64,000 nt of DNA from Methanolobus vulcani (lineage in GTDB: Archaea > Halobacteriota > Methanosarcinia > Methanosarcinales > Methanosarcinaceae). Location: NCBI RefSeq assembly GCF_900100715.1, contig NZ_FNCA01000011.1:1-64000 (forward strand). The letters run 5' to 3'. Made by a program: the position numbers and the translations under genes. The notes beneath the pieces were generated by a model. The model was given only the letters and a program-made list of their open reading frames with translations. It had not been told where the DNA came from and did no database searches. Positions 1-64,000 of this stretch are shown piece by piece (positions within the stretch are counted from its first letter, which is position 1; every line of letters starts with the position of its first letter).

Positions 1-1
1 T

Positions 2-331
2 GACAGAAGACCAAGAACCAGACCATTGGAAGTGCTTGCGGATTCTGCTTATGATGAGATACAAATCAGGAAATATCTGAGACGCAGAGCGATCAAAAGT
101 AATATTCCTGTTAATATCAGGAATAGGAAATATCCTAAAAGAGGAAGACCTACAAGACTTGAATATGAGTCATATCGGAAAAGAGGGACAATTGAACGAT
201 TCTTTGCATGGTTGAAAATGGGATTCAGGAAAATAGCAAGTCGATATGAAAGGCTTAATGTTGTTTTCAAAGGACTACTGGATATTGCATGTTTTCTACT
301 ATGCTGGAAAAAGTTTCAAGAGGCGTTTTGA
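2..331 (+). pseudogene. IS5-like DDE transposase, C-terminal part (cut by window edge)
   Basis: The reading frame is open from base 2 and ends at 331, so the gene enters from the left edge and only about 109 C-terminal residues are visible. The motif ERFFAWLKMGFRKIASRYERL-like (IERFFAWLK, then RKIASRYERL) together with DSAYD near the start is the typical end of an IS5/IS4-group DDE transposase: the second catalytic Asp region followed by the E-x6-R block. The protein would cut and join the ends of its own insertion sequence. No terminal inverted repeat can be paired because the left end is outside the window. The element may be intact or a remnant; I cannot tell from here. Confidence 0.75.
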
Positions 332-350
332 GATAGGTTCATCTTCTTTT

Positions 351-1034
351 TTAGTGTATTGTTCCCATGTGCTGCAGCAATGGATGAAGCAGTGTGAAAA
401 TACCGATGATTATGATTATCGTACCACTAACAAGTGGAAGGCTATTGATACTTTTATTTCCCACATAGCTCTGGAGAAATCCTCTTCCCTTCACCATCAT
501 TACTGAGAGTCCGACTATTGAGATTGCAAGTCCAACACTGAATATCAGTATGTACCAGAGTCCGTTGTATACCTGATTGTTTGCAATGCTTACGAGAAGG
601 ACTGCAAGCGCAGCAGGACAGGGAACAAGTCCGGTGGAAAGACCAATTGCAATGACTCCTTTTCTTGAATCTATTTTGTGTTCATGGTGGTGCGGGTGAT
701 AGAATCTTCTGAGAATCCACAGGCCAACGGTTATGAGAATAAGTCCTCCGACAACGCTCATGATGTCATGGGTGATATCAACATCCAGCATGTCTATAAG
801 GTATATGGAAGCAGCACCCAGTGCTATAACTACAATTATGTGTGAAAACACCACTGTAAGTCCAAGTATAAGTGCATCTTTTAAATTGGCATCAGTTCCC
901 ATTACAAATACTGCCATTACTGATTTTCCATGTCCTGGTTCGAGGGCATGTAGTGCCCCCAGAACAAATGCTGAAATTATGAATATGAGGTTCATTTCTG
1001 ATGTTAATACACCAGGATCTGATAGTAACTCCAT
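351..1034 (-). CDS. NicO-family nickel/cobalt transporter
   Basis: A 227-residue integral membrane protein with about six hydrophobic segments. The first helix carries HALEPGHGK, the signature of the NicO/RcnA and related UreH-like transporter superfamily, and a later helix carries GLVPCPAAL. A cytoplasmic or periplasmic loop near residue 113 is histidine-rich (HPHHHEHK), as expected for a carrier that handles Ni or Co ions. Direction (uptake or efflux) cannot be read from sequence. The ATG at 1034 is preceded by a GAGAGTGAG ribosome site. The gene is divergent from the unknown gene at 1341 and convergent with the transposase end, which stops only 19 bases away. Family assignment is firm, substrate is inferred. 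Confidence 0.8.
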   Translation of the reverse strand: MELLSDPGVLTSEMNLIFIISAFVLGALHALEPGHGKSVMAVFVMGTDANLKDALILGLTVVFSHIIVVIALGAASIYLIDMLDVDITHDIMSVVGGLILITVGLWILRRFYHPHHHEHKIDSRKGVIAIGLSTGLVPCPAALAVLLVSIANNQVYNGLWYILIFSVGLAISIVGLSVMMVKGRGFLQSYVGNKSINSLPLVSGTIIIIIGIFTLLHPLLQHMGTIH

Positions 1035-1340
1035 AGATTCTCACTCTCTGTTTAATTAGTTCTAATTGAGTTGTTTCTTACTTAGTAATACTTTATTTTT
1101 GTTTACTTATATAAGAGTTATGAGTTAGTATGTTATTAAAGTCATATTTTGTGTTACTATTGACTCTGGTCAATGATTTTTGTTTTTCTTCTAAAATATG
1201 CGTAACTGTTTTATATTTAGCAACATATATTCAGAAAGTGCATTTTAAATGTTCTTTCTTAATCTTTCATCAAAAGAGAGCACATTTGTTTGACTGGAAT
1301 TCCAATGCAGCTGGTAGGGTAAAACAGGAGAGTTACAAAA
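1035..1340. promoter_or_regulatory. Divergent intergenic region with TATA-like boxes
   Basis: This 306-base AT-rich gap separates the minus-strand NicO gene from the plus-strand unknown gene. A near-symmetrical CTTATATAAG at about 1106-1115 could act as an archaeal TATA box in either direction, and TTTTATATTTAG lies at about 1210. A ribosome site (CAGGAGAG) lies just before the ATG at 1341. No coding region of note is seen. Confidence 0.4.
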
Positions 1341-1781
1341 ATGACAGGACAACTAGAAAATAAAGAACTTGCCGGAATTATGACTGCTGTACACAGTGAC
1401 ATTATGGCACATATTGGCATAACTGATGCCCAGTTAGAGAAACTGATGAAGCTGTCTCAGGAAGAAGTATTACTTGGAGCAACAAAGGACATCACTTTCA
1501 AACTCAATGTCAAGAATGGAAAAGGTCACCAGTCAGTTTCCCAGACAACAGCATGGGTTACGATTTCCGGTGATTTTGAGATAATATCTCCTGATGGGGG
1601 CACCTGGGATATAGTTGTAAAAGATGGTAGCAGCACGATCCTGGATAAAAAAGGTGTAAAGAAAGGAGAGAAAATAAGTTTCAAACACAAGACCGGCTGG
1701 AAAGCAAACATCTCACTTGATGTAAAATGGAGTGAAGCCAAAGACACAACCCTTGAAGCTAAGATCCACGCTTCTTACTGA
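1341..1781 (+). CDS. Uncharacterised 146-residue soluble protein
   Basis: I do not recognise this family. The N-terminal 50 residues look helical (LAGIMTAVHSDIMAHIG, then AQLEKLMKLSQEE). Residues 50-146 alternate hydrophobic and polar residues as in a beta-sandwich, with repeated SGDFEIISPDGGTWDI-like strand-turn-strand patterns. There is no signal peptide, membrane segment or cysteine, so it should be cytoplasmic. The ATG is supported by CAGGAGAG ten bases upstream. It ends 14 bases before a strong hairpin shared with norD. Codon use is like its neighbours. It stands alone, so context gives no hint of function. Confidence 0.7.
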   Translation: MTGQLENKELAGIMTAVHSDIMAHIGITDAQLEKLMKLSQEEVLLGATKDITFKLNVKNGKGHQSVSQTTAWVTISGDFEIISPDGGTWDIVVKDGSSTILDKKGVKKGEKISFKHKTGWKANISLDVKWSEAKDTTLEAKIHASY

Positions 1782-1794
1782 AATGTTGTAATTT

Positions 1795-1822
1795 GAGATA
1801 TGTGGGAGTTTCCACATATCTC
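1795..1822. terminator. Bidirectional hairpin between unknown gene and norD
   Basis: A perfect 11-base-pair stem (GAGATATGTGG with CCACATATCTC) with a six-base loop lies between two convergent genes. It is followed by CTCTAGTTTTT on the plus strand. It can terminate transcripts from both sides. Confidence 0.6.
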
Positions 1823-1834
1823 CCTCTCTAGTTT

Positions 1835-4800
1835 TTAGGTTGTCAGCCTCTTATACAAAAGCGGCAACATTTCCGGTAACATCAATGCATCATCAATAAT
1901 TGTATATCCTACATCGGAAAAGATGTTATTGAGATATTCTCCCGGATTCTTATCCACAGTTATACAGAAGAAATGCATTCCACGATTTTTTCCTTCAGAG
2001 ATTGCCATTCGGGTATCTTCCTGTGCAATATCGCCCTGATATGAATCTTCACCTCTGGCTCTGTCATAGGGTTCTCCATCAGACAACAATACGAGCATTT
2101 TAGTTCTTGCACCATTTTTTTCCAGTTTCTTAATGGAATGCCTGATAGCCGGTCCAAGGCGCGTGTTTGACTCGGAAGACAGTATGCTCATTCTCCGTGC
2201 AACGTCATCTGAGAATCTCTCATCGAATTCTTTGATCTTGAAATATTCCACATTATCTTTGCTCTTGCCCGAAAACGCATAGATGGCATACTTGTCACCA
2301 ATGCTCTCAAGCGCCTGGCTCATTATTATCAAAGCATCCTTTTCCACATCAATTATGCTCCTTCCATCCATTCCAAGTATCTTGCGTGTGGAGGCGCTGA
2401 CATCCATGAGGAACAGGGTTGCAACGTCTCTTTCCTGTTTGTCCCAACGAATATACATTCCCTCGTCGGGATTGGACCCACATTTTTTAGTTATCAGGGA
2501 TTCTGTGTAGGCATCAATGTCAATTTCAGTACCGTCATTCTGTCCTTTCATCCTGTGGAATGCTTCAGGTTTCATAAGGCCGAATGTGTGCCTGAGAAGT
2601 GCGATCTCATTGCCATAACGTTCCAATGCTTTTTTGTAATGAGCGGTGTTTCCTCCGTATGGTTCCATCTCATTGACAGTGCTCCACTCTGAGCGATAAT
2701 CGTTGATGGTGCTGTCCCACTCATCATATTTGTAACTGCCAAGCACACGCCAGTTATTTTCAAGAGGTTGTGTAGGTTTATCGGTAGCCTGCTCCTTTGG
2801 TCTTTCTTCATCAGCGGTAAGGTCAGCTTCAGTTTCCGGGATGAAGTTCTTGATGACATTTTCATATGGTTTTGTCATCATAGGGTCAGTTTGACCGGTT
2901 GCACCGACATCCATTCCACGATACTCGATATTTCTGATCATTCTGTAGTTGATCTCACCGAGTGGGCCAAGTTTGTCTTCCAGAGAGCGGTATGTTTCAA
3001 AAGCCAGCTCTAAGGTTGAAAAGGTGCTGGATCCTGTGGTGAATATCCTTTTTTCAAGTTCATCCTGCAAGCTTCTCTGAATTCCAGGCAGAATATCATC
3101 AAGTTCAAGTTCTGATCTTGCTTCATGTCCGGTGGAAATCCATAACAAACCCTCCATGAACTTCTCAAGTTCACTTTCAGGGATGTCCCTCATAAAAAGC
3201 ATCTTGTGGCGTACTTCCTCAAGGTCAGTACGAACTCCTCTGTAATGCTCCATTATCATATACTCTACACGTGCATCTTCCAGTAATCCAAATATGGTTG
3301 CTGCAAGTATCTGGTTTGGAAAAAGTGAGAGCAAATCTACAAGGTCGATGCTTTCAGCATCTTGTTTATTATCGGTAATTGCTACAGGATATTTTTCTTT
3401 GATCTTTTTTTCAAGTTCTGTCAATTTTTCCGGTTCAACATCCAGCGAACTGTAGCGTGCATGTCCTACTTCATGCATCACACTGAGCTTGTAGATCTTG
3501 AAATTATCCTCTATGTTCTCGTAAACTCCAATCTTTGGTGCGAGATAGATTGTATTGCCAGCGATTATAGGGTTCATTCCCTGAACTTCAATTTGCAGAG
3601 GAAGAGCTGCCATTGAACGTATTATGAAATTGCTACCTGAAAGACCGAGGGCATAGTATCTCAGGACGTTGGCAACTTTCTTAAGAGCAATCGCACCGGT
3701 AAGTTCCTCCACAAATTCTCTGGAGCTTTTTGATTCAAGTGAAAAATAGGCTTTTCCGGCAGGTTTTTTTTCATCTGCCGCTTCCATTCCTTTAAGTGTC
3801 CACTCTTCCAACTCTTCCATGTCCAGTTTTTCAAGAAGGCCGGGAGAATTTGCAAAGAAATCCGGTGCGAGTTTTCTGTCTTTTCCGTAAACTCTGATTC
3901 CTATGTTTGCCCATTTCTCAGCATTTTCAGGTTTGTTTTTCTCTGAAAAGTTCCCTAAATTGGCAAAGAATGCACTGGTAAGAGCTTCTTCTTTTTGAAG
4001 AAGTTTATCAGCTATACTGAATATTTCTTCATGCAGTTGAGGTGGTATTTTTGATAAAGATGCAACCGATTTTTCGTAGTATTCTCTGGCACTATCCGGG
4101 TCTTGCAATGCAATTCCCTCTCCAATCTCTGCCCAGATGGAGAACATATCTTTGGCAAGAATGTTGTAGGCGGCTGAAGCATTCTCAAAATAGCTTTCAA
4201 GGCATTCGGTCTGAATATCTGCAAGTTTTATTCCTGCATCTACAATCTCTGATCTTGTTTTATGAGTAGTATTTTCATATTTTCCAAGTGCAAAGGTAGT
4301 TGTTATAAACTCTCTGAGAGCATCTTTGTTTTTGTTTAATTCTCTGGTTCCTTTGTTTATCCATTCCAATGCTTCGGAAAGTTCCAGTGTATCAATGTGC
4401 TGTGGGTATGTTTTTAGAAAATAACTTGCACTTTTCCTGTCTTCATTTGCAAGACTACAGGTGGCATCAATTAATCTTGTCAGCTTTTCATCATCTGTTT
4501 TTTCCACAATTATTCCGGCATTTCTGAACAATGCCATTGTGACAAGTTCTCCGCATTCCAATGTTTCTTTCATAGAAATAAGGAGCTTTTTTCTTTTCTG
4601 AGGTGGAATTTCGGTTAATATCTTTTCAGTGATATCAATAAGTTCAATGCCTGTAAGCCAGTGTATGCTACTGATTTTTTCTACTATTTCGCAGTAGGTT
4701 GCAAAGTCGGTTTCATCAATTACAGAACTTAGCTGTAGCAGATGTTCAAAATAGGCTTCTGCAACTTTTGTGTTGATATTTCCAAGCTCACTTCCATGAG

Positions 4801-5257
4801 AAACCAGTTTCAGGAATCTTTCAGGTTCTGTTGTGACAACAACTTCTCCTGTGTGTTTGAAATAGGCTATAGCTATCCATTTGTTCTGTTCAGATAGTTC
4901 AATTCCTCTCAGGGTCCATTTTTCGAGAAGTTCAAATCCACCTTTATTAATTATGTCAGGTGATGAGTCAAAGAATCCTTCACAACATGAAATGCTAAGC
5001 AGCGATACTTTCTTTGCAAGTTCAAGCCAGTTGTTAAACTCTGTTTTTCCAAGGGTTTTGTATACTCCGGGTGCTGCTCCAAGATAAGCAATGAGGATTC
5101 TTTGCCCTCGCTTTTGTGCACCTTTTCCTGCGTGGAGTATAGTTTCCAGTGCATTCTCTTCAAGATTGTCAAATCCTGTTGCAAGCTTAGAAACCAGCGA
5201 ACTTTCCAGTGATGGAAAATAGGATGATATAAGTCCTGTAATTTTATCAGTACTCAT
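1835..5257 (-). CDS. norD: NorD/CbbO-like von Willebrand A protein with long repeat N-terminus
   Basis: A 1140-residue protein whose C-terminal third is a von Willebrand A domain: MIDAS DVSAST near residue 951, and later LLSDGEP. This is the arrangement of NorD/CbbO, partner of the AAA+ protein NorQ/CbbQ in activating nitric oxide reductase or Rubisco. Typical NorD is near 630 residues. Here roughly the first 500 residues are helical repeats of about 36-42 residues with W-x2-G and YF-x-SP positions (for example YFANSPGLLEKL-like, EEWTLKGMEAAD). In the middle, MHEVGHARYSS (H592-E-x2-H596) followed by EDARVEY resembles a zinc-site motif. The gene lies 84 bases downstream of norQ and divergent from the cbb3-type oxidase, which suggests it helps mature that oxidase. 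The target is inference; family assignment is firm. Confidence 0.88.
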   Translation of the reverse strand: MSTDKITGLISSYFPSLESSLVSKLATGFDNLEENALETILHAGKGAQKRGQRILIAYLGAAPGVYKTLGKTEFNNWLELAKKVSLLSISCCEGFFDSSPDIINKGGFELLEKWTLRGIELSEQNKWIAIAYFKHTGEVVVTTEPERFLKLVSHGSELGNINTKVAEAYFEHLLQLSSVIDETDFATYCEIVEKISSIHWLTGIELIDITEKILTEIPPQKRKKLLISMKETLECGELVTMALFRNAGIIVEKTDDEKLTRLIDATCSLANEDRKSASYFLKTYPQHIDTLELSEALEWINKGTRELNKNKDALREFITTTFALGKYENTTHKTRSEIVDAGIKLADIQTECLESYFENASAAYNILAKDMFSIWAEIGEGIALQDPDSAREYYEKSVASLSKIPPQLHEEIFSIADKLLQKEEALTSAFFANLGNFSEKNKPENAEKWANIGIRVYGKDRKLAPDFFANSPGLLEKLDMEELEEWTLKGMEAADEKKPAGKAYFSLESKSSREFVEELTGAIALKKVANVLRYYALGLSGSNFIIRSMAALPLQIEVQGMNPIIAGNTIYLAPKIGVYENIEDNFKIYKLSVMHEVGHARYSSLDVEPEKLTELEKKIKEKYPVAITDNKQDAESIDLVDLLSLFPNQILAATIFGLLEDARVEYMIMEHYRGVRTDLEEVRHKMLFMRDIPESELEKFMEGLLWISTGHEARSELELDDILPGIQRSLQDELEKRIFTTGSSTFSTLELAFETYRSLEDKLGPLGEINYRMIRNIEYRGMDVGATGQTDPMMTKPYENVIKNFIPETEADLTADEERPKEQATDKPTQPLENNWRVLGSYKYDEWDSTINDYRSEWSTVNEMEPYGGNTAHYKKALERYGNEIALLRHTFGLMKPEAFHRMKGQNDGTEIDIDAYTESLITKKCGSNPDEGMYIRWDKQERDVATLFLMDVSASTRKILGMDGRSIIDVEKDALIIMSQALESIGDKYAIYAFSGKSKDNVEYFKIKEFDERFSDDVARRMSILSSESNTRLGPAIRHSIKKLEKNGARTKMLVLLSDGEPYDRARGEDSYQGDIAQEDTRMAISEGKNRGMHFFCITVDKNPGEYLNNIFSDVGYTIIDDALMLPEMLPLLYKRLTT

Positions 5258-5341
5258 AGTCTCTCTTTTTTCAGAGTTGTGGGTTGGCGTGCAGATCCAC
5301 TCCAGTACTCATTTATTCCCGCTATTCGTCAATCCCTATAT

Positions 5342-6172
5342 TTATCCCATAATCGCTGCAATGATCTCATCAATACTTCTCTGCAGGTCCTGATTGTCAG
5401 TAATAGGCTGTGACATTGCTATTTTGCAGGCTTCTTTTGCATCGATGCCTTCCCGGATGAGCTTGCCCGCATAGATGAGCAGACGTGTGCTTACCCCTTC
5501 TTCAAGTCCGTGGTGTTTGAAGTTCCTTATGCTCTGTCCGATTTCAACGAGTCTGGCTGCTGTTTGTTCGTCTACCTGTGTCTCATGAGCTACGATCCGC
5601 TTTTCAAGTTCAGCAGGAGGATAATCAAATTCAATGGCAACAAATCTCTGTCTTGTGCTCTGTTTCATATCCTTGACAATGCTCTGGTAGCCGGGGTTGT
5701 ATGAAACTGAGAGCATGAACTCATCCGGTGCTTTTACGATAACTCCGAGTTTGTCGATTGGGATTATGCGCCTGTCATCGGTAAGCGGGTGAATGACTAC
5801 TATGGTGTCCTTTCTGGCTTCCACAACTTCATCAAGGTAACAGATGGCACCGCTTTTCACAGCTTCTGTGAGAGGTCCGTCACTCCATTCAACGTTCTCT
5901 CCCTTGATGAGAAATCTTCCCACAAGGTCGGTTGCTGTGAGGTCCTCGTGGCAGGCAATTGTTATCAGAGGACGCTGTAATTTCCATGCCATGTATTCCA
6001 TGAATCGTGTTTTTCCACAACCTGTCGGTCCTTTGAGATTTACCGGAAGTTTGTTCCTGTAAGCAGCTATAAAAATCTCCACTTCGTTGCCTACCGGTAC
6101 GTAATAAGGTTCTTCAGTTATCAGGTATTCATCAACTGGCAGTTCCTTGGATAAAGCGCATTTCATTGCCAT
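5342..6172 (-). CDS. norQ: NorQ/CbbQ-type MoxR AAA+ ATPase
   Basis: A 276-residue AAA+ ATPase with Walker A GPTGCGKT near residue 48, Walker B CYLDEV near 110 and the RQRFVAIEF sensor region, typical in size and layout for NorQ/CbbQ of the MoxR group. Such proteins form ring complexes with NorD/CbbO and use ATP to remodel a partner enzyme so that its metal centre is inserted or an inhibitor released. The ATG at 6172 is preceded by GAGGATTGCT. A GCA-ATG two codons on is a weaker alternative. The neighbouring norD and the divergent haem-copper oxidase suggest action on that oxidase. NorQ is classically linked to nitric oxide reductase, but no such reductase is in the window. Confidence 0.92.
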
Positions 6173-6342
6173 AGCAATCCTCCTCTTATGGTAGTAACTA
6201 TCCTTTTCTGGTTTAAATGTGCTGTGCAGGAGTTTCTTGAAGTAAGAACTGTATGTTTATTATCTATTAAAGAGACAGTTACAACTCCTCCTGATAATCG
6301 AGTTGGCAATGATCAATAGTATTCTACTTCCAAAAGCTGCCA

Positions 6343-6453
6343 TTATCTCAGATTAATATAACCTGCTGCTAACCCCATGACAAATATCATTGCGATATAT
6401 AGGAGAATTACAAGCATGATTCCCATGGTGCTTGATTTGCCATTATCATTCAT
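6343..6453 (-). CDS. 36-residue single-helix membrane protein
   Basis: A small reading frame starting MNDNGKSSTMG and continuing as one hydrophobic helix (IMLVILLYIAMIFVMG) before the end YINLR. Length and form resemble the tiny single-helix subunits of haem-copper oxidases (CcoM, CcoQ, subunit IIa), but no family can be assigned by eye. It lies in the divergent gap between norQ and the oxidase, has an AT-rich TATA-like stretch about 45 bases upstream on its strand, and lacks a strong ribosome site. Whether it is translated is unproven; the coherent membrane helix in an otherwise AT-rich gap is the main support. Confidence 0.5.
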   Translation of the reverse strand: MNDNGKSSTMGIMLVILLYIAMIFVMGLAAGYINLR

Positions 6454-6712
6454 ATGTACCATATAAAAAGGTGTTAATCTTGTATAAGTATTTTTTTAAA
6501 TATTTTTTGATTAAAAAAGCTGCTTTACTTAATTTATAACATATGTATCATACATTGCTATGCAGTAATTTTCTTTACACAGATGCCACCTCTCTTTGTA
6601 ATAGTTGACAGGGTTTATTTTATATAGTATCAGTTTCCCAATTAAAATAGGAGATTTCAAGGGGTTTAAGCTATTTGAAAAAAACTTCTTGTTTTCAGGG
6701 GAGGTTAATTTA
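6454..6712. promoter_or_regulatory. Divergent promoter region of the oxidase island
   Basis: The plus-strand oxidase has a TATA-like TTTATTTTATATAG at about 6613-6626, some 87 bases before its ATG, and a strong ribosome site AGGGGAGGT at about 6697-6705. A palindrome ATGTAT-C-ATACAT spans 6543-6555 and could be an operator for either side. On the minus strand a T/A-rich run near 6485-6515 can serve as TATA box for the 36-residue gene. Confidence 0.45.
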
Positions 6713-9562
6713 ATGGAGTCTGAAAATAGTCTGCAAGAAGATGATGAATCGTTCTTACAAAACAAATCTGAGACTAATAATCAAAAAGATGAACTTGCCG
6801 GGGATAAGTTCATCGAAGGCGACGACGCAGTGAAATACTGGTTCATAGGGTCTTTATTATGGTTCCCTATATTTGCCACACTTGGATTTATACTGGCGAT
6901 AAAATTCTTCCAGCCTTATTTCTTAAGTGATGCGGCTTTCCTTACATTTGGCAGGATACGGCCTGCACATATCAATGGTGTGCTTTTTGGATTCGTTTCT
7001 TCGGGTCTGATAGGCAGTATGTTTTGGGCTATCCCAAGACTTGTGAATACGCAAATATATAGTGCCAGACTTGCCAAGTTATCTGCTGTACTCTGGAACT
7101 TCGCTCTTCTGACAGGAATATCCATGATCCTTTTCCTTGGTGATACACAGGGAAGGGAATATGCAGAACTTCCATGGTCAATCGACGTTCTTATAATGCT
7201 TGTATTATTGCTGATCCTTTACAACATTCTGCGCACTTTCGGACGCAGGACAGAGAAAAAACTTTATGTTTCCACCTGGTATTACACAGGTACGTTCATC
7301 TGGTTCCCTATTGTTTATTTTGTTGGTAATGTCATGTGGAACCCACCATCCGGTGCCCTTCAGGGTATTACCGATTCCATATTCAACTGGTACTATGGAC
7401 ACAACGTTCTGGGACTCTGGTTCACCACCCTTGGAATAGGTACTTGGTACTATGCAGTACCACGTATAATAAACAGGCCATTGTACAGTCACCTCCTTTC
7501 GGTTATAAGTTTCTTCACCATTGCATTCTTCTATACCGGCGTGGGAGGTCATCACCTGCTCCAGACACCAATACCTGAATGGGTAAAGACAATGGCTGTG
7601 GTGATGAGCATTCTAATGCTTGTACCTGTAGTTACTTTCGCTGTCAATCTGGGTATGACCCTTAGAGGCACATGGGATACCTTCACAAAGGATATTCCTT
7701 TCAGATTCATAGTCACAGGTTTCTTTTTCTATGTTCTCACTTCCATCCAGGGAAGTTATCAGGGTCTGAGAAGCACCAACTCATTCCTGCATTTCTCACA
7801 GTGGCCTGTAGGACATGCTCATCTTGCAATACTTGGAGGCTTTGGATTCCTTGCAGTAGGAATGATGTACTGGTTGATCCCTAAAATAACAAGGACAAAG
7901 ATATACAGTGAAAGACTAATGAGCATAAGCTGGTGGCTTGCACTTATAGGTTTTACCGGTTTTTTCCTCGCCATGACCATAGCAGGACTGGTGGCCAATT
8001 CAGCATGGTTCCAGAACATCACTGTAGCACCTGTTCTAAAGTTACTACAATTCTGGTATGTTACCAGAGCTATGGGCGGTGGACTGGTAGTGGTGGCAGG
8101 TTATGTCTTTGCATATAACACACTGCTGACATTCACGCACTCAAAGGAACCTCATGTAGAGGAGAATATCTTCAGCATATCTTCCAAACAAAGTTCCCGA
8201 CCACATTCATCATTGCAAAGAAAGTCCCAGCATGCTATAAGTATGCCTGTTATAGTATTCGGTGGTCTGGCTCTCTTCCTTCTGATGACCTGGATGGTGG
8301 TTGCCATGCCGGCACTTAATCTTGATTCTGTAAATGCCACGGATATGGCACATCCATATACCGAAATGGAAGCAAAGGGAAGAGTGCTCTATACGGAAAT
8401 GGGTTGTTTCTATTGTCATTCACAATTTGTAAGACCACAGGACTGGGCTATCGGAAGAATATCCGAACAGGGTGATTACTACTATGACTCACCTCATTTG
8501 CTGGGTACGGAGCGTACAGGTCCGGATCTGTCCCAGATTGGAGGAATGAGGCCTACAGGATGGCATTACCTGCATGACAGGGATGCAAGGACCACAAGTC
8601 CGAGTTCTATTATGCCTCCGTTCGGTTTCCTAACGGATACTGAACTTGATCAATTGGTAGCATATATCCAGAATCTTGGAACATACAATCTTGATGAGAT
8701 GAGTTTCCATCCTGAAGTTCCATATGAGTATCAGAACAAAGATCAGCCTTATGCAAACTATATGTCTGCTGCCATGATGAATTATAATTCAAGTGACCAG
8801 ACATATACAGGAGATCAGGCAACAGGTGAAGAATTTGCCACTATATTCGAAGAGGGCAAGCAAACTTACACTGAACGTTGTCTGGCATGTCATGGGTGTT
8901 CCGGAAATGCGCAGGGTCCATATGCAAGACATGTTGTAACTCAGCCTGCAAATCTGCATGAAAGGATAATGAGCTATATGCCGGAGCCTGGGGATCCTTA
9001 TCACTTCTGGCGTGTAAGTGAAGGTGTCCCAGGTACAGCAATGCCAAGCTGGAAACTGAGCCTAAACGAGACTGAAATCTGGAAGACGAATTTCTATGAA
9101 ATGAGCTTTGCAACAGGTTCCATCAGAACTGTTAGTGGTGATGTATCTGATGCAGAAGCAATTAACTTCTCTAACCAGACCCATATCACACCGCCTATTG
9201 CTGGAACGCAGGAACAGTTCGAGAAGGGACAGAAGCTCTTTAACCTGTACTGTTCCCAGTGTCACGGTGTTGACGGACAGGGAGATGGTGTTGCCTCTAT
9301 TCTGAGTTCAGGCGGATATATCAACCCGGAACCTGCAAATTTCACAGAATCCGGTGGTGATTTCCAGTACTACGGACAATATGTATGGAAGGTAAAGGAA
9401 GGTGTGGAGACCACAAACATGCCTCCATGGAAATATGCTCTCAGTGACGATGAGATATACATGGCTATATTCTATATCCAGAATTTCGCCACAACAGACG
9501 ATTACAATGCAAAATGGGGTCCATTGTATGAAAGTGAATATGCAAGAAACATGAGGAGCTGA
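6713..9562 (+). CDS. ccoN: Fused cbb3-type cytochrome c oxidase, CcoN-CcoO-CcoP-like
   Basis: A 949-residue membrane protein that reduces oxygen to water. Residues about 45-530 are a CcoN-type subunit I with about twelve helices. Visible ligands are H86 and H370 for the low-spin haem, H230, H280 and H281 for CuB, H368 for the high-spin haem, and Y274 six residues before H280, the cross-link tyrosine of C-family oxygen reductases. Next come a helix and a CcoO-like monohaem domain (CFYCH at about 565, then RTGPDLSQIGG, axial Met in SIMPPF). Two CcoP-like domains follow (CLACH at about 723 with TAMPSW; YCSQCH at about 847 with TNMPPW). N-O fusions exist, but a one-chain N-O-P is unusual. The ATG at 6713 is chosen for its AGGGGAGGT site; an in-frame TTG at 6605 lacks support. 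Two small subunit genes follow immediately. This is not expected in an anaerobic methanogen. Confidence 0.93.
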   Translation: MESENSLQEDDESFLQNKSETNNQKDELAGDKFIEGDDAVKYWFIGSLLWFPIFATLGFILAIKFFQPYFLSDAAFLTFGRIRPAHINGVLFGFVSSGLIGSMFWAIPRLVNTQIYSARLAKLSAVLWNFALLTGISMILFLGDTQGREYAELPWSIDVLIMLVLLLILYNILRTFGRRTEKKLYVSTWYYTGTFIWFPIVYFVGNVMWNPPSGALQGITDSIFNWYYGHNVLGLWFTTLGIGTWYYAVPRIINRPLYSHLLSVISFFTIAFFYTGVGGHHLLQTPIPEWVKTMAVVMSILMLVPVVTFAVNLGMTLRGTWDTFTKDIPFRFIVTGFFFYVLTSIQGSYQGLRSTNSFLHFSQWPVGHAHLAILGGFGFLAVGMMYWLIPKITRTKIYSERLMSISWWLALIGFTGFFLAMTIAGLVANSAWFQNITVAPVLKLLQFWYVTRAMGGGLVVVAGYVFAYNTLLTFTHSKEPHVEENIFSISSKQSSRPHSSLQRKSQHAISMPVIVFGGLALFLLMTWMVVAMPALNLDSVNATDMAHPYTEMEAKGRVLYTEMGCFYCHSQFVRPQDWAIGRISEQGDYYYDSPHLLGTERTGPDLSQIGGMRPTGWHYLHDRDARTTSPSSIMPPFGFLTDTELDQLVAYIQNLGTYNLDEMSFHPEVPYEYQNKDQPYANYMSAAMMNYNSSDQTYTGDQATGEEFATIFEEGKQTYTERCLACHGCSGNAQGPYARHVVTQPANLHERIMSYMPEPGDPYHFWRVSEGVPGTAMPSWKLSLNETEIWKTNFYEMSFATGSIRTVSGDVSDAEAINFSNQTHITPPIAGTQEQFEKGQKLFNLYCSQCHGVDGQGDGVASILSSGGYINPEPANFTESGGDFQYYGQYVWKVKEGVETTNMPPWKYALSDDEIYMAIFYIQNFATTDDYNAKWGPLYESEYARNMRS

Positions 9563-9568
9563 TTTCGT

Positions 9569-9763
9569 ATGGATGAATATAATCTGGCAATGTTTGTGGT
9601 AGCATTCTCATTATTCCTCATTTTCCTTGGTTTTTTAATATGGGGGATTAAGACCGGCCAGTTCAAGGACATAGAAGAGGCAAAGTATAGGATGCTTGAG
9701 ATAGACAGGCCGGGTAGAACAGGTACTGATGAACTGGATGAAGTTAGGGGGGAGATAATATGA
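9569..9763 (+). CDS. CcoS-like small cbb3 oxidase protein
   Basis: A 64-residue protein with one N-terminal membrane helix (residues 7-27, MFVVAFSLFLIFLGFLIWG) followed by KTGQFKDIEEAKYRML. That helix-then-GQF-DD/EE pattern matches CcoS, the small cbb3 assembly factor whose tail reads W-x-x-x-x-GQFDDLE. CcoS is needed for cofactor insertion into CcoN. The gene starts six bases after the fused oxidase and overlaps the next gene by ATGA, so the three are translationally coupled. A CcoQ-like structural subunit is the alternative. Confidence 0.7.
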   Translation: MDEYNLAMFVVAFSLFLIFLGFLIWGIKTGQFKDIEEAKYRMLEIDRPGRTGTDELDEVRGEII

Positions 9764-10041
9764 GTTTTACTATGGAGTATGCATCCTATGTTAACTCTTT
9801 GGCATGGCTAACTGTTCTCATAGTGCTGTCAAGCCTGATATTTGTCTGGCTAAGCGCAAAGAACAAGGACCACTACAGTCTGGAAGATGCAAATTCCCAT
9901 GCAGAGGAGTTTGGAGGAGTGATAGCTGAATCCCATGGACCTATCACAATTTTCCTATATGTGGTCTACATTATACTATTCGTATGGACAGTGGCCTACT
10001 TTATGGCACACTGGGCTGAGTTTGGAAGTATTTCAATGTGA
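9760..10041 (+). CDS. Two-helix membrane protein of the oxidase operon
   Basis: A 93-residue protein with helices at about 13-32 and 66-86. The second is preceded by AESHGPITIFLY. The layout (short tail, helix, hydrophilic loop of about 30 residues, helix) recalls the membrane anchor of CcoP, whose cytochrome part is here fused to CcoN instead. It could therefore be the detached anchor or a CcoQ-like subunit. The ATGA overlap with the CcoS-like gene and the gap of 13 bases to the P-type ATPase place it firmly in the oxidase operon. Exact role is inference. Confidence 0.65.
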   Translation: MSFTMEYASYVNSLAWLTVLIVLSSLIFVWLSAKNKDHYSLEDANSHAEEFGGVIAESHGPITIFLYVVYIILFVWTVAYFMAHWAEFGSISM

Positions 10042-10054
10042 ATGGTGACAATGT

Positions 10055-12502
10055 ATGAAGGAAACGGAAACCTCAGGTATAACCAATGCAAAAGATTTGA
10101 GTGTGGATGAATTATTCACCAAATTAGGATCGACTTCAAAAGGCATAAAAGATAGTGATGTACAGGGAAGGCTTGAACAATACGGCTATAACGAACTGCT
10201 TGAAAAGAAGACAAGTCCTTTCATAAAGTTCATCGGTTATTTCTGGGGTCCGATTCCCTGGATGATCGAGATAGCAGCTTTGCTTTCGGCATTTATACAA
10301 CGCTGGGAAGATTTTGCTATCATCTCAATCCTTTTGATTTTAAATGGTGTGGTAGGTTTCTGGCAAGAAAACAAAGCAGATAATGCCATTGAGTTACTTA
10401 AAAATAAAATGGCTCTTCGGGCAAGGGTTCTAAGAGATGGTAAATGGATAACTCTTCCTGCACGTGAACTTGTGCCGGGAGATGTTATACGTCTTCGTTC
10501 AGGTGATATTGTGCCGGCAGATGTCAAACTCTTTGATGGTGATTATCTGCAGATAGATGAGTCCGCATTGACCGGAGAATCTCTGCCAGCAGATAAAGGT
10601 ATCAACGATATTGGTTTTTCAGGTTCCATTATCCAGAAAGGAGAAATGAACGGACTCGTATTTGCTACTGGAATGGATACTTATTTTGGCAAGACTACAA
10701 AATTGCTGACAAACGTCAAGACACAGAGTCATTTCCAGAAAGCTATCATTAAGATCGGTGATTATCTAATAGTCCTTGCTGCCATTCTGGTTGCAGTTGT
10801 TTTTATTGTTGCTGTTTTCAGGCAGGAGAGTCTTGTAGAGACACTTCAGTTCGCTCTGGTACTTGTTGTTGCTGCAATACCTGCAGCTTTGCCCGCAGTA
10901 CTTTCGGTATCCATGGCTGTTGGTGCTACAAACCTTGCAGGAAAGGGTGCTATTGTAAGTAAACTGGTGTCAATCGAAGAAATGGCAGGAATGGATGTTC
11001 TCTGTTCCGATAAGACCGGTACGATCACAAAGAATGAACTGACGTTGTCTGACATGATCCCATTCGGTTATTATACAACAGAGGATCTTCTGATTTACAG
11101 TGCTCTTGCTTCCAGAGAGGAAGATAATGACCCAATCGATAATGCGGTTCTGAGAAAGATAGCAACTCTGGATGGTGTACAGGAAAAAACGGCTGGTTAT
11201 AATGTACTGAATTTTAAACCGTTTGACCCTGTTATCAAACATACGGAGGCCAGTATTGAGAGTTCTGATGGCAGAAAGTTCAAGGTAGCCAAAGGGGCAC
11301 CACAGGTTCTTCTTGATATGGCTATTAACAAGGATAGTATCAAGGATGATGTGGAGGAGAAAGTAAATGTCCTTGCATCGAAAGGTTATCGTCCTCTTGG
11401 AGTTGGTGTATGCGAAGGGAATGAATGTCACTTTGCAGGACTGATCGGACTGTATGATCCTCCTCATGAAGATTCTGCAGAAACGATAGATACGGCTGTT
11501 AGCATGGGCGTTGATGTTAAGATGATCACTGGTGACCATGCTGCCATTGCAAAGGAGATTGCAAGCCAGATAGGTCTGGGTACTAATATCACCACTGCTT
11601 CTGAACTGGAAGATAAGACTGACATTCAGGCACAGGAGGTAGTTGACAAGGCTGATGGGTTCGCACAGGTGTTCCCGGAACATAAGTACAGAATAGTGGA
11701 GCTACTTCAGGATGACGGACATATAGTAGGTATGACCGGTGATGGAGTAAATGATGCTCCAGCGCTTAAGAAGGCAGATGCCGGAATTGCAGTTGCCGGA
11801 GCTACGGATGCAGCAAGGTCTGCTGCTGATATTGTGTTCACTGCCCCGGGTCTTTCAACGATAATCGATTCGATAAAAGAGAGCCGAAAAATATTCCAGC
11901 GTATGAAGAGCTATTCGATATACAGGATAGCTGAAACTGTACGTGTGTTATTCTTTATTGCAACTTCGATTATTGCTTTTAACTTCTATCCCGTGACCGC
12001 TATTATGATAGTATTGCTGGCACTGTTCAATGATGCTCCTATAATGGCTATTGCATATGATAATGTGAATTATTCACCTTTCCCTGAGAAATGGAATATA
12101 AGGGAAGTCATCAGTATGGCAACTTTCCTGGGAATTATAGGTGTGATATCTTCATTCACGATATTTTATATCGGACTAAATGTTCTTAATCTGAATCAGG
12201 ATGTACTACAGTCATTCATATTCCTGAAACTTGCAGTTGCAGGACATCTCACAATATTCGTTGCACGTACAAGAGGTCCTTTCTGGTCTATCAAGCCAAG
12301 TGGCATACTCTTCTGGTCCACGATTGGTACCAAATTCCTTGCAACCCTCGTTGTTGTCTATGGTTTCTACATATCACCGATAGGCTGGAAGCTTGCAGGC
12401 ATTGTATGGCTGTATGCACTTGTGGCTTTTGTGATAACTGATCTGATAAAAGTGAGATTGTACCATCTGCTGGATCATAAAGGTATAATTTTCCAGAGAT
12501 GA
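10055..12502 (+). CDS. P3A-type plasma-membrane H+-ATPase
   Basis: An 815-residue P-type ATPase. The phosphorylation motif SDKTGT has its Asp at residue 319, the actuator motif is TGES, the hinge is MTGDGVNDAPALKKADAG, and helix 4 carries IPAALPAV. The tail-side motif AIAYDNVNYSP is characteristic of fungal, plant and archaeal P3A proton pumps. There is no CPC metal motif and no heavy-metal domain, so it is not the copper pump CcoI that usually accompanies cbb3 oxidases. It would export protons at the cost of ATP. The gene follows the oxidase subunits by 13 bases with no terminator, so probably shares their transcript. Link to oxidase function (pH or membrane-potential control) is inference. 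Confidence 0.9.
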   Translation: MKETETSGITNAKDLSVDELFTKLGSTSKGIKDSDVQGRLEQYGYNELLEKKTSPFIKFIGYFWGPIPWMIEIAALLSAFIQRWEDFAIISILLILNGVVGFWQENKADNAIELLKNKMALRARVLRDGKWITLPARELVPGDVIRLRSGDIVPADVKLFDGDYLQIDESALTGESLPADKGINDIGFSGSIIQKGEMNGLVFATGMDTYFGKTTKLLTNVKTQSHFQKAIIKIGDYLIVLAAILVAVVFIVAVFRQESLVETLQFALVLVVAAIPAALPAVLSVSMAVGATNLAGKGAIVSKLVSIEEMAGMDVLCSDKTGTITKNELTLSDMIPFGYYTTEDLLIYSALASREEDNDPIDNAVLRKIATLDGVQEKTAGYNVLNFKPFDPVIKHTEASIESSDGRKFKVAKGAPQVLLDMAINKDSIKDDVEEKVNVLASKGYRPLGVGVCEGNECHFAGLIGLYDPPHEDSAETIDTAVSMGVDVKMITGDHAAIAKEIASQIGLGTNITTASELEDKTDIQAQEVVDKADGFAQVFPEHKYRIVELLQDDGHIVGMTGDGVNDAPALKKADAGIAVAGATDAARSAADIVFTAPGLSTIIDSIKESRKIFQRMKSYSIYRIAETVRVLFFIATSIIAFNFYPVTAIMIVLLALFNDAPIMAIAYDNVNYSPFPEKWNIREVISMATFLGIIGVISSFTIFYIGLNVLNLNQDVLQSFIFLKLAVAGHLTIFVARTRGPFWSIKPSGILFWSTIGTKFLATLVVVYGFYISPIGWKLAGIVWLYALVAFVITDLIKVRLYHLLDHKGIIFQR

Positions 12503-12533
12503 TATATTGATCAGATATCGTAATGATGATTAA

Positions 12534-12583
12534 AAAGAGGGTAATGGAAACTTACCCTTCTTAGTTTCTTTTAACTTCTATCT
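12534..12583 (+). terminator. Probable terminator of the oxidase-ATPase operon
   Basis: GGGTAA and TTACCC form a short stem at 12539-12557, flanked by AAAAAGA before and TTCTTAGTTTCTTTT after, thirty-odd bases past the ATPase stop. Confidence 0.5.
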
Positions 12584-12642
12584 TCATAGAGTCAGAACTA
12601 CACAATCTCAACTGTATTCATAAATATAATATGTAGTGTAAA

Positions 12643-12816
12643 TCACTGCGCTTCGATTATTGCCCAGTTTCTAGGGATGACTGCCTTGGCTTCAAATGCC
12701 CCGTCAGCCTGGAACTCTCCAAGTAGTGTGGCATCCGCTGTTATTTTTATATCGTTTGCAGTAATGGTTGTAATGTGTTTTCCTTCTTCCGTGTAAATCT
12801 CAAATTTAGTTCCCAT
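12643..12816 (-). CDS. 57-residue uncharacterised protein
   Basis: A small soluble protein beginning MGTKFEIYTEEGKH and ending NWAIIEAQ. The pattern of alternating beta strands (FEIYTEEG, TITANDIKI, GEFQADGAFEAKAVI) suggests one compact beta fold. The ATG is preceded by GGAAGTGATC, close to the canonical archaeal ribosome site, which is the best evidence that it is translated. No family recognised. It stands alone between the ATPase and a small unknown gene and points the opposite way to both. Confidence 0.6.
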   Translation of the reverse strand: MGTKFEIYTEEGKHITTITANDIKITADATLLGEFQADGAFEAKAVIPRNWAIIEAQ

Positions 12817-12922
12817 TCCCGATCACTTCCATTCTTTGTTATTTAGTTATATATTGTCGTAGAGATTTTAAATTTGTGTTTCGACTTTGCTTTTTATACT
12901 CTAACTTACAACGCTGTATGTG

Positions 12923-13225
12923 ATGAATATGTTTAATCGACAGGAATGGAGTCAGGTTCTGATTCCCAAAACGACAAAGGAAGGTATATGCAAGACTGCA
13001 AAAGCTCATAATCTCAAGATATGGGAAGTTGTTGACAATTCCTTCCAGGTATTTAATCACAGGTTGAACAATGAAACAGAATACTTTAACCTCGAATCAA
13101 GGCTTGAAAGAATAGAGAAAGACCTAGAAATCATTCAAGAACAACTATCAGAAGTTCCAAAAAAAAAAGATAGTCCCGGCCGAATTCGAATCGGCGTCTT
13201 CGGCTCCAAAGGCCGAAAGGATTGA
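12923..13225 (+). CDS. Small unknown ORF running antisense into tRNA-Gln
   Basis: A 100-residue frame: residues 1-50 resemble a small DNA-binding or regulatory head (NRQEWSQVLIPKTTKEG), and residues 55-80 form a coiled coil (ESRLERIEKDLEIIQEQL). From about base 13160 the frame crosses the poly-A that is the tRNA-Gln terminator on the other strand and then reads through the tRNA complement, so its last 18 residues are not independent coding sequence. Ribosome site is weak and ATG 12923 or 12929 could be used. The natural 3' end may have been replaced, for example by integration or deletion at the tRNA. Could be a degenerate gene. Confidence 0.4.
   Translation: MNMFNRQEWSQVLIPKTTKEGICKTAKAHNLKIWEVVDNSFQVFNHRLNNETEYFNLESRLERIEKDLEIIQEQLSEVPKKKDSPGRIRIGVFGSKGRKD
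13160..13170 (-). terminator. Poly-T terminator of tRNA-Gln
   Basis: Directly after the tRNA 3' end the minus strand reads TCTTTTTTTTT, a typical archaeal U-tract terminator. Confidence 0.6.
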
Positions 13226-13243
13226 CCGCTACCCTACGGGACT
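13171..13243 (-). tRNA. tRNA-Gln (anticodon UUG)
   Basis: On the minus strand AGTCCCG pairs with CGGGACT as a seven-base-pair acceptor stem, discriminator A. The anticodon arm is TCGGC-CTTTGGA-GCCGA, giving anticodon TTG. The T arm contains GATTCGAATTC. CCA is not encoded. A run of nine to ten T follows on the minus strand. Confidence 0.93.
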
Positions 13244-13309
13244 ACATTGATTAGCACAATAATTGCATAATAATACTTATTTGTTATGCAGGCAAGGCAT
13301 TTAAGTACA

Positions 13310-14401
13310 TCACTTAGCGATGATAAGCGTCAGTAAGTCCTTGTCTGCAAGCACGTGGTCAAGACCGGCTCGCTGTCCAGGGTGCTTTGCAGATTCTCCC
13401 CATACCTGGGCGTACCTGAACTTTCTTCTGAAATCACGATGCAGGTGGTCACAGATATCACCCACGGTGACACCGTTCCTCACAATAAGAGGCTCTTCCA
13501 TATCAGCAGGTCCTCCCTGTGGTTTCAGATAGATACGAATAAAGTCGAGGGCATCGTATATCAGATCCTTCACAGAATCAAGGTTAACTTCTTTATCTGC
13601 AGAAATATATGTAGCTTCTGGGTATTCTGCTTTACATTTCTTCAACACATACTCATCAGCCATGTCTACCTTATTCACTACGGTAACTGCAGGGATATAG
13701 ACCCTGTTACCCATTACGGCATCAATAAGCTGGTCCACATTGATATGATCCCTGATAAGCACATGTGCATTATGGATCTTATAATCGTTGAGTACCGCCT
13801 TAATAAGGTCATCAGATATCTCAAGGTCAAGGGTGCTGTTAATGTTAATTCCACCCCTATCCTGTCTCTTGATAACTACATCAGGGGATTTCTGGTTAAG
13901 ACGGATGCCTGCATCATATAATTCCTGTGTAAGGACTTCATGGTGATAATTCTGGAAAACATCAAGAATAAAGACCACAAGGTCACAGTTCCTGACCACA
14001 GAGATGACTTCTCTTCCACGACCTCTGCCGCTGGCTGCACCTTTTACAAGTCCCGGTACATCAAGGATCTGGATAGTTGCATTATTGTACTCAAGAACAC
14101 CGGGAATTACATCAAGGGTGGTAAACTCATAGGCACCTACCTCTGAATTAGCTCCCGTGAGCTTGTTAAGCAACGTGGATTTACCTACGGATGGGAAACC
14201 TACAAGTGTAACTGTGGCATCTCCTGACTTTCTTACGGAGTAACCTTCACCGCCTCCTTTACTTGCAGCCTTTTTCACAACCTCATCACGCAGACGTGCA
14301 AGTTTTGCTTTCAGCCTGCCTATGTGATGTGATGTCGCCTTGTTGTAAGGAGTCTTCTTGATCTCCTCTTCAACTTCCTGTATATCCTCGTGTAATCCCA
14401 T
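13310..14401 (-). CDS. DRG-type (Obg-related) GTPase with TGS domain
   Basis: A 363-residue GTPase: N-terminal helical region (EEEIKKTPYNKATSHHIG), G1 GFPSVGKST near residue 70, G3 DVPG, G4 NKVD and a C-terminal TGS domain (residues about 285-363). This is the archaeal member of the Drg/Rbg family, which binds ribosomes and assists translation. An in-frame TTG at 14407 also exists, but the ATG at 14401 is preceded by TAGGTTGCAA at good distance, so it is preferred. The gene stands alone upstream of tRNA-Gln on the same strand. Size and motifs are normal for the family. Confidence 0.94.
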   Translation of the reverse strand: MGLHEDIQEVEEEIKKTPYNKATSHHIGRLKAKLARLRDEVVKKAASKGGGEGYSVRKSGDATVTLVGFPSVGKSTLLNKLTGANSEVGAYEFTTLDVIPGVLEYNNATIQILDVPGLVKGAASGRGRGREVISVVRNCDLVVFILDVFQNYHHEVLTQELYDAGIRLNQKSPDVVIKRQDRGGININSTLDLEISDDLIKAVLNDYKIHNAHVLIRDHINVDQLIDAVMGNRVYIPAVTVVNKVDMADEYVLKKCKAEYPEATYISADKEVNLDSVKDLIYDALDFIRIYLKPQGGPADMEEPLIVRNGVTVGDICDHLHRDFRRKFRYAQVWGESAKHPGQRAGLDHVLADKDLLTLIIAK

Positions 14402-14463
14402 TTGCAACCTACCATAACGTCAAAATAAAAAAGATTTTCCCGATTTTTGAATATGACTTAACG

Positions 14464-16374
14464 TTAAAAGGAGGATATTATACTACCGGTCATTTCATAA
14501 GTACTGATTCCTGCTGGCAGTCTCTTTGAGAACTCCTCAGAACGCAATACTGCAAGGAAATTCTGTATCTCATCTATTTGCAGAAGGTCTTTTCTGATTA
14601 CAAAATCAAACTCATCCTCTGCCAACGGAATAAATTCAAGTCCTGCTTCCTCTGCCGCAGCCCTTATACCAAATCCGACATCGACTTTGCCACTCTTCAC
14701 AGCATCGCAAACCGACCTGTGAGTCTTGGAACCGGAATTATATCCCTTCAGGCTTTTGATCATCTCTGTTTTAGAGAGTCCCTTACCCTCAGCCAGCAGA
14801 CCAATCTCTCTATCAAGAAGCGCCCTTGTACCAGAACCTCTGTTCCTGTTGATAAGCTGGAGATTGATCACATCTTCAAGTCCATAGATGTGGTTATCAG
14901 GACTGAATATAAGACCCTGCTCACGCCTGTAACCTTTCACAAGCACCACATTATCAAGGTTCATTCTTTTCAGGACAGATGAATTATAATTGCCATCTGA
15001 ATCAACCATGTTGACACATGCAATATCTGCAGTGCCGCTCGATATTGCTGTAAAACCTGCACTTGATCCCATGTTTAAAGTTCTGAATGTGAGTCCTGTC
15101 ATCTCTTCAAGCAGATCTACTCCTGGACACTGCCCTCCAACCAGCATCAGGTCAGGACTTCTGACATTGCCGAACATTGTAACTTCAACCACCGCACCTG
15201 GTTCGATGTACTCAGTATGTGCTCTAATCTCAATAATTCCATCGGCATCGGACAGTGTGGTAATAGCTCCTGATGTCTTATCCGCAGGATAGACCTTTCC
15301 ACGAACAACTCCAACAGGGAAAAGTTCCTCCCTACCACCTGAACGTATTCCTGTTCCCATGACAGCAGTTACTTTAGTTCTAAATGATGGCTTAACACCA
15401 AGTGAATTGTAAATGATCGGTGCAACAAACTCATTGAATATACTGAGTGCAGAAGTCGGATTACCCGGAAGTCCGATTGTAGGGACGTTGCCAACCATGC
15501 CGATGACCACAGGTTTTCCCGGCTTGATTGCAATTCCATGAGTAAGAGTTTCTCCCTTTTCCTCAATAATCATATACATGATATCGCCTGCACCGGCGGA
15601 AGTGCTTCCTGATGTAAGCACGATATCACATTCTGCTATAGCTATGTCAAGAGCTTCTTCCATGAGTTTCTCGTCATCACGCACGATTCCGTATATCCGG
15701 GGAGTACCGCCACATTCTTCAATTGCAGCACCGATTGCGTATGAATTAGCATCATATATCTTGCTGATTCCCAACTTTTCTCCGGGTCTGATAAGTTCAC
15801 TGCCAGTAGAAATTATTCCAACAACCAGTTCTTTGACCGGAACTTTATCCATGCCAATTGATGCCAGAACTCCAATCTCACGGGAACCTATTCGTGTGTT
15901 CTTTCTCAGTATCCTCTCACCTTTCATGATGTCGGTTCCCGCACGCATTATATTCTCATTGATATGTACTGGCTGGTAGATGAGAAGTGAGTCTGAAGTC
16001 TGTTTTGTACTTTCAACCATCACAACGGCATCAGCACCATCTGGAATTGGTGCACCGGTTGAGATCTCTATTGCCTCGCCATCGCCAACAAAAAAACTGT
16101 CTTCGCATCCTGCAGGTATAGCACCTGTAACTTTAAGTTCAATTGGTTCTGGCTCGCTTGCCTGGTATGTGTCTTTTGCCCTGACAGCATAGCCATCTTT
16201 TACAGAGCGATTGAAAGCAGGCACATCAAGTCCTGAAAGCATGTCCTCTGCAATTATGTGTCCTGCAGCTTCTTCAATAGGTAAAACAGTAATTTCCGGT
16301 TGAACTCTTATGCTGTCAACCAGTTCTCTCGCATCCTCTACAGATGTCAGTTCTCTGAATTCTTTCCTTTCCAT
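14464..16374 (-). CDS. moeA: MoeA molybdopterin molybdenumtransferase fused to binding-protein-like domain
   Basis: A 636-residue protein. Residues 1-400 are MoeA, which inserts molybdate into adenylylated molybdopterin: FNRSVKDGYAVRA, ISTGAPIPDGADAVV, GIISTGSEL, LTSGSTSAGAGD and GLPGNPTSAL are all visible. Residues about 410-636 are a periplasmic-binding-protein-like (LysR substrate-type) domain (MLVGGQCPGVDLL, INRNRGSGTRALLD, CDAVKSGKVDVGFGIRAAAEEAG). This fusion is known in archaea and some bacteria, where the second part probably senses or holds molybdate or a cofactor form. A two-helix protein gene lies 10 bases upstream on the same strand. A modABC transporter is in the same window. The fused domain's ligand is inferred. 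Confidence 0.93.
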   Translation of the reverse strand: MERKEFRELTSVEDARELVDSIRVQPEITVLPIEEAAGHIIAEDMLSGLDVPAFNRSVKDGYAVRAKDTYQASEPEPIELKVTGAIPAGCEDSFFVGDGEAIEISTGAPIPDGADAVVMVESTKQTSDSLLIYQPVHINENIMRAGTDIMKGERILRKNTRIGSREIGVLASIGMDKVPVKELVVGIISTGSELIRPGEKLGISKIYDANSYAIGAAIEECGGTPRIYGIVRDDEKLMEEALDIAIAECDIVLTSGSTSAGAGDIMYMIIEEKGETLTHGIAIKPGKPVVIGMVGNVPTIGLPGNPTSALSIFNEFVAPIIYNSLGVKPSFRTKVTAVMGTGIRSGGREELFPVGVVRGKVYPADKTSGAITTLSDADGIIEIRAHTEYIEPGAVVEVTMFGNVRSPDLMLVGGQCPGVDLLEEMTGLTFRTLNMGSSAGFTAISSGTADIACVNMVDSDGNYNSSVLKRMNLDNVVLVKGYRREQGLIFSPDNHIYGLEDVINLQLINRNRGSGTRALLDREIGLLAEGKGLSKTEMIKSLKGYNSGSKTHRSVCDAVKSGKVDVGFGIRAAAEEAGLEFIPLAEDEFDFVIRKDLLQIDEIQNFLAVLRSEEFSKRLPAGISTYEMTGSIISSF

Positions 16375-16384
16375 TCTGGTCGGT

Positions 16385-16633
16385 CTACTTTTCGTCTATA
16401 TACTCAATAAGCTTTTTGTTAAGCTTGAACACTCTTGAAGCTACATACCAGAGTCCCATCAGGTAAACTATCCATGTTGCAATAGAAATCCATTTGAGAC
16501 TTCCCGTATCATCAAGTGCTTCAAAAGTGATGACAAGGGTAACAGGCATCAAAAGTAATATGGCCAACACTGAATCGTTCAGATATTTCAGGTTCTCCAG
16601 AACGATTTTATCTTTTCTTCCCTCTTCTACCAT
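16385..16633 (-). CDS. Small two-helix membrane protein upstream of moeA
   Basis: 82 residues with two hydrophobic segments (about 20-38, AILLLMPVTLVITFEAL, and 46-64, WISIATWIVYLMGLWYV) and charged ends. I do not recognise the family. The gene ends 10 bases before moeA starts, so the two are probably one transcript, but a functional link is only suggested by position. The ATG is preceded by a weak AAAGAGG site. Confidence 0.65.
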   Translation of the reverse strand: MVEEGRKDKIVLENLKYLNDSVLAILLLMPVTLVITFEALDDTGSLKWISIATWIVYLMGLWYVASRVFKLNKKLIEYIDEK

Positions 16634-16819
16634 TTAATGACCTCTTTGTTTGACTAAAGTCCCTCAGTCTTTGTCCTGTTGTTAATCGTAATTCAATTAT
16701 TATTGTAATAATATATAAGAAGACTTATTCCTAATTAATGTTTTGAAAAATTTTGTTTTATTTCGGATTATACAAAGCTCAAGCTGGTAGACAAGAATCG
16801 TTACTAAAGAAAAAAGAGA

Positions 16820-16839
16820 ATGAAGAACTATGTCTTCAT
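16820..16839 (-). terminator. Hairpin terminator after ilvE
   Basis: ATGAAG pairs with CTTCAT around an eight-base loop, and the minus strand continues with TCTCTTTTTTC. It lies 25 bases past the ilvE stop. Confidence 0.6.
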
Positions 16840-16863
16840 TTTAGTCCCATTTATGTCTGAGAT

Positions 16864-17742
16864 CTAGGGATAAATTGGTGTACCGGTAGTGGTTGTTACC
16901 TTTTCAAAGGCTGCAACCATCTTCTTTGTGATCGGGCCTGGCTTTCCATCACCTATTGGACGACCATCTACCTTTACAAGCGGTGCGGCTTCTGCTGCTG
17001 TTCCCGTAACAAATATCTCGTCTGCAGTGTAGAGATCGAACATTCCCAGGTTCTCAACATGGGTATCAATACCCATTTCTGCAAGAAGCTCAATAGCTGT
17101 TGCCCTGGTGATTCCCTTTAGATTATTGATGGTTGGTGGTGTGTAAACCTTACCGTTCTTGATGATGAATATGTTGTCGCCTGAACCTTCAGAGAGGTAA
17201 CCGTTCTGGTCGAAGAAGATCGCTTCATCCCCGCCTTTCTCGTTTGCCTCGATCTTTGCAAGAATGTTGTTCAGGTAGTTGAGTGATTTGATGTTTGGTG
17301 AAAGTGCATCACAGGAGTTCCTTCTGACTGATACGGTAACACCGGTAAGACCAACTTCATAGAGGTCTCCATACATTGCGCCCCATTCCTGTGAAATGAT
17401 GAATATGTTTGGTTTTGGGCATTTTCTTGGGTCAAGACCAAGATCTCCAACACCTCTTGACACTATAGGTCTGATGTATGCGTCTGTCAGGTTGTTTTTC
17501 CTGAGTGTTTCCAGAATAGCTTCTTCCATCTCTTCCCTGGATATTGGTATTTCAAGAGCTATTGCCTTTGCGGAGTCATAGAGCCTGTCAACATGCTCGC
17601 GTAATTTGAAAACACGCCCGTTGTAAGCTCTTATTCCCTCAAAGACACCATCTCCATACAAAAATCCGTGGTCGTAGACGGAGGTTGTGGCCTGGGACTT
17701 AGGGACAAAGTCACCGTTGTAATAAATCAATAGTTCACTCAT
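16864..17742 (-). CDS. ilvE: Branched-chain amino acid aminotransferase
   Basis: A 292-residue class IV PLP aminotransferase that makes valine, leucine and isoleucine from their keto acids with glutamate. Visible landmarks are [18 protein letters not shown] near the start, the PLP lysine in [12 protein letters not shown] near residue 155, and the cofactor-binding [11 protein letters not shown]. Length is normal for archaeal IlvE. The gene stands alone with its own terminator. D-amino acid aminotransferase is a close family, but the EGIRAY and LNYLNN forms fit IlvE best. Confidence 0.93.
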
Positions 17743-17900
17743 TGTAAAGCCTCAGTATAATAATAGTTGCTAGTGTTCAGGTTAAACTATTATTTATTAT
17801 TATTCACCTGAACCCATCAGATTAATTGTAAATGTGTACAGGTCCTGACAAAAGTGTTTTATACTAAAAAACCTATTTGCAATCCCAGTCAATGCTTAGC

Positions 17901-17975
17901 GGTCCCGTGGCTTAGCCAGGATATAGCATCGGGCTTCTAACCCGAGGGTCAGGGGTTCAAATCCCTTCGGGATCG
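17901..17975 (+). tRNA. tRNA-Arg (anticodon UCU)
   Basis: GGTCCCG pairs with CGGGATC as acceptor stem, with discriminator G at 17975. The anticodon arm is TCGGG-CTTCTAA-CCCGA, giving anticodon TCT. The T arm is AGGGG-TTCAAAT-CCCTT. CCA is not encoded, and TTTTCTTCTTTTT follows as terminator. Confidence 0.93.
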
Positions 17976-18161
17976 CTTTTCTTCTTTTTCACTTTTGTAT
18001 ACCATAAACAAATTTATGAATAATTTATATTAACTTTTTTACATTTTTACGGAACATAGTTTCGCAACGGGATTATATCCCAAATACTAAACATATTATT
18101 GTACAATTACTGAATAATTGTATGTTGATTGGAGTATATCTGCTATAAAAGGGGTATTTAT

Positions 18162-18332
18162 GTGAAAATAGATGCAATGCGTCTAACATTAACAATAGCA
18201 GTCTTGTTGATAGTGGGTATTGTATATTCATTGGCTGTTGATACTGATGGTGAGATCCCAGAATTTCCGACAATTGCACTCCCTATGATAACAATTGTAG
18301 GACTGACGTTGTTCTTTAAGAGGAGGGGATAA
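18162..18332 (+). CDS. Miniature PEF-CTERM surface protein
   Basis: A 56-residue protein starting at GTG 18162, preceded by AAAAGGGG. It has an N-terminal helix (LTIAVLLIVGIVYSLAV), an acidic spacer, and then EIPEFPTIALPM, a second helix and FFKRRG. That tail is the PEF-CTERM sorting signal known from Methanosarcina-type archaea and cut by an archaeosortase. Almost nothing lies between signal peptide and sorting signal, so the mature product would be a very short peptide, or the gene is the collapsed remnant of a larger one. An in-frame TTG at 18129 is a less likely start. It is followed by a large protein-poor gap. Confidence 0.75.
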   Translation: MKIDAMRLTLTIAVLLIVGIVYSLAVDTDGEIPEFPTIALPMITIVGLTLFFKRRG

Positions 18333-18672
18333 ATCCTCCTTCTTTTACATTTTCTATTTTCAAATACTATGCCATGATAAAAGTATGGGCGCCGGTGAAC
18401 CAGTTAGACGCCCCGTTCGTACACCAATACGTTTTTCAGAAATGTTTTGGGAAGGCACTACAGGTGAGTAACATGTTACTCGAAGCATACTAGTTCAGGC
18501 TCGTATTTAGTTATAGGCAAAAGAATCTATATAGGCACATAGGATTGTCAATATGGATCTGAAAAAAAGATTAGTATGGTAAAGTACACTGTTTTCACTT
18601 TACAAATACTAAAGTCTACGAAAAATAGCTGTAATTGGTAATGTTATCACATAAATAAAAGAAAAAAGAATC
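18333..18672. other. Gene-poor gap without recognised feature
   Basis: A 39-codon frame starting at 18374 has no recognisable product or ribosome site. GGGCG and CGCCC at about 18388-18414 form a weak hairpin. The base composition is locally less AT-rich than other gaps. I see no RNA gene or repeat that I can support. Confidence 0.3.
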
Positions 18673-18798
18673 TCAATCGTTAAGGCCGAGGATGTTTCTC
18701 TTATCTTTCTTTTTCTCTTCTTTTTTCTCTTTTTTGCTGGTCTTTACAAACTCATTGACTTCCTTGAGTCTGTGCATATTTACTTCATCTTTTCCCAT
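18673..18798 (-). CDS. 41-residue lysine-rich small protein
   Basis: A short frame starting MGKDEVNMHRLKEVNEFV with a strongly lysine- and glutamate-rich centre (KKEKKEEKKKDK) and ending NILGLND. The ATG is preceded by GGAG nine bases upstream, which supports translation. It is predicted soluble and helical. No family recognised. It is divergent from the large protease gene at 18978. Confidence 0.5.
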   Translation of the reverse strand: MGKDEVNMHRLKEVNEFVKTSKKEKKEEKKKDKRNILGLND

Positions 18799-18977
18799 AC
18801 TTTTTCTCCAGAATATAATTATCATTCACTATATATCCAGTATCCTTTTAGGCTTTTCTGCCACCTTTTAAGTGTAAAATCATGCTATGTTTTCTCAGGG
18901 AGATTTATTATACGGTGTAGTATATTTCTACATTTATTATATTTATGATGTATCTTCTCAAAGGTTGCGGGTATAAG

Positions 18978-21900
18978 ATGAAAAAACAATTAAAATACTA
19001 CGGCTTATCCTTAATATTCTGCTTAATCATATTCTTTACAATTATTTCGGTCAATGCAGCAGAAGTAGATTCACAAACAGAACTAAGTTCCAGTGATATT
19101 TCAAATGGGTCTCAATTATCGATGGCTCCTCTAAATCCTGCATTTCTTCAATATCAGGAAGAACTGGAACAGAGTCAAAATGATGCATCAGGTGCAGATA
19201 ACCTGATGTCCGTGTCTAGTTTGGTATTACCGGTCAGTCAATCAAATCTACTATTTTCAAATGAAAATGAATCATCTGATATATTTACTCCTTCAAACGG
19301 TTATATGCCTTCACCTGTAGACCTCTCTCATCTTTCTCCCGTAAGCATGGATGCCTTACTTGCCGACGATACTATCAGAACTTCAGGTCTTGAACTCATG
19401 GGGTCTGAAGTATCATACCCGTCACGATATGACCTGCGTGATGAAAATGGTGTCACAGCAGTAAGAGATCAGGGACAGGCTGGAAGTTGCTGGGCACATG
19501 CATCGATAGCATCCCTAGAATCCTACCTTTTATATAATCGATCTGAAACCTGGGACTTTTCGGAGAATAACGTAAAGAATACACTTGCATCTTCTTATCC
19601 GAATGGATTTGACCGTGATGCTGACGGTGGAGGAAGCCCATTCATGACAGCTGCATATCTTACAAGGTGGGATGGACCGGTACTCGAGTCCGATGATCCA
19701 TACAATGACCTATCAGGCATATCTCCCTCAGACATAACAGTGGCAAAACACGTTCAAGAGGTACTTATGCTTCCTGAACTAAATCATTCGGATGATATCT
19801 TTAGATGGGGTCTGACCAATTATGGTGCAATAGCAATATTCATGGAGTTTTATGACTCTTCGATGAATTTAGAAAACAATAGTTATTACTTCAGTAGTGA
19901 TCCTGATGAAGTTGATAGTGGAAATCACCTTGTGACTCTTGTAGGCTGGGATGACAACTATAGCAAATATAATTTTACACCCACTGCTCCTGATGATGGC
20001 GCTTATATTATCAAGAATTCCTGGGGAGATAACTGGGGTGAAGATGGATATTTCTATATCTCATATTACGATAACACACTTCAATATTCCTGCACAATTT
20101 TTACTGCTGAAAATGTAAGTGATTTTGATCATATCTATCAGTATGACGAACTTGGTTTGGTAAATGATTATGGCTTTTCCAATACCACAGGATATGGGGC
20201 AAATATCTTTACTGCATCAACAAATGAAACTTTAGAGGCAGTAAGCTTCTACACAACCGATTCAAATTCCTTCTATAACATATCTGTCTATCTGGACCCG
20301 GTATCCGGTCCAATCAACAGTTCAGGTCCTGTATCGGTACAAAACGGAACAATGGCCATTGCCGGATACCATACAATTGATCTGGATACAAACGTTTCAC
20401 TTAATGCAGGTCAGAATTTTTCAGTGGTTGTAAACTTCACAACACCTGCCTATAATTATCCTCTTCCAGTAGAATATCCGATGTCAGGTTGGAGTAGCAA
20501 TGCACATGCAGAAGCAGGTCAGAGTTATGTAAGTTCTAATGGAAACGAATGGGAAGATATAAGCGAATCTGATGCAAATGTATGCATCAAAGCGTTCACA
20601 ACAGAAAATAAAGAGCCACAAACTGCATTTGTTGCAGGTACAAGATACGTTCATGTTAATGAGTCTGTAGATTTCCATGATGCAAGTCTTTTCTCACCGG
20701 AAAGCTGGGAATGGGACTTTGGGGATAATTCTACATCATCAGTACAAAATCCGTTGCATTCTTATTCAGATGCTGGCGTTTATAATGTATCACTGAATGC
20801 ATCGAACTCTTTTGGAAATAACATTTCCACAAGAACTTCGTTTATTCATGTTCTCAATTCAACAATTGTTGTCAATAGCAGTGGAAGTGCTGATTTCACG
20901 ACAATCCGTGAAGCGGTTGATGCTGCATCTGATGGTGACACCATTGTTGTTGAATCTGGTACTTATAATGAGAATTTGTATTTTAAAAATGATAATATCA
21001 GTCTTGTTTCATCGACAGGCAATCCTGAAGATGTCAGGATTATTTCATCTTCTTCCAGTCACGTTGTTATCTACGTAAAAGCAAATTACATCACTATTTC
21101 AGGTATAAGTGCCGAAGATGGCTCTACTGCAATAGTCGTTGATTCATCAATTGGGTGTAACATAAGTAATTGCTATGCATTTGGAAGTACATATGGTATC
21201 TATCTCTATAATTCTCAGGACAACAGTGTCTCAAATTGTACTTCATATGAAAATTCATATGGTTTACGTTTGAGTAGTTCTATGAATAATGTTCTGGCTA
21301 ATAATTCTATGAATAATAACACGTTAAATTCATATTTTGATTCAAACGTCAATATTGTGGGAACAAGTAATCTGGTAGACGGAAAACCAATATATTATCT
21401 TGTGAACAGCTCCGATCAGGTTATAGATGCCAGTTCCAATGCCGGACTTGTCTATTTATTTAATTGTTCTAACATAACAGTAGAAGATCTGGAAATCGAG
21501 AACAATTATTGTGGATTTTACCTCTACGACAGCAACAATGTAAGCATTGAAAATTGTACGAGCACTGGTAACCGATATGGTGTATATCTTTCTTCTTCTT
21601 CTGATAACAACACAATCTATAGTTGCAATATAAGTGAAATTTCCACTTATGGTCTCTTACTGGCTGAATGCAGCAATAATCTCATTTATAACAACTATTT
21701 CAACAACAGCAACAATGTCTATATTTCAGGTGTCGGGTCAAATGAATGGAACTCTATAATGACAAATGGAACCAACATTATCAACGGAAGCTATCTTGGC
21801 GGAAACTTCTGGGCAACACCTGCAGGAACAGGCTGGAGCCAGACTGAGTACTCCGTTGGAAATGGTTTCTGTGCTGCATATGAGATAACAGATGACGGAA

Positions 21901-22679
21901 ACAATACTGATTATCTTCCACTGACCTTGAATAGTGTTCAACCAACTGTTTCAGGTGACAGTTCCAATCAAAACAATGATGATGGAATACGTGTAAAAAT
22001 AGCCACAACCACATCATCTCCGTCAAATGTGATTGCAACAGATTCAAGTGTACGTTTCGTAGGCAGGGACGCTGAAGTGCAATATGTTTTCAGTAAAGAT
22101 AACACCCCTGTAAATGAGATTAGTTTTGAATCCGATGTCAATGAAGGCTATATTATGGCAAGTGTCAGTCTTCTTAATGAACTGCCGGAGAGCTCTCCCG
22201 CACCTACGTCAGTAACGGTTTATCAGGGAATGGAAATTCTCCTTGGTGACAAAGACTTCTCATCTGGCATTGGTGATGCGAAGATATCTTTCTCAGTTTC
22301 AAAAGAATGGCTTGAGTCAAATGGTTTTGGTGAAGGAGATATCCGCATGGAACATTTCTCTGATGATATTTGGAACAAACTCCCAACTGTTGTAACAGGC
22401 GAAGATGACGAATATTTCTACTTTGAAGCGACAACAACAGGATTTTCACCATTTATGATCTGTGCAGATAATACTACGGTATCTGCTGATAATAATGTTC
22501 AGACAGCTGACTCTGCAATAGTTGCAAGTAGTCCGGGTTCCACGGCGACAAACGAGGATATTCAGGTTACCAATGAGAACGACAGTTCCGATTCAGGTAA
22601 TCTGCTATCTATCTTTGTTATATTGTTGATAGTTGGAGCTATAGGTGTCATTTACTGGAAAAAGGGGATCAAGAGATGA
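18978..22679 (+). CDS. Secreted papain-like protease with PKD, NosD-type helix and PGF-pre-PGF domain
   Basis: About 1233 residues from ATG 18978, chosen because the signal peptide (KYYGLSLIFCLIIFFTIIS) then starts near the N-terminus; ATG 18945 is an alternative. A propeptide with SPVDLSHLSPVSMD leads to a C1A papain domain with catalytic C171 (GSCWAH), H317 and N347 (IIKNSWGDNWG). Then come a beta domain, a PKD domain (WEWDFGDNSTSS), a long NosD/pectate-lyase-like right-handed helix (repeats of NCTSxxNxYGLxL type), a PGF-pre-PGF domain near residues 1000-1160 and a final helix with basic end (YWKKGIKR). It should be a surface-anchored cysteine protease. The next gene is a close paralogue. 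Neither ends in a PGF motif. Substrate unknown. Confidence 0.88.
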   Translation: MKKQLKYYGLSLIFCLIIFFTIISVNAAEVDSQTELSSSDISNGSQLSMAPLNPAFLQYQEELEQSQNDASGADNLMSVSSLVLPVSQSNLLFSNENESSDIFTPSNGYMPSPVDLSHLSPVSMDALLADDTIRTSGLELMGSEVSYPSRYDLRDENGVTAVRDQGQAGSCWAHASIASLESYLLYNRSETWDFSENNVKNTLASSYPNGFDRDADGGGSPFMTAAYLTRWDGPVLESDDPYNDLSGISPSDITVAKHVQEVLMLPELNHSDDIFRWGLTNYGAIAIFMEFYDSSMNLENNSYYFSSDPDEVDSGNHLVTLVGWDDNYSKYNFTPTAPDDGAYIIKNSWGDNWGEDGYFYISYYDNTLQYSCTIFTAENVSDFDHIYQYDELGLVNDYGFSNTTGYGANIFTASTNETLEAVSFYTTDSNSFYNISVYLDPVSGPINSSGPVSVQNGTMAIAGYHTIDLDTNVSLNAGQNFSVVVNFTTPAYNYPLPVEYPMSGWSSNAHAEAGQSYVSSNGNEWEDISESDANVCIKAFTTENKEPQTAFVAGTRYVHVNESVDFHDASLFSPESWEWDFGDNSTSSVQNPLHSYSDAGVYNVSLNASNSFGNNISTRTSFIHVLNSTIVVNSSGSADFTTIREAVDAASDGDTIVVESGTYNENLYFKNDNISLVSSTGNPEDVRIISSSSSHVVIYVKANYITISGISAEDGSTAIVVDSSIGCNISNCYAFGSTYGIYLYNSQDNSVSNCTSYENSYGLRLSSSMNNVLANNSMNNNTLNSYFDSNVNIVGTSNLVDGKPIYYLVNSSDQVIDASSNAGLVYLFNCSNITVEDLEIENNYCGFYLYDSNNVSIENCTSTGNRYGVYLSSSSDNNTIYSCNISEISTYGLLLAECSNNLIYNNYFNNSNNVYISGVGSNEWNSIMTNGTNIINGSYLGGNFWATPAGTGWSQTEYSVGNGFCAAYEITDDGNNTDYLPLTLNSVQPTVSGDSSNQNNDDGIRVKIATTTSSPSNVIATDSSVRFVGRDAEVQYVFSKDNTPVNEISFESDVNEGYIMASVSLLNELPESSPAPTSVTVYQGMEILLGDKDFSSGIGDAKISFSVSKEWLESNGFGEGDIRMEHFSDDIWNKLPTVVTGEDDEYFYFEATTTGFSPFMICADNTTVSADNNVQTADSAIVASSPGSTATNEDIQVTNENDSSDSGNLLSIFVILLIVGAIGVIYWKKGIKR

Positions 22680-22702
22680 AAATGTGATCCTTTATTTTTA
22701 TT
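22666..22702 (+). terminator. Hairpin at end of first protease gene
   Basis: GGATCA (22666-22671) pairs with TGATCC (22685-22690) across the stop codon, followed by TTTATTTTTATTTT. Confidence 0.55.
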
Positions 22703-22846
22703 TTAAGTGAAAACAGAATGGAATTTGGAGCTTAATCTCTCATAGTTTTTTGCTCCATTTTTTTGCAACAATTATTTTAATTACTACTAATATACTATTT
22801 CTCCTTACATTTTTAATACTCTCGCATTTTAAGAAGGTACATATAA

Positions 22847-25800
22847 ATGAAAAATCCATTATTATCAAATCACCTGTTATTTGCATGTTGCATCGTGTTG
22901 ATATTACTATCATCCTGTTGTGCTGCAACAGAAAATGATACATATATGAGTTCTGATCAGAATGACTCTTCGCCTGGGATTTTGATTGCACCTCTGAATC
23001 CTGCATTTGTAGAATATCAGCAAGAACTGGTGGATGAACAAAAATCAGTTCAGGTAAACTCAAATGATTTGACTTTTTCAAGTCTCGCATTGCCTGTCAG
23101 TTCAAAAAATAATGTGCCTTCTGAAACGTTCGATCATCCCACAGGACTTATTCCTTCTCCTGTAGATCTCTCTCATCTTTCTCCTGTAAGTATGGATTAT
23201 CTAATGGCTGATGATACCATTAAGACTTCAGGTCTTGAACTGATGAGTTCTGAAGTATCGTATCCTTCCTGTTTTGACTTGCGTGAGCACAATGGTGTCA
23301 CGGCAGTTAGGGACCAGGGCCAGGCCGGAAGCTGCTGGACTCATTCAGCTACTGCATCCCTCGAATCTTATCTCCTTTTTAACAGATCAGAAACATGGGA
23401 TTTTTCTGAGAATAACATAAAGGATACTCTGGTATCAAGCAATCCCGATGGATTCACCCGCACATATGATGATGGTGGTTTTGACCTTTTTGATGCTGCT
23501 TACTACTCAAGATGGAGTGGCCCTGTACTGGAATCCGATGATCCGTACAATGATCACTCAGGTTTTTCCCCGGATAACCTTCCAGTAGCAAAACATGTGC
23601 AGGAAATTATGATCCTTCCTGGTTTTGAAGGCAATGACACTCTTTATAAATGGATGCTTACTCACTATGGAGCCATATCAGTAGCCATAATGCAGGATGA
23701 TTCTTATTTTGATTCCGATAATAACAGTTATTATTACAATGGCCCGGTTGTATATGCAAACCATGCTGTGACTCTGGTTGGCTGGGATGACAATTATTCT
23801 GCTCAGAATTTCACTCCCACAGCTCCTGGAAATGGAGCGTTCATAATCAAAAATTCCTGGGGTGATTCCTGGGGTGAGGATGGATTCTACTATGTATCCT
23901 ACTATGACACAGTAATGGGAAATGATGAAGGTATAGATGGAATTGGTACCAAACCATATGCTGGCAATTTCCTGTACACGGCAGAGAACGTAAGCAATTA
24001 TGGCCGTGTTTATCAGTATGATGAACTTGGATGGGTCGGTTGTGCAGGTTACAATAACAGCACTGCTTCAGGTGCTAATATCTTCACAGCGAGTTCAAAT
24101 GAGACTCTTGAGGCTGTGAGCTTTTATACTGTAGATTCTAACTCCATTTACAATATCTCTGTGTATCTGAACCCTGAATCAGGTCCTGTTAATAGTTCAG
24201 GTCCGGTATCTGTTCAGAATGGAACGATTGCCATTGCAGGTTATCATACTATTGACCTTGATACAAATGTTTCACTTAATGCCGGTCAGAATTTCTCAGT
24301 TGTTGTAGAATTCACAACACCGAATTATACTTCCCCGATAGCAATCGAAAAAGTTGTAAAAGATTATAGTGAAAATGCCCATGCTGAAGCAGGCCAGAGT
24401 TTTATGAGTTTCAATGGCAGCCAGTGGACAGACATTTCGGATTCCAATATGAATGTATGTATCAAAGCGTTCACCACAGAGAACAAAGAGCCTGATTCTG
24501 CATTTGTTGCAGGTACAAGATATGTTCATGTCAATGAGACAGTTGATTTCCATGATGTAAGTCTGTTCTCACCGGAAAGCTGGGAATGGGACTTTGGGGA
24601 CAATTCAACGTCATCGCTTCAGAACCCACTGCACTCTTATTCAGAAACCGGGATCTACACAGTATCACTGAATGCATCAAACTCTTATGGAAACAATACT
24701 TCTGTAAGGACTTCTTTCATTCAGGTTCTTAATTCAACAATTGTTGTCAATAGCAGTGGTAGTGCTGATTTTACTACTATAACTGAAGCAATCAATGCTG
24801 CATCTGATGGTGATACGGTTGTTATCGAACCTGGAACTTATACGGAGAATTTGTATCTGGACACAGACAACATCAGTATTCTGTCATCTACAGGTAATCC
24901 TGAAGATGTCAGAATAGTCTCTGAGGATTCAAGTGAGATTACAATTTATTTAATAGCTGATAATGTTAATATTTCAGGCATCAATGCTGTAGATGGATAT
25001 ATTGGAATACTTGTTTATTTTTCAGAAGGATGTAACATAAGTAATTGCTCTGCTTCTGGAAATACGTATGGTATCTATTTCTATTATTCTCAGGACAACA
25101 GCGTCTCAAATTGTACTTCAGATGAGAACACATATGGATTACGTTTACGTGGTTCAGAGAACAACATCCTGAATGACAATTCTATGAATAATAACACGTT
25201 TAATTCATATTTTGATTCAAACGCCAATATTGTAGGAACGGATAATCTGGTTGACGGAAAGCCGATATATTACCTTGTGAACAGTTCGGATCAGGTTCTA
25301 GATGCCAGTTCCAATGCAGGAATTGTCTATTTATTTAATTGTTCCAACGTAACAGTAGAGGATCTGGAAATTGAGAATAACTATTGTGGATTTTACCTCT
25401 ACGACAGCGACAATGTGAGCATCGATAATTGTACGAGTACTGATAATCGATATGGTGTTTATCTTTCTTCTTCAGATAACAACACTATCTATAGTTGCAA
25501 TATAAGTGACATTTCCACTTATGGTCTTTCACTGGTTGATTGCAGTGACAATCTGATCTATAACAATTACTTCAACAGCAGTGCCAATGTCTATGTTTCA
25601 GGCGGTACGTCCAACGACTGGAATATCACAATGGCAAATGGAATCAACATCATCAATGAAAGTTATCTTGGTGGAAATTTCTGGGCAAAGCCAGATAACA
25701 CTGGTTGGAGCCAGACAGAATATTCTATTGGAAATGGTTTCTGCGATGCATATGAGATCACAGATGACGGAAACAATACTGATTATCTTCCGCTGACCTT

Positions 25801-26536
25801 GAATAGTGTTCAACCGGCGGTTTCAGATGACAGTTCCAGCCATGATGACGGAATACGTGTAAAAATAGCCACAATCACTTCTTCTGCGTCAAATATTGTT
25901 GCAACTGATTCCAGCGTACGTTTTGTTGGTAAAGATGCTGAAGTAAAATATGTATTCACAGGTGATTCCACTCCGGTAAATGAGATAAGTTTTGAATCCG
26001 GGACAAATCAAGGTTATGTCATGGCAACTGTCAGTTTGCTAAATGAACTGCCGGAAAGTTCTCCCGCACCTTCATCTGTATCGGTTTATCAGGGAATGGA
26101 TATTCTTCTTGGTGATGAAGATTTCTCATCTGGCATTGGTGATGCGAAGATCTCCTTCTCAGTATCAAGAGAATGGCTAGAGTCCAATGGTTTTGTTGAA
26201 GGGGATATCCGCATGGAACACTTTTCAGATGGTATCTGGAACACACTTCCAACGGTTGTGACAGGTGAAGATGATGAGTACATCTACTTTGAAGCGACAA
26301 CAACAGGATTTTCACCATTCATTATCTGTGTTGATATCTCAGGAGACGGTCAGGTTAACGCAGGCTCTTCTTCAGGCAATAAAGGCGACACCGCAGTTTC
26401 AGAGAATATCATACCGGATGTTCTGCAGGATTCTGATCAATCCCGGAACAATTCTGTACGCACATTAACAACGTTGTCCGGTTTGATAGTGGCCACAATT
26501 CTGGGATTAGTTTTCAAGATGAAGAAATCAGAGTAA
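22847..26536 (+). CDS. Paralogous secreted papain-like protease with PKD, NosD-type helix and PGF-pre-PGF domain
   Basis: 1229 residues with the same order as its neighbour: signal peptide (HLLFACCIVLILLSSCCAA), propeptide with SPVDLSHLSPVSMD, C1A domain with C163 (GSCWTH), H306 and N336 (IIKNSWGDSWG), PKD domain, NosD-like repeats, PGF-pre-PGF domain and a C-terminal helix (LSGLIVATILGLVF) with KMKKSE. Long stretches are nearly identical to the upstream gene, so this is a tandem duplication that has since diverged, most in the signal peptide, around the catalytic His and in the extreme C-terminus. AAGAAGGTACAT supports the ATG at 22847. Each gene appears to have its own promoter. Function as surface protease is inferred from intact catalytic residues. 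Confidence 0.88.
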   Translation: MKNPLLSNHLLFACCIVLILLSSCCAATENDTYMSSDQNDSSPGILIAPLNPAFVEYQQELVDEQKSVQVNSNDLTFSSLALPVSSKNNVPSETFDHPTGLIPSPVDLSHLSPVSMDYLMADDTIKTSGLELMSSEVSYPSCFDLREHNGVTAVRDQGQAGSCWTHSATASLESYLLFNRSETWDFSENNIKDTLVSSNPDGFTRTYDDGGFDLFDAAYYSRWSGPVLESDDPYNDHSGFSPDNLPVAKHVQEIMILPGFEGNDTLYKWMLTHYGAISVAIMQDDSYFDSDNNSYYYNGPVVYANHAVTLVGWDDNYSAQNFTPTAPGNGAFIIKNSWGDSWGEDGFYYVSYYDTVMGNDEGIDGIGTKPYAGNFLYTAENVSNYGRVYQYDELGWVGCAGYNNSTASGANIFTASSNETLEAVSFYTVDSNSIYNISVYLNPESGPVNSSGPVSVQNGTIAIAGYHTIDLDTNVSLNAGQNFSVVVEFTTPNYTSPIAIEKVVKDYSENAHAEAGQSFMSFNGSQWTDISDSNMNVCIKAFTTENKEPDSAFVAGTRYVHVNETVDFHDVSLFSPESWEWDFGDNSTSSLQNPLHSYSETGIYTVSLNASNSYGNNTSVRTSFIQVLNSTIVVNSSGSADFTTITEAINAASDGDTVVIEPGTYTENLYLDTDNISILSSTGNPEDVRIVSEDSSEITIYLIADNVNISGINAVDGYIGILVYFSEGCNISNCSASGNTYGIYFYYSQDNSVSNCTSDENTYGLRLRGSENNILNDNSMNNNTFNSYFDSNANIVGTDNLVDGKPIYYLVNSSDQVLDASSNAGIVYLFNCSNVTVEDLEIENNYCGFYLYDSDNVSIDNCTSTDNRYGVYLSSSDNNTIYSCNISDISTYGLSLVDCSDNLIYNNYFNSSANVYVSGGTSNDWNITMANGINIINESYLGGNFWAKPDNTGWSQTEYSIGNGFCDAYEITDDGNNTDYLPLTLNSVQPAVSDDSSSHDDGIRVKIATITSSASNIVATDSSVRFVGKDAEVKYVFTGDSTPVNEISFESGTNQGYVMATVSLLNELPESSPAPSSVSVYQGMDILLGDEDFSSGIGDAKISFSVSREWLESNGFVEGDIRMEHFSDGIWNTLPTVVTGEDDEYIYFEATTTGFSPFIICVDISGDGQVNAGSSSGNKGDTAVSENIIPDVLQDSDQSRNNSVRTLTTLSGLIVATILGLVFKMKKSE

Positions 26537-26635
26537 CATTCTGATTTCTTTACTTTCTTTTTAATATTGTAATCAATAACCTGAGGCTAGAATATTCAAT
26601 ACCAGAATTAGATTATTAAGCAAGCTTAAAAAAGT

Positions 26636-27934
26636 TTATTCCTGATATCTGATCTCTGCTTCCTCACCGAATACATTTCTTAAGTTCAAAAGAAGTGACG
26701 ATCTGGTCCTATCGATCTCATCTTTAAGATTATAGAGGTGCTTGCTCTCAGAGTCGATATCGTTGTTCACATCTTTTAGATTTAGATTGTACTTCTCTAT
26801 TTCCTTCTCTATCTCTTCTTTCTCTTTGTAGATGCTAAGGGAATTCAATTCAGCAAGAAGTTCATCTTTCTCCTCAAGATGTTCTTTCCTATGTTCAACA
26901 AATGATGAAATCAGATCTCTGTCATTGAGGATATCTATCTGTTTCAGGGCCTTCTCACACATCTGCTCCTTAAGTCCCAGTTCTCCACTCTCTATTCGAT
27001 TTGTAAGTTCAGTAAGGAATGGATCAATATTCTGTTCAATTGCATTAGCAGGCTCTTCTTTTATTGATTTGAGAATTGTCCTGTTCTCAGGTGAAAGCAC
27101 ACACCTATCATTATCATCCTGCTTTTCCATTCTTGAGATAGCCTTGGATAAAGGTGTGAACAATCTCTTGATTTCTGCTTCTATGTCTTTTATCTCTGAG
27201 TCAACCGTTCTAATCTCATCTTTCAGTTGCCTTGCTTTTTCAAATTCCTCGCTGTTCTCCAGTTCCGTAAGCCTTGACTCTGCTTTGCTGAGTTTCTCTT
27301 TTGCAGCGTCATATCTGGAATGCATTTCCTGGATTCTTTTAGCGATACTGTCCATTTCTTCTTCTATTCTTTTTACATCCTCAGCATTGGATTCAATTTT
27401 ATCAAGGTCTTCGATTCTTCTGATTCCTTTCATAATTGAGGAATAGAGTTCATCAAGAGAATCCTCAAGTTCAGAAAGCCCTTGATTGATCATCTGGTGT
27501 TCCTGAGGATAAAGTGCTTTGATGTACATCAGGCTACGACTTGTGTTATCAAGAACAGTTTTAAGAACAGATTTTGCATCCTTGTAGAATTCTGAGGCAA
27601 TTAATGGTGATGTATCTTTTGGGACTTCCAATTTATCATGTATGAGGTTCAGGTTGTTGACAACATTATCCCTGTTTGATCCACCGAGTTTCTCTCCTCG
27701 TTTGCTGACATTCTCCATAGGCTCAGCAGCCAGCAACTCTTCCTTCTGGTTTTCAAGTTCCTCTAATGCTGCCTTAATTGAACCATAATTCTCCTCTACG
27801 ACAGGTCTGAGTCCATCTATCTGTTTTTCAGATTCCTCTGTCACAATTGCGGCAAGTTCCCTGAACTCAAAAACAGCTGAATGAGACTCTTCTTTTTCCT
27901 GCTTTTTCCCTAAAAGCCTTTCAATGAATTTCAT
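26636..27934 (-). CDS. Coiled-coil protein of unknown function
   Basis: 432 residues, almost wholly charged helix with heptad repeats. Strongest coiled coil is at about 165-265 (KRIEEEMDSIAKRIQEMH, ESRLTELENSEEFEKARQL) and again 335-425. N-terminal GLLGKKQEKEESHS-like start (MKFIERLLGKKQEKE) has no signal peptide or membrane helix, so it is probably cytoplasmic. There is no ATP-binding motif, so it is not an SMC or Rad50 relative. The stop is 99 bases from the convergent protease gene. It is 72 bases from modC on the same strand, which may be coincidence. Family not recognised. Confidence 0.75.
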   Translation of the reverse strand: MKFIERLLGKKQEKEESHSAVFEFRELAAIVTEESEKQIDGLRPVVEENYGSIKAALEELENQKEELLAAEPMENVSKRGEKLGGSNRDNVVNNLNLIHDKLEVPKDTSPLIASEFYKDAKSVLKTVLDNTSRSLMYIKALYPQEHQMINQGLSELEDSLDELYSSIMKGIRRIEDLDKIESNAEDVKRIEEEMDSIAKRIQEMHSRYDAAKEKLSKAESRLTELENSEEFEKARQLKDEIRTVDSEIKDIEAEIKRLFTPLSKAISRMEKQDDNDRCVLSPENRTILKSIKEEPANAIEQNIDPFLTELTNRIESGELGLKEQMCEKALKQIDILNDRDLISSFVEHRKEHLEEKDELLAELNSLSIYKEKEEIEKEIEKYNLNLKDVNNDIDSESKHLYNLKDEIDRTRSSLLLNLRNVFGEEAEIRYQE

Positions 27935-28005
27935 CTCTTCACTCAGAAAAGGCGATGCAACTTTAAAAGTTTATTGGGTATTTTGGCTCTGACAAGAAAG
28001 TAATA

Positions 28006-29124
28006 TCAGAAAAGGACTATTCTGTCTCTTTCAATACGGACAAGACACCTGTCATCCTCTTTCAGGTTGAGATTTTCAAAGAACTGGTCGGATATTTCAG
28101 CTATCATCAGATTTTCATGTTCCTTTATCTCAAGTGCAAGGGTTTTGCTTGAACCCTTGTTCACCATGCTCTTAACACATGCATGGAGTGTATTCTCATC
28201 TTTGATGGTTTCATCGGTCACAGGAAGGATACGCAGGTTTTCCGGTCTGATCCCCCATGATATGGTTTCTTTAACCTGATAGTCAGGCCTCTTTGCAGTG
28301 ATCTTCAGGTTTTCACAACCTATTGTGAGAGTTCCTGCCATCTCATCATCTTTTATTACCGACGAATCCTCAAATATATTTGTCACACCTACAAGTTCGG
28401 CAACATGGCAGTTTTTGGGATGATAGAACACCTCTTCAGGAGTTCCTATCTGCTGAACTCTTCCATCATGGAACACAACAACCTTATCGGCGATCGTGAA
28501 TGCTTCAACGTGGTTATGGGTTATGAAAAGTACAGGGATCTTCAGTTCTCTCTGTATCTCCTTGATCTTCTCCCTGAGTTTCATGCGGACAACCCTGTCA
28601 AGAGCGGAAAACGGTTCGTCCAGTAATAGTATGTCAGGTTTTGGTGCCAGTGCACGTGCAAGTGCAACTCTTTGTTTCTGACCGCCTGAAAGCTGAGAGG
28701 GGTAATTATTCTCCAGTCCTTTGATGTCAAGCATCTGGAGCATGTCATCGATTCGTTCTTCCTTGTCTTTTTCTTCCCATCCCTTCAGTCCATAGGCTAT
28801 ATTCTTTTTCACATCCATATGCGGGAAAAGTGCATAGCTCTGAAAAACATAACCAAGGCTGCGTTGTTGTACTGGCAGGTTGATCCTCTTATGGCAATCG
28901 AAATACACATTGCCGTTGACAATTATCTTGCCACCGTTTGGTTCCAGCAGTCCAGAGATGCATTGTAGAGCTGTTGTTTTCCCTGATCCCGAGCGACCGA
29001 AAAATACTGCAAGCTCATCGCCGACTTCAAATTGAGCATCTAGTGTGAAAGCGGCTTCAATGCCTTTTCTCTTATCACTTTTTTTTCGATAATACCGTTT
29101 TCTGAAATCCGCTTTAATGCCCAT
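28006..29124 (-). CDS. modC: Molybdate ABC transporter ATP-binding protein
   Basis: A 372-residue ABC ATPase: Walker A GRSGSGKTT near residue 42, Q-loop FQSYALFPHM, signature LSGGQKQRVALARAL, Walker B ILLLDEPFSALD, and a C-terminal regulatory region (about 270-372) with two TOBE-like parts, as in ModC/WtpC. It powers uptake of molybdate (or tungstate) through ModB. The ATG at 29124 is preceded by GAGGCGATATC. It is the last gene of modABC, 9 bases after modB. Choice between Mod and Wtp naming rests on its partners. Confidence 0.92.
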   Translation of the reverse strand: MGIKADFRKRYYRKKSDKRKGIEAAFTLDAQFEVGDELAVFFGRSGSGKTTALQCISGLLEPNGGKIIVNGNVYFDCHKRINLPVQQRSLGYVFQSYALFPHMDVKKNIAYGLKGWEEKDKEERIDDMLQMLDIKGLENNYPSQLSGGQKQRVALARALAPKPDILLLDEPFSALDRVVRMKLREKIKEIQRELKIPVLFITHNHVEAFTIADKVVVFHDGRVQQIGTPEEVFYHPKNCHVAELVGVTNIFEDSSVIKDDEMAGTLTIGCENLKITAKRPDYQVKETISWGIRPENLRILPVTDETIKDENTLHACVKSMVNKGSSKTLALEIKEHENLMIAEISDQFFENLNLKEDDRCLVRIERDRIVLF

Positions 29125-29133
29125 GATATCGCC

Positions 29134-29802
29134 TCATATCTTCCAGTTGTTAATGACCTTTGCAGTTATGGCCATTGAAAGCAGGGACATTACTATCAGT
29201 ATGATGACCAGTGTGTTGGCAAGTTCATTATTCCCTGCCTGGAATGCGCTGTAAATTGAAATAGACATTGTGTTAGTTCTTCCGGGGATGTTTCCGGCAA
29301 ACATAAGTGTGGCACCAAATTCCCCGACTGCCCTTGCAAAACTGAGGACTATTCCTGCAAGTATGCCTTTCTTTGCAAGCGGAAGAGTTATGAAGAGGGC
29401 GGTGTCAAGTTCTTTTCTCCCAAGGGTGAAAGCCGCATACTCGTATTCCCTGTCTACTGCTTCTATGGCTGCGGTGGTGGTTTTGACCATAAGCGGCAGG
29501 GATACAACAAAAGCTGCAATTACCGCTGCCTGCCAGGTAAATACTATGCTCCATCCTGTAAGGTTGTAGAGAATGCTCCCAAGTGCTCCTTTTTTCCCAA
29601 GCAACACTACCAGAAGATAACCTGTTACTGTGGGTGGAAGTACAAGGGGTAAAGTTACAACAATGTCGGCCAGCCATTTTCCCCGAAAATCACGTCTTGC
29701 AAGTATGTATGATATCACCATGCCTGTTATTGCCACTATTAATGTGGAAAGGCCGGCTATTTTAAGTGTGATCAGCAGGGGAAATCCAATCTGGTCGAAC
29801 AT
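29134..29802 (-). CDS. modB: Molybdate ABC transporter permease
   Basis: A 222-residue permease from ATG 29802 (MFDQIGFPLLITLKIAG), preceded by AAAGGA. The longer in-frame start at 29916 would overlap modA and is rejected. It has about five helices and the EAA loop of ABC permeases (YEYAAFTLGRKELDTALFI), with DVVTLPLVLPPTVTGY in the second helix as in ModB. The motif AVGEFGATLMFAGN is typical of molybdate permeases. It lies 13 bases after modA and 9 before modC. Confidence 0.92.
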   Translation of the reverse strand: MFDQIGFPLLITLKIAGLSTLIVAITGMVISYILARRDFRGKWLADIVVTLPLVLPPTVTGYLLVVLLGKKGALGSILYNLTGWSIVFTWQAAVIAAFVVSLPLMVKTTTAAIEAVDREYEYAAFTLGRKELDTALFITLPLAKKGILAGIVLSFARAVGEFGATLMFAGNIPGRTNTMSISIYSAFQAGNNELANTLVIILIVMSLLSMAITAKVINNWKI

Positions 29803-29815
29803 TATTATTTTCCTT

Positions 29816-30640
29816 TTAAGCTGTGAATCCGTAAGACTGCAGGATTGCCTTTCCTTCATCGGATGTGACAAAGTCCACAAATGTCTGTGCTTCCGTCTGA
29901 TGTTCTGATGATTCAACTACTGCAATCGGATAGCTGATAGGGGTTACAGTAGGTATGGTTGCTTTTACCTCGATTGTACCTTCATCTGCTGTTGCTGCGT
30001 CTGTGCTGTAGACAAATCCCGCATCAACTTCTCCTCTTTCAACATACACGAGCACCTGCTTTACATCATCTGCAAGCAGTGTCTTGGACTGAAGTTTGTC
30101 CCAGAGACCTGCCTGTTCCAGTGCTTCTACGGTGTATTTTCCAACCGGTGCAGTTTCCGGGTTTCCGATGCTTATTGTTTCAACATCATTTGACAGAAGA
30201 TCTTCAGGTCCTGTTATGTTCAGTGTACTGTCAACTGGTGTTATCAGTACAACGGTGTTTGATGCGAAGTCCTTTCTTGATTCTTCAACAATAAGGGATT
30301 CATTACTTAATATATTCATATGGCTCTGTGATGCTGATGCGAACACGTCAATAGGTGCTCCACCTTCTATCTGTATCCTGAGTGTTCCTGAACCTGCAAA
30401 GTTGTAGTTCACATCGATATCAGGATTCTCTTCTTCAAAAACGGTTTCAAGTTCTGTGAATGCTTCTGTAAGGCTCGCTGCTGCCGATACTGTGATGGTT
30501 GTCACTTCACCTGAGCCACTATCGGTATTTACGTCAGTTCCTACGTCACTTGTTGTACTGGTGTCGGTACAACCGCTTACGAATACCACAAGAGCAAGTA
30601 TGGCTGCAATAGCCAGAATTAGTTTTTTGTTAAATGTCAT
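29816..30640 (-). CDS. modA: Molybdate-binding lipoprotein
   Basis: A 274-residue extracytoplasmic binding protein. The signal peptide ends in a lipobox VSGC (Cys about 24), then a Thr/Ser/Asp linker. The ModA core begins TTITVSAAASLTEAFTEL and includes GSGTLRIQIEGGAPIDVFASAS, the residues that wrap oxyanions in ModA. The ending GKAILQSYGF is also typical. It captures molybdate for ModBC outside the membrane. It is the first gene of the operon, and a palindrome lies 59-84 bases upstream of its ATG, so molybdate control is likely. WtpA-type tungstate proteins differ in sequence, so ModA is preferred, though metal choice cannot be proved. Confidence 0.92.
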   Translation of the reverse strand: MTFNKKLILAIAAILALVVFVSGCTDTSTTSDVGTDVNTDSGSGEVTTITVSAAASLTEAFTELETVFEEENPDIDVNYNFAGSGTLRIQIEGGAPIDVFASASQSHMNILSNESLIVEESRKDFASNTVVLITPVDSTLNITGPEDLLSNDVETISIGNPETAPVGKYTVEALEQAGLWDKLQSKTLLADDVKQVLVYVERGEVDAGFVYSTDAATADEGTIEVKATIPTVTPISYPIAVVESSEHQTEAQTFVDFVTSDEGKAILQSYGFTA

Positions 30641-30675
30641 AATTACTACCTTCCTGCATGCAGTCAGCCGAACTT

Positions 30676-30724
30676 AACGTAAAATATCTATTAATTATGC
30701 GTTATGTTCTCTGCCACATAACGC
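30676..30724 (-). promoter_or_regulatory. modABC promoter with palindromic operator candidate
   Basis: GCGTTATGT (30699-30707) and ACATAACGC (30716-30724) form a perfect nine-base inverted repeat around eight bases. It sits just upstream of an AT-rich TATA-like TTAATAGATATTTTA on the minus strand. The GTTAT...ATAAC arms recall ModE-type operators. The binding protein is inferred. Confidence 0.55.
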
Positions 30725-30860
30725 TAACTTCCTCATTCTAATATAAGTAATTTTCCTGATAGTGATACTGTTAAGTTAAGGAGTATTTTGATTATCTGAA
30801 ATTTCTGTTATAATAAGAAATAATTCAGTAGATTAAAAATGTATCTTAAAAAAGAGAGTA

Positions 30861-30876
30861 GCAGCAAAAAAGCTGC
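30861..30876 (-). terminator. Terminator of the cyclophilin gene
   Basis: GCAGC and GCTGC pair around six bases, and the minus strand continues with TACTCTCTTTTTT, 14 bases past the stop. Confidence 0.55.
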
Positions 30877-30889
30877 CAAAACAAAATAA

Positions 30890-31321
30890 TTATTCTTCGA
30901 CGACAGTGACTTTGTTCATCTTGTCTTTTGCCTTGATCTTGTTGACGACATCCTGACCTTCGATAACCTGACCGAAGACAGTGTGCACGCCATCAAGGTG
31001 TGGCTGTGGGGAGTGTGTGATGAAGAACTGGCTTCCACCGGTGTTCTTTCCTGCGTGTGCCATTGAAAGTGCACCCTTGCCGTGTTTGCGTGGGTTTCCC
31101 TTTGTCTCACACTTGATAGTATATCCTGGTCCGCCGGTTCCGTCTCCTCTTGGGCATCCACCCTGGATAACGAAGTTTGGAATCACTCTGTGGAAAGTAA
31201 GTCCGTCATAGAATCCTTCCTTAATGAGCTTCTCAAAGTTTTCCACGGTCTTTGGTGCGTCCTTTTCGAACAGTTCAAGGACAATATTTCCTTTATCGGT
31301 CTCAATGATTGCTTTCTTCAT
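30890..31321 (-). CDS. Cyclophilin-type peptidyl-prolyl isomerase
   Basis: A 143-residue cytoplasmic cyclophilin with [13 protein letters not shown] near residue 45, GSQFFIT near 92 and [10 protein letters not shown] near 113, holding the catalytic Arg and surrounding residues. It catalyses cis-trans isomerisation of proline bonds during folding. GTG 31330 is in frame, but AAAGGTGA nine bases before ATG 31321 supports the shorter form starting [11 protein letters not shown]. Single gene with its own terminator; normal length for archaeal small cyclophilins. Confidence 0.95.
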
Positions 31322-31399
31322 GAATTTCACCTTTATGGGATTTCTAAAGGCTTATGGCTAATTTAAGTTTTTCTGTGAACTCCACTTGATCGAGTTATA

Positions 31400-32869
31400 T
31401 TAACTGACAGTAGCATGCAGCTCATTACTGGTAATGTGCAGGAATGTAATGATACCGCCACCGGAATCATAGATAAGAGTATATTCTGATTGGTCTTCCT
31501 GTATCTTATTATTGTTCTTCTGCTCCCAGGAACATGCAATAACACCATCCTGTGCCAGCAGCTTCATGTAATGGTTAGTAACGTTGTACAAACTCATTAC
31601 ATCCCCATCTGATATTGTAACATTTGGAAGCATTGTTGTCGAGCTTTTCTCATCCCACGAATATTCCGTAATATCAGCGTCACTGTACTCCAGCATATAG
31701 GTATCACTCAGAAGATCAAAAGTACTGTTTGCCAGCTTCACATTTGCAGGATCCTCATAAACCGGGAATTCACTGCTTCCATAAGTATCCCAAATTTCTT
31801 TATCCGGACTGACCGATGTATCTGAATATTCAATAGTATCTATGACATTCTTTTTGATCTCATAGTAAAGTGTCTTAGTTCCTGAAGTTGCAGTAACAGT
31901 GGTTTCAACCGAATTGAAATTTGAAGCTTCACCATCTTCATCCTGGAAATAGAACGAAAAATTATACATCGGGTCCGGATTTGAAGCATTCAGCTTTATG
32001 ATCTTGAATGAATTTGAAAGTGCAAAAGTTCCCATGGGTGGTAAAGTATCAAGTTCAATTACTGCAGTTTGGTTTTCATGATCCAGAGCTACTAAAGTAG
32101 ATGTAAGTGACTCTGCATACTCTGCCCATCCCTCATAGAAGTCGCTCTTTATGTAAATTATAATATTATCAGCTTTCAGAGGGTTTGTAAAATTACTATT
32201 CAGGACCACATTTGGGAAGAGGATCTCTGGCTTATTAGTAGAAACAACCTTAATGGTCGTATCGCTAATTCCTGATACAGACGTATTTCCACTTATCCTC
32301 ATTACAGGAAGTGTAAGTGTTTCTATATTGTAGTGGAATTCTGGTGGCGAGATCATAATAGTGCCGCCATTGCCATACTTAGACCACACACCACCACCTT
32401 CGTAAGCAATTATCCTGTTACCTGAAGTGTACTTGATCTTTCCCATTGGTATAGGTGAACCATATCCTGCAAAATCCGATTCGTTCTCATATTTTTTCCA
32501 TGAATTCCACAGTGTGCGGTTATCATAAAATTCTGAATACCATGATGAATCACTATCCAATGCTAATACCATTATCTGGCTATCGTTGTAGTCTGCGGTG
32601 TCACCCATAACCTCAAGTTTTCCACCCATCTGGTTGACCCTCGTTATCTGGATGGGTGATTCTCCCAATGAGGCCTTGCTTGCTCTTGAGTCAAAAACCG
32701 TAAAGGCCTGCTCGACCTTTTGAGCTTCAGCGATATCTTCGAGGTTGTCCAGGGTAGGTGTTGTGTAAAGGATTATAATTGCTATGGATAGAAGTGTAAT
32801 TGCAAGGATGAGTACAATTCCAACAACAGATGAAACTGCTCTTTCATTTGATAATTGTTTTAGTTTCAT
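31400..32869 (-). CDS. Pilin-like protein A6 (large, last gene of operon A)
   Basis: 489 residues. The N-terminus NERAVSSVVGIVLILAIT is a class III (archaeal type IV pilin) signal: charged leader, cleavage before AVSS, then a helix that packs in the filament core. The rest is a long extracellular beta-rich region with many NxT/S sites and EGGGVWSKYGNGG near residue 155. It shares this order with gene C6 (45713-47200), including FTVFDSRASKASLGESP near residue 55. Being longest and last, it may be a tip or minor pilin. It lies 17 bases after A5. Family resembles haloarchaeal DUF7289-type proteins; the number is a tentative recollection. Confidence 0.8.
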   Translation of the reverse strand: MKLKQLSNERAVSSVVGIVLILAITLLSIAIIILYTTPTLDNLEDIAEAQKVEQAFTVFDSRASKASLGESPIQITRVNQMGGKLEVMGDTADYNDSQIMVLALDSDSSWYSEFYDNRTLWNSWKKYENESDFAGYGSPIPMGKIKYTSGNRIIAYEGGGVWSKYGNGGTIMISPPEFHYNIETLTLPVMRISGNTSVSGISDTTIKVVSTNKPEILFPNVVLNSNFTNPLKADNIIIYIKSDFYEGWAEYAESLTSTLVALDHENQTAVIELDTLPPMGTFALSNSFKIIKLNASNPDPMYNFSFYFQDEDGEASNFNSVETTVTATSGTKTLYYEIKKNVIDTIEYSDTSVSPDKEIWDTYGSSEFPVYEDPANVKLANSTFDLLSDTYMLEYSDADITEYSWDEKSSTTMLPNVTISDGDVMSLYNVTNHYMKLLAQDGVIACSWEQKNNNKIQEDQSEYTLIYDSGGGIITFLHITSNELHATVS

Positions 32870-32886
32870 TATTCCATCTCATCCTT

Positions 32887-33657
32887 TCAATTTATGGTAA
32901 CATGCATGGGTGCTTCAACAATAAAGACATCTATATTTGATGAATAATCTTTACTGGTACTGACTGTGCTATTTGTCCAATCCACATTTTCGATTGGCAT
33001 TTCCATACTTTCGTTCAGGTATTTTTCCCACGCTTTAAAGTAATCACTTTTAATCGAAATATTGACCTGAGATACATTGTAGTATCTCTCTATTGTTCTT
33101 CTGCCACCATTTACACTAACACTTACAAGTCCGGTTCCTGAAAGGCTGGAAGTACCGGATAGACTTGAACATGGTATCAGAAGCACATTATCAGAAAAAC
33201 TGAACAAAGGGTTCAGTTTAACCAATGACTGACCATTTTCATATCTCGACCAAATTCCTGTATTCTCATAACAAACAAACGTATTCTCATAGTTATTCTC
33301 TATCGTCCCAATATGCTTTGCAAACTTTTCGGTATCATAAGAACTATTTGATACATTCCATACCTGCATATTGACTTCCATGTAACTGAAACTTGACACA
33401 GAAAGTGATCCACCATACATTTTCAGTTCAATGGATTGGGAAGGTGCACTACCTTTAACCACTTTATTGATATTCGGGGCAAGAACCTGGAAACTCTGTA
33501 CGATATTCTCTGAATGCTGATTTTCCTGCAAGTGTTGAATAAGCGGATACCCGGCAACCACAATGATGGCTGTTGCTAGTAGTATAATACTCAATATTAT
33601 GCTGAAATCTATTAATTCAGATACCGCATCATCAGATCTCAGATCCCTTCCTTTCAT
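32887..33657 (-). CDS. Pilin-like protein A5
   Basis: 256 residues with class III-type start RSDDAVSELIDFSIILSI and one N-terminal helix. The extracellular part has KGSAPSQSIELKMYGGS and FVCYENTGIWSRYENG, which match gene C5 (KAPSQSVELKMYGGS, SVAYENTAAWAKYPIG). It is probably a minor pilin or pseudopilin assembled by a type IV-like machine. Situated 19 bases after A4 and 17 before A6 in one transcript. Confidence 0.78.
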   Translation of the reverse strand: MKGRDLRSDDAVSELIDFSIILSIILLATAIIVVAGYPLIQHLQENQHSENIVQSFQVLAPNINKVVKGSAPSQSIELKMYGGSLSVSSFSYMEVNMQVWNVSNSSYDTEKFAKHIGTIENNYENTFVCYENTGIWSRYENGQSLVKLNPLFSFSDNVLLIPCSSLSGTSSLSGTGLVSVSVNGGRRTIERYYNVSQVNISIKSDYFKAWEKYLNESMEMPIENVDWTNSTVSTSKDYSSNIDVFIVEAPMHVTIN

Positions 33658-33676
33658 ATCAACACTTCTTTTTGGT

Positions 33677-34153
33677 TTATCTGATACCTATTAAATTTGA
33701 ATTTGCATCATAATACAGTTCAAAATAGTCCTGTCCGCTGTATACTTTATTTGAGGCAACACTTGAAGTTGATGTAACGTACGTTATCTTTACTTCTGTT
33801 TCAGGCCCGCTCTCTGATCTAAAAATTATTTCCCTGGTACTATTTGATAGTTCAATAGAATATTGATGCCTTGCAATTGCAGCAGGTAATGAAAACTGAT
33901 AGCTGATATTCTCAGCTTTTCCACCGTAGTTGTTTGTGATCTGAACAGCGGTATCTATATTTGATATTTGCAGTGCCAGATCATTTCCATGTATTTCAAA
34001 CTGATCACGTGCGACACTCCTCTCGTGCCTGTCCATCATTGTGTAGAACGAACCAACCACAACCACCAGTGTTATCACTGTTATTGAAAGCATAAGAACA
34101 GTTCCAACCGAAATGGATACTGCATTATCGTCATCTTTTATTTTTTTGATCAT
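33677..34153 (-). CDS. Pilin-like protein A4
   Basis: 158 residues with start DDDNAVSISVGTVLMLSITV, the closest of the set to a standard archaeal pilin N-terminus. The sequence SFYTMMDRHERSVARDQFEIHGNDLA-like after the helix (MMDRHERSVARDQFEIHG) is shared with C4 (LMDRAEQTVMRDEFEIHG). The short beta-rich head ends YDANSNLIGIR. Its ATG overlaps the A3 stop by four bases (ATGA), so the two are translationally coupled. Confidence 0.8.
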   Translation of the reverse strand: MIKKIKDDDNAVSISVGTVLMLSITVITLVVVVGSFYTMMDRHERSVARDQFEIHGNDLALQISNIDTAVQITNNYGGKAENISYQFSLPAAIARHQYSIELSNSTREIIFRSESGPETEVKITYVTSTSSVASNKVYSGQDYFELYYDANSNLIGIR

Positions 34154-35001
34154 GCTTGCCCTTTTGGTAATGTGATTGGTATCAATGCGTTCATCTTGAG
34201 ATTACCATTTTTAACCATCTCGATTCTCGTTTCAACTACATCAATTCTCTCTATCTCAAATTGATTTCCATTTATTGTATCTCCTGCAATCAGGAATGTA
34301 CCGGATGTAGCACTTCCATTAATGAATCGGATGCTGTATGTTTTCCCGGCTGTTTCGTCATTAAAATAATAATTGAAAAAGGAACTTCCGTCTATAAGGT
34401 TAGAACTAATGTTCATTTCCCCGCTGCTGCTACTATATGTGTCGAGTACTGTAACTCCATCTGTAACACTAACGTTTACGTTGATGCCGGATCTAACAAA
34501 TTTTGCAGACCATATTGTTCCTGATAGATCAAAGGCCTCTACGGAAAACACTGTACCGTTGGTGAATGCTGTAGAATTGATTGCCACCATAAAAGTATCA
34601 GTGTTATTTATTCTTTCAATAACGGTCCAGTTAGCTTTTCCATCAATAAGTCCATTCTGTGTAAAGTAAGGCTCCTGAAAGTCTCCGTGTTCTATAGTAT
34701 AGATAACTCCGCAAAAAGCACAGCTTTCCGTCATCTTCCGGGAAAAAACACCAATATAATCATTGAATTTAGCATCATTTACAGATCCGTTATATGAGTA
34801 AGAATATGCTTTTTCATAGGCTTCAACAGTAACCTGGACAGTGTTTGAATAATCATACACATTTGTTTCAACATTTGATTCCGAAGCTGTGTTGCTGGCA
34901 AAAATAATGCTGTTTAGCATAAGTGTCAATACGACTACAGCCATGCCTATGGCAAAACTGGCAATCAGTATCATCTGTGCAGCATCATCTGATTTTCTCA
35001 T
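34150..35001 (-). CDS. Pilin-like protein A3
   Basis: 283 residues. Start MRKSDDAAQMILIASFAIGM gives a short charged leader and one helix ending LMLNSIIFASNTASES. The same FASN/YASN-ASESS step appears in C3. The head region is polar, with several NxT/S sites and YTQNGLIDGKANWTV, shared with C3 (YTQNGLSDGRDNWTI). Role as minor pilin is inferred from signal type and operon. Spaced 10 bases after A2. Confidence 0.78.
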   Translation of the reverse strand: MRKSDDAAQMILIASFAIGMAVVVLTLMLNSIIFASNTASESNVETNVYDYSNTVQVTVEAYEKAYSYSYNGSVNDAKFNDYIGVFSRKMTESCAFCGVIYTIEHGDFQEPYFTQNGLIDGKANWTVIERINNTDTFMVAINSTAFTNGTVFSVEAFDLSGTIWSAKFVRSGINVNVSVTDGVTVLDTYSSSSGEMNISSNLIDGSSFFNYYFNDETAGKTYSIRFINGSATSGTFLIAGDTINGNQFEIERIDVVETRIEMVKNGNLKMNALIPITLPKGQA

Positions 35002-35011
35002 ATTTACACCA

Positions 35012-35620
35012 TCACATCCGCCACAAGGTTAACCTGACATCTATCAAACTATAGAAGTCAGTATTTGTGTCCATATCTCCTATTCCGGTGGTTGTTGCAA
35101 ACTGTGAAGGTGTTTGCATGTCAGAATTTGAAAGTAACAGTTTTTTTGAAACAACGACTGCATTGTTTGAAGGCTCACCATTGTAAATGTAAGGAAGAGT
35201 AATCGTATTTCCGTTATTATCTATCCAGGTAAATTCAACATTATGCGCAATTCCTCTCGGAACAATTACCGTTTTAAGCATATCTGCTGTTGAGCTGTTA
35301 ACCAGTGTTTTATTGGTATGGGCATAGGTCACACTGTTCCAGCTATAAGAATCTCCATCCCAGTTGAGTATATCCTTTTTGAGATCGGAGTCTTCACCAT
35401 TCTGTGAATAATCCAGTGAGTTCAGGATATCCTGTCCGATTGTATAAAGGTGGGTTTCCACATGGGCATTAGCTGTTGAGGATGTCAGGGGGGTAAGTGA
35501 TGTAGCCTGGATTGAGAATATGAGTACACCTATTATGATGGTGGCAGCGATCAGAGCCTCAAGGGTATATATTTGAGCTATGTTGTCTTTGCTGATGGAA
35601 AATGGTGCTTTAGCTCTCAT
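35012..35620 (-). CDS. Pilin-like protein A2
   Basis: 202 residues. Start MRAKAPFSISKDNIAQ and then the helix YTLEALIAATIIIGVLIF, followed by the strongly conserved ATSLTPLTSSTANAH that is identical in C2. The haloarchaeal DUF7288-type proteins share this TLEA...TPLT-S pattern (recollection). The head contains RGIAHNVEFTWIDNNG and IYNGEPSNNAVVVSKK. ATG follows GGGTGTGGTAAT, one base after the A1 stop. This start is the reference for the odd start of C2. Confidence 0.82.
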   Translation of the reverse strand: MRAKAPFSISKDNIAQIYTLEALIAATIIIGVLIFSIQATSLTPLTSSTANAHVETHLYTIGQDILNSLDYSQNGEDSDLKKDILNWDGDSYSWNSVTYAHTNKTLVNSSTADMLKTVIVPRGIAHNVEFTWIDNNGNTITLPYIYNGEPSNNAVVVSKKLLLSNSDMQTPSQFATTTGIGDMDTNTDFYSLIDVRLTLWRM

Positions 35621-35621
35621 A

Positions 35622-36089
35622 TTACCACACCCTTACAGAAAGAACAGATATGGATGAGTTACCTGTGGTCTCATTCCTTAACATTATTACCCTTTTTGTC
35701 TGAGCAATATTGCTGTATTCAGGAAGTTGTTTACCGCCAGCATATATTGTGCTGTTTTCATTTTCGATCGTGACATTCATATCATAGCGCAAATATGTAC
35801 TATTTAAACCATAGAAATTGAGGATCCCGTCATAATTGCCATTGATCTCTGTGAAAAAGGTGGCAACTTTTGTACCGTCAAGAAGGTTAATGTTTCCAGG
35901 TTTCTGGGCACTGAGTTCCTGTTCTACTATATTTGTAGATATTCTGTCAGCAATAAGGGTAATTTCATCGGAGTTTGACTCGAATGGAAGAAATAATCCT
36001 GATGTATATGAAAATACGAAAATAATGGTGGTCAGGAATATCGATATTCCTATTATATAGTCAATTTGCATCTGTCCGCGATTATCCAA
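35622..36089 (-). CDS. Pilin-like protein A1 (first gene of operon A, TTG start)
   Basis: 155 residues beginning at TTG 36089, which follows AAGGGGATTTTT at the same distance as the ATG of its paralogue C1. Start LDNRGQMQIDYIIGISIF, a helix to about residue 30, then GLFLPFESNSDEITLIADR shared with C1 and partly with B1. The head is short and ends in VRVW, close to C1 FRVW. It resembles the haloarchaeal DUF7287-type pilin-like family (recollection). First gene of the six-gene operon, behind a palindromic TATTATATAATA-type promoter. Confidence 0.8.
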   Translation of the reverse strand: MDNRGQMQIDYIIGISIFLTTIIFVFSYTSGLFLPFESNSDEITLIADRISTNIVEQELSAQKPGNINLLDGTKVATFFTEINGNYDGILNFYGLNSTYLRYDMNVTIENENSTIYAGGKQLPEYSNIAQTKRVIMLRNETTGNSSISVLSVRVW

Positions 36090-36325
36090 AAAATCCCCTT
36101 ATTTTTATAATAGATTTAGTATTATATAATAATATCTTTGTTTGATCCCTTTCTATACTCTGTTGTAGTTGATTTTTCTTAACTTGATTTTCTGCACAGT
36201 TTCACAATGGAGTAATATACAAAATGTCTTATATTATTGTCACATTATATTATCTTATAATAGATTTGCTTAAAAATTCAAATCTAGTTTTTGCGGTGAC
36301 ATAAAAACTATCACGTGGTGGCTTA
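36090..36325. promoter_or_regulatory. Divergent promoters of pilin operon A and the giant protein
   Basis: ATTATATAAT at 36121-36130 lies about 35-45 bases before A1 on the minus strand, and the same palindromic element precedes operon C. On the plus strand ATTATATTATCTTATAA at about 36244-36260 can serve the giant gene, whose ATG follows GGTGGCTTA. Confidence 0.45.
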
Positions 36326-39300
36326 ATGGTGTTCTTTAAAAAATTAACGTTCTTTCTATTGATCTTATTTGTATTCTCTATAACTTCTTTGGCGCTTGAT
36401 GTGGAAATGCTTACAACAGATATACAGAGCAATGCTTCAGAGGGTGTCAACATCAGCGTAATGATCACAGACAACGGCACTCCGGTGAACAATGCACCTG
36501 TCAACTTTACAACAGATCTTGGTATCCTCAGTTCTTCTTCAGCTTATTCAAATCTATCCGGCATAGCTGAAGTAACTATCAATTCCAGTGTAGCAGGTAC
36601 AGCCCATGTCAATGCAAGTGCCGGAAATTTCTCTAACCAGACCACCGTAACATTTTCTCCATTATCAATATCTTCTATAATAGTCCATGCAGATCACTAT
36701 CAGAATACGGCAGGCAATATCACAAACATTACATTTTCACCAATCGATTCCATAGGAAATATCAACTACAGCACACCGGTTACTCTGAATGTGATCATAA
36801 AAGATATTTTTGGCATTCCATTGCATGACCTGGAAATGTATGTAAACTCATCAAAGATATCATCCCTATATGCAAGTTCTGCAACAAGAAATGTTACTTA
36901 TGTTACATCTCCTTCCCAGGATTTCCTTCTCTCACTCAACTCTACTGTAGCAGGCAATATCACTATTTATTCAACTGCAGGCTCAGTTACAAACACCACA
37001 TATCTTGATGTAGTTCCTGGTTCACCCGGACTGATGAAGGTAATATACAACAAAGAATATACTGTCAACACCGGTTCTAACATTTCCGCAATAGTCTATG
37101 ATTCATTCTATAATCCAGTAGGGAATGTGAATATCAGTTTTTCAGTAACACCACCTGAAAACACTGTTTATAATAGTCCCAACACTTACAATTCAGCCAG
37201 TCTTGAATATTATAATGGCACCACTGATTCAAGCGGTATAGTTCCAAATATCTTCACAACCGACAAAAGAGCAGGTGGAAATACTGTTACCATTAATGTT
37301 CTGAATACCTCATTGCAACATAATGTTACTATTACAGGAATTGCTGATAAGATCAATAATTTTTTTATGAGCTATAGTCCAGAATATTCACTTTCAAACA
37401 ATGAGGATCGCTACACACTTTCAGCAAGACCTGTTGATCAATTCATGAATCCGATACTTCCTCTTTCCACTCCTGTCAAAGAGCAAGTCAGGTTCACAAG
37501 TGCAAGTGGAAACCTTGTATTAGTACCTCTGAACAGCCAGGGACGTGCAAATATTGTTATTGGTCCCACACCCTACATTGAATCCCTTTCAGTAACTGCA
37601 ACCTATAAGAATGAATCCGGCTTTACTAATTTCACAAACGGTTCCACTCTCTATTTCACAGCGGGTCCTCTTGATTCAATGGACCTGTACGCAAATCCAG
37701 CTGCAGTACTTTCCCAGGATCTCAATGGAAACCATCATACTGACATAACACTGGTCGCACTGGATGAATGGGGTCATTCGTTGCCAAATATCCATGTTCT
37801 TTTTAACAATACAAACACTACAGTGGGAACATTTACTATTGCTAACTATAATGATACAGATCTCATTAATGCAACAACAGATTCTCAAGGACGTATCTAT
37901 GGTGCCTTCACTGGAAACGTATCAGGAAACACCAGCATCTTGGCAACCAGTGCAAATATGACCGTCTCTACTAATATAAGTGTTAAATCAGAGCCATTCC
38001 TTAGTGTAAGTCTTAATGTAACACCTTCAACAGTAAACTCCGGTTCTCTTGTAAATATTACAACTATTATTTCCATAGAAGGAGAGCTTCCTATTGTAAG
38101 ACCAGCAGCAAGTGCAATGCTTGTGCTTGACCGCTCAGGTAGTATGGATCCTGACTATTATGCCGGTTCTCCTCTGGATGTTGTACTTGTGATCGACCGT
38201 TCAGGAAGTATGTCGGGCACACCTATCCAGGATGCAAGGAATGCAGCAAAAGAATTCACTGATAATCTTGTGTCTAACTCTGAAGTGGGTATTGTTTCAT
38301 TTGCAAGTTCAAGTGGTGTGAATGAGGATATGACATTGCTTAATGCCTACAACAATAAAGTATCCGTTAAAAGTGCCATTGATTCAATAACCGATGGTGG
38401 TTCTACGGCCATGGGAGAAGGTATGGCAGATGCAAATGATCTTCTCATTAACCACGGACGTTCAAGTGCCAGAAAAGTAATGATTGTTCTGACTGACGGA
38501 GAAACAAATGCAGGTGAGGACCAGGATGGTGAGAACGCCATAGCATATGCAAATGCCAATGGTGTGACCATCTATACAATTGGTCTTGGAAGCAGTCTCG
38601 ATGAAGCCCTGCTGCGCCACATCGCATCAGAGACAGGCGGTACTTACTACAATGCACCTGACAGTTCCGACCTCAGTGAGATCTATGCTACGATCTCCCA
38701 GGAACTTAGTGATTACGATGTATCTGAAATTGAATATGGTGTTGAAGGTTTCACCCCTTATGATTACACATTCCAGGGTTCACTTTCAGCGCCTTCTTCT
38801 ATAAGTAATGTGAAACTCAGGTTTGATGGATATGATCTGGATACTACGTTTAATGCAGGTTCCAACTATGGTGGTTCAAGTGCAGGAGAGGCTCTTGTTA
38901 AAGTAAATGGCGATAATTTTGTATTGATCCCTTCTTCTGATACAGGTATAAATGAACAATGGGATAGTTATGAGTATGACATCTCAAGCTATGTACAACC
39001 AGGAAGTAATACAATCTCATTCTACGATTATTATTATCTTATTGAGCATAGCAATTGGAACAATCGTGTAAAGAATGTTGAAATAGTCTGGAATGGAACT
39101 CCAATCCAATCTTATTCTGCTGACACTGAGCTGTACGATCATGCTTATGATTGTTCATTCGATTTGATGGAACCTTATGAGAAGACAATCTTTATCAACG
39201 AAACCATCAATGATCTGAAAGTTCAGCTCGATTGGCAAAATAGCAGCAATGATTTTTCTCTTCAATTGACAAGTCCTTCCGGAACAATTTATGGTCCGAA

Positions 39301-42220
39301 TGACAACACCACAGGTTATTACCCAGATGCTACTTCCGAATATATATGGATTCAGCCATTGTCTTATGTTTACCCGAACGATGATGGAGATACAGTAGAA
39401 AAAGGTAACTGGACAATTACTGTGTTTGGAAGTTCTTCAGAAGACTTTACAATCACAACCTACATCGATAAAAAGAGTGCAACACAGTTGTCCTCACATG
39501 CTTTTATGTCAAGCTTTGATGAAACAAGAGGTGACAAGGCAGGACTTGCGCTATATAGTTTCGAGGACGTGGTTTCAGAAGGCAGCCAGACCAGTTATGT
39601 GCTGGCTAACAGTACTTGGGTCGGTTATTTCACTCCGGATACGGACGGATATTACATATTCAATGTATCATGGGATGATTCCACTACAGTAAATGTGTCC
39701 CTGTATGATGGTATAGATGTCCTCTCTTCATCTACGGGAACCAGTTTCTGTGAAGTCTCAGCACTACTTACCGCAGATAATACTTATAATATTGATGTAT
39801 CCAAAGGCGCCGGTGTCCAGGCAGATACGAAGTTTACGGTAAATGTATCCACCACTGATATTGATACTGTAATGACAGCATATTACGACAGTGGAGGCGG
39901 TGGAGGTACACCAAAGGTACGTACATGGGACGGTGTTGACTGGTCTTCAGAAAGCTCTGCCAATTATGTTGGTGCAAGTCCTTGTTATGTAGTACTTGAA
40001 TCAAGTCCTATAGATTCAGAGATCATAATGGCAACTTCTGATGACGGTTATGATGTTAATGTCCAGGTATGGGATGGTTCTTCCTGGGGAACTGTCAATG
40101 AGTTCTCAAATCATCTCGATTCATACGGACAGAGAGGTTTTGACCTGAAATATGAACAGGTGTCCGGAGATGCCATAATAACTTACATGAACATGGATGA
40201 GGATGATGGAGTTCCATTGTATCGTGTCTGGGATGGTTCATCCTGGAGCTCAGAGTCTCTGGTATACAGTAACAATGAAGGAAAAGGAGATGTAAGGTGG
40301 ATCCGGCTCGAAGCAAATCCAAATTCCGATGAGATGGTTCTTGTAACACTGGACGATAAACTTGACCTTTGTGCTCAGGTCTGGGATGGCTCCTCCTGGG
40401 GCAACCAGATAGAATTGACCAACGATGCTGTTATTGAAAGTTACCAGTGCTTTGATGTCATGTATGAGCAGGACTCAGGAAGGGCAATAGTTGCATGGGC
40501 TGATTCTGATGGCCGCATGAAATATCGCATATGGGATGGCAGTTCATGGGGTTCAGAGACAAACATGTATTATTACTCCGATTATGTTTTCTGGGTAAAG
40601 ATGGCAGCTGATCCTAACTCAGACAGAATCCTTCTTGCTACTGAAGACTGGTCATATGATATCTATGTAACAGACTGGGATGGCTCTTCCTGGGAAACAC
40701 CTTTAAGAGTAGAAAATGATGTCTACGAATACAGTCGAAGGTCTGTTGATGTTGCTTTTGAAGAGAACAGTGGTACAGGTATCATTGTATGGGGTGAAAG
40801 CAATCCTGTTCCTAAATATAGAACATGGGATGGTTCTTCCTGGAGTTCAGAATCTTCTGCATTCGCTATAGGAAGTAGCGGTTACACACGTTGGGTCCAG
40901 TTGACTCCTGATCCATCATCTGATGCTATCTTCCTCATGACATCTGATGGAAGTAATGATCTTAATATCCAGAGGTGGGATGGTTCATCCTGGGGTGTTG
41001 TTACAGAGGTTGAAACTTCATCCACCAGATATTACGAGTGCTTTGATATAGTGTTCAGTGACACTGATCAGACGCCGGTATCAACTCCTGTTTCATGGAA
41101 CGAATGGACCGGAAGTGTGACATCAACATTTGACAATGATTCTCTCTCACATTTGGAAAATGCGATAGATACAATCACTGCTGACGGACTTACAGCAATC
41201 GATGAGGGTCTTTATCTGGCTAATAATGAATTATCGTCTGTAGACGGAAACTCAACCATAGTCATCATGACAGACGGACTTGACAATGCAGGTTATCATT
41301 CCTTGCTGGAAGAAGCATACAGGGCCAGGGACAACAACACAGTTATCTACACAGTAGGATTTGGTAACAGTGAAGCAGACGTAGACCCGATACTGCAGGA
41401 AATTGCAACCATCACCGGTGGTGAATACTATTTCGCACCAAATTCCAGTGTCCTGAAAGATATCTTCCAGGGAATTGCCATGCAGATAACTAATTTCTCT
41501 GCAGATGGCCCTGTTCTGGATCTTCGTGTTCCATATAATTACGTAACTCCTCTTGCAGTTGCAAAAGCAACATATCAGTCAGGTAGCAGCAATGCTACCA
41601 TAGGCAATTTGACATTCTTTGATACACCAACTGCGCCTGCAACCGGTAATGCAGAGCCTACAATTACTCAATCCGGTTCAACTTCATCCTTAGAATGGCA
41701 ATTGCCAAACATGGGACCAGGTGACAAATGGGGTATATGGTATCAGATGAAAGTGGATGGTGCAGGTTATGTTCCTATTATCATGCCAACTTCAACGGTA
41801 ACATATACAGACCTTAGTGGTGAGAATATCACTGTTTCTGTTGGTGGTGCTGGAAGTGCCAGTGTAGGTGGTAGTGTCACTGGAGTGTCTGCGTTCCCAT
41901 TGGGAAGCTTTGATATGTATCCTGATGATGAGGTTATACTGATAGACAATACTACTACGTTGACTCTAACTCTTAAAGACACGATGGGAAACACAAGTTT
42001 TGCTTATGTGTATCTTTACAGCAACATAGGATATTTTGGAAACTATGAGAACCCAATTAATGTCACCGTTGTTGATTGGGATACTGTGGACTTTACCAGT
42101 GCAATTGCTGGAAGAGCTTACATCACTGCATATGCCTATCAAATAGGAAATGAGAGTAGCATGCTTGTTGCCAGGGATGTGCTGGCAGTCAGACCAAAAG
42201 GGATGATAAGTATTAGTTGA
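36326..42220 (+). CDS. Giant secreted protein with nested von Willebrand A domains and WDGSSW repeats
   Basis: 1964 residues. Signal peptide 1-24 (FLLILFVFSITSLA). Residues 25-590 are bacterial-Ig-like/adhesin beta domains. Two MIDAS motifs LDRSGSMD (D602) and IDRSGSMS (D624) stand 22 residues apart. A full von Willebrand A fold follows D624 to about 795, then a galactose-binding-like and a P-domain-like segment. SSFDETRGDKAGLALYS near 1065 looks like a middle von Willebrand A strand. Then come eight WDG-x-SW repeats (about 1199-1570, roughly 50 residues each) and a second von Willebrand A C-terminal half (LTAIDEG, IVIMTDGLDNAG near 1645, VIYTVGFG). Last are a DUF11-like and an Ig-like domain. 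No C-terminal anchor is seen. It is probably an adhesin or S-layer-associated protein, flanked by three pilin operons. Confidence 0.85.
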   Translation: MVFFKKLTFFLLILFVFSITSLALDVEMLTTDIQSNASEGVNISVMITDNGTPVNNAPVNFTTDLGILSSSSAYSNLSGIAEVTINSSVAGTAHVNASAGNFSNQTTVTFSPLSISSIIVHADHYQNTAGNITNITFSPIDSIGNINYSTPVTLNVIIKDIFGIPLHDLEMYVNSSKISSLYASSATRNVTYVTSPSQDFLLSLNSTVAGNITIYSTAGSVTNTTYLDVVPGSPGLMKVIYNKEYTVNTGSNISAIVYDSFYNPVGNVNISFSVTPPENTVYNSPNTYNSASLEYYNGTTDSSGIVPNIFTTDKRAGGNTVTINVLNTSLQHNVTITGIADKINNFFMSYSPEYSLSNNEDRYTLSARPVDQFMNPILPLSTPVKEQVRFTSASGNLVLVPLNSQGRANIVIGPTPYIESLSVTATYKNESGFTNFTNGSTLYFTAGPLDSMDLYANPAAVLSQDLNGNHHTDITLVALDEWGHSLPNIHVLFNNTNTTVGTFTIANYNDTDLINATTDSQGRIYGAFTGNVSGNTSILATSANMTVSTNISVKSEPFLSVSLNVTPSTVNSGSLVNITTIISIEGELPIVRPAASAMLVLDRSGSMDPDYYAGSPLDVVLVIDRSGSMSGTPIQDARNAAKEFTDNLVSNSEVGIVSFASSSGVNEDMTLLNAYNNKVSVKSAIDSITDGGSTAMGEGMADANDLLINHGRSSARKVMIVLTDGETNAGEDQDGENAIAYANANGVTIYTIGLGSSLDEALLRHIASETGGTYYNAPDSSDLSEIYATISQELSDYDVSEIEYGVEGFTPYDYTFQGSLSAPSSISNVKLRFDGYDLDTTFNAGSNYGGSSAGEALVKVNGDNFVLIPSSDTGINEQWDSYEYDISSYVQPGSNTISFYDYYYLIEHSNWNNRVKNVEIVWNGTPIQSYSADTELYDHAYDCSFDLMEPYEKTIFINETINDLKVQLDWQNSSNDFSLQLTSPSGTIYGPNDNTTGYYPDATSEYIWIQPLSYVYPNDDGDTVEKGNWTITVFGSSSEDFTITTYIDKKSATQLSSHAFMSSFDETRGDKAGLALYSFEDVVSEGSQTSYVLANSTWVGYFTPDTDGYYIFNVSWDDSTTVNVSLYDGIDVLSSSTGTSFCEVSALLTADNTYNIDVSKGAGVQADTKFTVNVSTTDIDTVMTAYYDSGGGGGTPKVRTWDGVDWSSESSANYVGASPCYVVLESSPIDSEIIMATSDDGYDVNVQVWDGSSWGTVNEFSNHLDSYGQRGFDLKYEQVSGDAIITYMNMDEDDGVPLYRVWDGSSWSSESLVYSNNEGKGDVRWIRLEANPNSDEMVLVTLDDKLDLCAQVWDGSSWGNQIELTNDAVIESYQCFDVMYEQDSGRAIVAWADSDGRMKYRIWDGSSWGSETNMYYYSDYVFWVKMAADPNSDRILLATEDWSYDIYVTDWDGSSWETPLRVENDVYEYSRRSVDVAFEENSGTGIIVWGESNPVPKYRTWDGSSWSSESSAFAIGSSGYTRWVQLTPDPSSDAIFLMTSDGSNDLNIQRWDGSSWGVVTEVETSSTRYYECFDIVFSDTDQTPVSTPVSWNEWTGSVTSTFDNDSLSHLENAIDTITADGLTAIDEGLYLANNELSSVDGNSTIVIMTDGLDNAGYHSLLEEAYRARDNNTVIYTVGFGNSEADVDPILQEIATITGGEYYFAPNSSVLKDIFQGIAMQITNFSADGPVLDLRVPYNYVTPLAVAKATYQSGSSNATIGNLTFFDTPTAPATGNAEPTITQSGSTSSLEWQLPNMGPGDKWGIWYQMKVDGAGYVPIIMPTSTVTYTDLSGENITVSVGGAGSASVGGSVTGVSAFPLGSFDMYPDDEVILIDNTTTLTLTLKDTMGNTSFAYVYLYSNIGYFGNYENPINVTVVDWDTVDFTSAIAGRAYITAYAYQIGNESSMLVARDVLAVRPKGMISIS
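39916..41000 (+). repeat. Eight WDGSSW repeats inside the giant gene
   Basis: WDG codons begin near 39926, 40069, 40229, 40379, 40529, 40675, 40824 and 40973, so the period is 143-160 bases, mostly about 149. Two flavours alternate (W-SSES and W-G-x3-E). The first repeat is degenerate (WDGVDW). Pattern fits blades of a beta-propeller. Confidence 0.8.
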
Positions 42221-42256
42221 TTTACAGTTGTAGTATTAGAGATTAAAATCTATTCA

Positions 42257-42300
42257 GAAGCTTTGGTAAAACCTGAGCTTCTTTTACTTTTCTATTTGTA
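42257..42300 (+). terminator. Terminator of the giant gene
   Basis: GAAGCT pairs with AGCTTC around 13 bases that contain a GGT/ACC pair, followed by TTTTACTTTTC, 37 bases past the stop. Confidence 0.6.
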
Positions 42301-42465
42301 GTTTCATTCAAGAACTGACTACTTACCTTATTAATCTATGATTCGGTTTTATCGGTGCAAAAGTAGCTTTGTACTTACCGGATGTTCTGTCAGTTCAGCA
42401 GATCCAAAATTAGTAAAAATAGTCTATCTATCAATTCAAGTATGGTCGCTCGTTATCGAATAGAT

Positions 42466-42501
42466 ATATAAAAAAGCATCCGGTTTGCCATGGAACCGGA
42501 T
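42466..42501 (-). terminator. Terminator of pilin operon B
   Basis: ATCCGGTT and AACCGGAT form a perfect eight-base stem with loop TGCCATGG. On the minus strand it is followed by GCTTTTTTATATA. It lies 20 bases past the B5 stop. The rest of 42302-42465 holds nothing I recognise. Confidence 0.7.
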
Positions 42502-42520
42502 ACTGTTTGTAATATAATGC

Positions 42521-43255
42521 TTATGTTATGTCAACATCCACAACGTGCTCGCTCATGATGAGCATCGTGTTGTTGATGTGTGCATTAACGCTTGATGAGG
42601 TCACATTGTCAACTGTGAATCCCATGTCATCGAGATAATCTTCCCATTTGTATGCGTGGGTGCTGTTTATAAGCACACTGACATTGGCGATTGATGAAGT
42701 CATGTTCATACTACTTGAATTATGTCTCAGGTTAATTGTAGCGATTCCTTTTCCGGACATCTGTGAATATCCACTCAATGATACTATTCCTATATTTGTT
42801 ACAGTGGTACCTTCAAGTGAAGTGACATATATGGGTGGTTCAGATACCATCACAGTGGCATCATGCGGATATTTCTTGAAAACTCCTCCCATCTCATAGC
42901 TTATCATTTTATCATCTCTGGAGAACACTATCTCTCCAGTGGGATATTTTTCCATAGGGTTCCCATCATAGGCCACAGATATGGAAGAGTGATTGCTAAC
43001 ACTTATTGAAGAACTCTGAAGCTTGAATTTAAGCATTTTTACAGGTGTCTGGTCAAATGCTACTCTTTCGATATTGCTTTGCAGAACAATGAAATTCTGT
43101 TCTGCGCTTTCAAATACATTTGCATCCATATTTGTCTGCAGTGCCGGGTATCCTATAGCATAGATAACTCCCATGGACAGGGTAACAATTGCAAATAACA
43201 GTATATATCCAAGTGTTTCGGAAACTGCTGCATTCCTTCTATCTTCTCGAGTCAT
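42521..43255 (-). CDS. Pilin-like protein B5
   Basis: 244 residues with start RRNAAVSETLGYILLFAIVT, a class III pilin signal and helix. The head contains VAFDQTPVKMLKFKLQSS and SYEMGGVFKKYPHD, the equivalents of KxPSQSxELKMYGG and YENTxxWxKY in A5/C5. It therefore combines the place of A5 and A6 as the last gene of a five-gene operon. It overlaps B4 by 17 bases. Ends ISEHVVDVDIT-like, similar to the C5 end. Confidence 0.78.
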   Translation of the reverse strand: MTREDRRNAAVSETLGYILLFAIVTLSMGVIYAIGYPALQTNMDANVFESAEQNFIVLQSNIERVAFDQTPVKMLKFKLQSSSISVSNHSSISVAYDGNPMEKYPTGEIVFSRDDKMISYEMGGVFKKYPHDATVMVSEPPIYVTSLEGTTVTNIGIVSLSGYSQMSGKGIATINLRHNSSSMNMTSSIANVSVLINSTHAYKWEDYLDDMGFTVDNVTSSSVNAHINNTMLIMSEHVVDVDIT

Positions 43256-43682
43256 AACTGATCATATGATTTGTTGAACTGCTGGATGCAGTACCATTGA
43301 TCGGCATTGTCGTAGCAATTCCACCGATCGTAACTCTTATTTTCTTTCCAGAATCGGATGAGACTAATTCTATTATCTGGTCCGTATAGGCGATGTCCGC
43401 ATTGATGATATATGTTTCAGTGCCTACTTTTGGCGGGAGATTGTACTCAGTATCAATCCTTCCGTTTGCCGGAAGAATGAGATACATATCCGTTATCATT
43501 GTGCTCATCATGTTCCCGATATCGCTCATCTCGTTCTCCATTACCACTTCGTTTGGTGTGTGCATGAATATCTCATCGGAGTTGACGCTCACGATCATGA
43601 AAAATCCGATACATATAAGGGAAAACAGGATGTATTCGAAAAGAAGTGATACTCCTTTTTCATCAGCAAAGAACCGTTTCAT
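43239..43682 (-). CDS. Pilin-like protein B4
   Basis: 147 residues. Start DEKGVSLLFEYILFSLICIG is pilin-like, but the residue at the cleavage +1 is Val and the helix carries FEY, less standard than in A4. Short beta head with RVTIGGIATTMPING. Positional equivalent of A4/C4. GAGGTGAATAA before the ATG and a four-base overlap with B3 support the start. Confidence 0.75.
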   Translation of the reverse strand: MKRFFADEKGVSLLFEYILFSLICIGFFMIVSVNSDEIFMHTPNEVVMENEMSDIGNMMSTMITDMYLILPANGRIDTEYNLPPKVGTETYIINADIAYTDQIIELVSSDSGKKIRVTIGGIATTMPINGTASSSSTNHMISYDSRR

Positions 43683-44143
43683 TTATTCACCTCAATTAGT
43701 TCCGGTTCAGCCACATAATGAGTTATTCCGTCATCGTAGGTAATGTTTACAAGTACCATGTCAATGTCATCCATAGTATATTTCCCGGTAGTGGAATTTA
43801 TTGAAACCATGGACACATCAACAACTTCCCCATGCACAGCATAGAGCTTCTTCATTTGTATACTGTAATTGTCAAACAATTGATCAAAGGCATCAGGGAC
43901 TGTTTCATTGGTTGTGCTGTTAATGTAAAATGACATGCTCCTGATCATCCGGGCATTGTCATGTGTGTGCAGGTTGAGTTCTCTTATGTTCTCTTTTGGA
44001 AATTCAAGGGCTGCATTGGATGAATGGTATCCTGCAAGAATTGCCTGATTTGCCAGTACGGCAAGTCCTATGAGTATAAGTGATATCACAAGACCTGAAA
44101 GTGCTATCCACTGTCCCTTTGTATCTTTTCTCAGACTTCCCAT
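43679..44143 (-). CDS. Pilin-like protein B3
   Basis: 154 residues with start RKDTKGQWIALSGLVISLIL and a helix. The GQ at the cleavage site is typical of the GQ-type archaeal pilin-like proteins (DUF7261-like by recollection). Equivalent in position to A3/C3 but half the length. GAGGTTGACAGC precedes the ATG, which overlaps the B2 coding end by 13 bases. Confidence 0.75.
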   Translation of the reverse strand: MGSLRKDTKGQWIALSGLVISLILIGLAVLANQAILAGYHSSNAALEFPKENIRELNLHTHDNARMIRSMSFYINSTTNETVPDAFDQLFDNYSIQMKKLYAVHGEVVDVSMVSINSTTGKYTMDDIDMVLVNITYDDGITHYVAEPELIEVNK

Positions 44144-44652
44144 GCTGTCAACCTCACTTCAACCACTCTAAGTTCAGTTTCTCCAAGATTCCAGCTTCCT
44201 CCCATCTCAGACACAGTTTCGTTTGTAAGCGTTACAAAGTGTCTGGTGACCACTGAATTCTTTCCGGCAGGTCCTCTGATGATAGCATTGTCAACTTTCA
44301 GATCTCCGTTTTCGATGTATGCCAGGTCTACATTGTATAATGTATCCGGCAAGAGATACTGAAGTCCGGCGTCCAGCTCATCCAGATTGCCTGTCATGTT
44401 ATCAGGATAACTTGCTTCGGTCATGTCCCAGCTTGCAATACATTCTGTCAGGTTATACTGGTCAGAATCCACAGGATTTCTATCCAGGACCGTAAGTGCA
44501 TCTGAACTGATCTGTTCAAGATGTACATCAATTGCAAGCTCATTCTGTGGTGTGACTATCATCGTACTCTGCGTGATAGTAAGTATTGTAAGTGTCATCA
44601 GGACAGCCGCACCAAGTCCTTCCAGTGTATGCAGCTGTGCTTTATCGTTCAT
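44131..44652 (-). CDS. Pilin-like protein B2
   Basis: 173 residues from ATG 44652 (MNDKAQLHTLEGLGAAVLM); GGAGGTG five bases upstream decides against the in-frame GTG at 44658. The AQLHTLEG start is the counterpart of IAQIYTLEA in A2 and KAQMHTLEA in C2. It lacks the TPLTSSTANAH block. The start overlaps the B1 stop by four bases. Confidence 0.78.
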   Translation of the reverse strand: MNDKAQLHTLEGLGAAVLMTLTILTITQSTMIVTPQNELAIDVHLEQISSDALTVLDRNPVDSDQYNLTECIASWDMTEASYPDNMTGNLDELDAGLQYLLPDTLYNVDLAYIENGDLKVDNAIIRGPAGKNSVVTRHFVTLTNETVSEMGGSWNLGETELRVVEVRLTAWEV

Positions 44653-45608
44653 TCCCACACCTCCACAACAAGGTAAGCAGGTTCGTAATGTGTGCTGTTC
44701 CAGTCGTTATAATCAATAAAAGGAGGTCCTGGCGTGGGTAGGGTTACATTCCTGAACTCAAGGTCAAGTCTGTACTCAGAAGACGAACTGAAAAGCTCTT
44801 TGTCAAAATTAAAAGACAGGACATCTGTTGGTGATGACAATGAACCATTGAAGGATGATTTTTCCCACCCATCAATCTTGCAGACTGTATAATTTGATGG
44901 TTGGATCAGTGTGGTTCCATCAAGGCTTGCATTAAGGAACATGGGAGACAAACCTGTAAAATTCAGATCGCAGATCTGGATGGTGATGTTTTCCACAAAA
45001 GGACCGGTTATATTGATAGTGGCTGTGTTGACCAATTCACTTGTGAGATCATCTCCTGTAAAGCTTGCAATGGTGCCTTTTTCCATCAGCACTATCCGGG
45101 TGATCTTTGTGGTTTCCTTATATTCAGGGACTATCTGTCCTCTTATTATACTGGTATTATTCAGCATCAGGACATTTCCATCCTGCGTAAATGAAATGTT
45201 GTATCCATAAGCAAAAAGAGTGTCATCGACGTTGTTATAGAGTCCCAGCATCTCAATGAATGTTGTCTTGTCAACGTTCATCATTTGTAGTGTTTTTTTT
45301 CTGGATATGATGTTTGGACTGTTAGTGAGTTTTGAACTCAGGTCGTCATCAACTGCAAGCCCTATTCTCATTACATTGCCGGGGTGTTCCTCCCAGTCAG
45401 TACCACTACTTGTACTGTTGCCCCACCATCCGGTGTCTTCTACAAGAACAGTGGCTGTACGGTATGCAGTATAGTCCAGACTGCTTTCACCTGCTGAACC
45501 AGACATGAACATGCCTGGTATAAATTGTACTGTGAAGGTCAGAGCAATGAGAAATAATGATATTCCTAGCAGGAAGTCAACTGCAATTTGACCCTTGTCA
45601 TCCATCAT
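44649..45608 (-). CDS. Pilin-like protein B1 (first gene of operon B)
   Basis: 319 residues, twice the length of A1 and C1. Start MMDDKGQIAVDFLLGISLFL shares the RGQ-x-xIDY-x-xGIS-F form with them. The head has several NxT/S sites and ends YLVVEVWE. It is probably a minor pilin. First gene of the five-gene operon; the upstream 104 bases hold a strong inverted repeat. Confidence 0.78.
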   Translation of the reverse strand: MMDDKGQIAVDFLLGISLFLIALTFTVQFIPGMFMSGSAGESSLDYTAYRTATVLVEDTGWWGNSTSSGTDWEEHPGNVMRIGLAVDDDLSSKLTNSPNIISRKKTLQMMNVDKTTFIEMLGLYNNVDDTLFAYGYNISFTQDGNVLMLNNTSIIRGQIVPEYKETTKITRIVLMEKGTIASFTGDDLTSELVNTATINITGPFVENITIQICDLNFTGLSPMFLNASLDGTTLIQPSNYTVCKIDGWEKSSFNGSLSSPTDVLSFNFDKELFSSSSEYRLDLEFRNVTLPTPGPPFIDYNDWNSTHYEPAYLVVEVWE

Positions 45609-45712
45609 CTTTTCAATGTATATGCACCCTAATATAAAAAAGATTTGTTAAAAATAATCTTATTTATGCACATGTGTGCATCAATGCACACTTTTGAGTA
45701 CTTATACAATGT
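45609..45712. promoter_or_regulatory. Operon B promoter with inverted repeat
   Basis: GTGTGCAT (45674-45681) and ATGCACAC (45684-45691) form a perfect inverted repeat, with a further TGCACA just before it. A TATA-like CATAAATAAG or TTTTTTATATTAG lies between it and B1 on the minus strand. It could also act as the hairpin end of operon C, though no clear T-run follows at once. Confidence 0.4.
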
Positions 45713-47200
45713 TTAATTAAGGTTTACCAAAAGGTCATTCCTGCTTACGTGGAGATATGTGATGCTTCCAGGCATTCCATCATAATATAGTGTAAGAGTA
45801 GACTCATCATAATCCACTGGGTCAGAACCTCCACCATTACCGTGTCCACCCATGCCCGGGTGATTAAGATTGAATATGACCGTTCCTTCCATTGTGATAA
45901 GTTTCATGTAATGTTGGGTAAGATTATAGAGTGATGTCTGATCCCCACTTGTAAAATCCATGTCCGGTCCTGTTCCAAGAGAACTGCTGCTATTCCATGA
46001 GAATGAGGCAACAGGTTCGTCGTATTCACACATGAAAGTCTTATCAAGAAGGTCAACAATGGAATCTTCATCTTCCTGTGTACCATTGATAAGGAAATAA
46101 CCCTGTCCATCCCATGTTTCAGTTCCTCCTCCAGGTGCAATGTCTTCATAAATAATATCCATTACAAGACGGTTTGGACCATTTTTCTTTTGAAGAGTAT
46201 AGGTAAGGGTTCTTGTTCCTGAACTTGCAGTAATCTGGTAATTACTTGGATTCAACCCGGCATTTCCTCTTGCTTCAAGGTCTAAACTAAAATTGTATAT
46301 TGGTGCAGGATTATACTGGTTCACTGCTCCTACTTTGAAATTTTGTTTGAGTGAATCTTTTCCCATGGCAGGAATAACTTCCAGTTCAATAACAGCAGTC
46401 ATATTCTCATCATCAGTTGTTGCACTGGCATATGCGAGGGAATTTGCATAATCCGCCCAGGCAGTGTAAAATTCACTTTTTATATAAACTATAACTTTGT
46501 CTGAAGTTAGTGGATTTGTCCTGTTCAGATTAGTAGCAGGGTCTGGATATAATATGGTCGGCATGTTATCTGAGCTAACGGTAACTGCTACATCGGATGC
46601 TCCTGATGATACAGCATCTCCCTCTATTCTCATAATTGGGAGTGTCAGGGTTTCTCCATTGTAATGAAATTCAGGGGGTGATATCATTACAGATTTTCCA
46701 TTAGGATACTTGGACCATACACCTCCACCCTCATATCCTATAATGCGTTCATCATTTGTGAAAACAATACTTCCCATTGAGGAATTAAACTCATTCATGC
46801 CTGTGGACGCAATATAATTTTCCCACGAACCCCATTTGTTCTTTTTAGATTCAAAACCGCTGGTTCCACTGTACCATGAAGAATTCATATCTACGGATAC
46901 AATAACTATCTTGCTGTCATTGTACGCTTGATTGTTCCCATTTACTTTAATGTTCCCTTTCATCATGGAAAACGATGTAGTCTGGCTTGGGGATTCGCCA
47001 AGAGCAACTTTGCTTGTTCTGGAGTCAAATACAGTGAAGGCCTGTTCCACTTTCTGTGCATTTGCCATGTCTTCCATCTTATAGATAGTAGGAACTCCGT
47101 AAAGAAAAATTACACTTATTGATGTAATTGTAAGTGCAAGTATTGCTACTATTCCTACAATTGCCGTTACGGCATTTTCCGATTGTATAAACTTTTTCAT
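45713..47200 (-). CDS. Pilin-like protein C6 (large, last gene of operon C)
   Basis: 495 residues from ATG 47200, preceded by GGGTGGCATTAC; the longer in-frame start at 47239 would overlap C5. Start SENAVTAIVGIVAILALT is a pilin signal. Near-parallel to A6 along its length: FTVFDSRTSKVALGESP, EGGGVWSKYPNGK, PPEFHYNGETLTLP. A glycine/histidine-rich patch (GMGGHGNGGGSD) near the C-terminus is absent from A6. Probably a large minor or tip pilin. Confidence 0.8.
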   Translation of the reverse strand: MKKFIQSENAVTAIVGIVAILALTITSISVIFLYGVPTIYKMEDMANAQKVEQAFTVFDSRTSKVALGESPSQTTSFSMMKGNIKVNGNNQAYNDSKIVIVSVDMNSSWYSGTSGFESKKNKWGSWENYIASTGMNEFNSSMGSIVFTNDERIIGYEGGGVWSKYPNGKSVMISPPEFHYNGETLTLPIMRIEGDAVSSGASDVAVTVSSDNMPTILYPDPATNLNRTNPLTSDKVIVYIKSEFYTAWADYANSLAYASATTDDENMTAVIELEVIPAMGKDSLKQNFKVGAVNQYNPAPIYNFSLDLEARGNAGLNPSNYQITASSGTRTLTYTLQKKNGPNRLVMDIIYEDIAPGGGTETWDGQGYFLINGTQEDEDSIVDLLDKTFMCEYDEPVASFSWNSSSSLGTGPDMDFTSGDQTSLYNLTQHYMKLITMEGTVIFNLNHPGMGGHGNGGGSDPVDYDESTLTLYYDGMPGSITYLHVSRNDLLVNLN

Positions 47201-47222
47201 GTAATGCCACCCACAGATTATT

Positions 47223-48005
47223 CTATTCCACTGTAACACTCATGGGGGATACTGTTATGAAAACATCTATGTTATTCGGGCTGTAACTTTTTTCCATTGT
47301 CAAGGTTTTAGTGCTGGTATTGATGGAGACTGCTTGCATCCCGACCGATTCGTTCAGATATTTTTCCCATGCTTCATAGTATTTGCTGGATAGTGTTATT
47401 TCTACATTTGATACATTTTGGTATTTCTCTACAGAGAGCTGCCCACCATCTGATATCACTCTGATAAGTCCTGATCCGGATATTCCACTGGAGCCGGTAA
47501 TTGTTACCATGGGTATGACCAGGGAATCGTCTCCGTATGCAAACATGGGTTCTGATACGATCACTGCCTTACCAATAGGATATTTTGCCCACGCAGCTGT
47601 ATTTTCATAGGCTACTGATGTGTCAACATACTGGTTTTCTATCATGCGCATTTGTCTTTCAAATGAAAGAGAATCTACTGTGGAGCTTGTTTCGTTCCAG
47701 AGATCCATGGTAATATTCATGTAACTGGTGCCGCTAATGGAAACTGTGGATCCGCCGTACATTTTCAGTTCCACTGATTGTGAAGGTGCTTTCCCCAATG
47801 CTATCTTGTTCATATTGGGTGTAAGTACTGAAAAACTCTGTTTTATATTCTCAATGTGTCCGGATTCTTTCATGTGCTCGATCATTGGATAACCTGCAAG
47901 TGCTATGATGCTCATTGCCAGTATCATTATTCCCAGCGTAATGCTGAAATCCAGTATTTCCGATACTGCATCATTGGAACTCAGTAGATTATCTTTTTGT
48001 CTCAT
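47223..48005 (-). CDS. Pilin-like protein C5
   Basis: 260 residues from ATG 48005, which has AGGGAACAG upstream; ATG 48020 lacks a ribosome site. Start SSNDAVSEILDFSITLGI mirrors A5. The head holds KAPSQSVELKMYGGS and SVAYENTAAWAKYP and ends MSVTVE where A5 ends MHVTIN. Minor pilin by family and context. Confidence 0.78.
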   Translation of the reverse strand: MRQKDNLLSSNDAVSEILDFSITLGIMILAMSIIALAGYPMIEHMKESGHIENIKQSFSVLTPNMNKIALGKAPSQSVELKMYGGSTVSISGTSYMNITMDLWNETSSTVDSLSFERQMRMIENQYVDTSVAYENTAAWAKYPIGKAVIVSEPMFAYGDDSLVIPMVTITGSSGISGSGLIRVISDGGQLSVEKYQNVSNVEITLSSKYYEAWEKYLNESVGMQAVSINTSTKTLTMEKSYSPNNIDVFITVSPMSVTVE

Positions 48006-48021
48006 TTCTGTTCCCTGCATA

Positions 48022-48501
48022 TCAGCTTATTATTATGGCGTTTGAATCCTGATCGTACATGATCACAAAATTTTCTTTGGGGCTATTCAATGTAGTTGAA
48101 AAGACCACCGTATTCTCTGCATAATATGGTATCTTTACTATGGTTTCTTCTCGACCTTCGGACATGAATACAATATCTCTGGTACCGTTCACAAATTCCA
48201 CAGAGTACGGCTTACCTGCTATTTTTGCTGGCAGTCGAATGTTATATTCTAATCTACCCACCTGGGAACCAGAGTCTATAGCACTACCCGTCATGGTATC
48301 TATCGTAGCGATACGTACTGCGATATCACTTCCATGTATCTCGAATTCGTCACGCATGACCGTTTGCTCTGCTCTATCCATCAGTGAATAAAATGAGCTA
48401 AGCACTGTCATTAGTATGATCACCGTAATGGAAAAGGTAAGTATGAATCCAACAGTTATCGAAACAGCAGTGTCATCATCCTTAAAATTACGTAGTTTCA
48501 T
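48022..48501 (-). CDS. Pilin-like protein C4
   Basis: 159 residues, start KDDDTAVSITVGFILTFSIT. Signal and first helix are almost the same as in A4, with LMDRAEQTVMRDEFEIHG after the helix. The short head ends YDQDSNAIIIS, parallel to A4 YDANSNLIGIR. Overlaps the C3 stop by ATGA. Confidence 0.8.
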   Translation of the reverse strand: MKLRNFKDDDTAVSITVGFILTFSITVIILMTVLSSFYSLMDRAEQTVMRDEFEIHGSDIAVRIATIDTMTGSAIDSGSQVGRLEYNIRLPAKIAGKPYSVEFVNGTRDIVFMSEGREETIVKIPYYAENTVVFSTTLNSPKENFVIMYDQDSNAIIIS

Positions 48502-49355
48502 GCAACCCTCCCTGGCAAAGATATTGGAAGGGTACGGGTCATTTCCATTTCATAGGAATGCATCGTTATAGTAGGATTGACGATCCAGTATCTTGCAAAT
48601 CTGTAATCATCACCGTTGGTCAGTTTTCCTTGTAATGTGAAATCACCGGCTGAGTTACCTCCACCTCTAACATTTATGGAGTAATCTTTTCCATCGGTAT
48701 GGGACTGGAACTGATATGTTGCTATATCTCCTGTTATATTGAGGTAGGATGATCCTGTAACTGAACCTATGCTCGATGTCCCGTCTGATATATTTGCCTG
48801 TATTGTTCCGCTGGAATTATAAAGTTCAATTGACCAGAGTGTCCCTGAATTGTTGGTTGCTGCTATCAAAAGACTGTCTGAGCTGTCTCCCAATGTAGTA
48901 CTGTTCACCTCTATTACAAAAATATCCGTAATATTCACATTACTAACAATTGTCCAGTTATCTCTTCCATCGGATAATCCGTTCTGAGTATAGTACGGTT
49001 CAGATCGTGTATTATTTTCAAAATAGAATGTGAATCCTGATATGGCAAAGTTCTTGGATGCCATGTCCTCATATACTTTCAGGTGTTGTTCATATGTTGT
49101 GTTGTCAAAGCTTCCTGACTCCATTGAAGCTTTATAGGCATCCTCATAAGCTTCAGTTGTGATCTGGATTGCATTTGCTATCTCATAACGTGAAGTATCT
49201 ATACTAGATTCTGAAGCGATGTTGCTAGCATATATTACATTGTTCAGCATAATTGTAAGTACAACTATGCCAACTCCCACAGCAAATCCTGCTAGAAGAA
49301 GTAGCTGCGCATTATCATCAAATTCTTTGATTCTCTCACGTTCCAAATCTCTCAC
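48498..49355 (-). CDS. Pilin-like protein C3 (GTG start)
   Basis: 285 residues starting at GTG 49355, which overlaps the C2 stop as GTGA and follows GGAGAAT. N-terminal KEFDDNAQLLLLAGFAVGVG with a helix to NNVIYASNIASESS, parallel to A3. Head contains YTQNGLSDGRDNWTI and ends PISLPGRVA versus A3 PITLPKGQA. Minor pilin by context. Confidence 0.78.
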   Translation of the reverse strand: MRDLERERIKEFDDNAQLLLLAGFAVGVGIVVLTIMLNNVIYASNIASESSIDTSRYEIANAIQITTEAYEDAYKASMESGSFDNTTYEQHLKVYEDMASKNFAISGFTFYFENNTRSEPYYTQNGLSDGRDNWTIVSNVNITDIFVIEVNSTTLGDSSDSLLIAATNNSGTLWSIELYNSSGTIQANISDGTSSIGSVTGSSYLNITGDIATYQFQSHTDGKDYSINVRGGGNSAGDFTLQGKLTNGDDYRFARYWIVNPTITMHSYEMEMTRTLPISLPGRVA

Positions 49356-49966
49356 ATTCTCCAGAGTGTCATCTTGACGTTAACGATATTGTAAAAATTA
49401 CTACTGTTATCAACATCAGGTATTCCTGTGTTGATATAAAATGTAGAGTTACTCCCTACATCGTAATTTGAAAGGTATACCTTTTTTGAGATAATGACAG
49501 CGTTGTCCGAAGGATCTCCATTATAAATATAAGGCCTTGAAGCTGTCAATCCATTATCATCTATCCACGTGAAATGGACATTATGGGCAATTCCTCTTGG
49601 GGTTGCTATAAAATTGAGTATATCAGCAAGCGAACTGTTTGTAAGGGTTAGATTGCTACTGTCTCTTGATACATATGATGAGCCTTCCCACACAAATTCA
49701 GTTCCATCCCAGTTCTTAACATCCTTTTTAAGGGCTGAATCGTGATCATAACCTTCATAGGAAAGAGCGTTCAGCATGTCCTGTCCCATGGTCTGCATCT
49801 GGGCTTCAATATGCGCGTTAGCAGTTGATGATGTTAGTGGTGTAAGTGAGGTTGCCTCTACGGCAAAAACAATAACTCCTATCATTATGAGTGCTGCCAT
49901 TACTGCTTCCAGTGTATGCATCTGGGCTTTTGCATCAGGTATGAGAATATGTTTTTTCTGAGCCGT
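49352..49966 (-). CDS. Pilin-like protein C2 with non-standard start
   Basis: Paralogue of A2: TLEAVMAALIMIGVIVF, then ATSLTPLTSSTANAH, RGIAHNVHFTWIDDNG and IYNGDPSDNAVIISKK. The first ATG in frame (49921) falls inside the pilin signal and would remove the charged leader and KAQ. Aligned with A2, the expected start is the codon at 49966, which is ACG, placed right after GGGTGTGGTAA exactly as the A2 ATG is. I give the homology-based span. ATG 49921 is the conservative choice (189 residues). Either ACG initiates or the leader was lost by point mutation. Confidence 0.65.
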   Translation of the reverse strand, partial: TAQKKHILIPDAKAQMHTLEAVMAALIMIGVIVFAVEATSLTPLTSSTANAHIEAQMQTMGQDMLNALSYEGYDHDSALKKDVKNWDGTEFVWEGSSYVSRDSSNLTLTNSSLADILNFIATPRGIAHNVHFTWIDDNGLTASRPYIYNGDPSDNAVIISKKVYLSNYDVGSNSTFYINTGIPDVDNSSNFYNIVNVKMTLWRM

Positions 49967-49967
49967 T

Positions 49968-50435
49968 TTACCACACCCTGAAGGACATTATAGCCATTTC
50001 CGCTTCACCGTTCTCATCATTTTTAACGAGGACTATCCGTTTTGTTTGGCCGACATTAACACCCGGAGGAATTACTTTACCTGCTGTATTCATTACTGAT
50101 GTCTGGTTCTCCATCGTGACATTGAAATCATATCTCAGATATGAACCGGTCAGTCCCAGATAATCAATGTATGAATCATAATTTGTATCTATTTCTGTGA
50201 ATAAGATGTCAACTTTTGCTTTGTTAACAAGATTCGGGACAGTTTCATCTCCTTCACTCAGTATCTTTTCAACAAGTGCGGTGGATGTCCTGTCAGCTAT
50301 AAGTGTTATTTCATCAGAATTTGAGTGAAAAGGTGTAAATATTCCGGAAGTGTAATTGAATATAAAGAGGACCGCGAAAAGGAATATGACTATTCCTATA
50401 AGGTAGTCAATGGTAATCTGTCCCTTGCTATCCAT
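49968..50435 (-). CDS. Pilin-like protein C1 (first gene of operon C)
   Basis: 155 residues, the same length as A1. Start MDSKGQITIDYLIGIVIFL and then GIFTPFHSNSDEITLIADR match A1 closely. The ATG follows AAGGGGCATTT. The head carries VGQTKRIVLVKND and ends in FRVW. First gene of operon C behind a TATTATATAATA-type element. Confidence 0.82.
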   Translation of the reverse strand: MDSKGQITIDYLIGIVIFLFAVLFIFNYTSGIFTPFHSNSDEITLIADRTSTALVEKILSEGDETVPNLVNKAKVDILFTEIDTNYDSYIDYLGLTGSYLRYDFNVTMENQTSVMNTAGKVIPPGVNVGQTKRIVLVKNDENGEAEMAIMSFRVW

Positions 50436-50582
50436 AAATGCCCCTTATTGCAAAACTATGTAATTGTTACATCATGCTTACACAATATACAATTCAATAT
50501 TATATAATATTAATATATTGCTATACTTGGATAAATATTATCCCAAACAATTTAAACTAAATGAAGCATATCATAATCCTTG
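50436..50582. promoter_or_regulatory. Divergent promoters of pilin operon C and mre11
   Basis: AATATTATATAATATT at about 50496-50511 is a palindromic TATA-like element, and a very similar one precedes operon A. The plus-strand promoter for mre11 may use TATTGCTATACTTGG nearby. Confidence 0.4.
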
Positions 50583-52109
50583 ATGGATGAGATAAGAATA
50601 ATCCACACAGGGGATACACATCTTGGATACCGGCAATATCACAGCGATGTTCGTCGGAAGGATTTTCTTAATGCTTTTTCTGCTGTTGTGGATGATGCTG
50701 TTGATATGGGTGTGGATGCTGTAATACATGCAGGCGACCTGTTTGACTCACGTAATCCCACACTGGATGATATTCTTGATGCAATGGGACTTTTTTCAAG
50801 GCTTAAAAGTGCAGGTATTCCATTGCTTGCGATAGTTGGAAACCATGAGAGCAAGCAGAACACACAGTGGCTTGACCTGTACAGCAGTCTCGGACTGGTT
50901 ACCCGTCTTAGTAGTGAACCTTACAGGCTGGGTGAAGTGGCTATCTACGGTATTGACAGTGTGGCAAAGACAAAGATACCATTATTCGATTATTCCATAT
51001 TCGATGGCAAAGGAACTGATGCACGCTACAGTTTTCTTGTGATGCACCAGCTCGTTAACCCATTCTCATTCGGTGACTGGGACATCAGGGAGGTCATTGA
51101 TTCAATTCCCTTCGATATACATGCGGTGCTTCTTGGTGATAATCACAAGTCTGAGATTATCAAAGTCGATGACACATGGGTTACATATGCCGGAAGTACG
51201 GAGAGGAACAGCACATCTGAAAGGGAACCCCGGTCATATAATATTATCACTATAAGGGACAGCGGAATAGAGATAAGCAAAAGGATCATCCCTACCCGTG
51301 ATTTTCTGTTCATTCCTGTGAATGTGAATGAAGGATCAGATGCCCTTGAAGATGTTTTTAATGCCATTATGGAACACGACATTCATGATAAGGTCGTGTT
51401 TATTGAGCTTTCAGGTGATGTGAAGGCCCGGCTTGATTTCAGCGGGATAGAGAAGTTTCTTCTCTCAAGAGGTGCTCTTGTTCCTGGAATAAAGGACTTG
51501 AGGGCAGGAGTTGATACGCTGAACGATCCTACCTTGAAAGTTGTTTTCTCAGACCCGGATGATGTGATCAAGGAAGAGATAAGGAAAATGAATCTTACCT
51601 CAGGAGGTCTTCTTCTTGATGATCTGATAAGGGATTCCCAGATAGCCAAGACCAGAATTGGGGATGAGGCAGAACTCAAACTAGGTGAGCTTCTGGAGAA
51701 AATCGATTTTACAAATCCTGTTCCGGTTTCAGTTCCTGTTGAAGGGATTGTTTCAGAAACCTCTGATGAGCAGGACATGCAGTCTATTGCTGAAACCTCT
51801 GTTTCTTACTCTGAAACTGAACAAGTTCCCGAAGTTTCCTCTCAGTTTGTGGAAGAGGAAAAAGCCGAGTTTGAAAATAGTGAAGACTATTCGAGGGAGG
51901 AATCTGATGTTGAAGTTTCAGATTCAGGTTCTGCTCCAGAGCATGATACAAAACCGATTGAACCTGTGGCTGATAATAAAAGTGTGGTGCCATTGGAAAA
52001 AGAGGATTCCAGTGTATCCGGGGAAGCTGAAAAGAAGTCTTCTTCTGAGAAAAAGAAGGATGAAGATACTCATAAACCACGACAGTACAATCTGGGTGAT
52101 TATCTGTGA
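50583..52109 (+). CDS. mre11: Mre11 double-strand-break nuclease
   Basis: 508 residues from ATG 50583. The metallophosphoesterase motifs are all visible: GDTHLGYRQ near residue 11, HAGDLFDSRNP near 56, GNHES near 91 and LLGDNHKS near 190. Mre11 with Rad50 trims and tethers DNA ends. Residues about 390-508 are acidic and low-complexity (SETSDEQDMQS, then Ser/Glu-rich), a tail that probably links to Rad50. The gene overlaps rad50 by one to four bases, so they are coupled. Confidence 0.95.
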   Translation: MDEIRIIHTGDTHLGYRQYHSDVRRKDFLNAFSAVVDDAVDMGVDAVIHAGDLFDSRNPTLDDILDAMGLFSRLKSAGIPLLAIVGNHESKQNTQWLDLYSSLGLVTRLSSEPYRLGEVAIYGIDSVAKTKIPLFDYSIFDGKGTDARYSFLVMHQLVNPFSFGDWDIREVIDSIPFDIHAVLLGDNHKSEIIKVDDTWVTYAGSTERNSTSEREPRSYNIITIRDSGIEISKRIIPTRDFLFIPVNVNEGSDALEDVFNAIMEHDIHDKVVFIELSGDVKARLDFSGIEKFLLSRGALVPGIKDLRAGVDTLNDPTLKVVFSDPDDVIKEEIRKMNLTSGGLLLDDLIRDSQIAKTRIGDEAELKLGELLEKIDFTNPVPVSVPVEGIVSETSDEQDMQSIAETSVSYSETEQVPEVSSQFVEEEKAEFENSEDYSREESDVEVSDSGSAPEHDTKPIEPVADNKSVVPLEKEDSSVSGEAEKKSSSEKKKDEDTHKPRQYNLGDYL

Positions 52110-54769
52110 TGCTAAAACGCCTGAAAGTTGAGAATATAAGGAGCTACAAGGAGCTTGACCTGTCCTTTAAGGATGGAGTGACCGTAGTTTCAGGTGTGAA
52201 CGGAAGTGGCAAATCCAGTCTTCTTGAGGCATGTTTTACAGGACTTTTCGGGAGTAAGACTCTGGATAAAGAATTCGTTCTTTCTGACATCATTACAAAA
52301 GGTGCTTCCAAAGCATCAATACTACTTGAATTTAAGCAGAATGGCCATAATTATTCCATTGAGCAGTCTTTCAGGAATGACCCTGAAAAAGGACGTGCTT
52401 CTAATACTAAATCCGTCTTCAAAAGAGATGGTGAGATAATATTCGATCAGGCTTCCCGTACCTATGAGGCCGTGACGTCACTTCTTAATATGAACGAAGA
52501 GGCGTACCGCAACTGTGTTTACATCAGGCAGGGAGAGATCGATGTACTCATCAATTCCAGACCAAAAGACCGCCAGAAAATGATCGATGACCTGCTGCAA
52601 CTTGGGAAACTGGAAGAATACAGGGAGAGAGCTTCAAGTGCAAGGGTCGGTGTAGGAAGACACCAGAGAGACAATGAAAGACGGATAAAGGAACTGAATG
52701 CGGACATTCAGCTTTTTGAGGATTCAGACCCAAGCGGAAGGCTGGCAACCTTGAGAACGAGGTCTTTGCAGATAGATGAAGAAATCTCCTCCCTGAATGA
52801 GAAAAGAGATCAGGCACGCAGTCTTATTGATGAGGTTGCAAAAAAGTTGTCAGAATTAAGTGAGCTTTCATCCAAAAAAGAAGCTGTGCAGCAGCAGATA
52901 AAGGAACTTGCCGACCGCAAGTCCCGTTCTTTCGTTTCTATTGACACACTTTCAAAGGATATTCGCTCACGCAGGGAAGCTCTTGAACTGAAAAAATCAC
53001 GGATTTCTGAAATAGAATCAAAACTTTCAGTTGATTCAAAGGAAGCTGATTCCCGTGTAGCTAAAATTGATGATGAAGAACGTTCTGTTCGCGACAGGTT
53101 AGCTGAAGTGAAAAGCAAGAAGGCGGTTGCTGAGAAAGACCTTCTTAACATGGGGCAATCAATAAAAGATGCTGAAAAACAGGTAAAGGCTCTTGAGGAT
53201 GGGACGGCGGATGTACAGTCCAGAATAGAATCTGTTCATACTGAAACTAAAAATCATAAACATAAGATCGCTGAACTTGAGAGCACACGTAAGGAGATTG
53301 TTTCAAAAGTTTCCTCTCTTGGATTCAGTCTTGAGAAACTTGAAAATATCGATGATGTTCTTGATCTTGTAAATGATCAGCAGAAAAGGTTTCATGGTCT
53401 GGAATCTGAACTGAAGGTAAAGATCTCAGAATTGAAAGCCCGGCTTGAAAAATCAAAAAAGCTGCTGGAAGCTGGAAAATGTCCGACATGTGGGCAGGAG
53501 CTGAAAGGTTCTTGTGTGGAGCAGTCCACTGTTGAGGATGATGAGGCGCTGGTAAAGCTGGAATCTGAACTTTCAGAGTTGCAGGTCAAGCAAACCGAAA
53601 CTGAGGCAAGGGTTGAGAAAATAAAGTCTGCAAGAAGCTGTAAGTCTGAGATTGATGCTGTTCTCCGCGATATTGAAAATGAAAAGGAAGCAATTGAGCG
53701 TGATGAAAAAAGAGTTGAGGAGTATCAGGTTCGTATAAAGGCTGATGAGGTCAGAATTAAGGAATTGTTTTCTGGTAAAGAGTCTCTGGAGAAGACTCTT
53801 GAAGGAACTAAAACGGCAATCCATCAGATTATTCTTGATGTGGAGTCTGTTCAGAAAGAGCATGTAGCAGTTCTTGAAAAACTTGCTTTACTCAGGGAAA
53901 TGCAGAAAGCTCTTGGAGAATCTGAGAAGATAAACTCTGAGATTCTTCAGATGAATGATAAAATAAAAGGCATTCAGGAACTGGTTTCTTTATTCGATGC
54001 TCAGATAGGTGAAAAGAAAGAATTACTTGCAGATGTCGATAAGAGTATTGGTGAGTTCGATAAGAAAGAACTGGAAGTCCTGAGTCAGAAATACGCTGCT
54101 GCTTTTGAGAATATCAATTCCATGATCGATAAACTGAAGCTTGAAAAGGATGAGGTTATGAAGAAAGCCGGAATGGCTGAGAATGATCGTAAGCGGCTTT
54201 CCGATATGAAGAAAGGTCTTACTGTGCTTCAGAATAAAGGTGATTTCCTGCGGGCTGTGTATTCTGATGCGGAAAATCTTGAGAGTATGTATATGCGTAT
54301 TCGTGCCCAGTTGCGTTCGAGCAATATTCAGACACTTGATACGCTCATCAATGAGATATTCACGTTCATGTATTCCAATAATGCGTATTCTCACGTGACA
54401 CTGGATGCTGATTACAACCTGACTGTTTTTGAGAAGGATGGAACCGCGCTTGAACCTAAACTTCTCAGTGGTGGTGAAAGGGCACTCTTTAACCTGGTGC
54501 TCCGCTGTGCTATCTATCGTTTGTTGTCACTTGGAAATTCCACGCATGCAGGGGAAGGTCTTCCGCCTCTTATTATGGATGAGCCGACGGTTTTCCTTGA
54601 CCGTGGACATGTTCACCAGCTCATCAAACTTGTTGACATGATGAGGGAGATAGGAGTTGCCCAGATACTTATTGTATCTCACGATGAGTCTCTGATAGAT
54701 TCTGCAGACCATGTATTTGCAGTTGAAAAAGACCCTATTACGAACAATTCTGCCATATTTGCCCGGTAA
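52109..54769 (+). CDS. rad50: Rad50 ATPase of the Mre11 complex
   Basis: 886 residues from ATG 52109; GTG 52106 is also in frame, but GGGTGAT sits at better distance to the ATG. Walker A NGSGKSSLLEA near residue 34, zinc hook C458-P-T-C461, two long coiled-coil arms, signature LLSGGERALFNLVL near 787 and Walker B LIMDEPTVFLDRGH near 825. It dimerises through the hook and head to hold DNA ends for Mre11. Normal size for archaea. No herA or nurA follows, unlike in many archaea. Confidence 0.96.
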   Translation: MLKRLKVENIRSYKELDLSFKDGVTVVSGVNGSGKSSLLEACFTGLFGSKTLDKEFVLSDIITKGASKASILLEFKQNGHNYSIEQSFRNDPEKGRASNTKSVFKRDGEIIFDQASRTYEAVTSLLNMNEEAYRNCVYIRQGEIDVLINSRPKDRQKMIDDLLQLGKLEEYRERASSARVGVGRHQRDNERRIKELNADIQLFEDSDPSGRLATLRTRSLQIDEEISSLNEKRDQARSLIDEVAKKLSELSELSSKKEAVQQQIKELADRKSRSFVSIDTLSKDIRSRREALELKKSRISEIESKLSVDSKEADSRVAKIDDEERSVRDRLAEVKSKKAVAEKDLLNMGQSIKDAEKQVKALEDGTADVQSRIESVHTETKNHKHKIAELESTRKEIVSKVSSLGFSLEKLENIDDVLDLVNDQQKRFHGLESELKVKISELKARLEKSKKLLEAGKCPTCGQELKGSCVEQSTVEDDEALVKLESELSELQVKQTETEARVEKIKSARSCKSEIDAVLRDIENEKEAIERDEKRVEEYQVRIKADEVRIKELFSGKESLEKTLEGTKTAIHQIILDVESVQKEHVAVLEKLALLREMQKALGESEKINSEILQMNDKIKGIQELVSLFDAQIGEKKELLADVDKSIGEFDKKELEVLSQKYAAAFENINSMIDKLKLEKDEVMKKAGMAENDRKRLSDMKKGLTVLQNKGDFLRAVYSDAENLESMYMRIRAQLRSSNIQTLDTLINEIFTFMYSNNAYSHVTLDADYNLTVFEKDGTALEPKLLSGGERALFNLVLRCAIYRLLSLGNSTHAGEGLPPLIMDEPTVFLDRGHVHQLIKLVDMMREIGVAQILIVSHDESLIDSADHVFAVEKDPITNNSAIFAR

Positions 54770-54879
54770 ACTGCCCTTTGAAACGCTAAAACGCAGGTCA
54801 AATTAAATAATTATTTATTGCTTGAATAAAATACAAGAGACTACCATAAGGTATATTATACTTTTATTCATATATTAAC

Positions 54880-55812
54880 ATGGTATTTTCGCGTAACAGC
54901 GATGAGGGACTGAATGGATTTGCGAGGCTTTTCATGAACACTGAAAACAGGGACTTTGTCATTGAACGCCTTGAGCGGCAGCTCAAGGAAAAAGAAGCAG
55001 AATTAGACGATATTAAAACCAATCTCCGTGAGTCTATACTCCGTGAGATCAGAAGTGATCTTAAGAACGATCTTGATTTTAACAATCGTATAGCTCAGCT
55101 TGAGCGTAAGGTCCAGTCCATAAGCAGTAATCTTAACGGGATAATGGATGAGCTTCTTGACCAGAAATCAATGATCAGATCACTGAAAGAGCTTTCAGTT
55201 TCAAAAGAAAGGAAAGTTGAGCCAAAAGCTACACCAAATCTTACACAAGATCTAATGCCTAATACGGTACCTAAGGTCGAAAAGCCGGTTTCAGAAGCAG
55301 CTCCTGCTGAATACTCAAGTCCCAGGGTTTACAGGCCGGAACCTAAACCTGTTTCAGCTTCATCCAGTGCTTCACAACCTAAGAGTGTATCACCTTCATC
55401 GATGGTTCCTCCGTCAAACCCCTCAGTTCCTAAAGAACCCGCATCTTATGCAAGTCACTCAAATCCAAAATTTTCTATCAGATCTGCAGAACCAGAGTCC
55501 GTTTCCAGACAATCTCCTACTGCACAATCCTCTAATATGCGTTTTAATGTGAGAGAAGTTCCTTCTGTGAAACGTCCCGAAATGCCTGAACCTGAACCAA
55601 GGTCCGAATATATCATTGCAGAAACCGATGATGAACGTCAGATGAGACTCAACAGGACATCACGTCAGGAAAGGGACTCCTGCAACTATATTGTTGCTGA
55701 AGAGGACGGTCCAGCTTCATGCAATGATGATAATGAAGATTCTGATTACGAGTCCGTAGAGGCACGTGAGGATGAAGATGCGGTAATAATGACTACCACA
55801 CGAAGAAAATGA
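54880..55812 (+). CDS. Coiled-coil, Pro/Ser-rich protein upstream of smc
   Basis: 310 residues. Residues 25-105 form a coiled coil (ERLERQLKEKEAELDDIKTN, RIAQLERKVQSISSNL). Residues 110-230 are Pro/Ser/Glu-rich and likely disordered. The end has two copies of a YIIAETDDE/YIVAEEDG motif around residues 247-280. No membrane helix. I do not recognise the family. It starts 110 bases after rad50 and ends 25 before smc, so it may share the smc transcript and assist chromosome organisation; this is inference from position only. Confidence 0.75.
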   Translation: MVFSRNSDEGLNGFARLFMNTENRDFVIERLERQLKEKEAELDDIKTNLRESILREIRSDLKNDLDFNNRIAQLERKVQSISSNLNGIMDELLDQKSMIRSLKELSVSKERKVEPKATPNLTQDLMPNTVPKVEKPVSEAAPAEYSSPRVYRPEPKPVSASSSASQPKSVSPSSMVPPSNPSVPKEPASYASHSNPKFSIRSAEPESVSRQSPTAQSSNMRFNVREVPSVKRPEMPEPEPRSEYIIAETDDERQMRLNRTSRQERDSCNYIVAEEDGPASCNDDNEDSDYESVEAREDEDAVIMTTTRRK

Positions 55813-55837
55813 CCTTTCATAAAAACAGGGGAATCAC

Positions 55838-58800
55838 GTGCATATCAAGGAACTTGAGTTTATAAACTTCAAATCCTTCGGGAAAAAGGTAAAGATACCT
55901 TTTTTTGATGGTTTCACTACCATATCTGGTCCGAATGGTAGTGGTAAATCTAACATAATAGACGGTATTCTCTTTGTGCTGGGTCTTTCAAGTTCCAGGA
56001 CCCTGAGAGCTGAGAAGCTCACCGATCTAATATACAATGGAGAAGGTTCTAAAAAACCTGATTTTGCTCAGGTTACTATTCGTTTTGACAATGTTGATCG
56101 TGAAATGCCATTCGACGCTGATGAGATTTCCATCACAAGAAAAATAAGGGAAACAGATTCCGGTTATTATAGTTATTTCTATTTCAACGGTAAGGCTGTA
56201 AGCCTTACTGATGTTCATAATTATCTTGCAAAGGCCCGTGTAACTCCTGAAGGATACAACGTTGTGATGCAGGGAGACGTTACCCGTATCATCAATATGA
56301 CTCCCGGTGAAAGACGTAAGATTATTGATGAGATTGCCGGTGTTGCTGAGTTTGACAGCAAGAGGGACAGGGCGCTCAGCGAACTTGAGATCGTGCGTGA
56401 GAGAGTTGAAAGAGTCGATATTATCATTGAAGAGGTTGGTCAGCAGCTTGAAAAGCTAAAGACGGAACGTGATCAGGCTCTCAAATACCAGTCTCTTAAA
56501 GAAGAGAAAATGAAATTTGAAGGCTTCGTTCTGCTGGCAAAGCTGAAGGATGCCAAAGTAGAACTCACAAATGTTGCTGACGACATTCTTGCAAAAGAGG
56601 AAGTTCTTGCCAAACTGGAAGTTGACCTCGAAGCCAAAAGAATTGCTGTGGATAAACTCGAGCAGGAACTTGAGGAAATGACCCTCAACATCCAGAGGAT
56701 GGGTGAGGATGAGCAGATTCAGATCAAGAAGGACATTGAAGGAATCCGTGGTGAAGTTTCAAGGTGTATGGACACCATTGAGATCTCAGAAAAGGAAATG
56801 GAAGATGTTGAATCCAGAAGAAGAAAAGCCTTTGTGGATATCGATGATATAAAAGGCAAGCTTGAGGAACTGGATTCCAAAATCTCAGAAGAGACAATGC
56901 GTAAGGAAAGCATCCTTGCTGAAATGTCTGATCGCAAGACCGAACGTATGCTTCTGCAAAGCAAGATCGCTGATGTGGATGCGAAGTTTGCCCAGACCCG
57001 AGATGAGTTAAGCACATTGAAATCCCGGCTTGAAGCTGTTAAGAATGAGAAGAATGAGCTTATGCGTCAGGAGGACCGCCTGCTTGATGCCCAGAGAAGA
57101 AAGTCTGTTGAAGCAAGGGATATTGAGAGTGAGATAGCGGATGCGAAATCAAAGGCAGAATCTTCAGGAAGCGACACAAAATCCGTAGAATATGATATTG
57201 ATAAACTCAACGAGAAGATCGATGCCCTGACCAAGGACATGGATGATCTTGAGTTCACACGTTCCCAGTTAAAAGTTATTGTTAAGGAATTTGAGGATGA
57301 GCTTCGAAAGCATGAGAATGATTATGCCAGGATCGAGGTTCGTGTAAGGGCAGCAGAGGACCACAGTAAGTATTCCAAAGCAGTTGACATGGTGATGAAT
57401 GAGAAGAAACATCATGGCCTGCCGGGAATTTACGGAACGATTGCAGAGCTTGGTAGTGTTGACCAGAAGTATTCCAATGCGCTGGGAATTGCTGCCGGCG
57501 GACGTATGCAGGCAGTTGTGGTTGAAAATGATGAGGATGCTTCAAGAGCAATCTCCTTCCTGAAACAAAGGCGGGGTGGCAGGGCAACTTTCCTTCCACT
57601 GAACAAAATGGAATCCCGCAGGCCGTACAAGGATCTTTCTGACAGGGAAGGAGTTATTGGCTATGCAATTGACCTTATTGATTTTGATAATAAATTCGAG
57701 GCTGCATTCTGGTATGTTTTCAGAGACACTCTTATTGTTGATACATTGACGAATGCACGCCGCTTGATGGGTGGCCTGCGTATGGTTACCCTTGAAGGCG
57801 AGGTCATTGAGAAGAGCGGTGCAATGGTGGGAGGTTCCCAGCAACAGCAGTCCGGTCTTTCCTTTGCTGCATCTGAAAAGGATAAACTTGTGAGGATAGC
57901 TGAAAAGATTACCGAGCTTGATTCCAAGCGCAGCAATGCTATCAAGAAACTGGATCAGGTTGAAGGCCATATTGCTCAGATCAACCGTGAGATCCACGAG
58001 CATGATAAGGAAATTTCCAAGAAGCAGATGCAACTTGAAGAGATATCAGGCAGGGGCGAGCGTCTTGAACAGCTTATTGAGGCTAAGAGCCATGAACTTG
58101 CAGAGATCGAGGAAGCCCGTAGTCAGCTCAGGGAAGAAATGGATGTCACACTCACAAAGAAGCAGGAGCAGGAAGAACTTGTGGCTTCGCTTGAAAAAGA
58201 TATTGAGGTCCTGGAAGAGAAACTGGAAGGCTCAGAGGTTCCTGAACTTAACAGGCAGGCTGAACAGCTTGACGAGGAGATCAGGCGTCTGGATGGTCGT
58301 GTAAGGGATATTGAATCCACTCTAAATGCTCTCAATCTTGACCGCAATTATGCGTCTAATAAGATAGAGGAGAACAGGGAACTCATCAAGTCCATGGATG
58401 AGAAGAAGAGCACTCATAAGCAACGCGTTTCTGATCTTAAGGACAAAATAACTGAACTTGAGGAATCTCTCAAGGAGAAGCAGCAGCGTGAACTGGAACT
58501 TGCTGATGAACTTAAGGAGTTGCAGCAGGAACGTGCCCGCTTGCATGATGAACATGTTGCGTTGAAGAAAGAATTCGATAAATTCAAGGACAGGTTCGAT
58601 GAGGGCAACAGGCAGATGATGGCTCTTAACGCAACAAAGGAAGCCCTTGATGAGCAGGTAAGTGATCTTACCGAAGAGATTCAGAGACGTGGTATAGAGG
58701 AAACCGGGGAAGTTCCTAATTATGAGACCGTGCGCACAAGGATAGCTTCTATCGAAAGAGCAATGGAACGCCTTGAACCTGTTAACATGCGTGCGATTGA

Positions 58801-59362
58801 TGAATATGACGAAGTTGAAGCAAGACTTGATGAGCTTGTAACCAGACGTGACACTCTCTCGTCTGAAAGGGAGCAGATCCTTGAGCGTATAAAACAGTAC
58901 GAGCAGCTCAAAAAAGACACTTTCATGGAAACCTACAATGGTATTAATGAACCATTTAAGGAAATATTCCACGAGCTTTCTGATGGAATCGGTGAGCTTG
59001 TCCTTGATAATTATGAAGATCCATTTGCAGGTGGTCTTACACTTAAGGCGCAGCCAAAGGAAAAGACACTGCAGCGCCTTGAAGCGATGTCAGGAGGAGA
59101 GAAGAGTCTGACTGCGCTTTCATTTGTTTTTGCTATTCAACAGTACAGGCCGGCACCTTTCTATGCATTCGATGAAATTGACATGTTCCTTGACGGAGCA
59201 AATGCCGGAAGGGTTGCACAGCGTGTGAAAAAGGCAGTTAAGAATGCACAGTTCATTGTTGTGTCCCTGAGAAAACCAATGATCGAAGCTGCAGAGCGCA
59301 CGATCGGTGTTGCAATGCAGGAAAATAACATTACAAGTATAACGGGAGTGAAATTACGTTGA
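55838..59362 (+). CDS. smc: Chromosome segregation ATPase SMC
   Basis: 1174 residues from GTG 55838 (AGGGGAATCAC upstream). Walker A GPNGSGKSN near residue 33, coiled arms, hinge at about 520-640 (GLPGIYGTIAELGSVDQKY, with GGRMQAVVV and GGRATFLPL), signature AMSGGEKSLTALSFVF near 1085 and Walker B FYAFDEIDMFLDG. It forms the condensin-like complex with ScpA and ScpB and compacts the chromosome. Its stop overlaps the scpA start by TTGA, so synthesis is coupled. Confidence 0.96.
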   Translation: MHIKELEFINFKSFGKKVKIPFFDGFTTISGPNGSGKSNIIDGILFVLGLSSSRTLRAEKLTDLIYNGEGSKKPDFAQVTIRFDNVDREMPFDADEISITRKIRETDSGYYSYFYFNGKAVSLTDVHNYLAKARVTPEGYNVVMQGDVTRIINMTPGERRKIIDEIAGVAEFDSKRDRALSELEIVRERVERVDIIIEEVGQQLEKLKTERDQALKYQSLKEEKMKFEGFVLLAKLKDAKVELTNVADDILAKEEVLAKLEVDLEAKRIAVDKLEQELEEMTLNIQRMGEDEQIQIKKDIEGIRGEVSRCMDTIEISEKEMEDVESRRRKAFVDIDDIKGKLEELDSKISEETMRKESILAEMSDRKTERMLLQSKIADVDAKFAQTRDELSTLKSRLEAVKNEKNELMRQEDRLLDAQRRKSVEARDIESEIADAKSKAESSGSDTKSVEYDIDKLNEKIDALTKDMDDLEFTRSQLKVIVKEFEDELRKHENDYARIEVRVRAAEDHSKYSKAVDMVMNEKKHHGLPGIYGTIAELGSVDQKYSNALGIAAGGRMQAVVVENDEDASRAISFLKQRRGGRATFLPLNKMESRRPYKDLSDREGVIGYAIDLIDFDNKFEAAFWYVFRDTLIVDTLTNARRLMGGLRMVTLEGEVIEKSGAMVGGSQQQQSGLSFAASEKDKLVRIAEKITELDSKRSNAIKKLDQVEGHIAQINREIHEHDKEISKKQMQLEEISGRGERLEQLIEAKSHELAEIEEARSQLREEMDVTLTKKQEQEELVASLEKDIEVLEEKLEGSEVPELNRQAEQLDEEIRRLDGRVRDIESTLNALNLDRNYASNKIEENRELIKSMDEKKSTHKQRVSDLKDKITELEESLKEKQQRELELADELKELQQERARLHDEHVALKKEFDKFKDRFDEGNRQMMALNATKEALDEQVSDLTEEIQRRGIEETGEVPNYETVRTRIASIERAMERLEPVNMRAIDEYDEVEARLDELVTRRDTLSSEREQILERIKQYEQLKKDTFMETYNGINEPFKEIFHELSDGIGELVLDNYEDPFAGGLTLKAQPKEKTLQRLEAMSGGEKSLTALSFVFAIQQYRPAPFYAFDEIDMFLDGANAGRVAQRVKKAVKNAQFIVVSLRKPMIEAAERTIGVAMQENNITSITGVKLR

Positions 59363-60210
59363 ACGAAATAGCAGAAGATATGGAAATGGTTCAGGCAGTC
59401 GACATTGCCCAGATAGCTGATGTTTCGTTACCATGCACCATTGACCCTGAGTTTGTTGAGACTTTGAGGGGTCTGGGTGTTGATGAAGCCCTTCTGGAAT
59501 TCCCTGAAGATGTTCTCAGCGAACCTGTTGAGATCCTTATGAACCTTGCAAAGGATGGCGCTATCAATCCATGGGATATTGATATTGTAAATGTCACTGA
59601 CATGTTCCTTGAGCGTGTAGAGGTTATGCAGATGCTTGATCTGCGCATCTCCGGCAGGACGCTTCTTTATGCAGCAATCCTCCTGCGCATGAAGTCAACG
59701 GGAATCGTTCAGGAAGAAGAGGAAGAAGACTGCTTTGATATGTTTGATGCTGAGCTGGATTTTTATGAGGTTGACGAATATCCTGTTCCAAAATTACCGA
59801 TCAGGCGCAGGGCGACCCGTCCAGTCACACTTCAAGAACTTATTGTTGAACTGCGTAAGGCTGAGAAGGTTGAAACCCGAAGGAAAGATCGCAGTGTTCA
59901 CCGCAGGCTTGAAGAAAAAGCAGCAGTAACCACAGACGAAGTCCTTGGAATTGCACACGAAGAGGACATTCTGGGACGTGTGAGGGACATGGGTGCAATG
60001 CTGGAAAGATCCTTTGAAGACTGCGAATTTGTTATCCTTTCAGATCTTATGACCGATGACCGGTCTGAAAATATCATGACATATGTTTCATTGCTGTTCC
60101 TTGCTACTGAAAAGAAGGTCTGGCTTGCTCAGAAGGAACTTTTCGGAGAACTGTATGTTTATCCATGCAATGAGGCTTGTGATATTGTAAATATAACTGA
60201 GGCTGCGTGA
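59359..60210 (+). CDS. scpA: Kleisin subunit ScpA
   Basis: 283 residues from TTG 59359, with GGGAGTGA about 12 bases upstream; ATG 59380 is a weaker possibility. Residues 60-120 have the kleisin core PVEILMNLAKDGAINPWDIDI and RTLLYAAILLRMKS typical of ScpA. The C-terminal winged helix is at about 210-280. It bridges SMC heads and binds ScpB. Start and operon position fit the SMC complex. Confidence 0.92.
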   Translation: MNEIAEDMEMVQAVDIAQIADVSLPCTIDPEFVETLRGLGVDEALLEFPEDVLSEPVEILMNLAKDGAINPWDIDIVNVTDMFLERVEVMQMLDLRISGRTLLYAAILLRMKSTGIVQEEEEEDCFDMFDAELDFYEVDEYPVPKLPIRRRATRPVTLQELIVELRKAEKVETRRKDRSVHRRLEEKAAVTTDEVLGIAHEEDILGRVRDMGAMLERSFEDCEFVILSDLMTDDRSENIMTYVSLLFLATEKKVWLAQKELFGELYVYPCNEACDIVNITEAA

Positions 60211-60225
60211 GGTGTATTCACAGTT

Positions 60226-61332
60226 ATGAGTGATAAGGAAGTTATCGAAGCAGCACTTTTTGCTGCCGGAGGCGCACTTGACGCTACAACGCTGGGCAGA
60301 CTGATCGGCAAAAATAAAACGAAGGCTATTCCTATTGCTCTTGAGCTCGTGAAGGAGTATTCTGAGCGTGAAACCGGCCTTGAGGTTCTGGACCTCGGTG
60401 AACGTTATGTCATGCAGGTCAAACCCAAATATACTGATGATGTAAGGCCTCTTGCTCCAAAGGAATTGAGTGCACCAATGCTTCGCACACTTTCCATGAT
60501 CGCATATCATCAGCCGCTTGTCCAGTCAGACCTTGTCGACATGAGGGGTAATTCCGCTTACGACCATATCAGGGAGTTAAAGGAAAGGGGATTTGTTGAA
60601 GCGCTTCCTCACGGCAGGACCAAGATTTTACAGACTACTTCTCTGTTTGCCGATTATTTTGGACTTGAATCCAACGACCCTGAACTTGTGAAAAAGAAGA
60701 TAATTGAACTTTCCCGCGTCCAAAGCGGGCAGAATGGTCTTAATAAATGGCTTGGCAGGAGATTTATTGGTGTTACTCCAATGTATGAGTCCCTAATGCA
60801 GCTTTGTGGCATAAAGGAATACAAAGTTATCAATGCTTATGATCCAACAGAAGAGGAACTTGAAGAGCTTGAGGATGTTTACAAGCTGATAATCTCAAAA
60901 GGTTATACTGAGAAAGTAAGCAAATACTATGACGGAGAGATAATCGAGGTCAGTTCAACTACATTTGATGATCTCATTGATTCTATCAAGCTGCTTGAGA
61001 ATGTCTGGGATGAAGACACCGCAAGTTCAAGTATTGACTCCATAACTGAGCTCAAAGAGCGCTATGTTTCCAAGGCTCTTGTGATTAGCAAGAAAGTTCA
61101 GCCCGCCACAGATATGGTTGCGCGCATCGTCAGTGATTTGCGTCTTGGTGTGTCAGCTACGGGAATTGTCATTGCGCCGGATTATGGCCAATCGAGTGAG
61201 GGCGTGGAAGTCTCAGAAGGAGCTGACATTTTGATTCCCACACATAGAGGCATGGATGGTGACCTTATAGAGCGTATATGCAGCAAATATGACGCAGTGA
61301 TTGATGGTCTTAAGAGGTTTGAAGATGAATGA
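60226..61332 (+). CDS. scpB: ScpB with long C-terminal extension
   Basis: 368 residues. Residues 1-165 are ScpB: EAALFAAGGALDATTLGRLI, then SAPMLRTLSMIAYHQPLVQSD, RGNSAYDHIRELKERGFV and TTSLFADYFGLES, two winged helices. Most ScpB proteins end near 190. Here residues 165-368 add an extra part with an alpha-beta look (KALVISKKVQPATDMVARIV, then ATGIVIAPDYGQ, EGADILIPTH, KYDAVIDGLKRFE). I do not recognise it. It lies 15 bases after scpA in the smc operon. Extension may add a regulatory or binding role; unproven. Confidence 0.9.
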   Translation: MSDKEVIEAALFAAGGALDATTLGRLIGKNKTKAIPIALELVKEYSERETGLEVLDLGERYVMQVKPKYTDDVRPLAPKELSAPMLRTLSMIAYHQPLVQSDLVDMRGNSAYDHIRELKERGFVEALPHGRTKILQTTSLFADYFGLESNDPELVKKKIIELSRVQSGQNGLNKWLGRRFIGVTPMYESLMQLCGIKEYKVINAYDPTEEELEELEDVYKLIISKGYTEKVSKYYDGEIIEVSSTTFDDLIDSIKLLENVWDEDTASSSIDSITELKERYVSKALVISKKVQPATDMVARIVSDLRLGVSATGIVIAPDYGQSSEGVEVSEGADILIPTHRGMDGDLIERICSKYDAVIDGLKRFEDE

Positions 61333-61480
61333 GATTGGATATAAGTATCATTTTCTGAACAATAAATATTAAAACTTTTAGCATTTTATCAGTTTCTTAA
61401 AAACCTATATAAATGAGAGGGTATAACTTTATATACTGAATTGTTGAATATTAGCCCGCTTTAAATATGAGGATTATACT
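61333..61480 (+). promoter_or_regulatory. tbp promoter with two TATA boxes
   Basis: CCTATATAAAT at 61404-61414 and CTTTATATACT at 61428-61437 both fit archaeal TATA boxes, ahead of the ATG at 61481. Autoregulation by TBP is possible but not shown. Confidence 0.5.
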
Positions 61481-62032
61481 ATGTCAGATTACAACATCAA
61501 AATTGAAAATGTGGTCGCATCTACCAAGCTTGCTGAGGAGTTCGATCTTACAAAAATAGAAGCTGAGTTCGAGGGCGCGGAATATAATAAACAGAAATTC
61601 CCTGGTCTTGTCTACCGTGTTTCTGATCCAAAAGCCGCATTTTTGGTCTTCACTTCCGGTAAAGTAGTATGTACCGGCGCAAAGAATGTGGATGATGTTC
61701 ACACTGTCATAGGCAATATGGCTAAGAAGCTTAATGACATCGGCATCAAGACAATCGAGGATCCTGAGATCACAGTACAGAACATTGTTGCGTCAGCAGA
61801 CCTTCAGGCAGTTCTGAACCTTAACGCAATTGCAATCGGGCTTGGTCTTGAGAACATTGAATACGAGCCAGAACAGTTCCCTGGACTTGTTTATCGCATT
61901 GATGATCCTAAGGTAGTAGTACTTATTTTCAGCTCAGGAAAGCTTGTGGTCACCGGTGGAAAATCACCTGAGAATTGTGAACAGGGTGTTGAAGTCGTAA
62001 GACAGCAGCTTGACAGCATGGGTCTGCTTTAA
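61481..62032 (+). CDS. tbp: TATA-box binding protein
   Basis: 183 residues built of two direct repeats: [12 protein letters not shown] and [12 protein letters not shown] start each half, and [13 protein letters not shown] and [13 protein letters not shown] carry the DNA-intercalating Phe pairs. This is archaeal general transcription factor TBP, which recruits TFB and RNA polymerase. GAGGATTATACT precedes the ATG. It ends normally at residue 183 with an acidic-poor tail. Confidence 0.97.
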
Positions 62033-62058
62033 GACCTTTCATTTCTATTTATCTATAG

Positions 62059-62988
62059 ATGTCAAACGAAAATGTTTGTATTTTGTTGCCCACTTTAAAC
62101 GAAGAGGCTACCATAGGTCAGGTCATCAGGGATTTTCGCTCCGAAGGTTTTGACAATATTCTTGTAATTGATGGTAATAGCAAGGATGGGACCCGTGAGA
62201 TAGCCCGGTCTGAAGGTGCACGGGTAGTTGTTCAGACCGGTAAAGGAAAAGGTCAGGCTATCAAGCAGGCTTTTGAGCTTATTACTGAGGACTATGTTGT
62301 CATGGCCGATGGTGATGGGACTAACCTTGCAAAGGATGTTCATGCTGTGCTTGGTCCGGTACTTGAAGGCAAGGCTGACCATGTAATGGGTAACAGGCTT
62401 GTGGATTTTGAAAAAGGAGCTTTTACAAGGCTTAACCTTTTCGGGAACAAGGTAATAAACAAGATGTTTGGCATGGCATATGGTGTCTGGCTCAATGATA
62501 TTCTTACAGGTTACAGGGCATTTAACAAAAAAGCCATCAAGTCCTTCGAACTTAAAAAAATGGGATTTGAGGTAGAATCTGAGATAACTATCGAGAGTGT
62601 GAAGAAAGATCTCAGGATAGTTGAAGTCCCGACCACATACCTTGCCAGGAGTTCTCAGGGAGCTACAAAGCTGAATCCGCTTAAGGATGGTTTCAGGATA
62701 GGTTCTACGATCTACAAGATGGCCAAGCTTCATAATCCGATGTTCTATTTTGGAATAATCGGTGGCATTTTCATTGTGGCTGGTCTGATAGTTGGTATTT
62801 ATGTAGTCCATCAGTGGTTCCATGGAATTACACGTATTCCAATGACCATACTCACTACTTTGTTAGTAGTTGCAGGTTTTCAAATGTTTATTTTTGGAAT
62901 GCTCAGCGACCTTATGGTTACCCTTCACAGGGAAAACATGCGCATGCTCCGTAAGATTACTGAATATATTGAAAAGGATGATGACTGA
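62059..62988 (+). CDS. Dolichyl-phosphate-sugar glycosyltransferase (family 2)
   Basis: 309 residues. Residues 1-220 are a GT-A domain with LLPTLNEEATIGQVI at the start, VIDGNSKDGT, and the DXD-type motif MADGDGT near residue 92. Two helices follow at about 228-250 and 268-292. This matches archaeal dolichyl-phosphate mannose/glucose synthase relatives (AglJ-like) that charge lipid carriers for N-glycosylation of surface proteins. Sugar unknown. No clear ribosome site precedes ATG 62059, so the mRNA may be leaderless. Many NxT/S sites in the pilins and proteases here would be targets. Confidence 0.85.
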   Translation: MSNENVCILLPTLNEEATIGQVIRDFRSEGFDNILVIDGNSKDGTREIARSEGARVVVQTGKGKGQAIKQAFELITEDYVVMADGDGTNLAKDVHAVLGPVLEGKADHVMGNRLVDFEKGAFTRLNLFGNKVINKMFGMAYGVWLNDILTGYRAFNKKAIKSFELKKMGFEVESEITIESVKKDLRIVEVPTTYLARSSQGATKLNPLKDGFRIGSTIYKMAKLHNPMFYFGIIGGIFIVAGLIVGIYVVHQWFHGITRIPMTILTTLLVVAGFQMFIFGMLSDLMVTLHRENMRMLRKITEYIEKDDD

Positions 62989-63295
62989 TCTTTCACGAGT
63001 CATTATCTTTAAAGGCGAAGTTTCAGTGATTGTAATATAATGTCATTTTTTCTGTCAACAAAACAATCTTAGTTGTATTAATGATTTCGGGGGATGGTCC
63101 ATTCTCTGTCTTCTAGACCTCTATTAGGTCTATTGATTATTGTTTTTCGAATAATTAATCTTATCTATTTTTTGATTTTTAAATGAAAAAGCAGTATCTA
63201 TAAAGTTAACTTGACTTTATCTAAAGTTTATTTTTTGACAAACATTATATACGATTTGGTTATTGTAGGTTACATCTAATCTTGAGGTATAAACA
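62989..63295 (+). promoter_or_regulatory. thiC upstream region with AAAGT repeats and TATA box
   Basis: ATAAAGT (63200-63206) and ACTTTAT (63214-63220) form an inverted repeat around TAACTTG, and ACTTTA with TAAAGT (63214-63227) forms a second overlapping one. A TATA box ATTATATA lies at 63244-63251, 45 bases before the thiC ATG. The array is well placed for repressor binding. No thiamine riboswitch is recognised. The rest of the gap is AT-rich and featureless. Confidence 0.5.
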
Positions 63296-64000
63296 ATGAC
63301 AATAGTTACAGATGCAAAAAATGGTAAGATCACAGAAGAGATGAAGATCGTTGCCGAGATTGAAGGCAAAGACCCAGAGTTCATCAGACGTGGAATCGAA
63401 TCAGGAAGAATCGTAATCCCAATGACTCCATACAGAGACATAAAACTCTGTGGTATGGGTGAAGGTCTTACAACTAAGGTAAATGCATCCATTGGTGCAT
63501 CATCAGACATCGTTGACCTTGACATGGAAGTGCAAAAAGCAAAGGCAGCAGAGGCAGCAGGCGCAGACACACTTATGGAGCTCGGTACCGGTGGAGACTT
63601 CCTTGGTATCAGGAAAGCTGTATGTGACGCAATCTCCCTTCCAGTAGGTTCAGTTCCACTCTATCAGGCATTCATCACAGCAGCAAAGAGAGACGGTTCC
63701 ATTGTCCACATGACAGAGGATGACCTCTGGCATGCAACCGAGGAACAGGCAAAGCTCGGTACAAACTTCATGGCTATCCATACAGGTATCAACAACATTG
63801 TCCTTGACAGGTTGAAGGCACACGGCAGATACGGTGGTCTCTGTTCCCGTGGCGGTGCATTCATGAGCACATGGATGCTGCACAACGAGAAAGAAAACCC
63901 ACTTTACGCAGAGTTCGATTACCTTTGTGAGATCCTCAAGGAACACGAAGTTACACTCTCAACCGGAAACGGAATGCGTGCAGGTGCAGTAGCAGACGCA
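63296..64000 (+). CDS. thiC: Phosphomethylpyrimidine synthase (partial, cut by right edge)
   Basis: The first 235 residues, from ATG 63296 with TTGAGGTATAAA upstream. Sequences YGVKLCGMGEG-like (YRDIKLCGMGEGLTTKVNA), SDIVDLDMEVQKA, ADTLMELGTGGDFLGIRKA and VGSVPLYQAF match ThiC, the radical SAM enzyme that converts aminoimidazole ribotide to the thiamine pyrimidine. The [4Fe-4S] cysteines lie beyond the window. No stop occurs before 64000. Likely controlled through the AAAGT repeats upstream. Confidence 0.95.
   Translation, partial: MTIVTDAKNGKITEEMKIVAEIEGKDPEFIRRGIESGRIVIPMTPYRDIKLCGMGEGLTTKVNASIGASSDIVDLDMEVQKAKAAEAAGADTLMELGTGGDFLGIRKAVCDAISLPVGSVPLYQAFITAAKRDGSIVHMTEDDLWHATEEQAKLGTNFMAIHTGINNIVLDRLKAHGRYGGLCSRGGAFMSTWMLHNEKENPLYAEFDYLCEILKEHEVTLSTGNGMRAGAVADA

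Follow-up and report, generated by a model that had tools for sequence, protein, structure and literature searches.

A single open reading frame of the methanogen Methanolobus vulcani encodes what is, as judged from its sequence, a C-type (cbb3-like) oxygen reductase rather than an NO reductase, with CcoN, CcoO and the dihaem part of CcoP fused into one chain. We propose, at a probability of about 0.75, that this divergent C-type enzyme reduces O2 to water with c-type cytochromes as electron donor, mainly removing O2 traces. The window, i.e. the whole stretch of 64,000 nucleotides that was analysed, is located on a 101-kb contig of a 2.95 Mb genome with an estimated completeness of 99.98%. The oxidase locus contains the following features:

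6713–9562, plus strand: predicted fused CcoN-CcoO-CcoP (dihaem) oxygen reductase, 949 aa
6827–8152, plus strand: CcoN part, residues 39–480; invariant His 86, 230, 280, 281, 368 and 370 and helix-VII Tyr274
8240–8782, plus strand: CcoO part, about residues 510–690; membrane anchor, CxxCH at 565, Met634
8819–9112, plus strand: CcoP-like c-haem domain 1, about residues 703–800; CxxCH at 723, Met777
9206–9487, plus strand: CcoP-like c-haem domain 2, about residues 832–925; CxxCH at 847, Met903
9569–9763, plus strand: CcoS/FixS cbb3 assembly protein, 64 aa (Pfam FixS, 7.1e-10)
9760–10041, plus strand: 93-aa two-helix membrane protein, probable separately encoded N-terminal anchor of CcoP
10055–12502, plus strand: plasma-membrane type H+ P-type ATPase (TIGR01647, 1070 bits), adjoining the cassette on its 3' side in Methanolobus alone; doubtfully linked to the oxidase

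CcoN, CcoO and CcoP domains in one reading frame

The frame runs without interruption for 949 aa to a stop at 9562, with GGAGGT located upstream of the start ATG at 6713. An extension started by TTG at 6605 gives a longer frame and is not required. Pfam recognises COX1 (6.5e-83, residues 39–456), FixO (2.9e-32, residues 520–687) and Cytochrome_CBB3 (1.4e-22, in two stretches) on this chain, in agreement with an earlier sequence-only reading that had seen CcoN, CcoO and diheme CcoP-like parts in it. The same reading had assigned a downstream Met to each of three CxxCH sites. These start at C565, C723 and C847, and the corresponding M634, M777 and M903 are indeed invariant in an alignment of 17 homologues. 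In sequence searches against the PDB, the CcoN and CcoO subunits of solved cbb3 oxidases score far above NORs. Full-length homologues with 53–93% identity occur in many genomes, and the dN/dS of the oxidase gene is 0.04–0.07, reflecting strongly purifying selection in both halves. Such selection argues for function, and the 949-aa frame is neither a chance occurrence nor a relic.

An assembly factor and a putative CcoP anchor accompany the oxidase

Although initially regarded as a single gene, the oxidase is accompanied by CcoS and by a 93-aa anchor-like protein, and this arrangement is general for one-chain loci in archaea and bacteria. The CcoS of the window scores 38.9 bits against Pfam FixS (cut-off 23.1). 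Reading of ORFs revealed CcoS-like frames 3' of other oxidases, and all 11 of those tested match Pfam FixS, two of them from outside the one-chain group. In tblastn searches, the 93-aa protein appeared 3' of the oxidase at 19 of the 20 other one-chain loci examined (comprising G120, G136, G125, G139, G046, the ANME-2 MAG, five bacteria and the Methanoperedens loci), while the twentieth, L045, has the ORF when read.

Several comparisons point, weakly but consistently, to a resemblance of this small protein to the N-terminal anchor of CcoP. FixP_N matches 10 of 17 orthologues, one of these above the cut-off (26.0 bits vs 24.9); the window's own protein has no FixP_N match in Pfam. The top three PDB matches of the family profile are all CcoP, at weak E-values of 0.24–1.2, and profile comparison gave a probability of 35%. 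A fold search with a structure model of the 93-aa protein returned no match. Glu57 of this protein is invariant and lines up with E49 of CcoP, a proton-channel residue. CcoP seems to be split in these loci, with the anchor encoded by its own gene and the haem domains fused to CcoO.

A further small frame upstream of the oxidase encodes a 36-aa single-helix peptide (MNDNGKSSTMGIMLVILLYIAMIFVMGLAAGYINLR, window 6353–6460, minus strand), which is 86–100% conserved in G120, G136, G135 and G113, irrespective of whether the genome has the oxidase. It was considered as a CcoM/CcoQ candidate and rejected, as it is present in relatives without the oxidase and does not occur beside other one-chain loci.

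Active-site residues and phylogeny place the chain with C-type oxygen reductases

The ligands of haem b, haem b3 and CuB (H86, H230, H280, H281, H368 and H370) are invariant in the one-chain group, and the B site probably contains copper. Tyr274 on helix VII (Tyr-II) aligns with Y251 of P. stutzeri CcoN and is likewise invariant across the group, whereas all NORs compared, among them NOR-like proteins from this order, have T, S or A at this position. Type C enzymes are recognised by a tyrosine on helix VII, and NORs lack the cross-linked tyrosine (PMC3084760). In a tree of 52 CcoN/NOR domains the NORs, represented by nine NOR-like rows, separate at 100/100 and the oxidase is placed on the C-type side; type A references were left out of this tree, and the single type B row could not be placed. 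A first version was distorted by long ba3 and Paraburkholderia rows, both of which were removed. The predicted fold of the chain gives TM-scores (by target length) of 0.84–0.87 with cbb3 CcoN vs 0.77–0.81 with cNOR, for a model with a mean pLDDT of only 62. The tyrosine and the tree together point to O2 as the substrate.

The host, previously described as a methanogen-like genome, contains mcrA. The tree and active-site residues, combined with mcrA, thus bear out the proposal that a genuine methanogen carries a C-type oxygen reductase with three c-haem sites of its own.

The oxidase is patchily distributed and has probably moved between domains

Near-full-length homologues are present in 4 of 27 Methanolobus genomes, in a single genome from another genus within the family, in one ANME-2 cluster MAG (family f3) and in a minority of Methanoperedenaceae. 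When 393 genomes drawn from the phylum were searched, strict matches occurred in only five, all belonging to the window's own family. Bacterial one-chain copies in a species-level collection derive from Desulfosporosinus, Clostridiales, Syntrophaceae, Thermoleophilia and Actinobacteria, several of these being MAGs. The one-chain form is common to two archaeal groups and several bacterial phyla. Several Methanoperedenaceae (L021–L026) also encode a NOR-like haem-copper protein, which is adjacent to a c-haem protein and separate from the one-chain oxidase.

In the full-length tree, the Methanolobus/ANME-2 copies are sister to a bacterial group, with the main Methanoperedens group located outside, and archaeal monophyly of the one-chain form is rejected (AU test, p-AU 0.007). 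Transfer between the domains is therefore probable, and the Methanolobus-type copy found in G046, a member of the Methanoperedenaceae, is another sign of transfer. Neither history suggested by the sequence-only reading is retained: an archaeal lineage trait is contradicted by the bacterial one-chain copies and the AU test, while nesting within a single bacterial clade is not compatible with the trees.

Within Methanolobus the cassette is accessory, as seen from its presence in few genomes and from empty sites. Between the NorQ-like gene and an Obg-like GTPase gene, G135 and G137 contain neither oxidase nor H+-ATPase, and G113 contains the ATPase alone, suggesting that the cassette can be gained or lost here as a unit. 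The base composition of the oxidase gene resembles that of the neighbouring genes. The H+-ATPase was considered as a partner of the oxidase and is probably a neighbour only, given that G113 has it without the oxidase and that there is no close copy at the G139 locus. In the ANME-2 MAG, the cassette is followed by a gene for a ferritin-like protein (L046:9413–9961), in line with an oxidative-stress setting.

A VWA protein of 1140 aa (1835–6172, minus strand) is paired with the NorQ/CbbQ-family AAA protein. Two adjacent paralogous surface proteins of about 1230–1240 aa (18945–26536) each contain papain-like protease, lectin-like, PKD and NosD/beta-helix domains. A 1964-aa VWA/Big_1 protein (36326–42220) lies between two gene clusters (31400–50435 in all) that resemble each other as if duplicated, both with pilin-like DUF7289/DUF7308 genes and related ones.

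Proposed electron route and physiological role

We propose that the CcoN part houses a haem b3-CuB centre where O2 is reduced to water. Electrons would enter from outside the membrane via the c-haems in the CcoP-like and CcoO-like domains of the fused chain, to be passed on to haem b and from there to the b3-CuB centre. CcoS (9569–9763) would assist in cofactor assembly, and the 93-aa protein (9760–10041) may occupy the usual place of the CcoP membrane helices. In Methanolobus, the electrons probably originate from the methanophenazine pool (or from membrane dehydrogenases) and arrive via multihaem cytochromes c. The host contains CcmF-like and, judged by eye for the ABC part, CcmABC-like genes, as well as two proteins with 9 and 8 CxxCH motifs, and hence can make c-type cytochromes. 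A gene for a plastocyanin-like cupredoxin is located about 1 kb from the oxidase in G139 (L082:11724–12092), and its product is a possible other electron donor in that organism.

The expectation of a bd-type oxidase in methanogens is not borne out by this genome. The 949-aa chain is the only haem-copper oxidase in the host genome, in which no cytochrome bd was found; the search for cytochrome bd was negative in G000, G125 and G139 and positive in G120 and G136.

We infer this electron route, and a role in scavenging rather than growth, with the main task of the enzyme likely being the removal of O2 traces at the membrane surface. The residue equivalent to E323 of P. stutzeri CcoN, a proton channel residue, is Gln346 in the Methanolobus chain. 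Gln is also found at this position in two-chain relatives, and in Azoarcus and Cupriavidus proteins. Our preference for scavenging over growth is a weak one, and is based on the cassette being rare and accessory and on the Gln in place of E323. Flavodiiron proteins and further defences against O2 are in use among strict anaerobes as well.

Alternative explanations

Going by the genomic setting, the chain could instead reduce or detoxify NO, with the NorQ-like and VWA proteins encoded next to it serving in its maturation. The NorQ/CbbQ-family AAA gene and the VWA gene adjoin the oxidase in divergent orientation; norQ and norD flank bacterial norCB. NorQ and NorD load iron into cNOR (PMC9976466). 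This reading is nevertheless very improbable in view of Tyr274, which NORs lack, and of the 100/100 split in the tree, and the grouping with nitric oxide reductases that the sequence-only reading had warned of was not observed. Furthermore, NorQ is present in 27 of 27 Methanolobus genomes vs 4 of 27 for the oxidase, so that its nearness to the oxidase is incidental, and one-chain loci outside these Methanolobus showed no NorQ/VWA neighbours. Some Methanoperedens genomes have a separate NOR-like enzyme. NorQ and VWA were accordingly rejected as maturation partners. Bacterial contamination or mis-binning, another caveat raised earlier, might be considered given that close bacterial relatives exist, yet its probability is negligible. 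The oxidase and mcrA are located on the same contig in G136 (3.15 Mb, one contig), G120 (2.79 Mb) and G139 (2.43 Mb), and the genes flanking the oxidase in G136 and G120 are the same as in the window, many of whose other genes are archaeal in type. The presence of oxidase and mcrA on one chromosome-sized contig in three relatives excludes contamination.

A laterally acquired accessory gene that is unexpressed or non-functional would be consistent with the patchy distribution and with the empty sites seen at this locus. In a 2025 survey, matches to haem-copper oxidases came up in three Methanosarcinales strains, for which no reports of expression or function were found (PMC7618691). Intact frames in several families, the low dN/dS in both halves, a base composition like that of the neighbours and the conservation of the whole three-gene cassette all make this reading very improbable. 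C-type oxidases conserve energy in bacteria, and the Methanolobus enzyme could be a true respiratory oxidase that couples O2 reduction to charge separation or proton pumping, and thus conserves energy by microaerobic respiration. The alignment of the invariant anchor Glu57 with CcoP E49 is in keeping with such a function. In addition, Y246, S263 and Tyr-II are kept, residue kinds of the alternative K-channel (PMC3084760). The Gln at the E323 position argues against respiration, as does the restriction of the cassette to 4 of 27 genus members, a better fit to a niche tolerance gene than to a core respiratory chain. We know of no aerobic growth of such methanogens, and consider the respiratory reading unlikely. 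Doubtful to a somewhat greater degree is the broader proposal that some methylotrophic methanogens and ANME archaea perform real aerobic respiration, the fused C-type oxidase connecting the methanogenic membrane chain to O2 with energy conserved; the one-chain form may in that case have arisen in Methanosarcinales and spread from there to anaerobic bacteria. O2 scavenging by a divergent C-type enzyme remains our preferred reading.

Implications

Methanogens are treated as strict anaerobes. An intact gene under strong selection, in a conserved cassette with a cbb3 assembly factor that is common to methane-oxidising archaea and anaerobic bacteria, makes membrane O2 reduction by a methanogen haem-copper enzyme a directly testable question, and one that bears on the endurance of oxygen by methanogens in wetland surface layers. 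Close copies also exist in other archaea and in anaerobic bacteria, which suggests that these organisms share a means of withstanding, or exploiting, small amounts of O2. For biochemists, the locus provides a compact cbb3 in which the domains for electron entry are covalently attached.

Comparison with known systems

Canonical cbb3 oxidases (ccoNOQP/fixNOQP; P. stutzeri 3mk7, S. meliloti pSymA, Shewanella pSbal01) and the Methanolobus locus have in common a CcoN with six His and the helix-VII Tyr, a mono-haem CcoO, a dihaem CcoP and the CcoS assembly factor. In contrast to the canonical systems, N, O and the CcoP dihaem domains form one chain in Methanolobus, the CcoP anchor is apparently a separate gene, no CcoQ was recognised at the locus and identity in CcoN is about 30%. 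Scores against the NCBIfam equivalogs all fall under the cut-offs (273 of 583 bits for ccoN, 93 of 201 for ccoO and 38 of 180 for ccoP). Canonical properties, the usual electron donors and proton pumping among them, are thus not to be assumed, and the enzyme is a divergent C-type relative rather than a canonical cbb3. cNOR with NorQ/NorD belongs to the same superfamily, and a NorQ-like neighbour is found in the window too, but cNOR is without Tyr-II and forms a separate clade, and the NorQ-like gene of the window is genus-wide and unlinked.

The best-scoring NCBIfam model is that of the N-O fused 'bifunctional cbb3 subunit I/II' (PRK14485), which is also a CcoN-CcoO fusion; the score of 438 bits is below the cut-off of 1080, and the match covers residues 31–647 only, leaving the CcoP part unmatched. 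Two-chain relatives from Coriobacteriia, Actinobacteria and Anaerolineae (L049–L066) display 40–48% identity and consist of a separate CcoN followed by a CcoO-multihaem chain, which has five CxxCH in the four examples counted; in L049 a small FixS protein follows. The one-chain bacterial homologues (Desulfosporosinus sp. BG, Clostridiales AS27, Syntrophaceae UBA6252, Thermoleophilia and Actinobacteria MAGs) are 54–59% identical and share the N-O-P fusion and its three CxxCH, and downstream they have a small CcoS-like ORF and the anchor protein; they differ in their bacterial hosts and in having no close H+-ATPase copy directly downstream. In the open-access papers searched, we found no description of a one-chain N-O-P cbb3 accompanied by CcoS and a split-off CcoP anchor, which does not prove its absence. 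N-O fusions are already known from PRK14485; we file the one-chain N-O-P form, with its CcoS and split anchor, as a new C-type variant.
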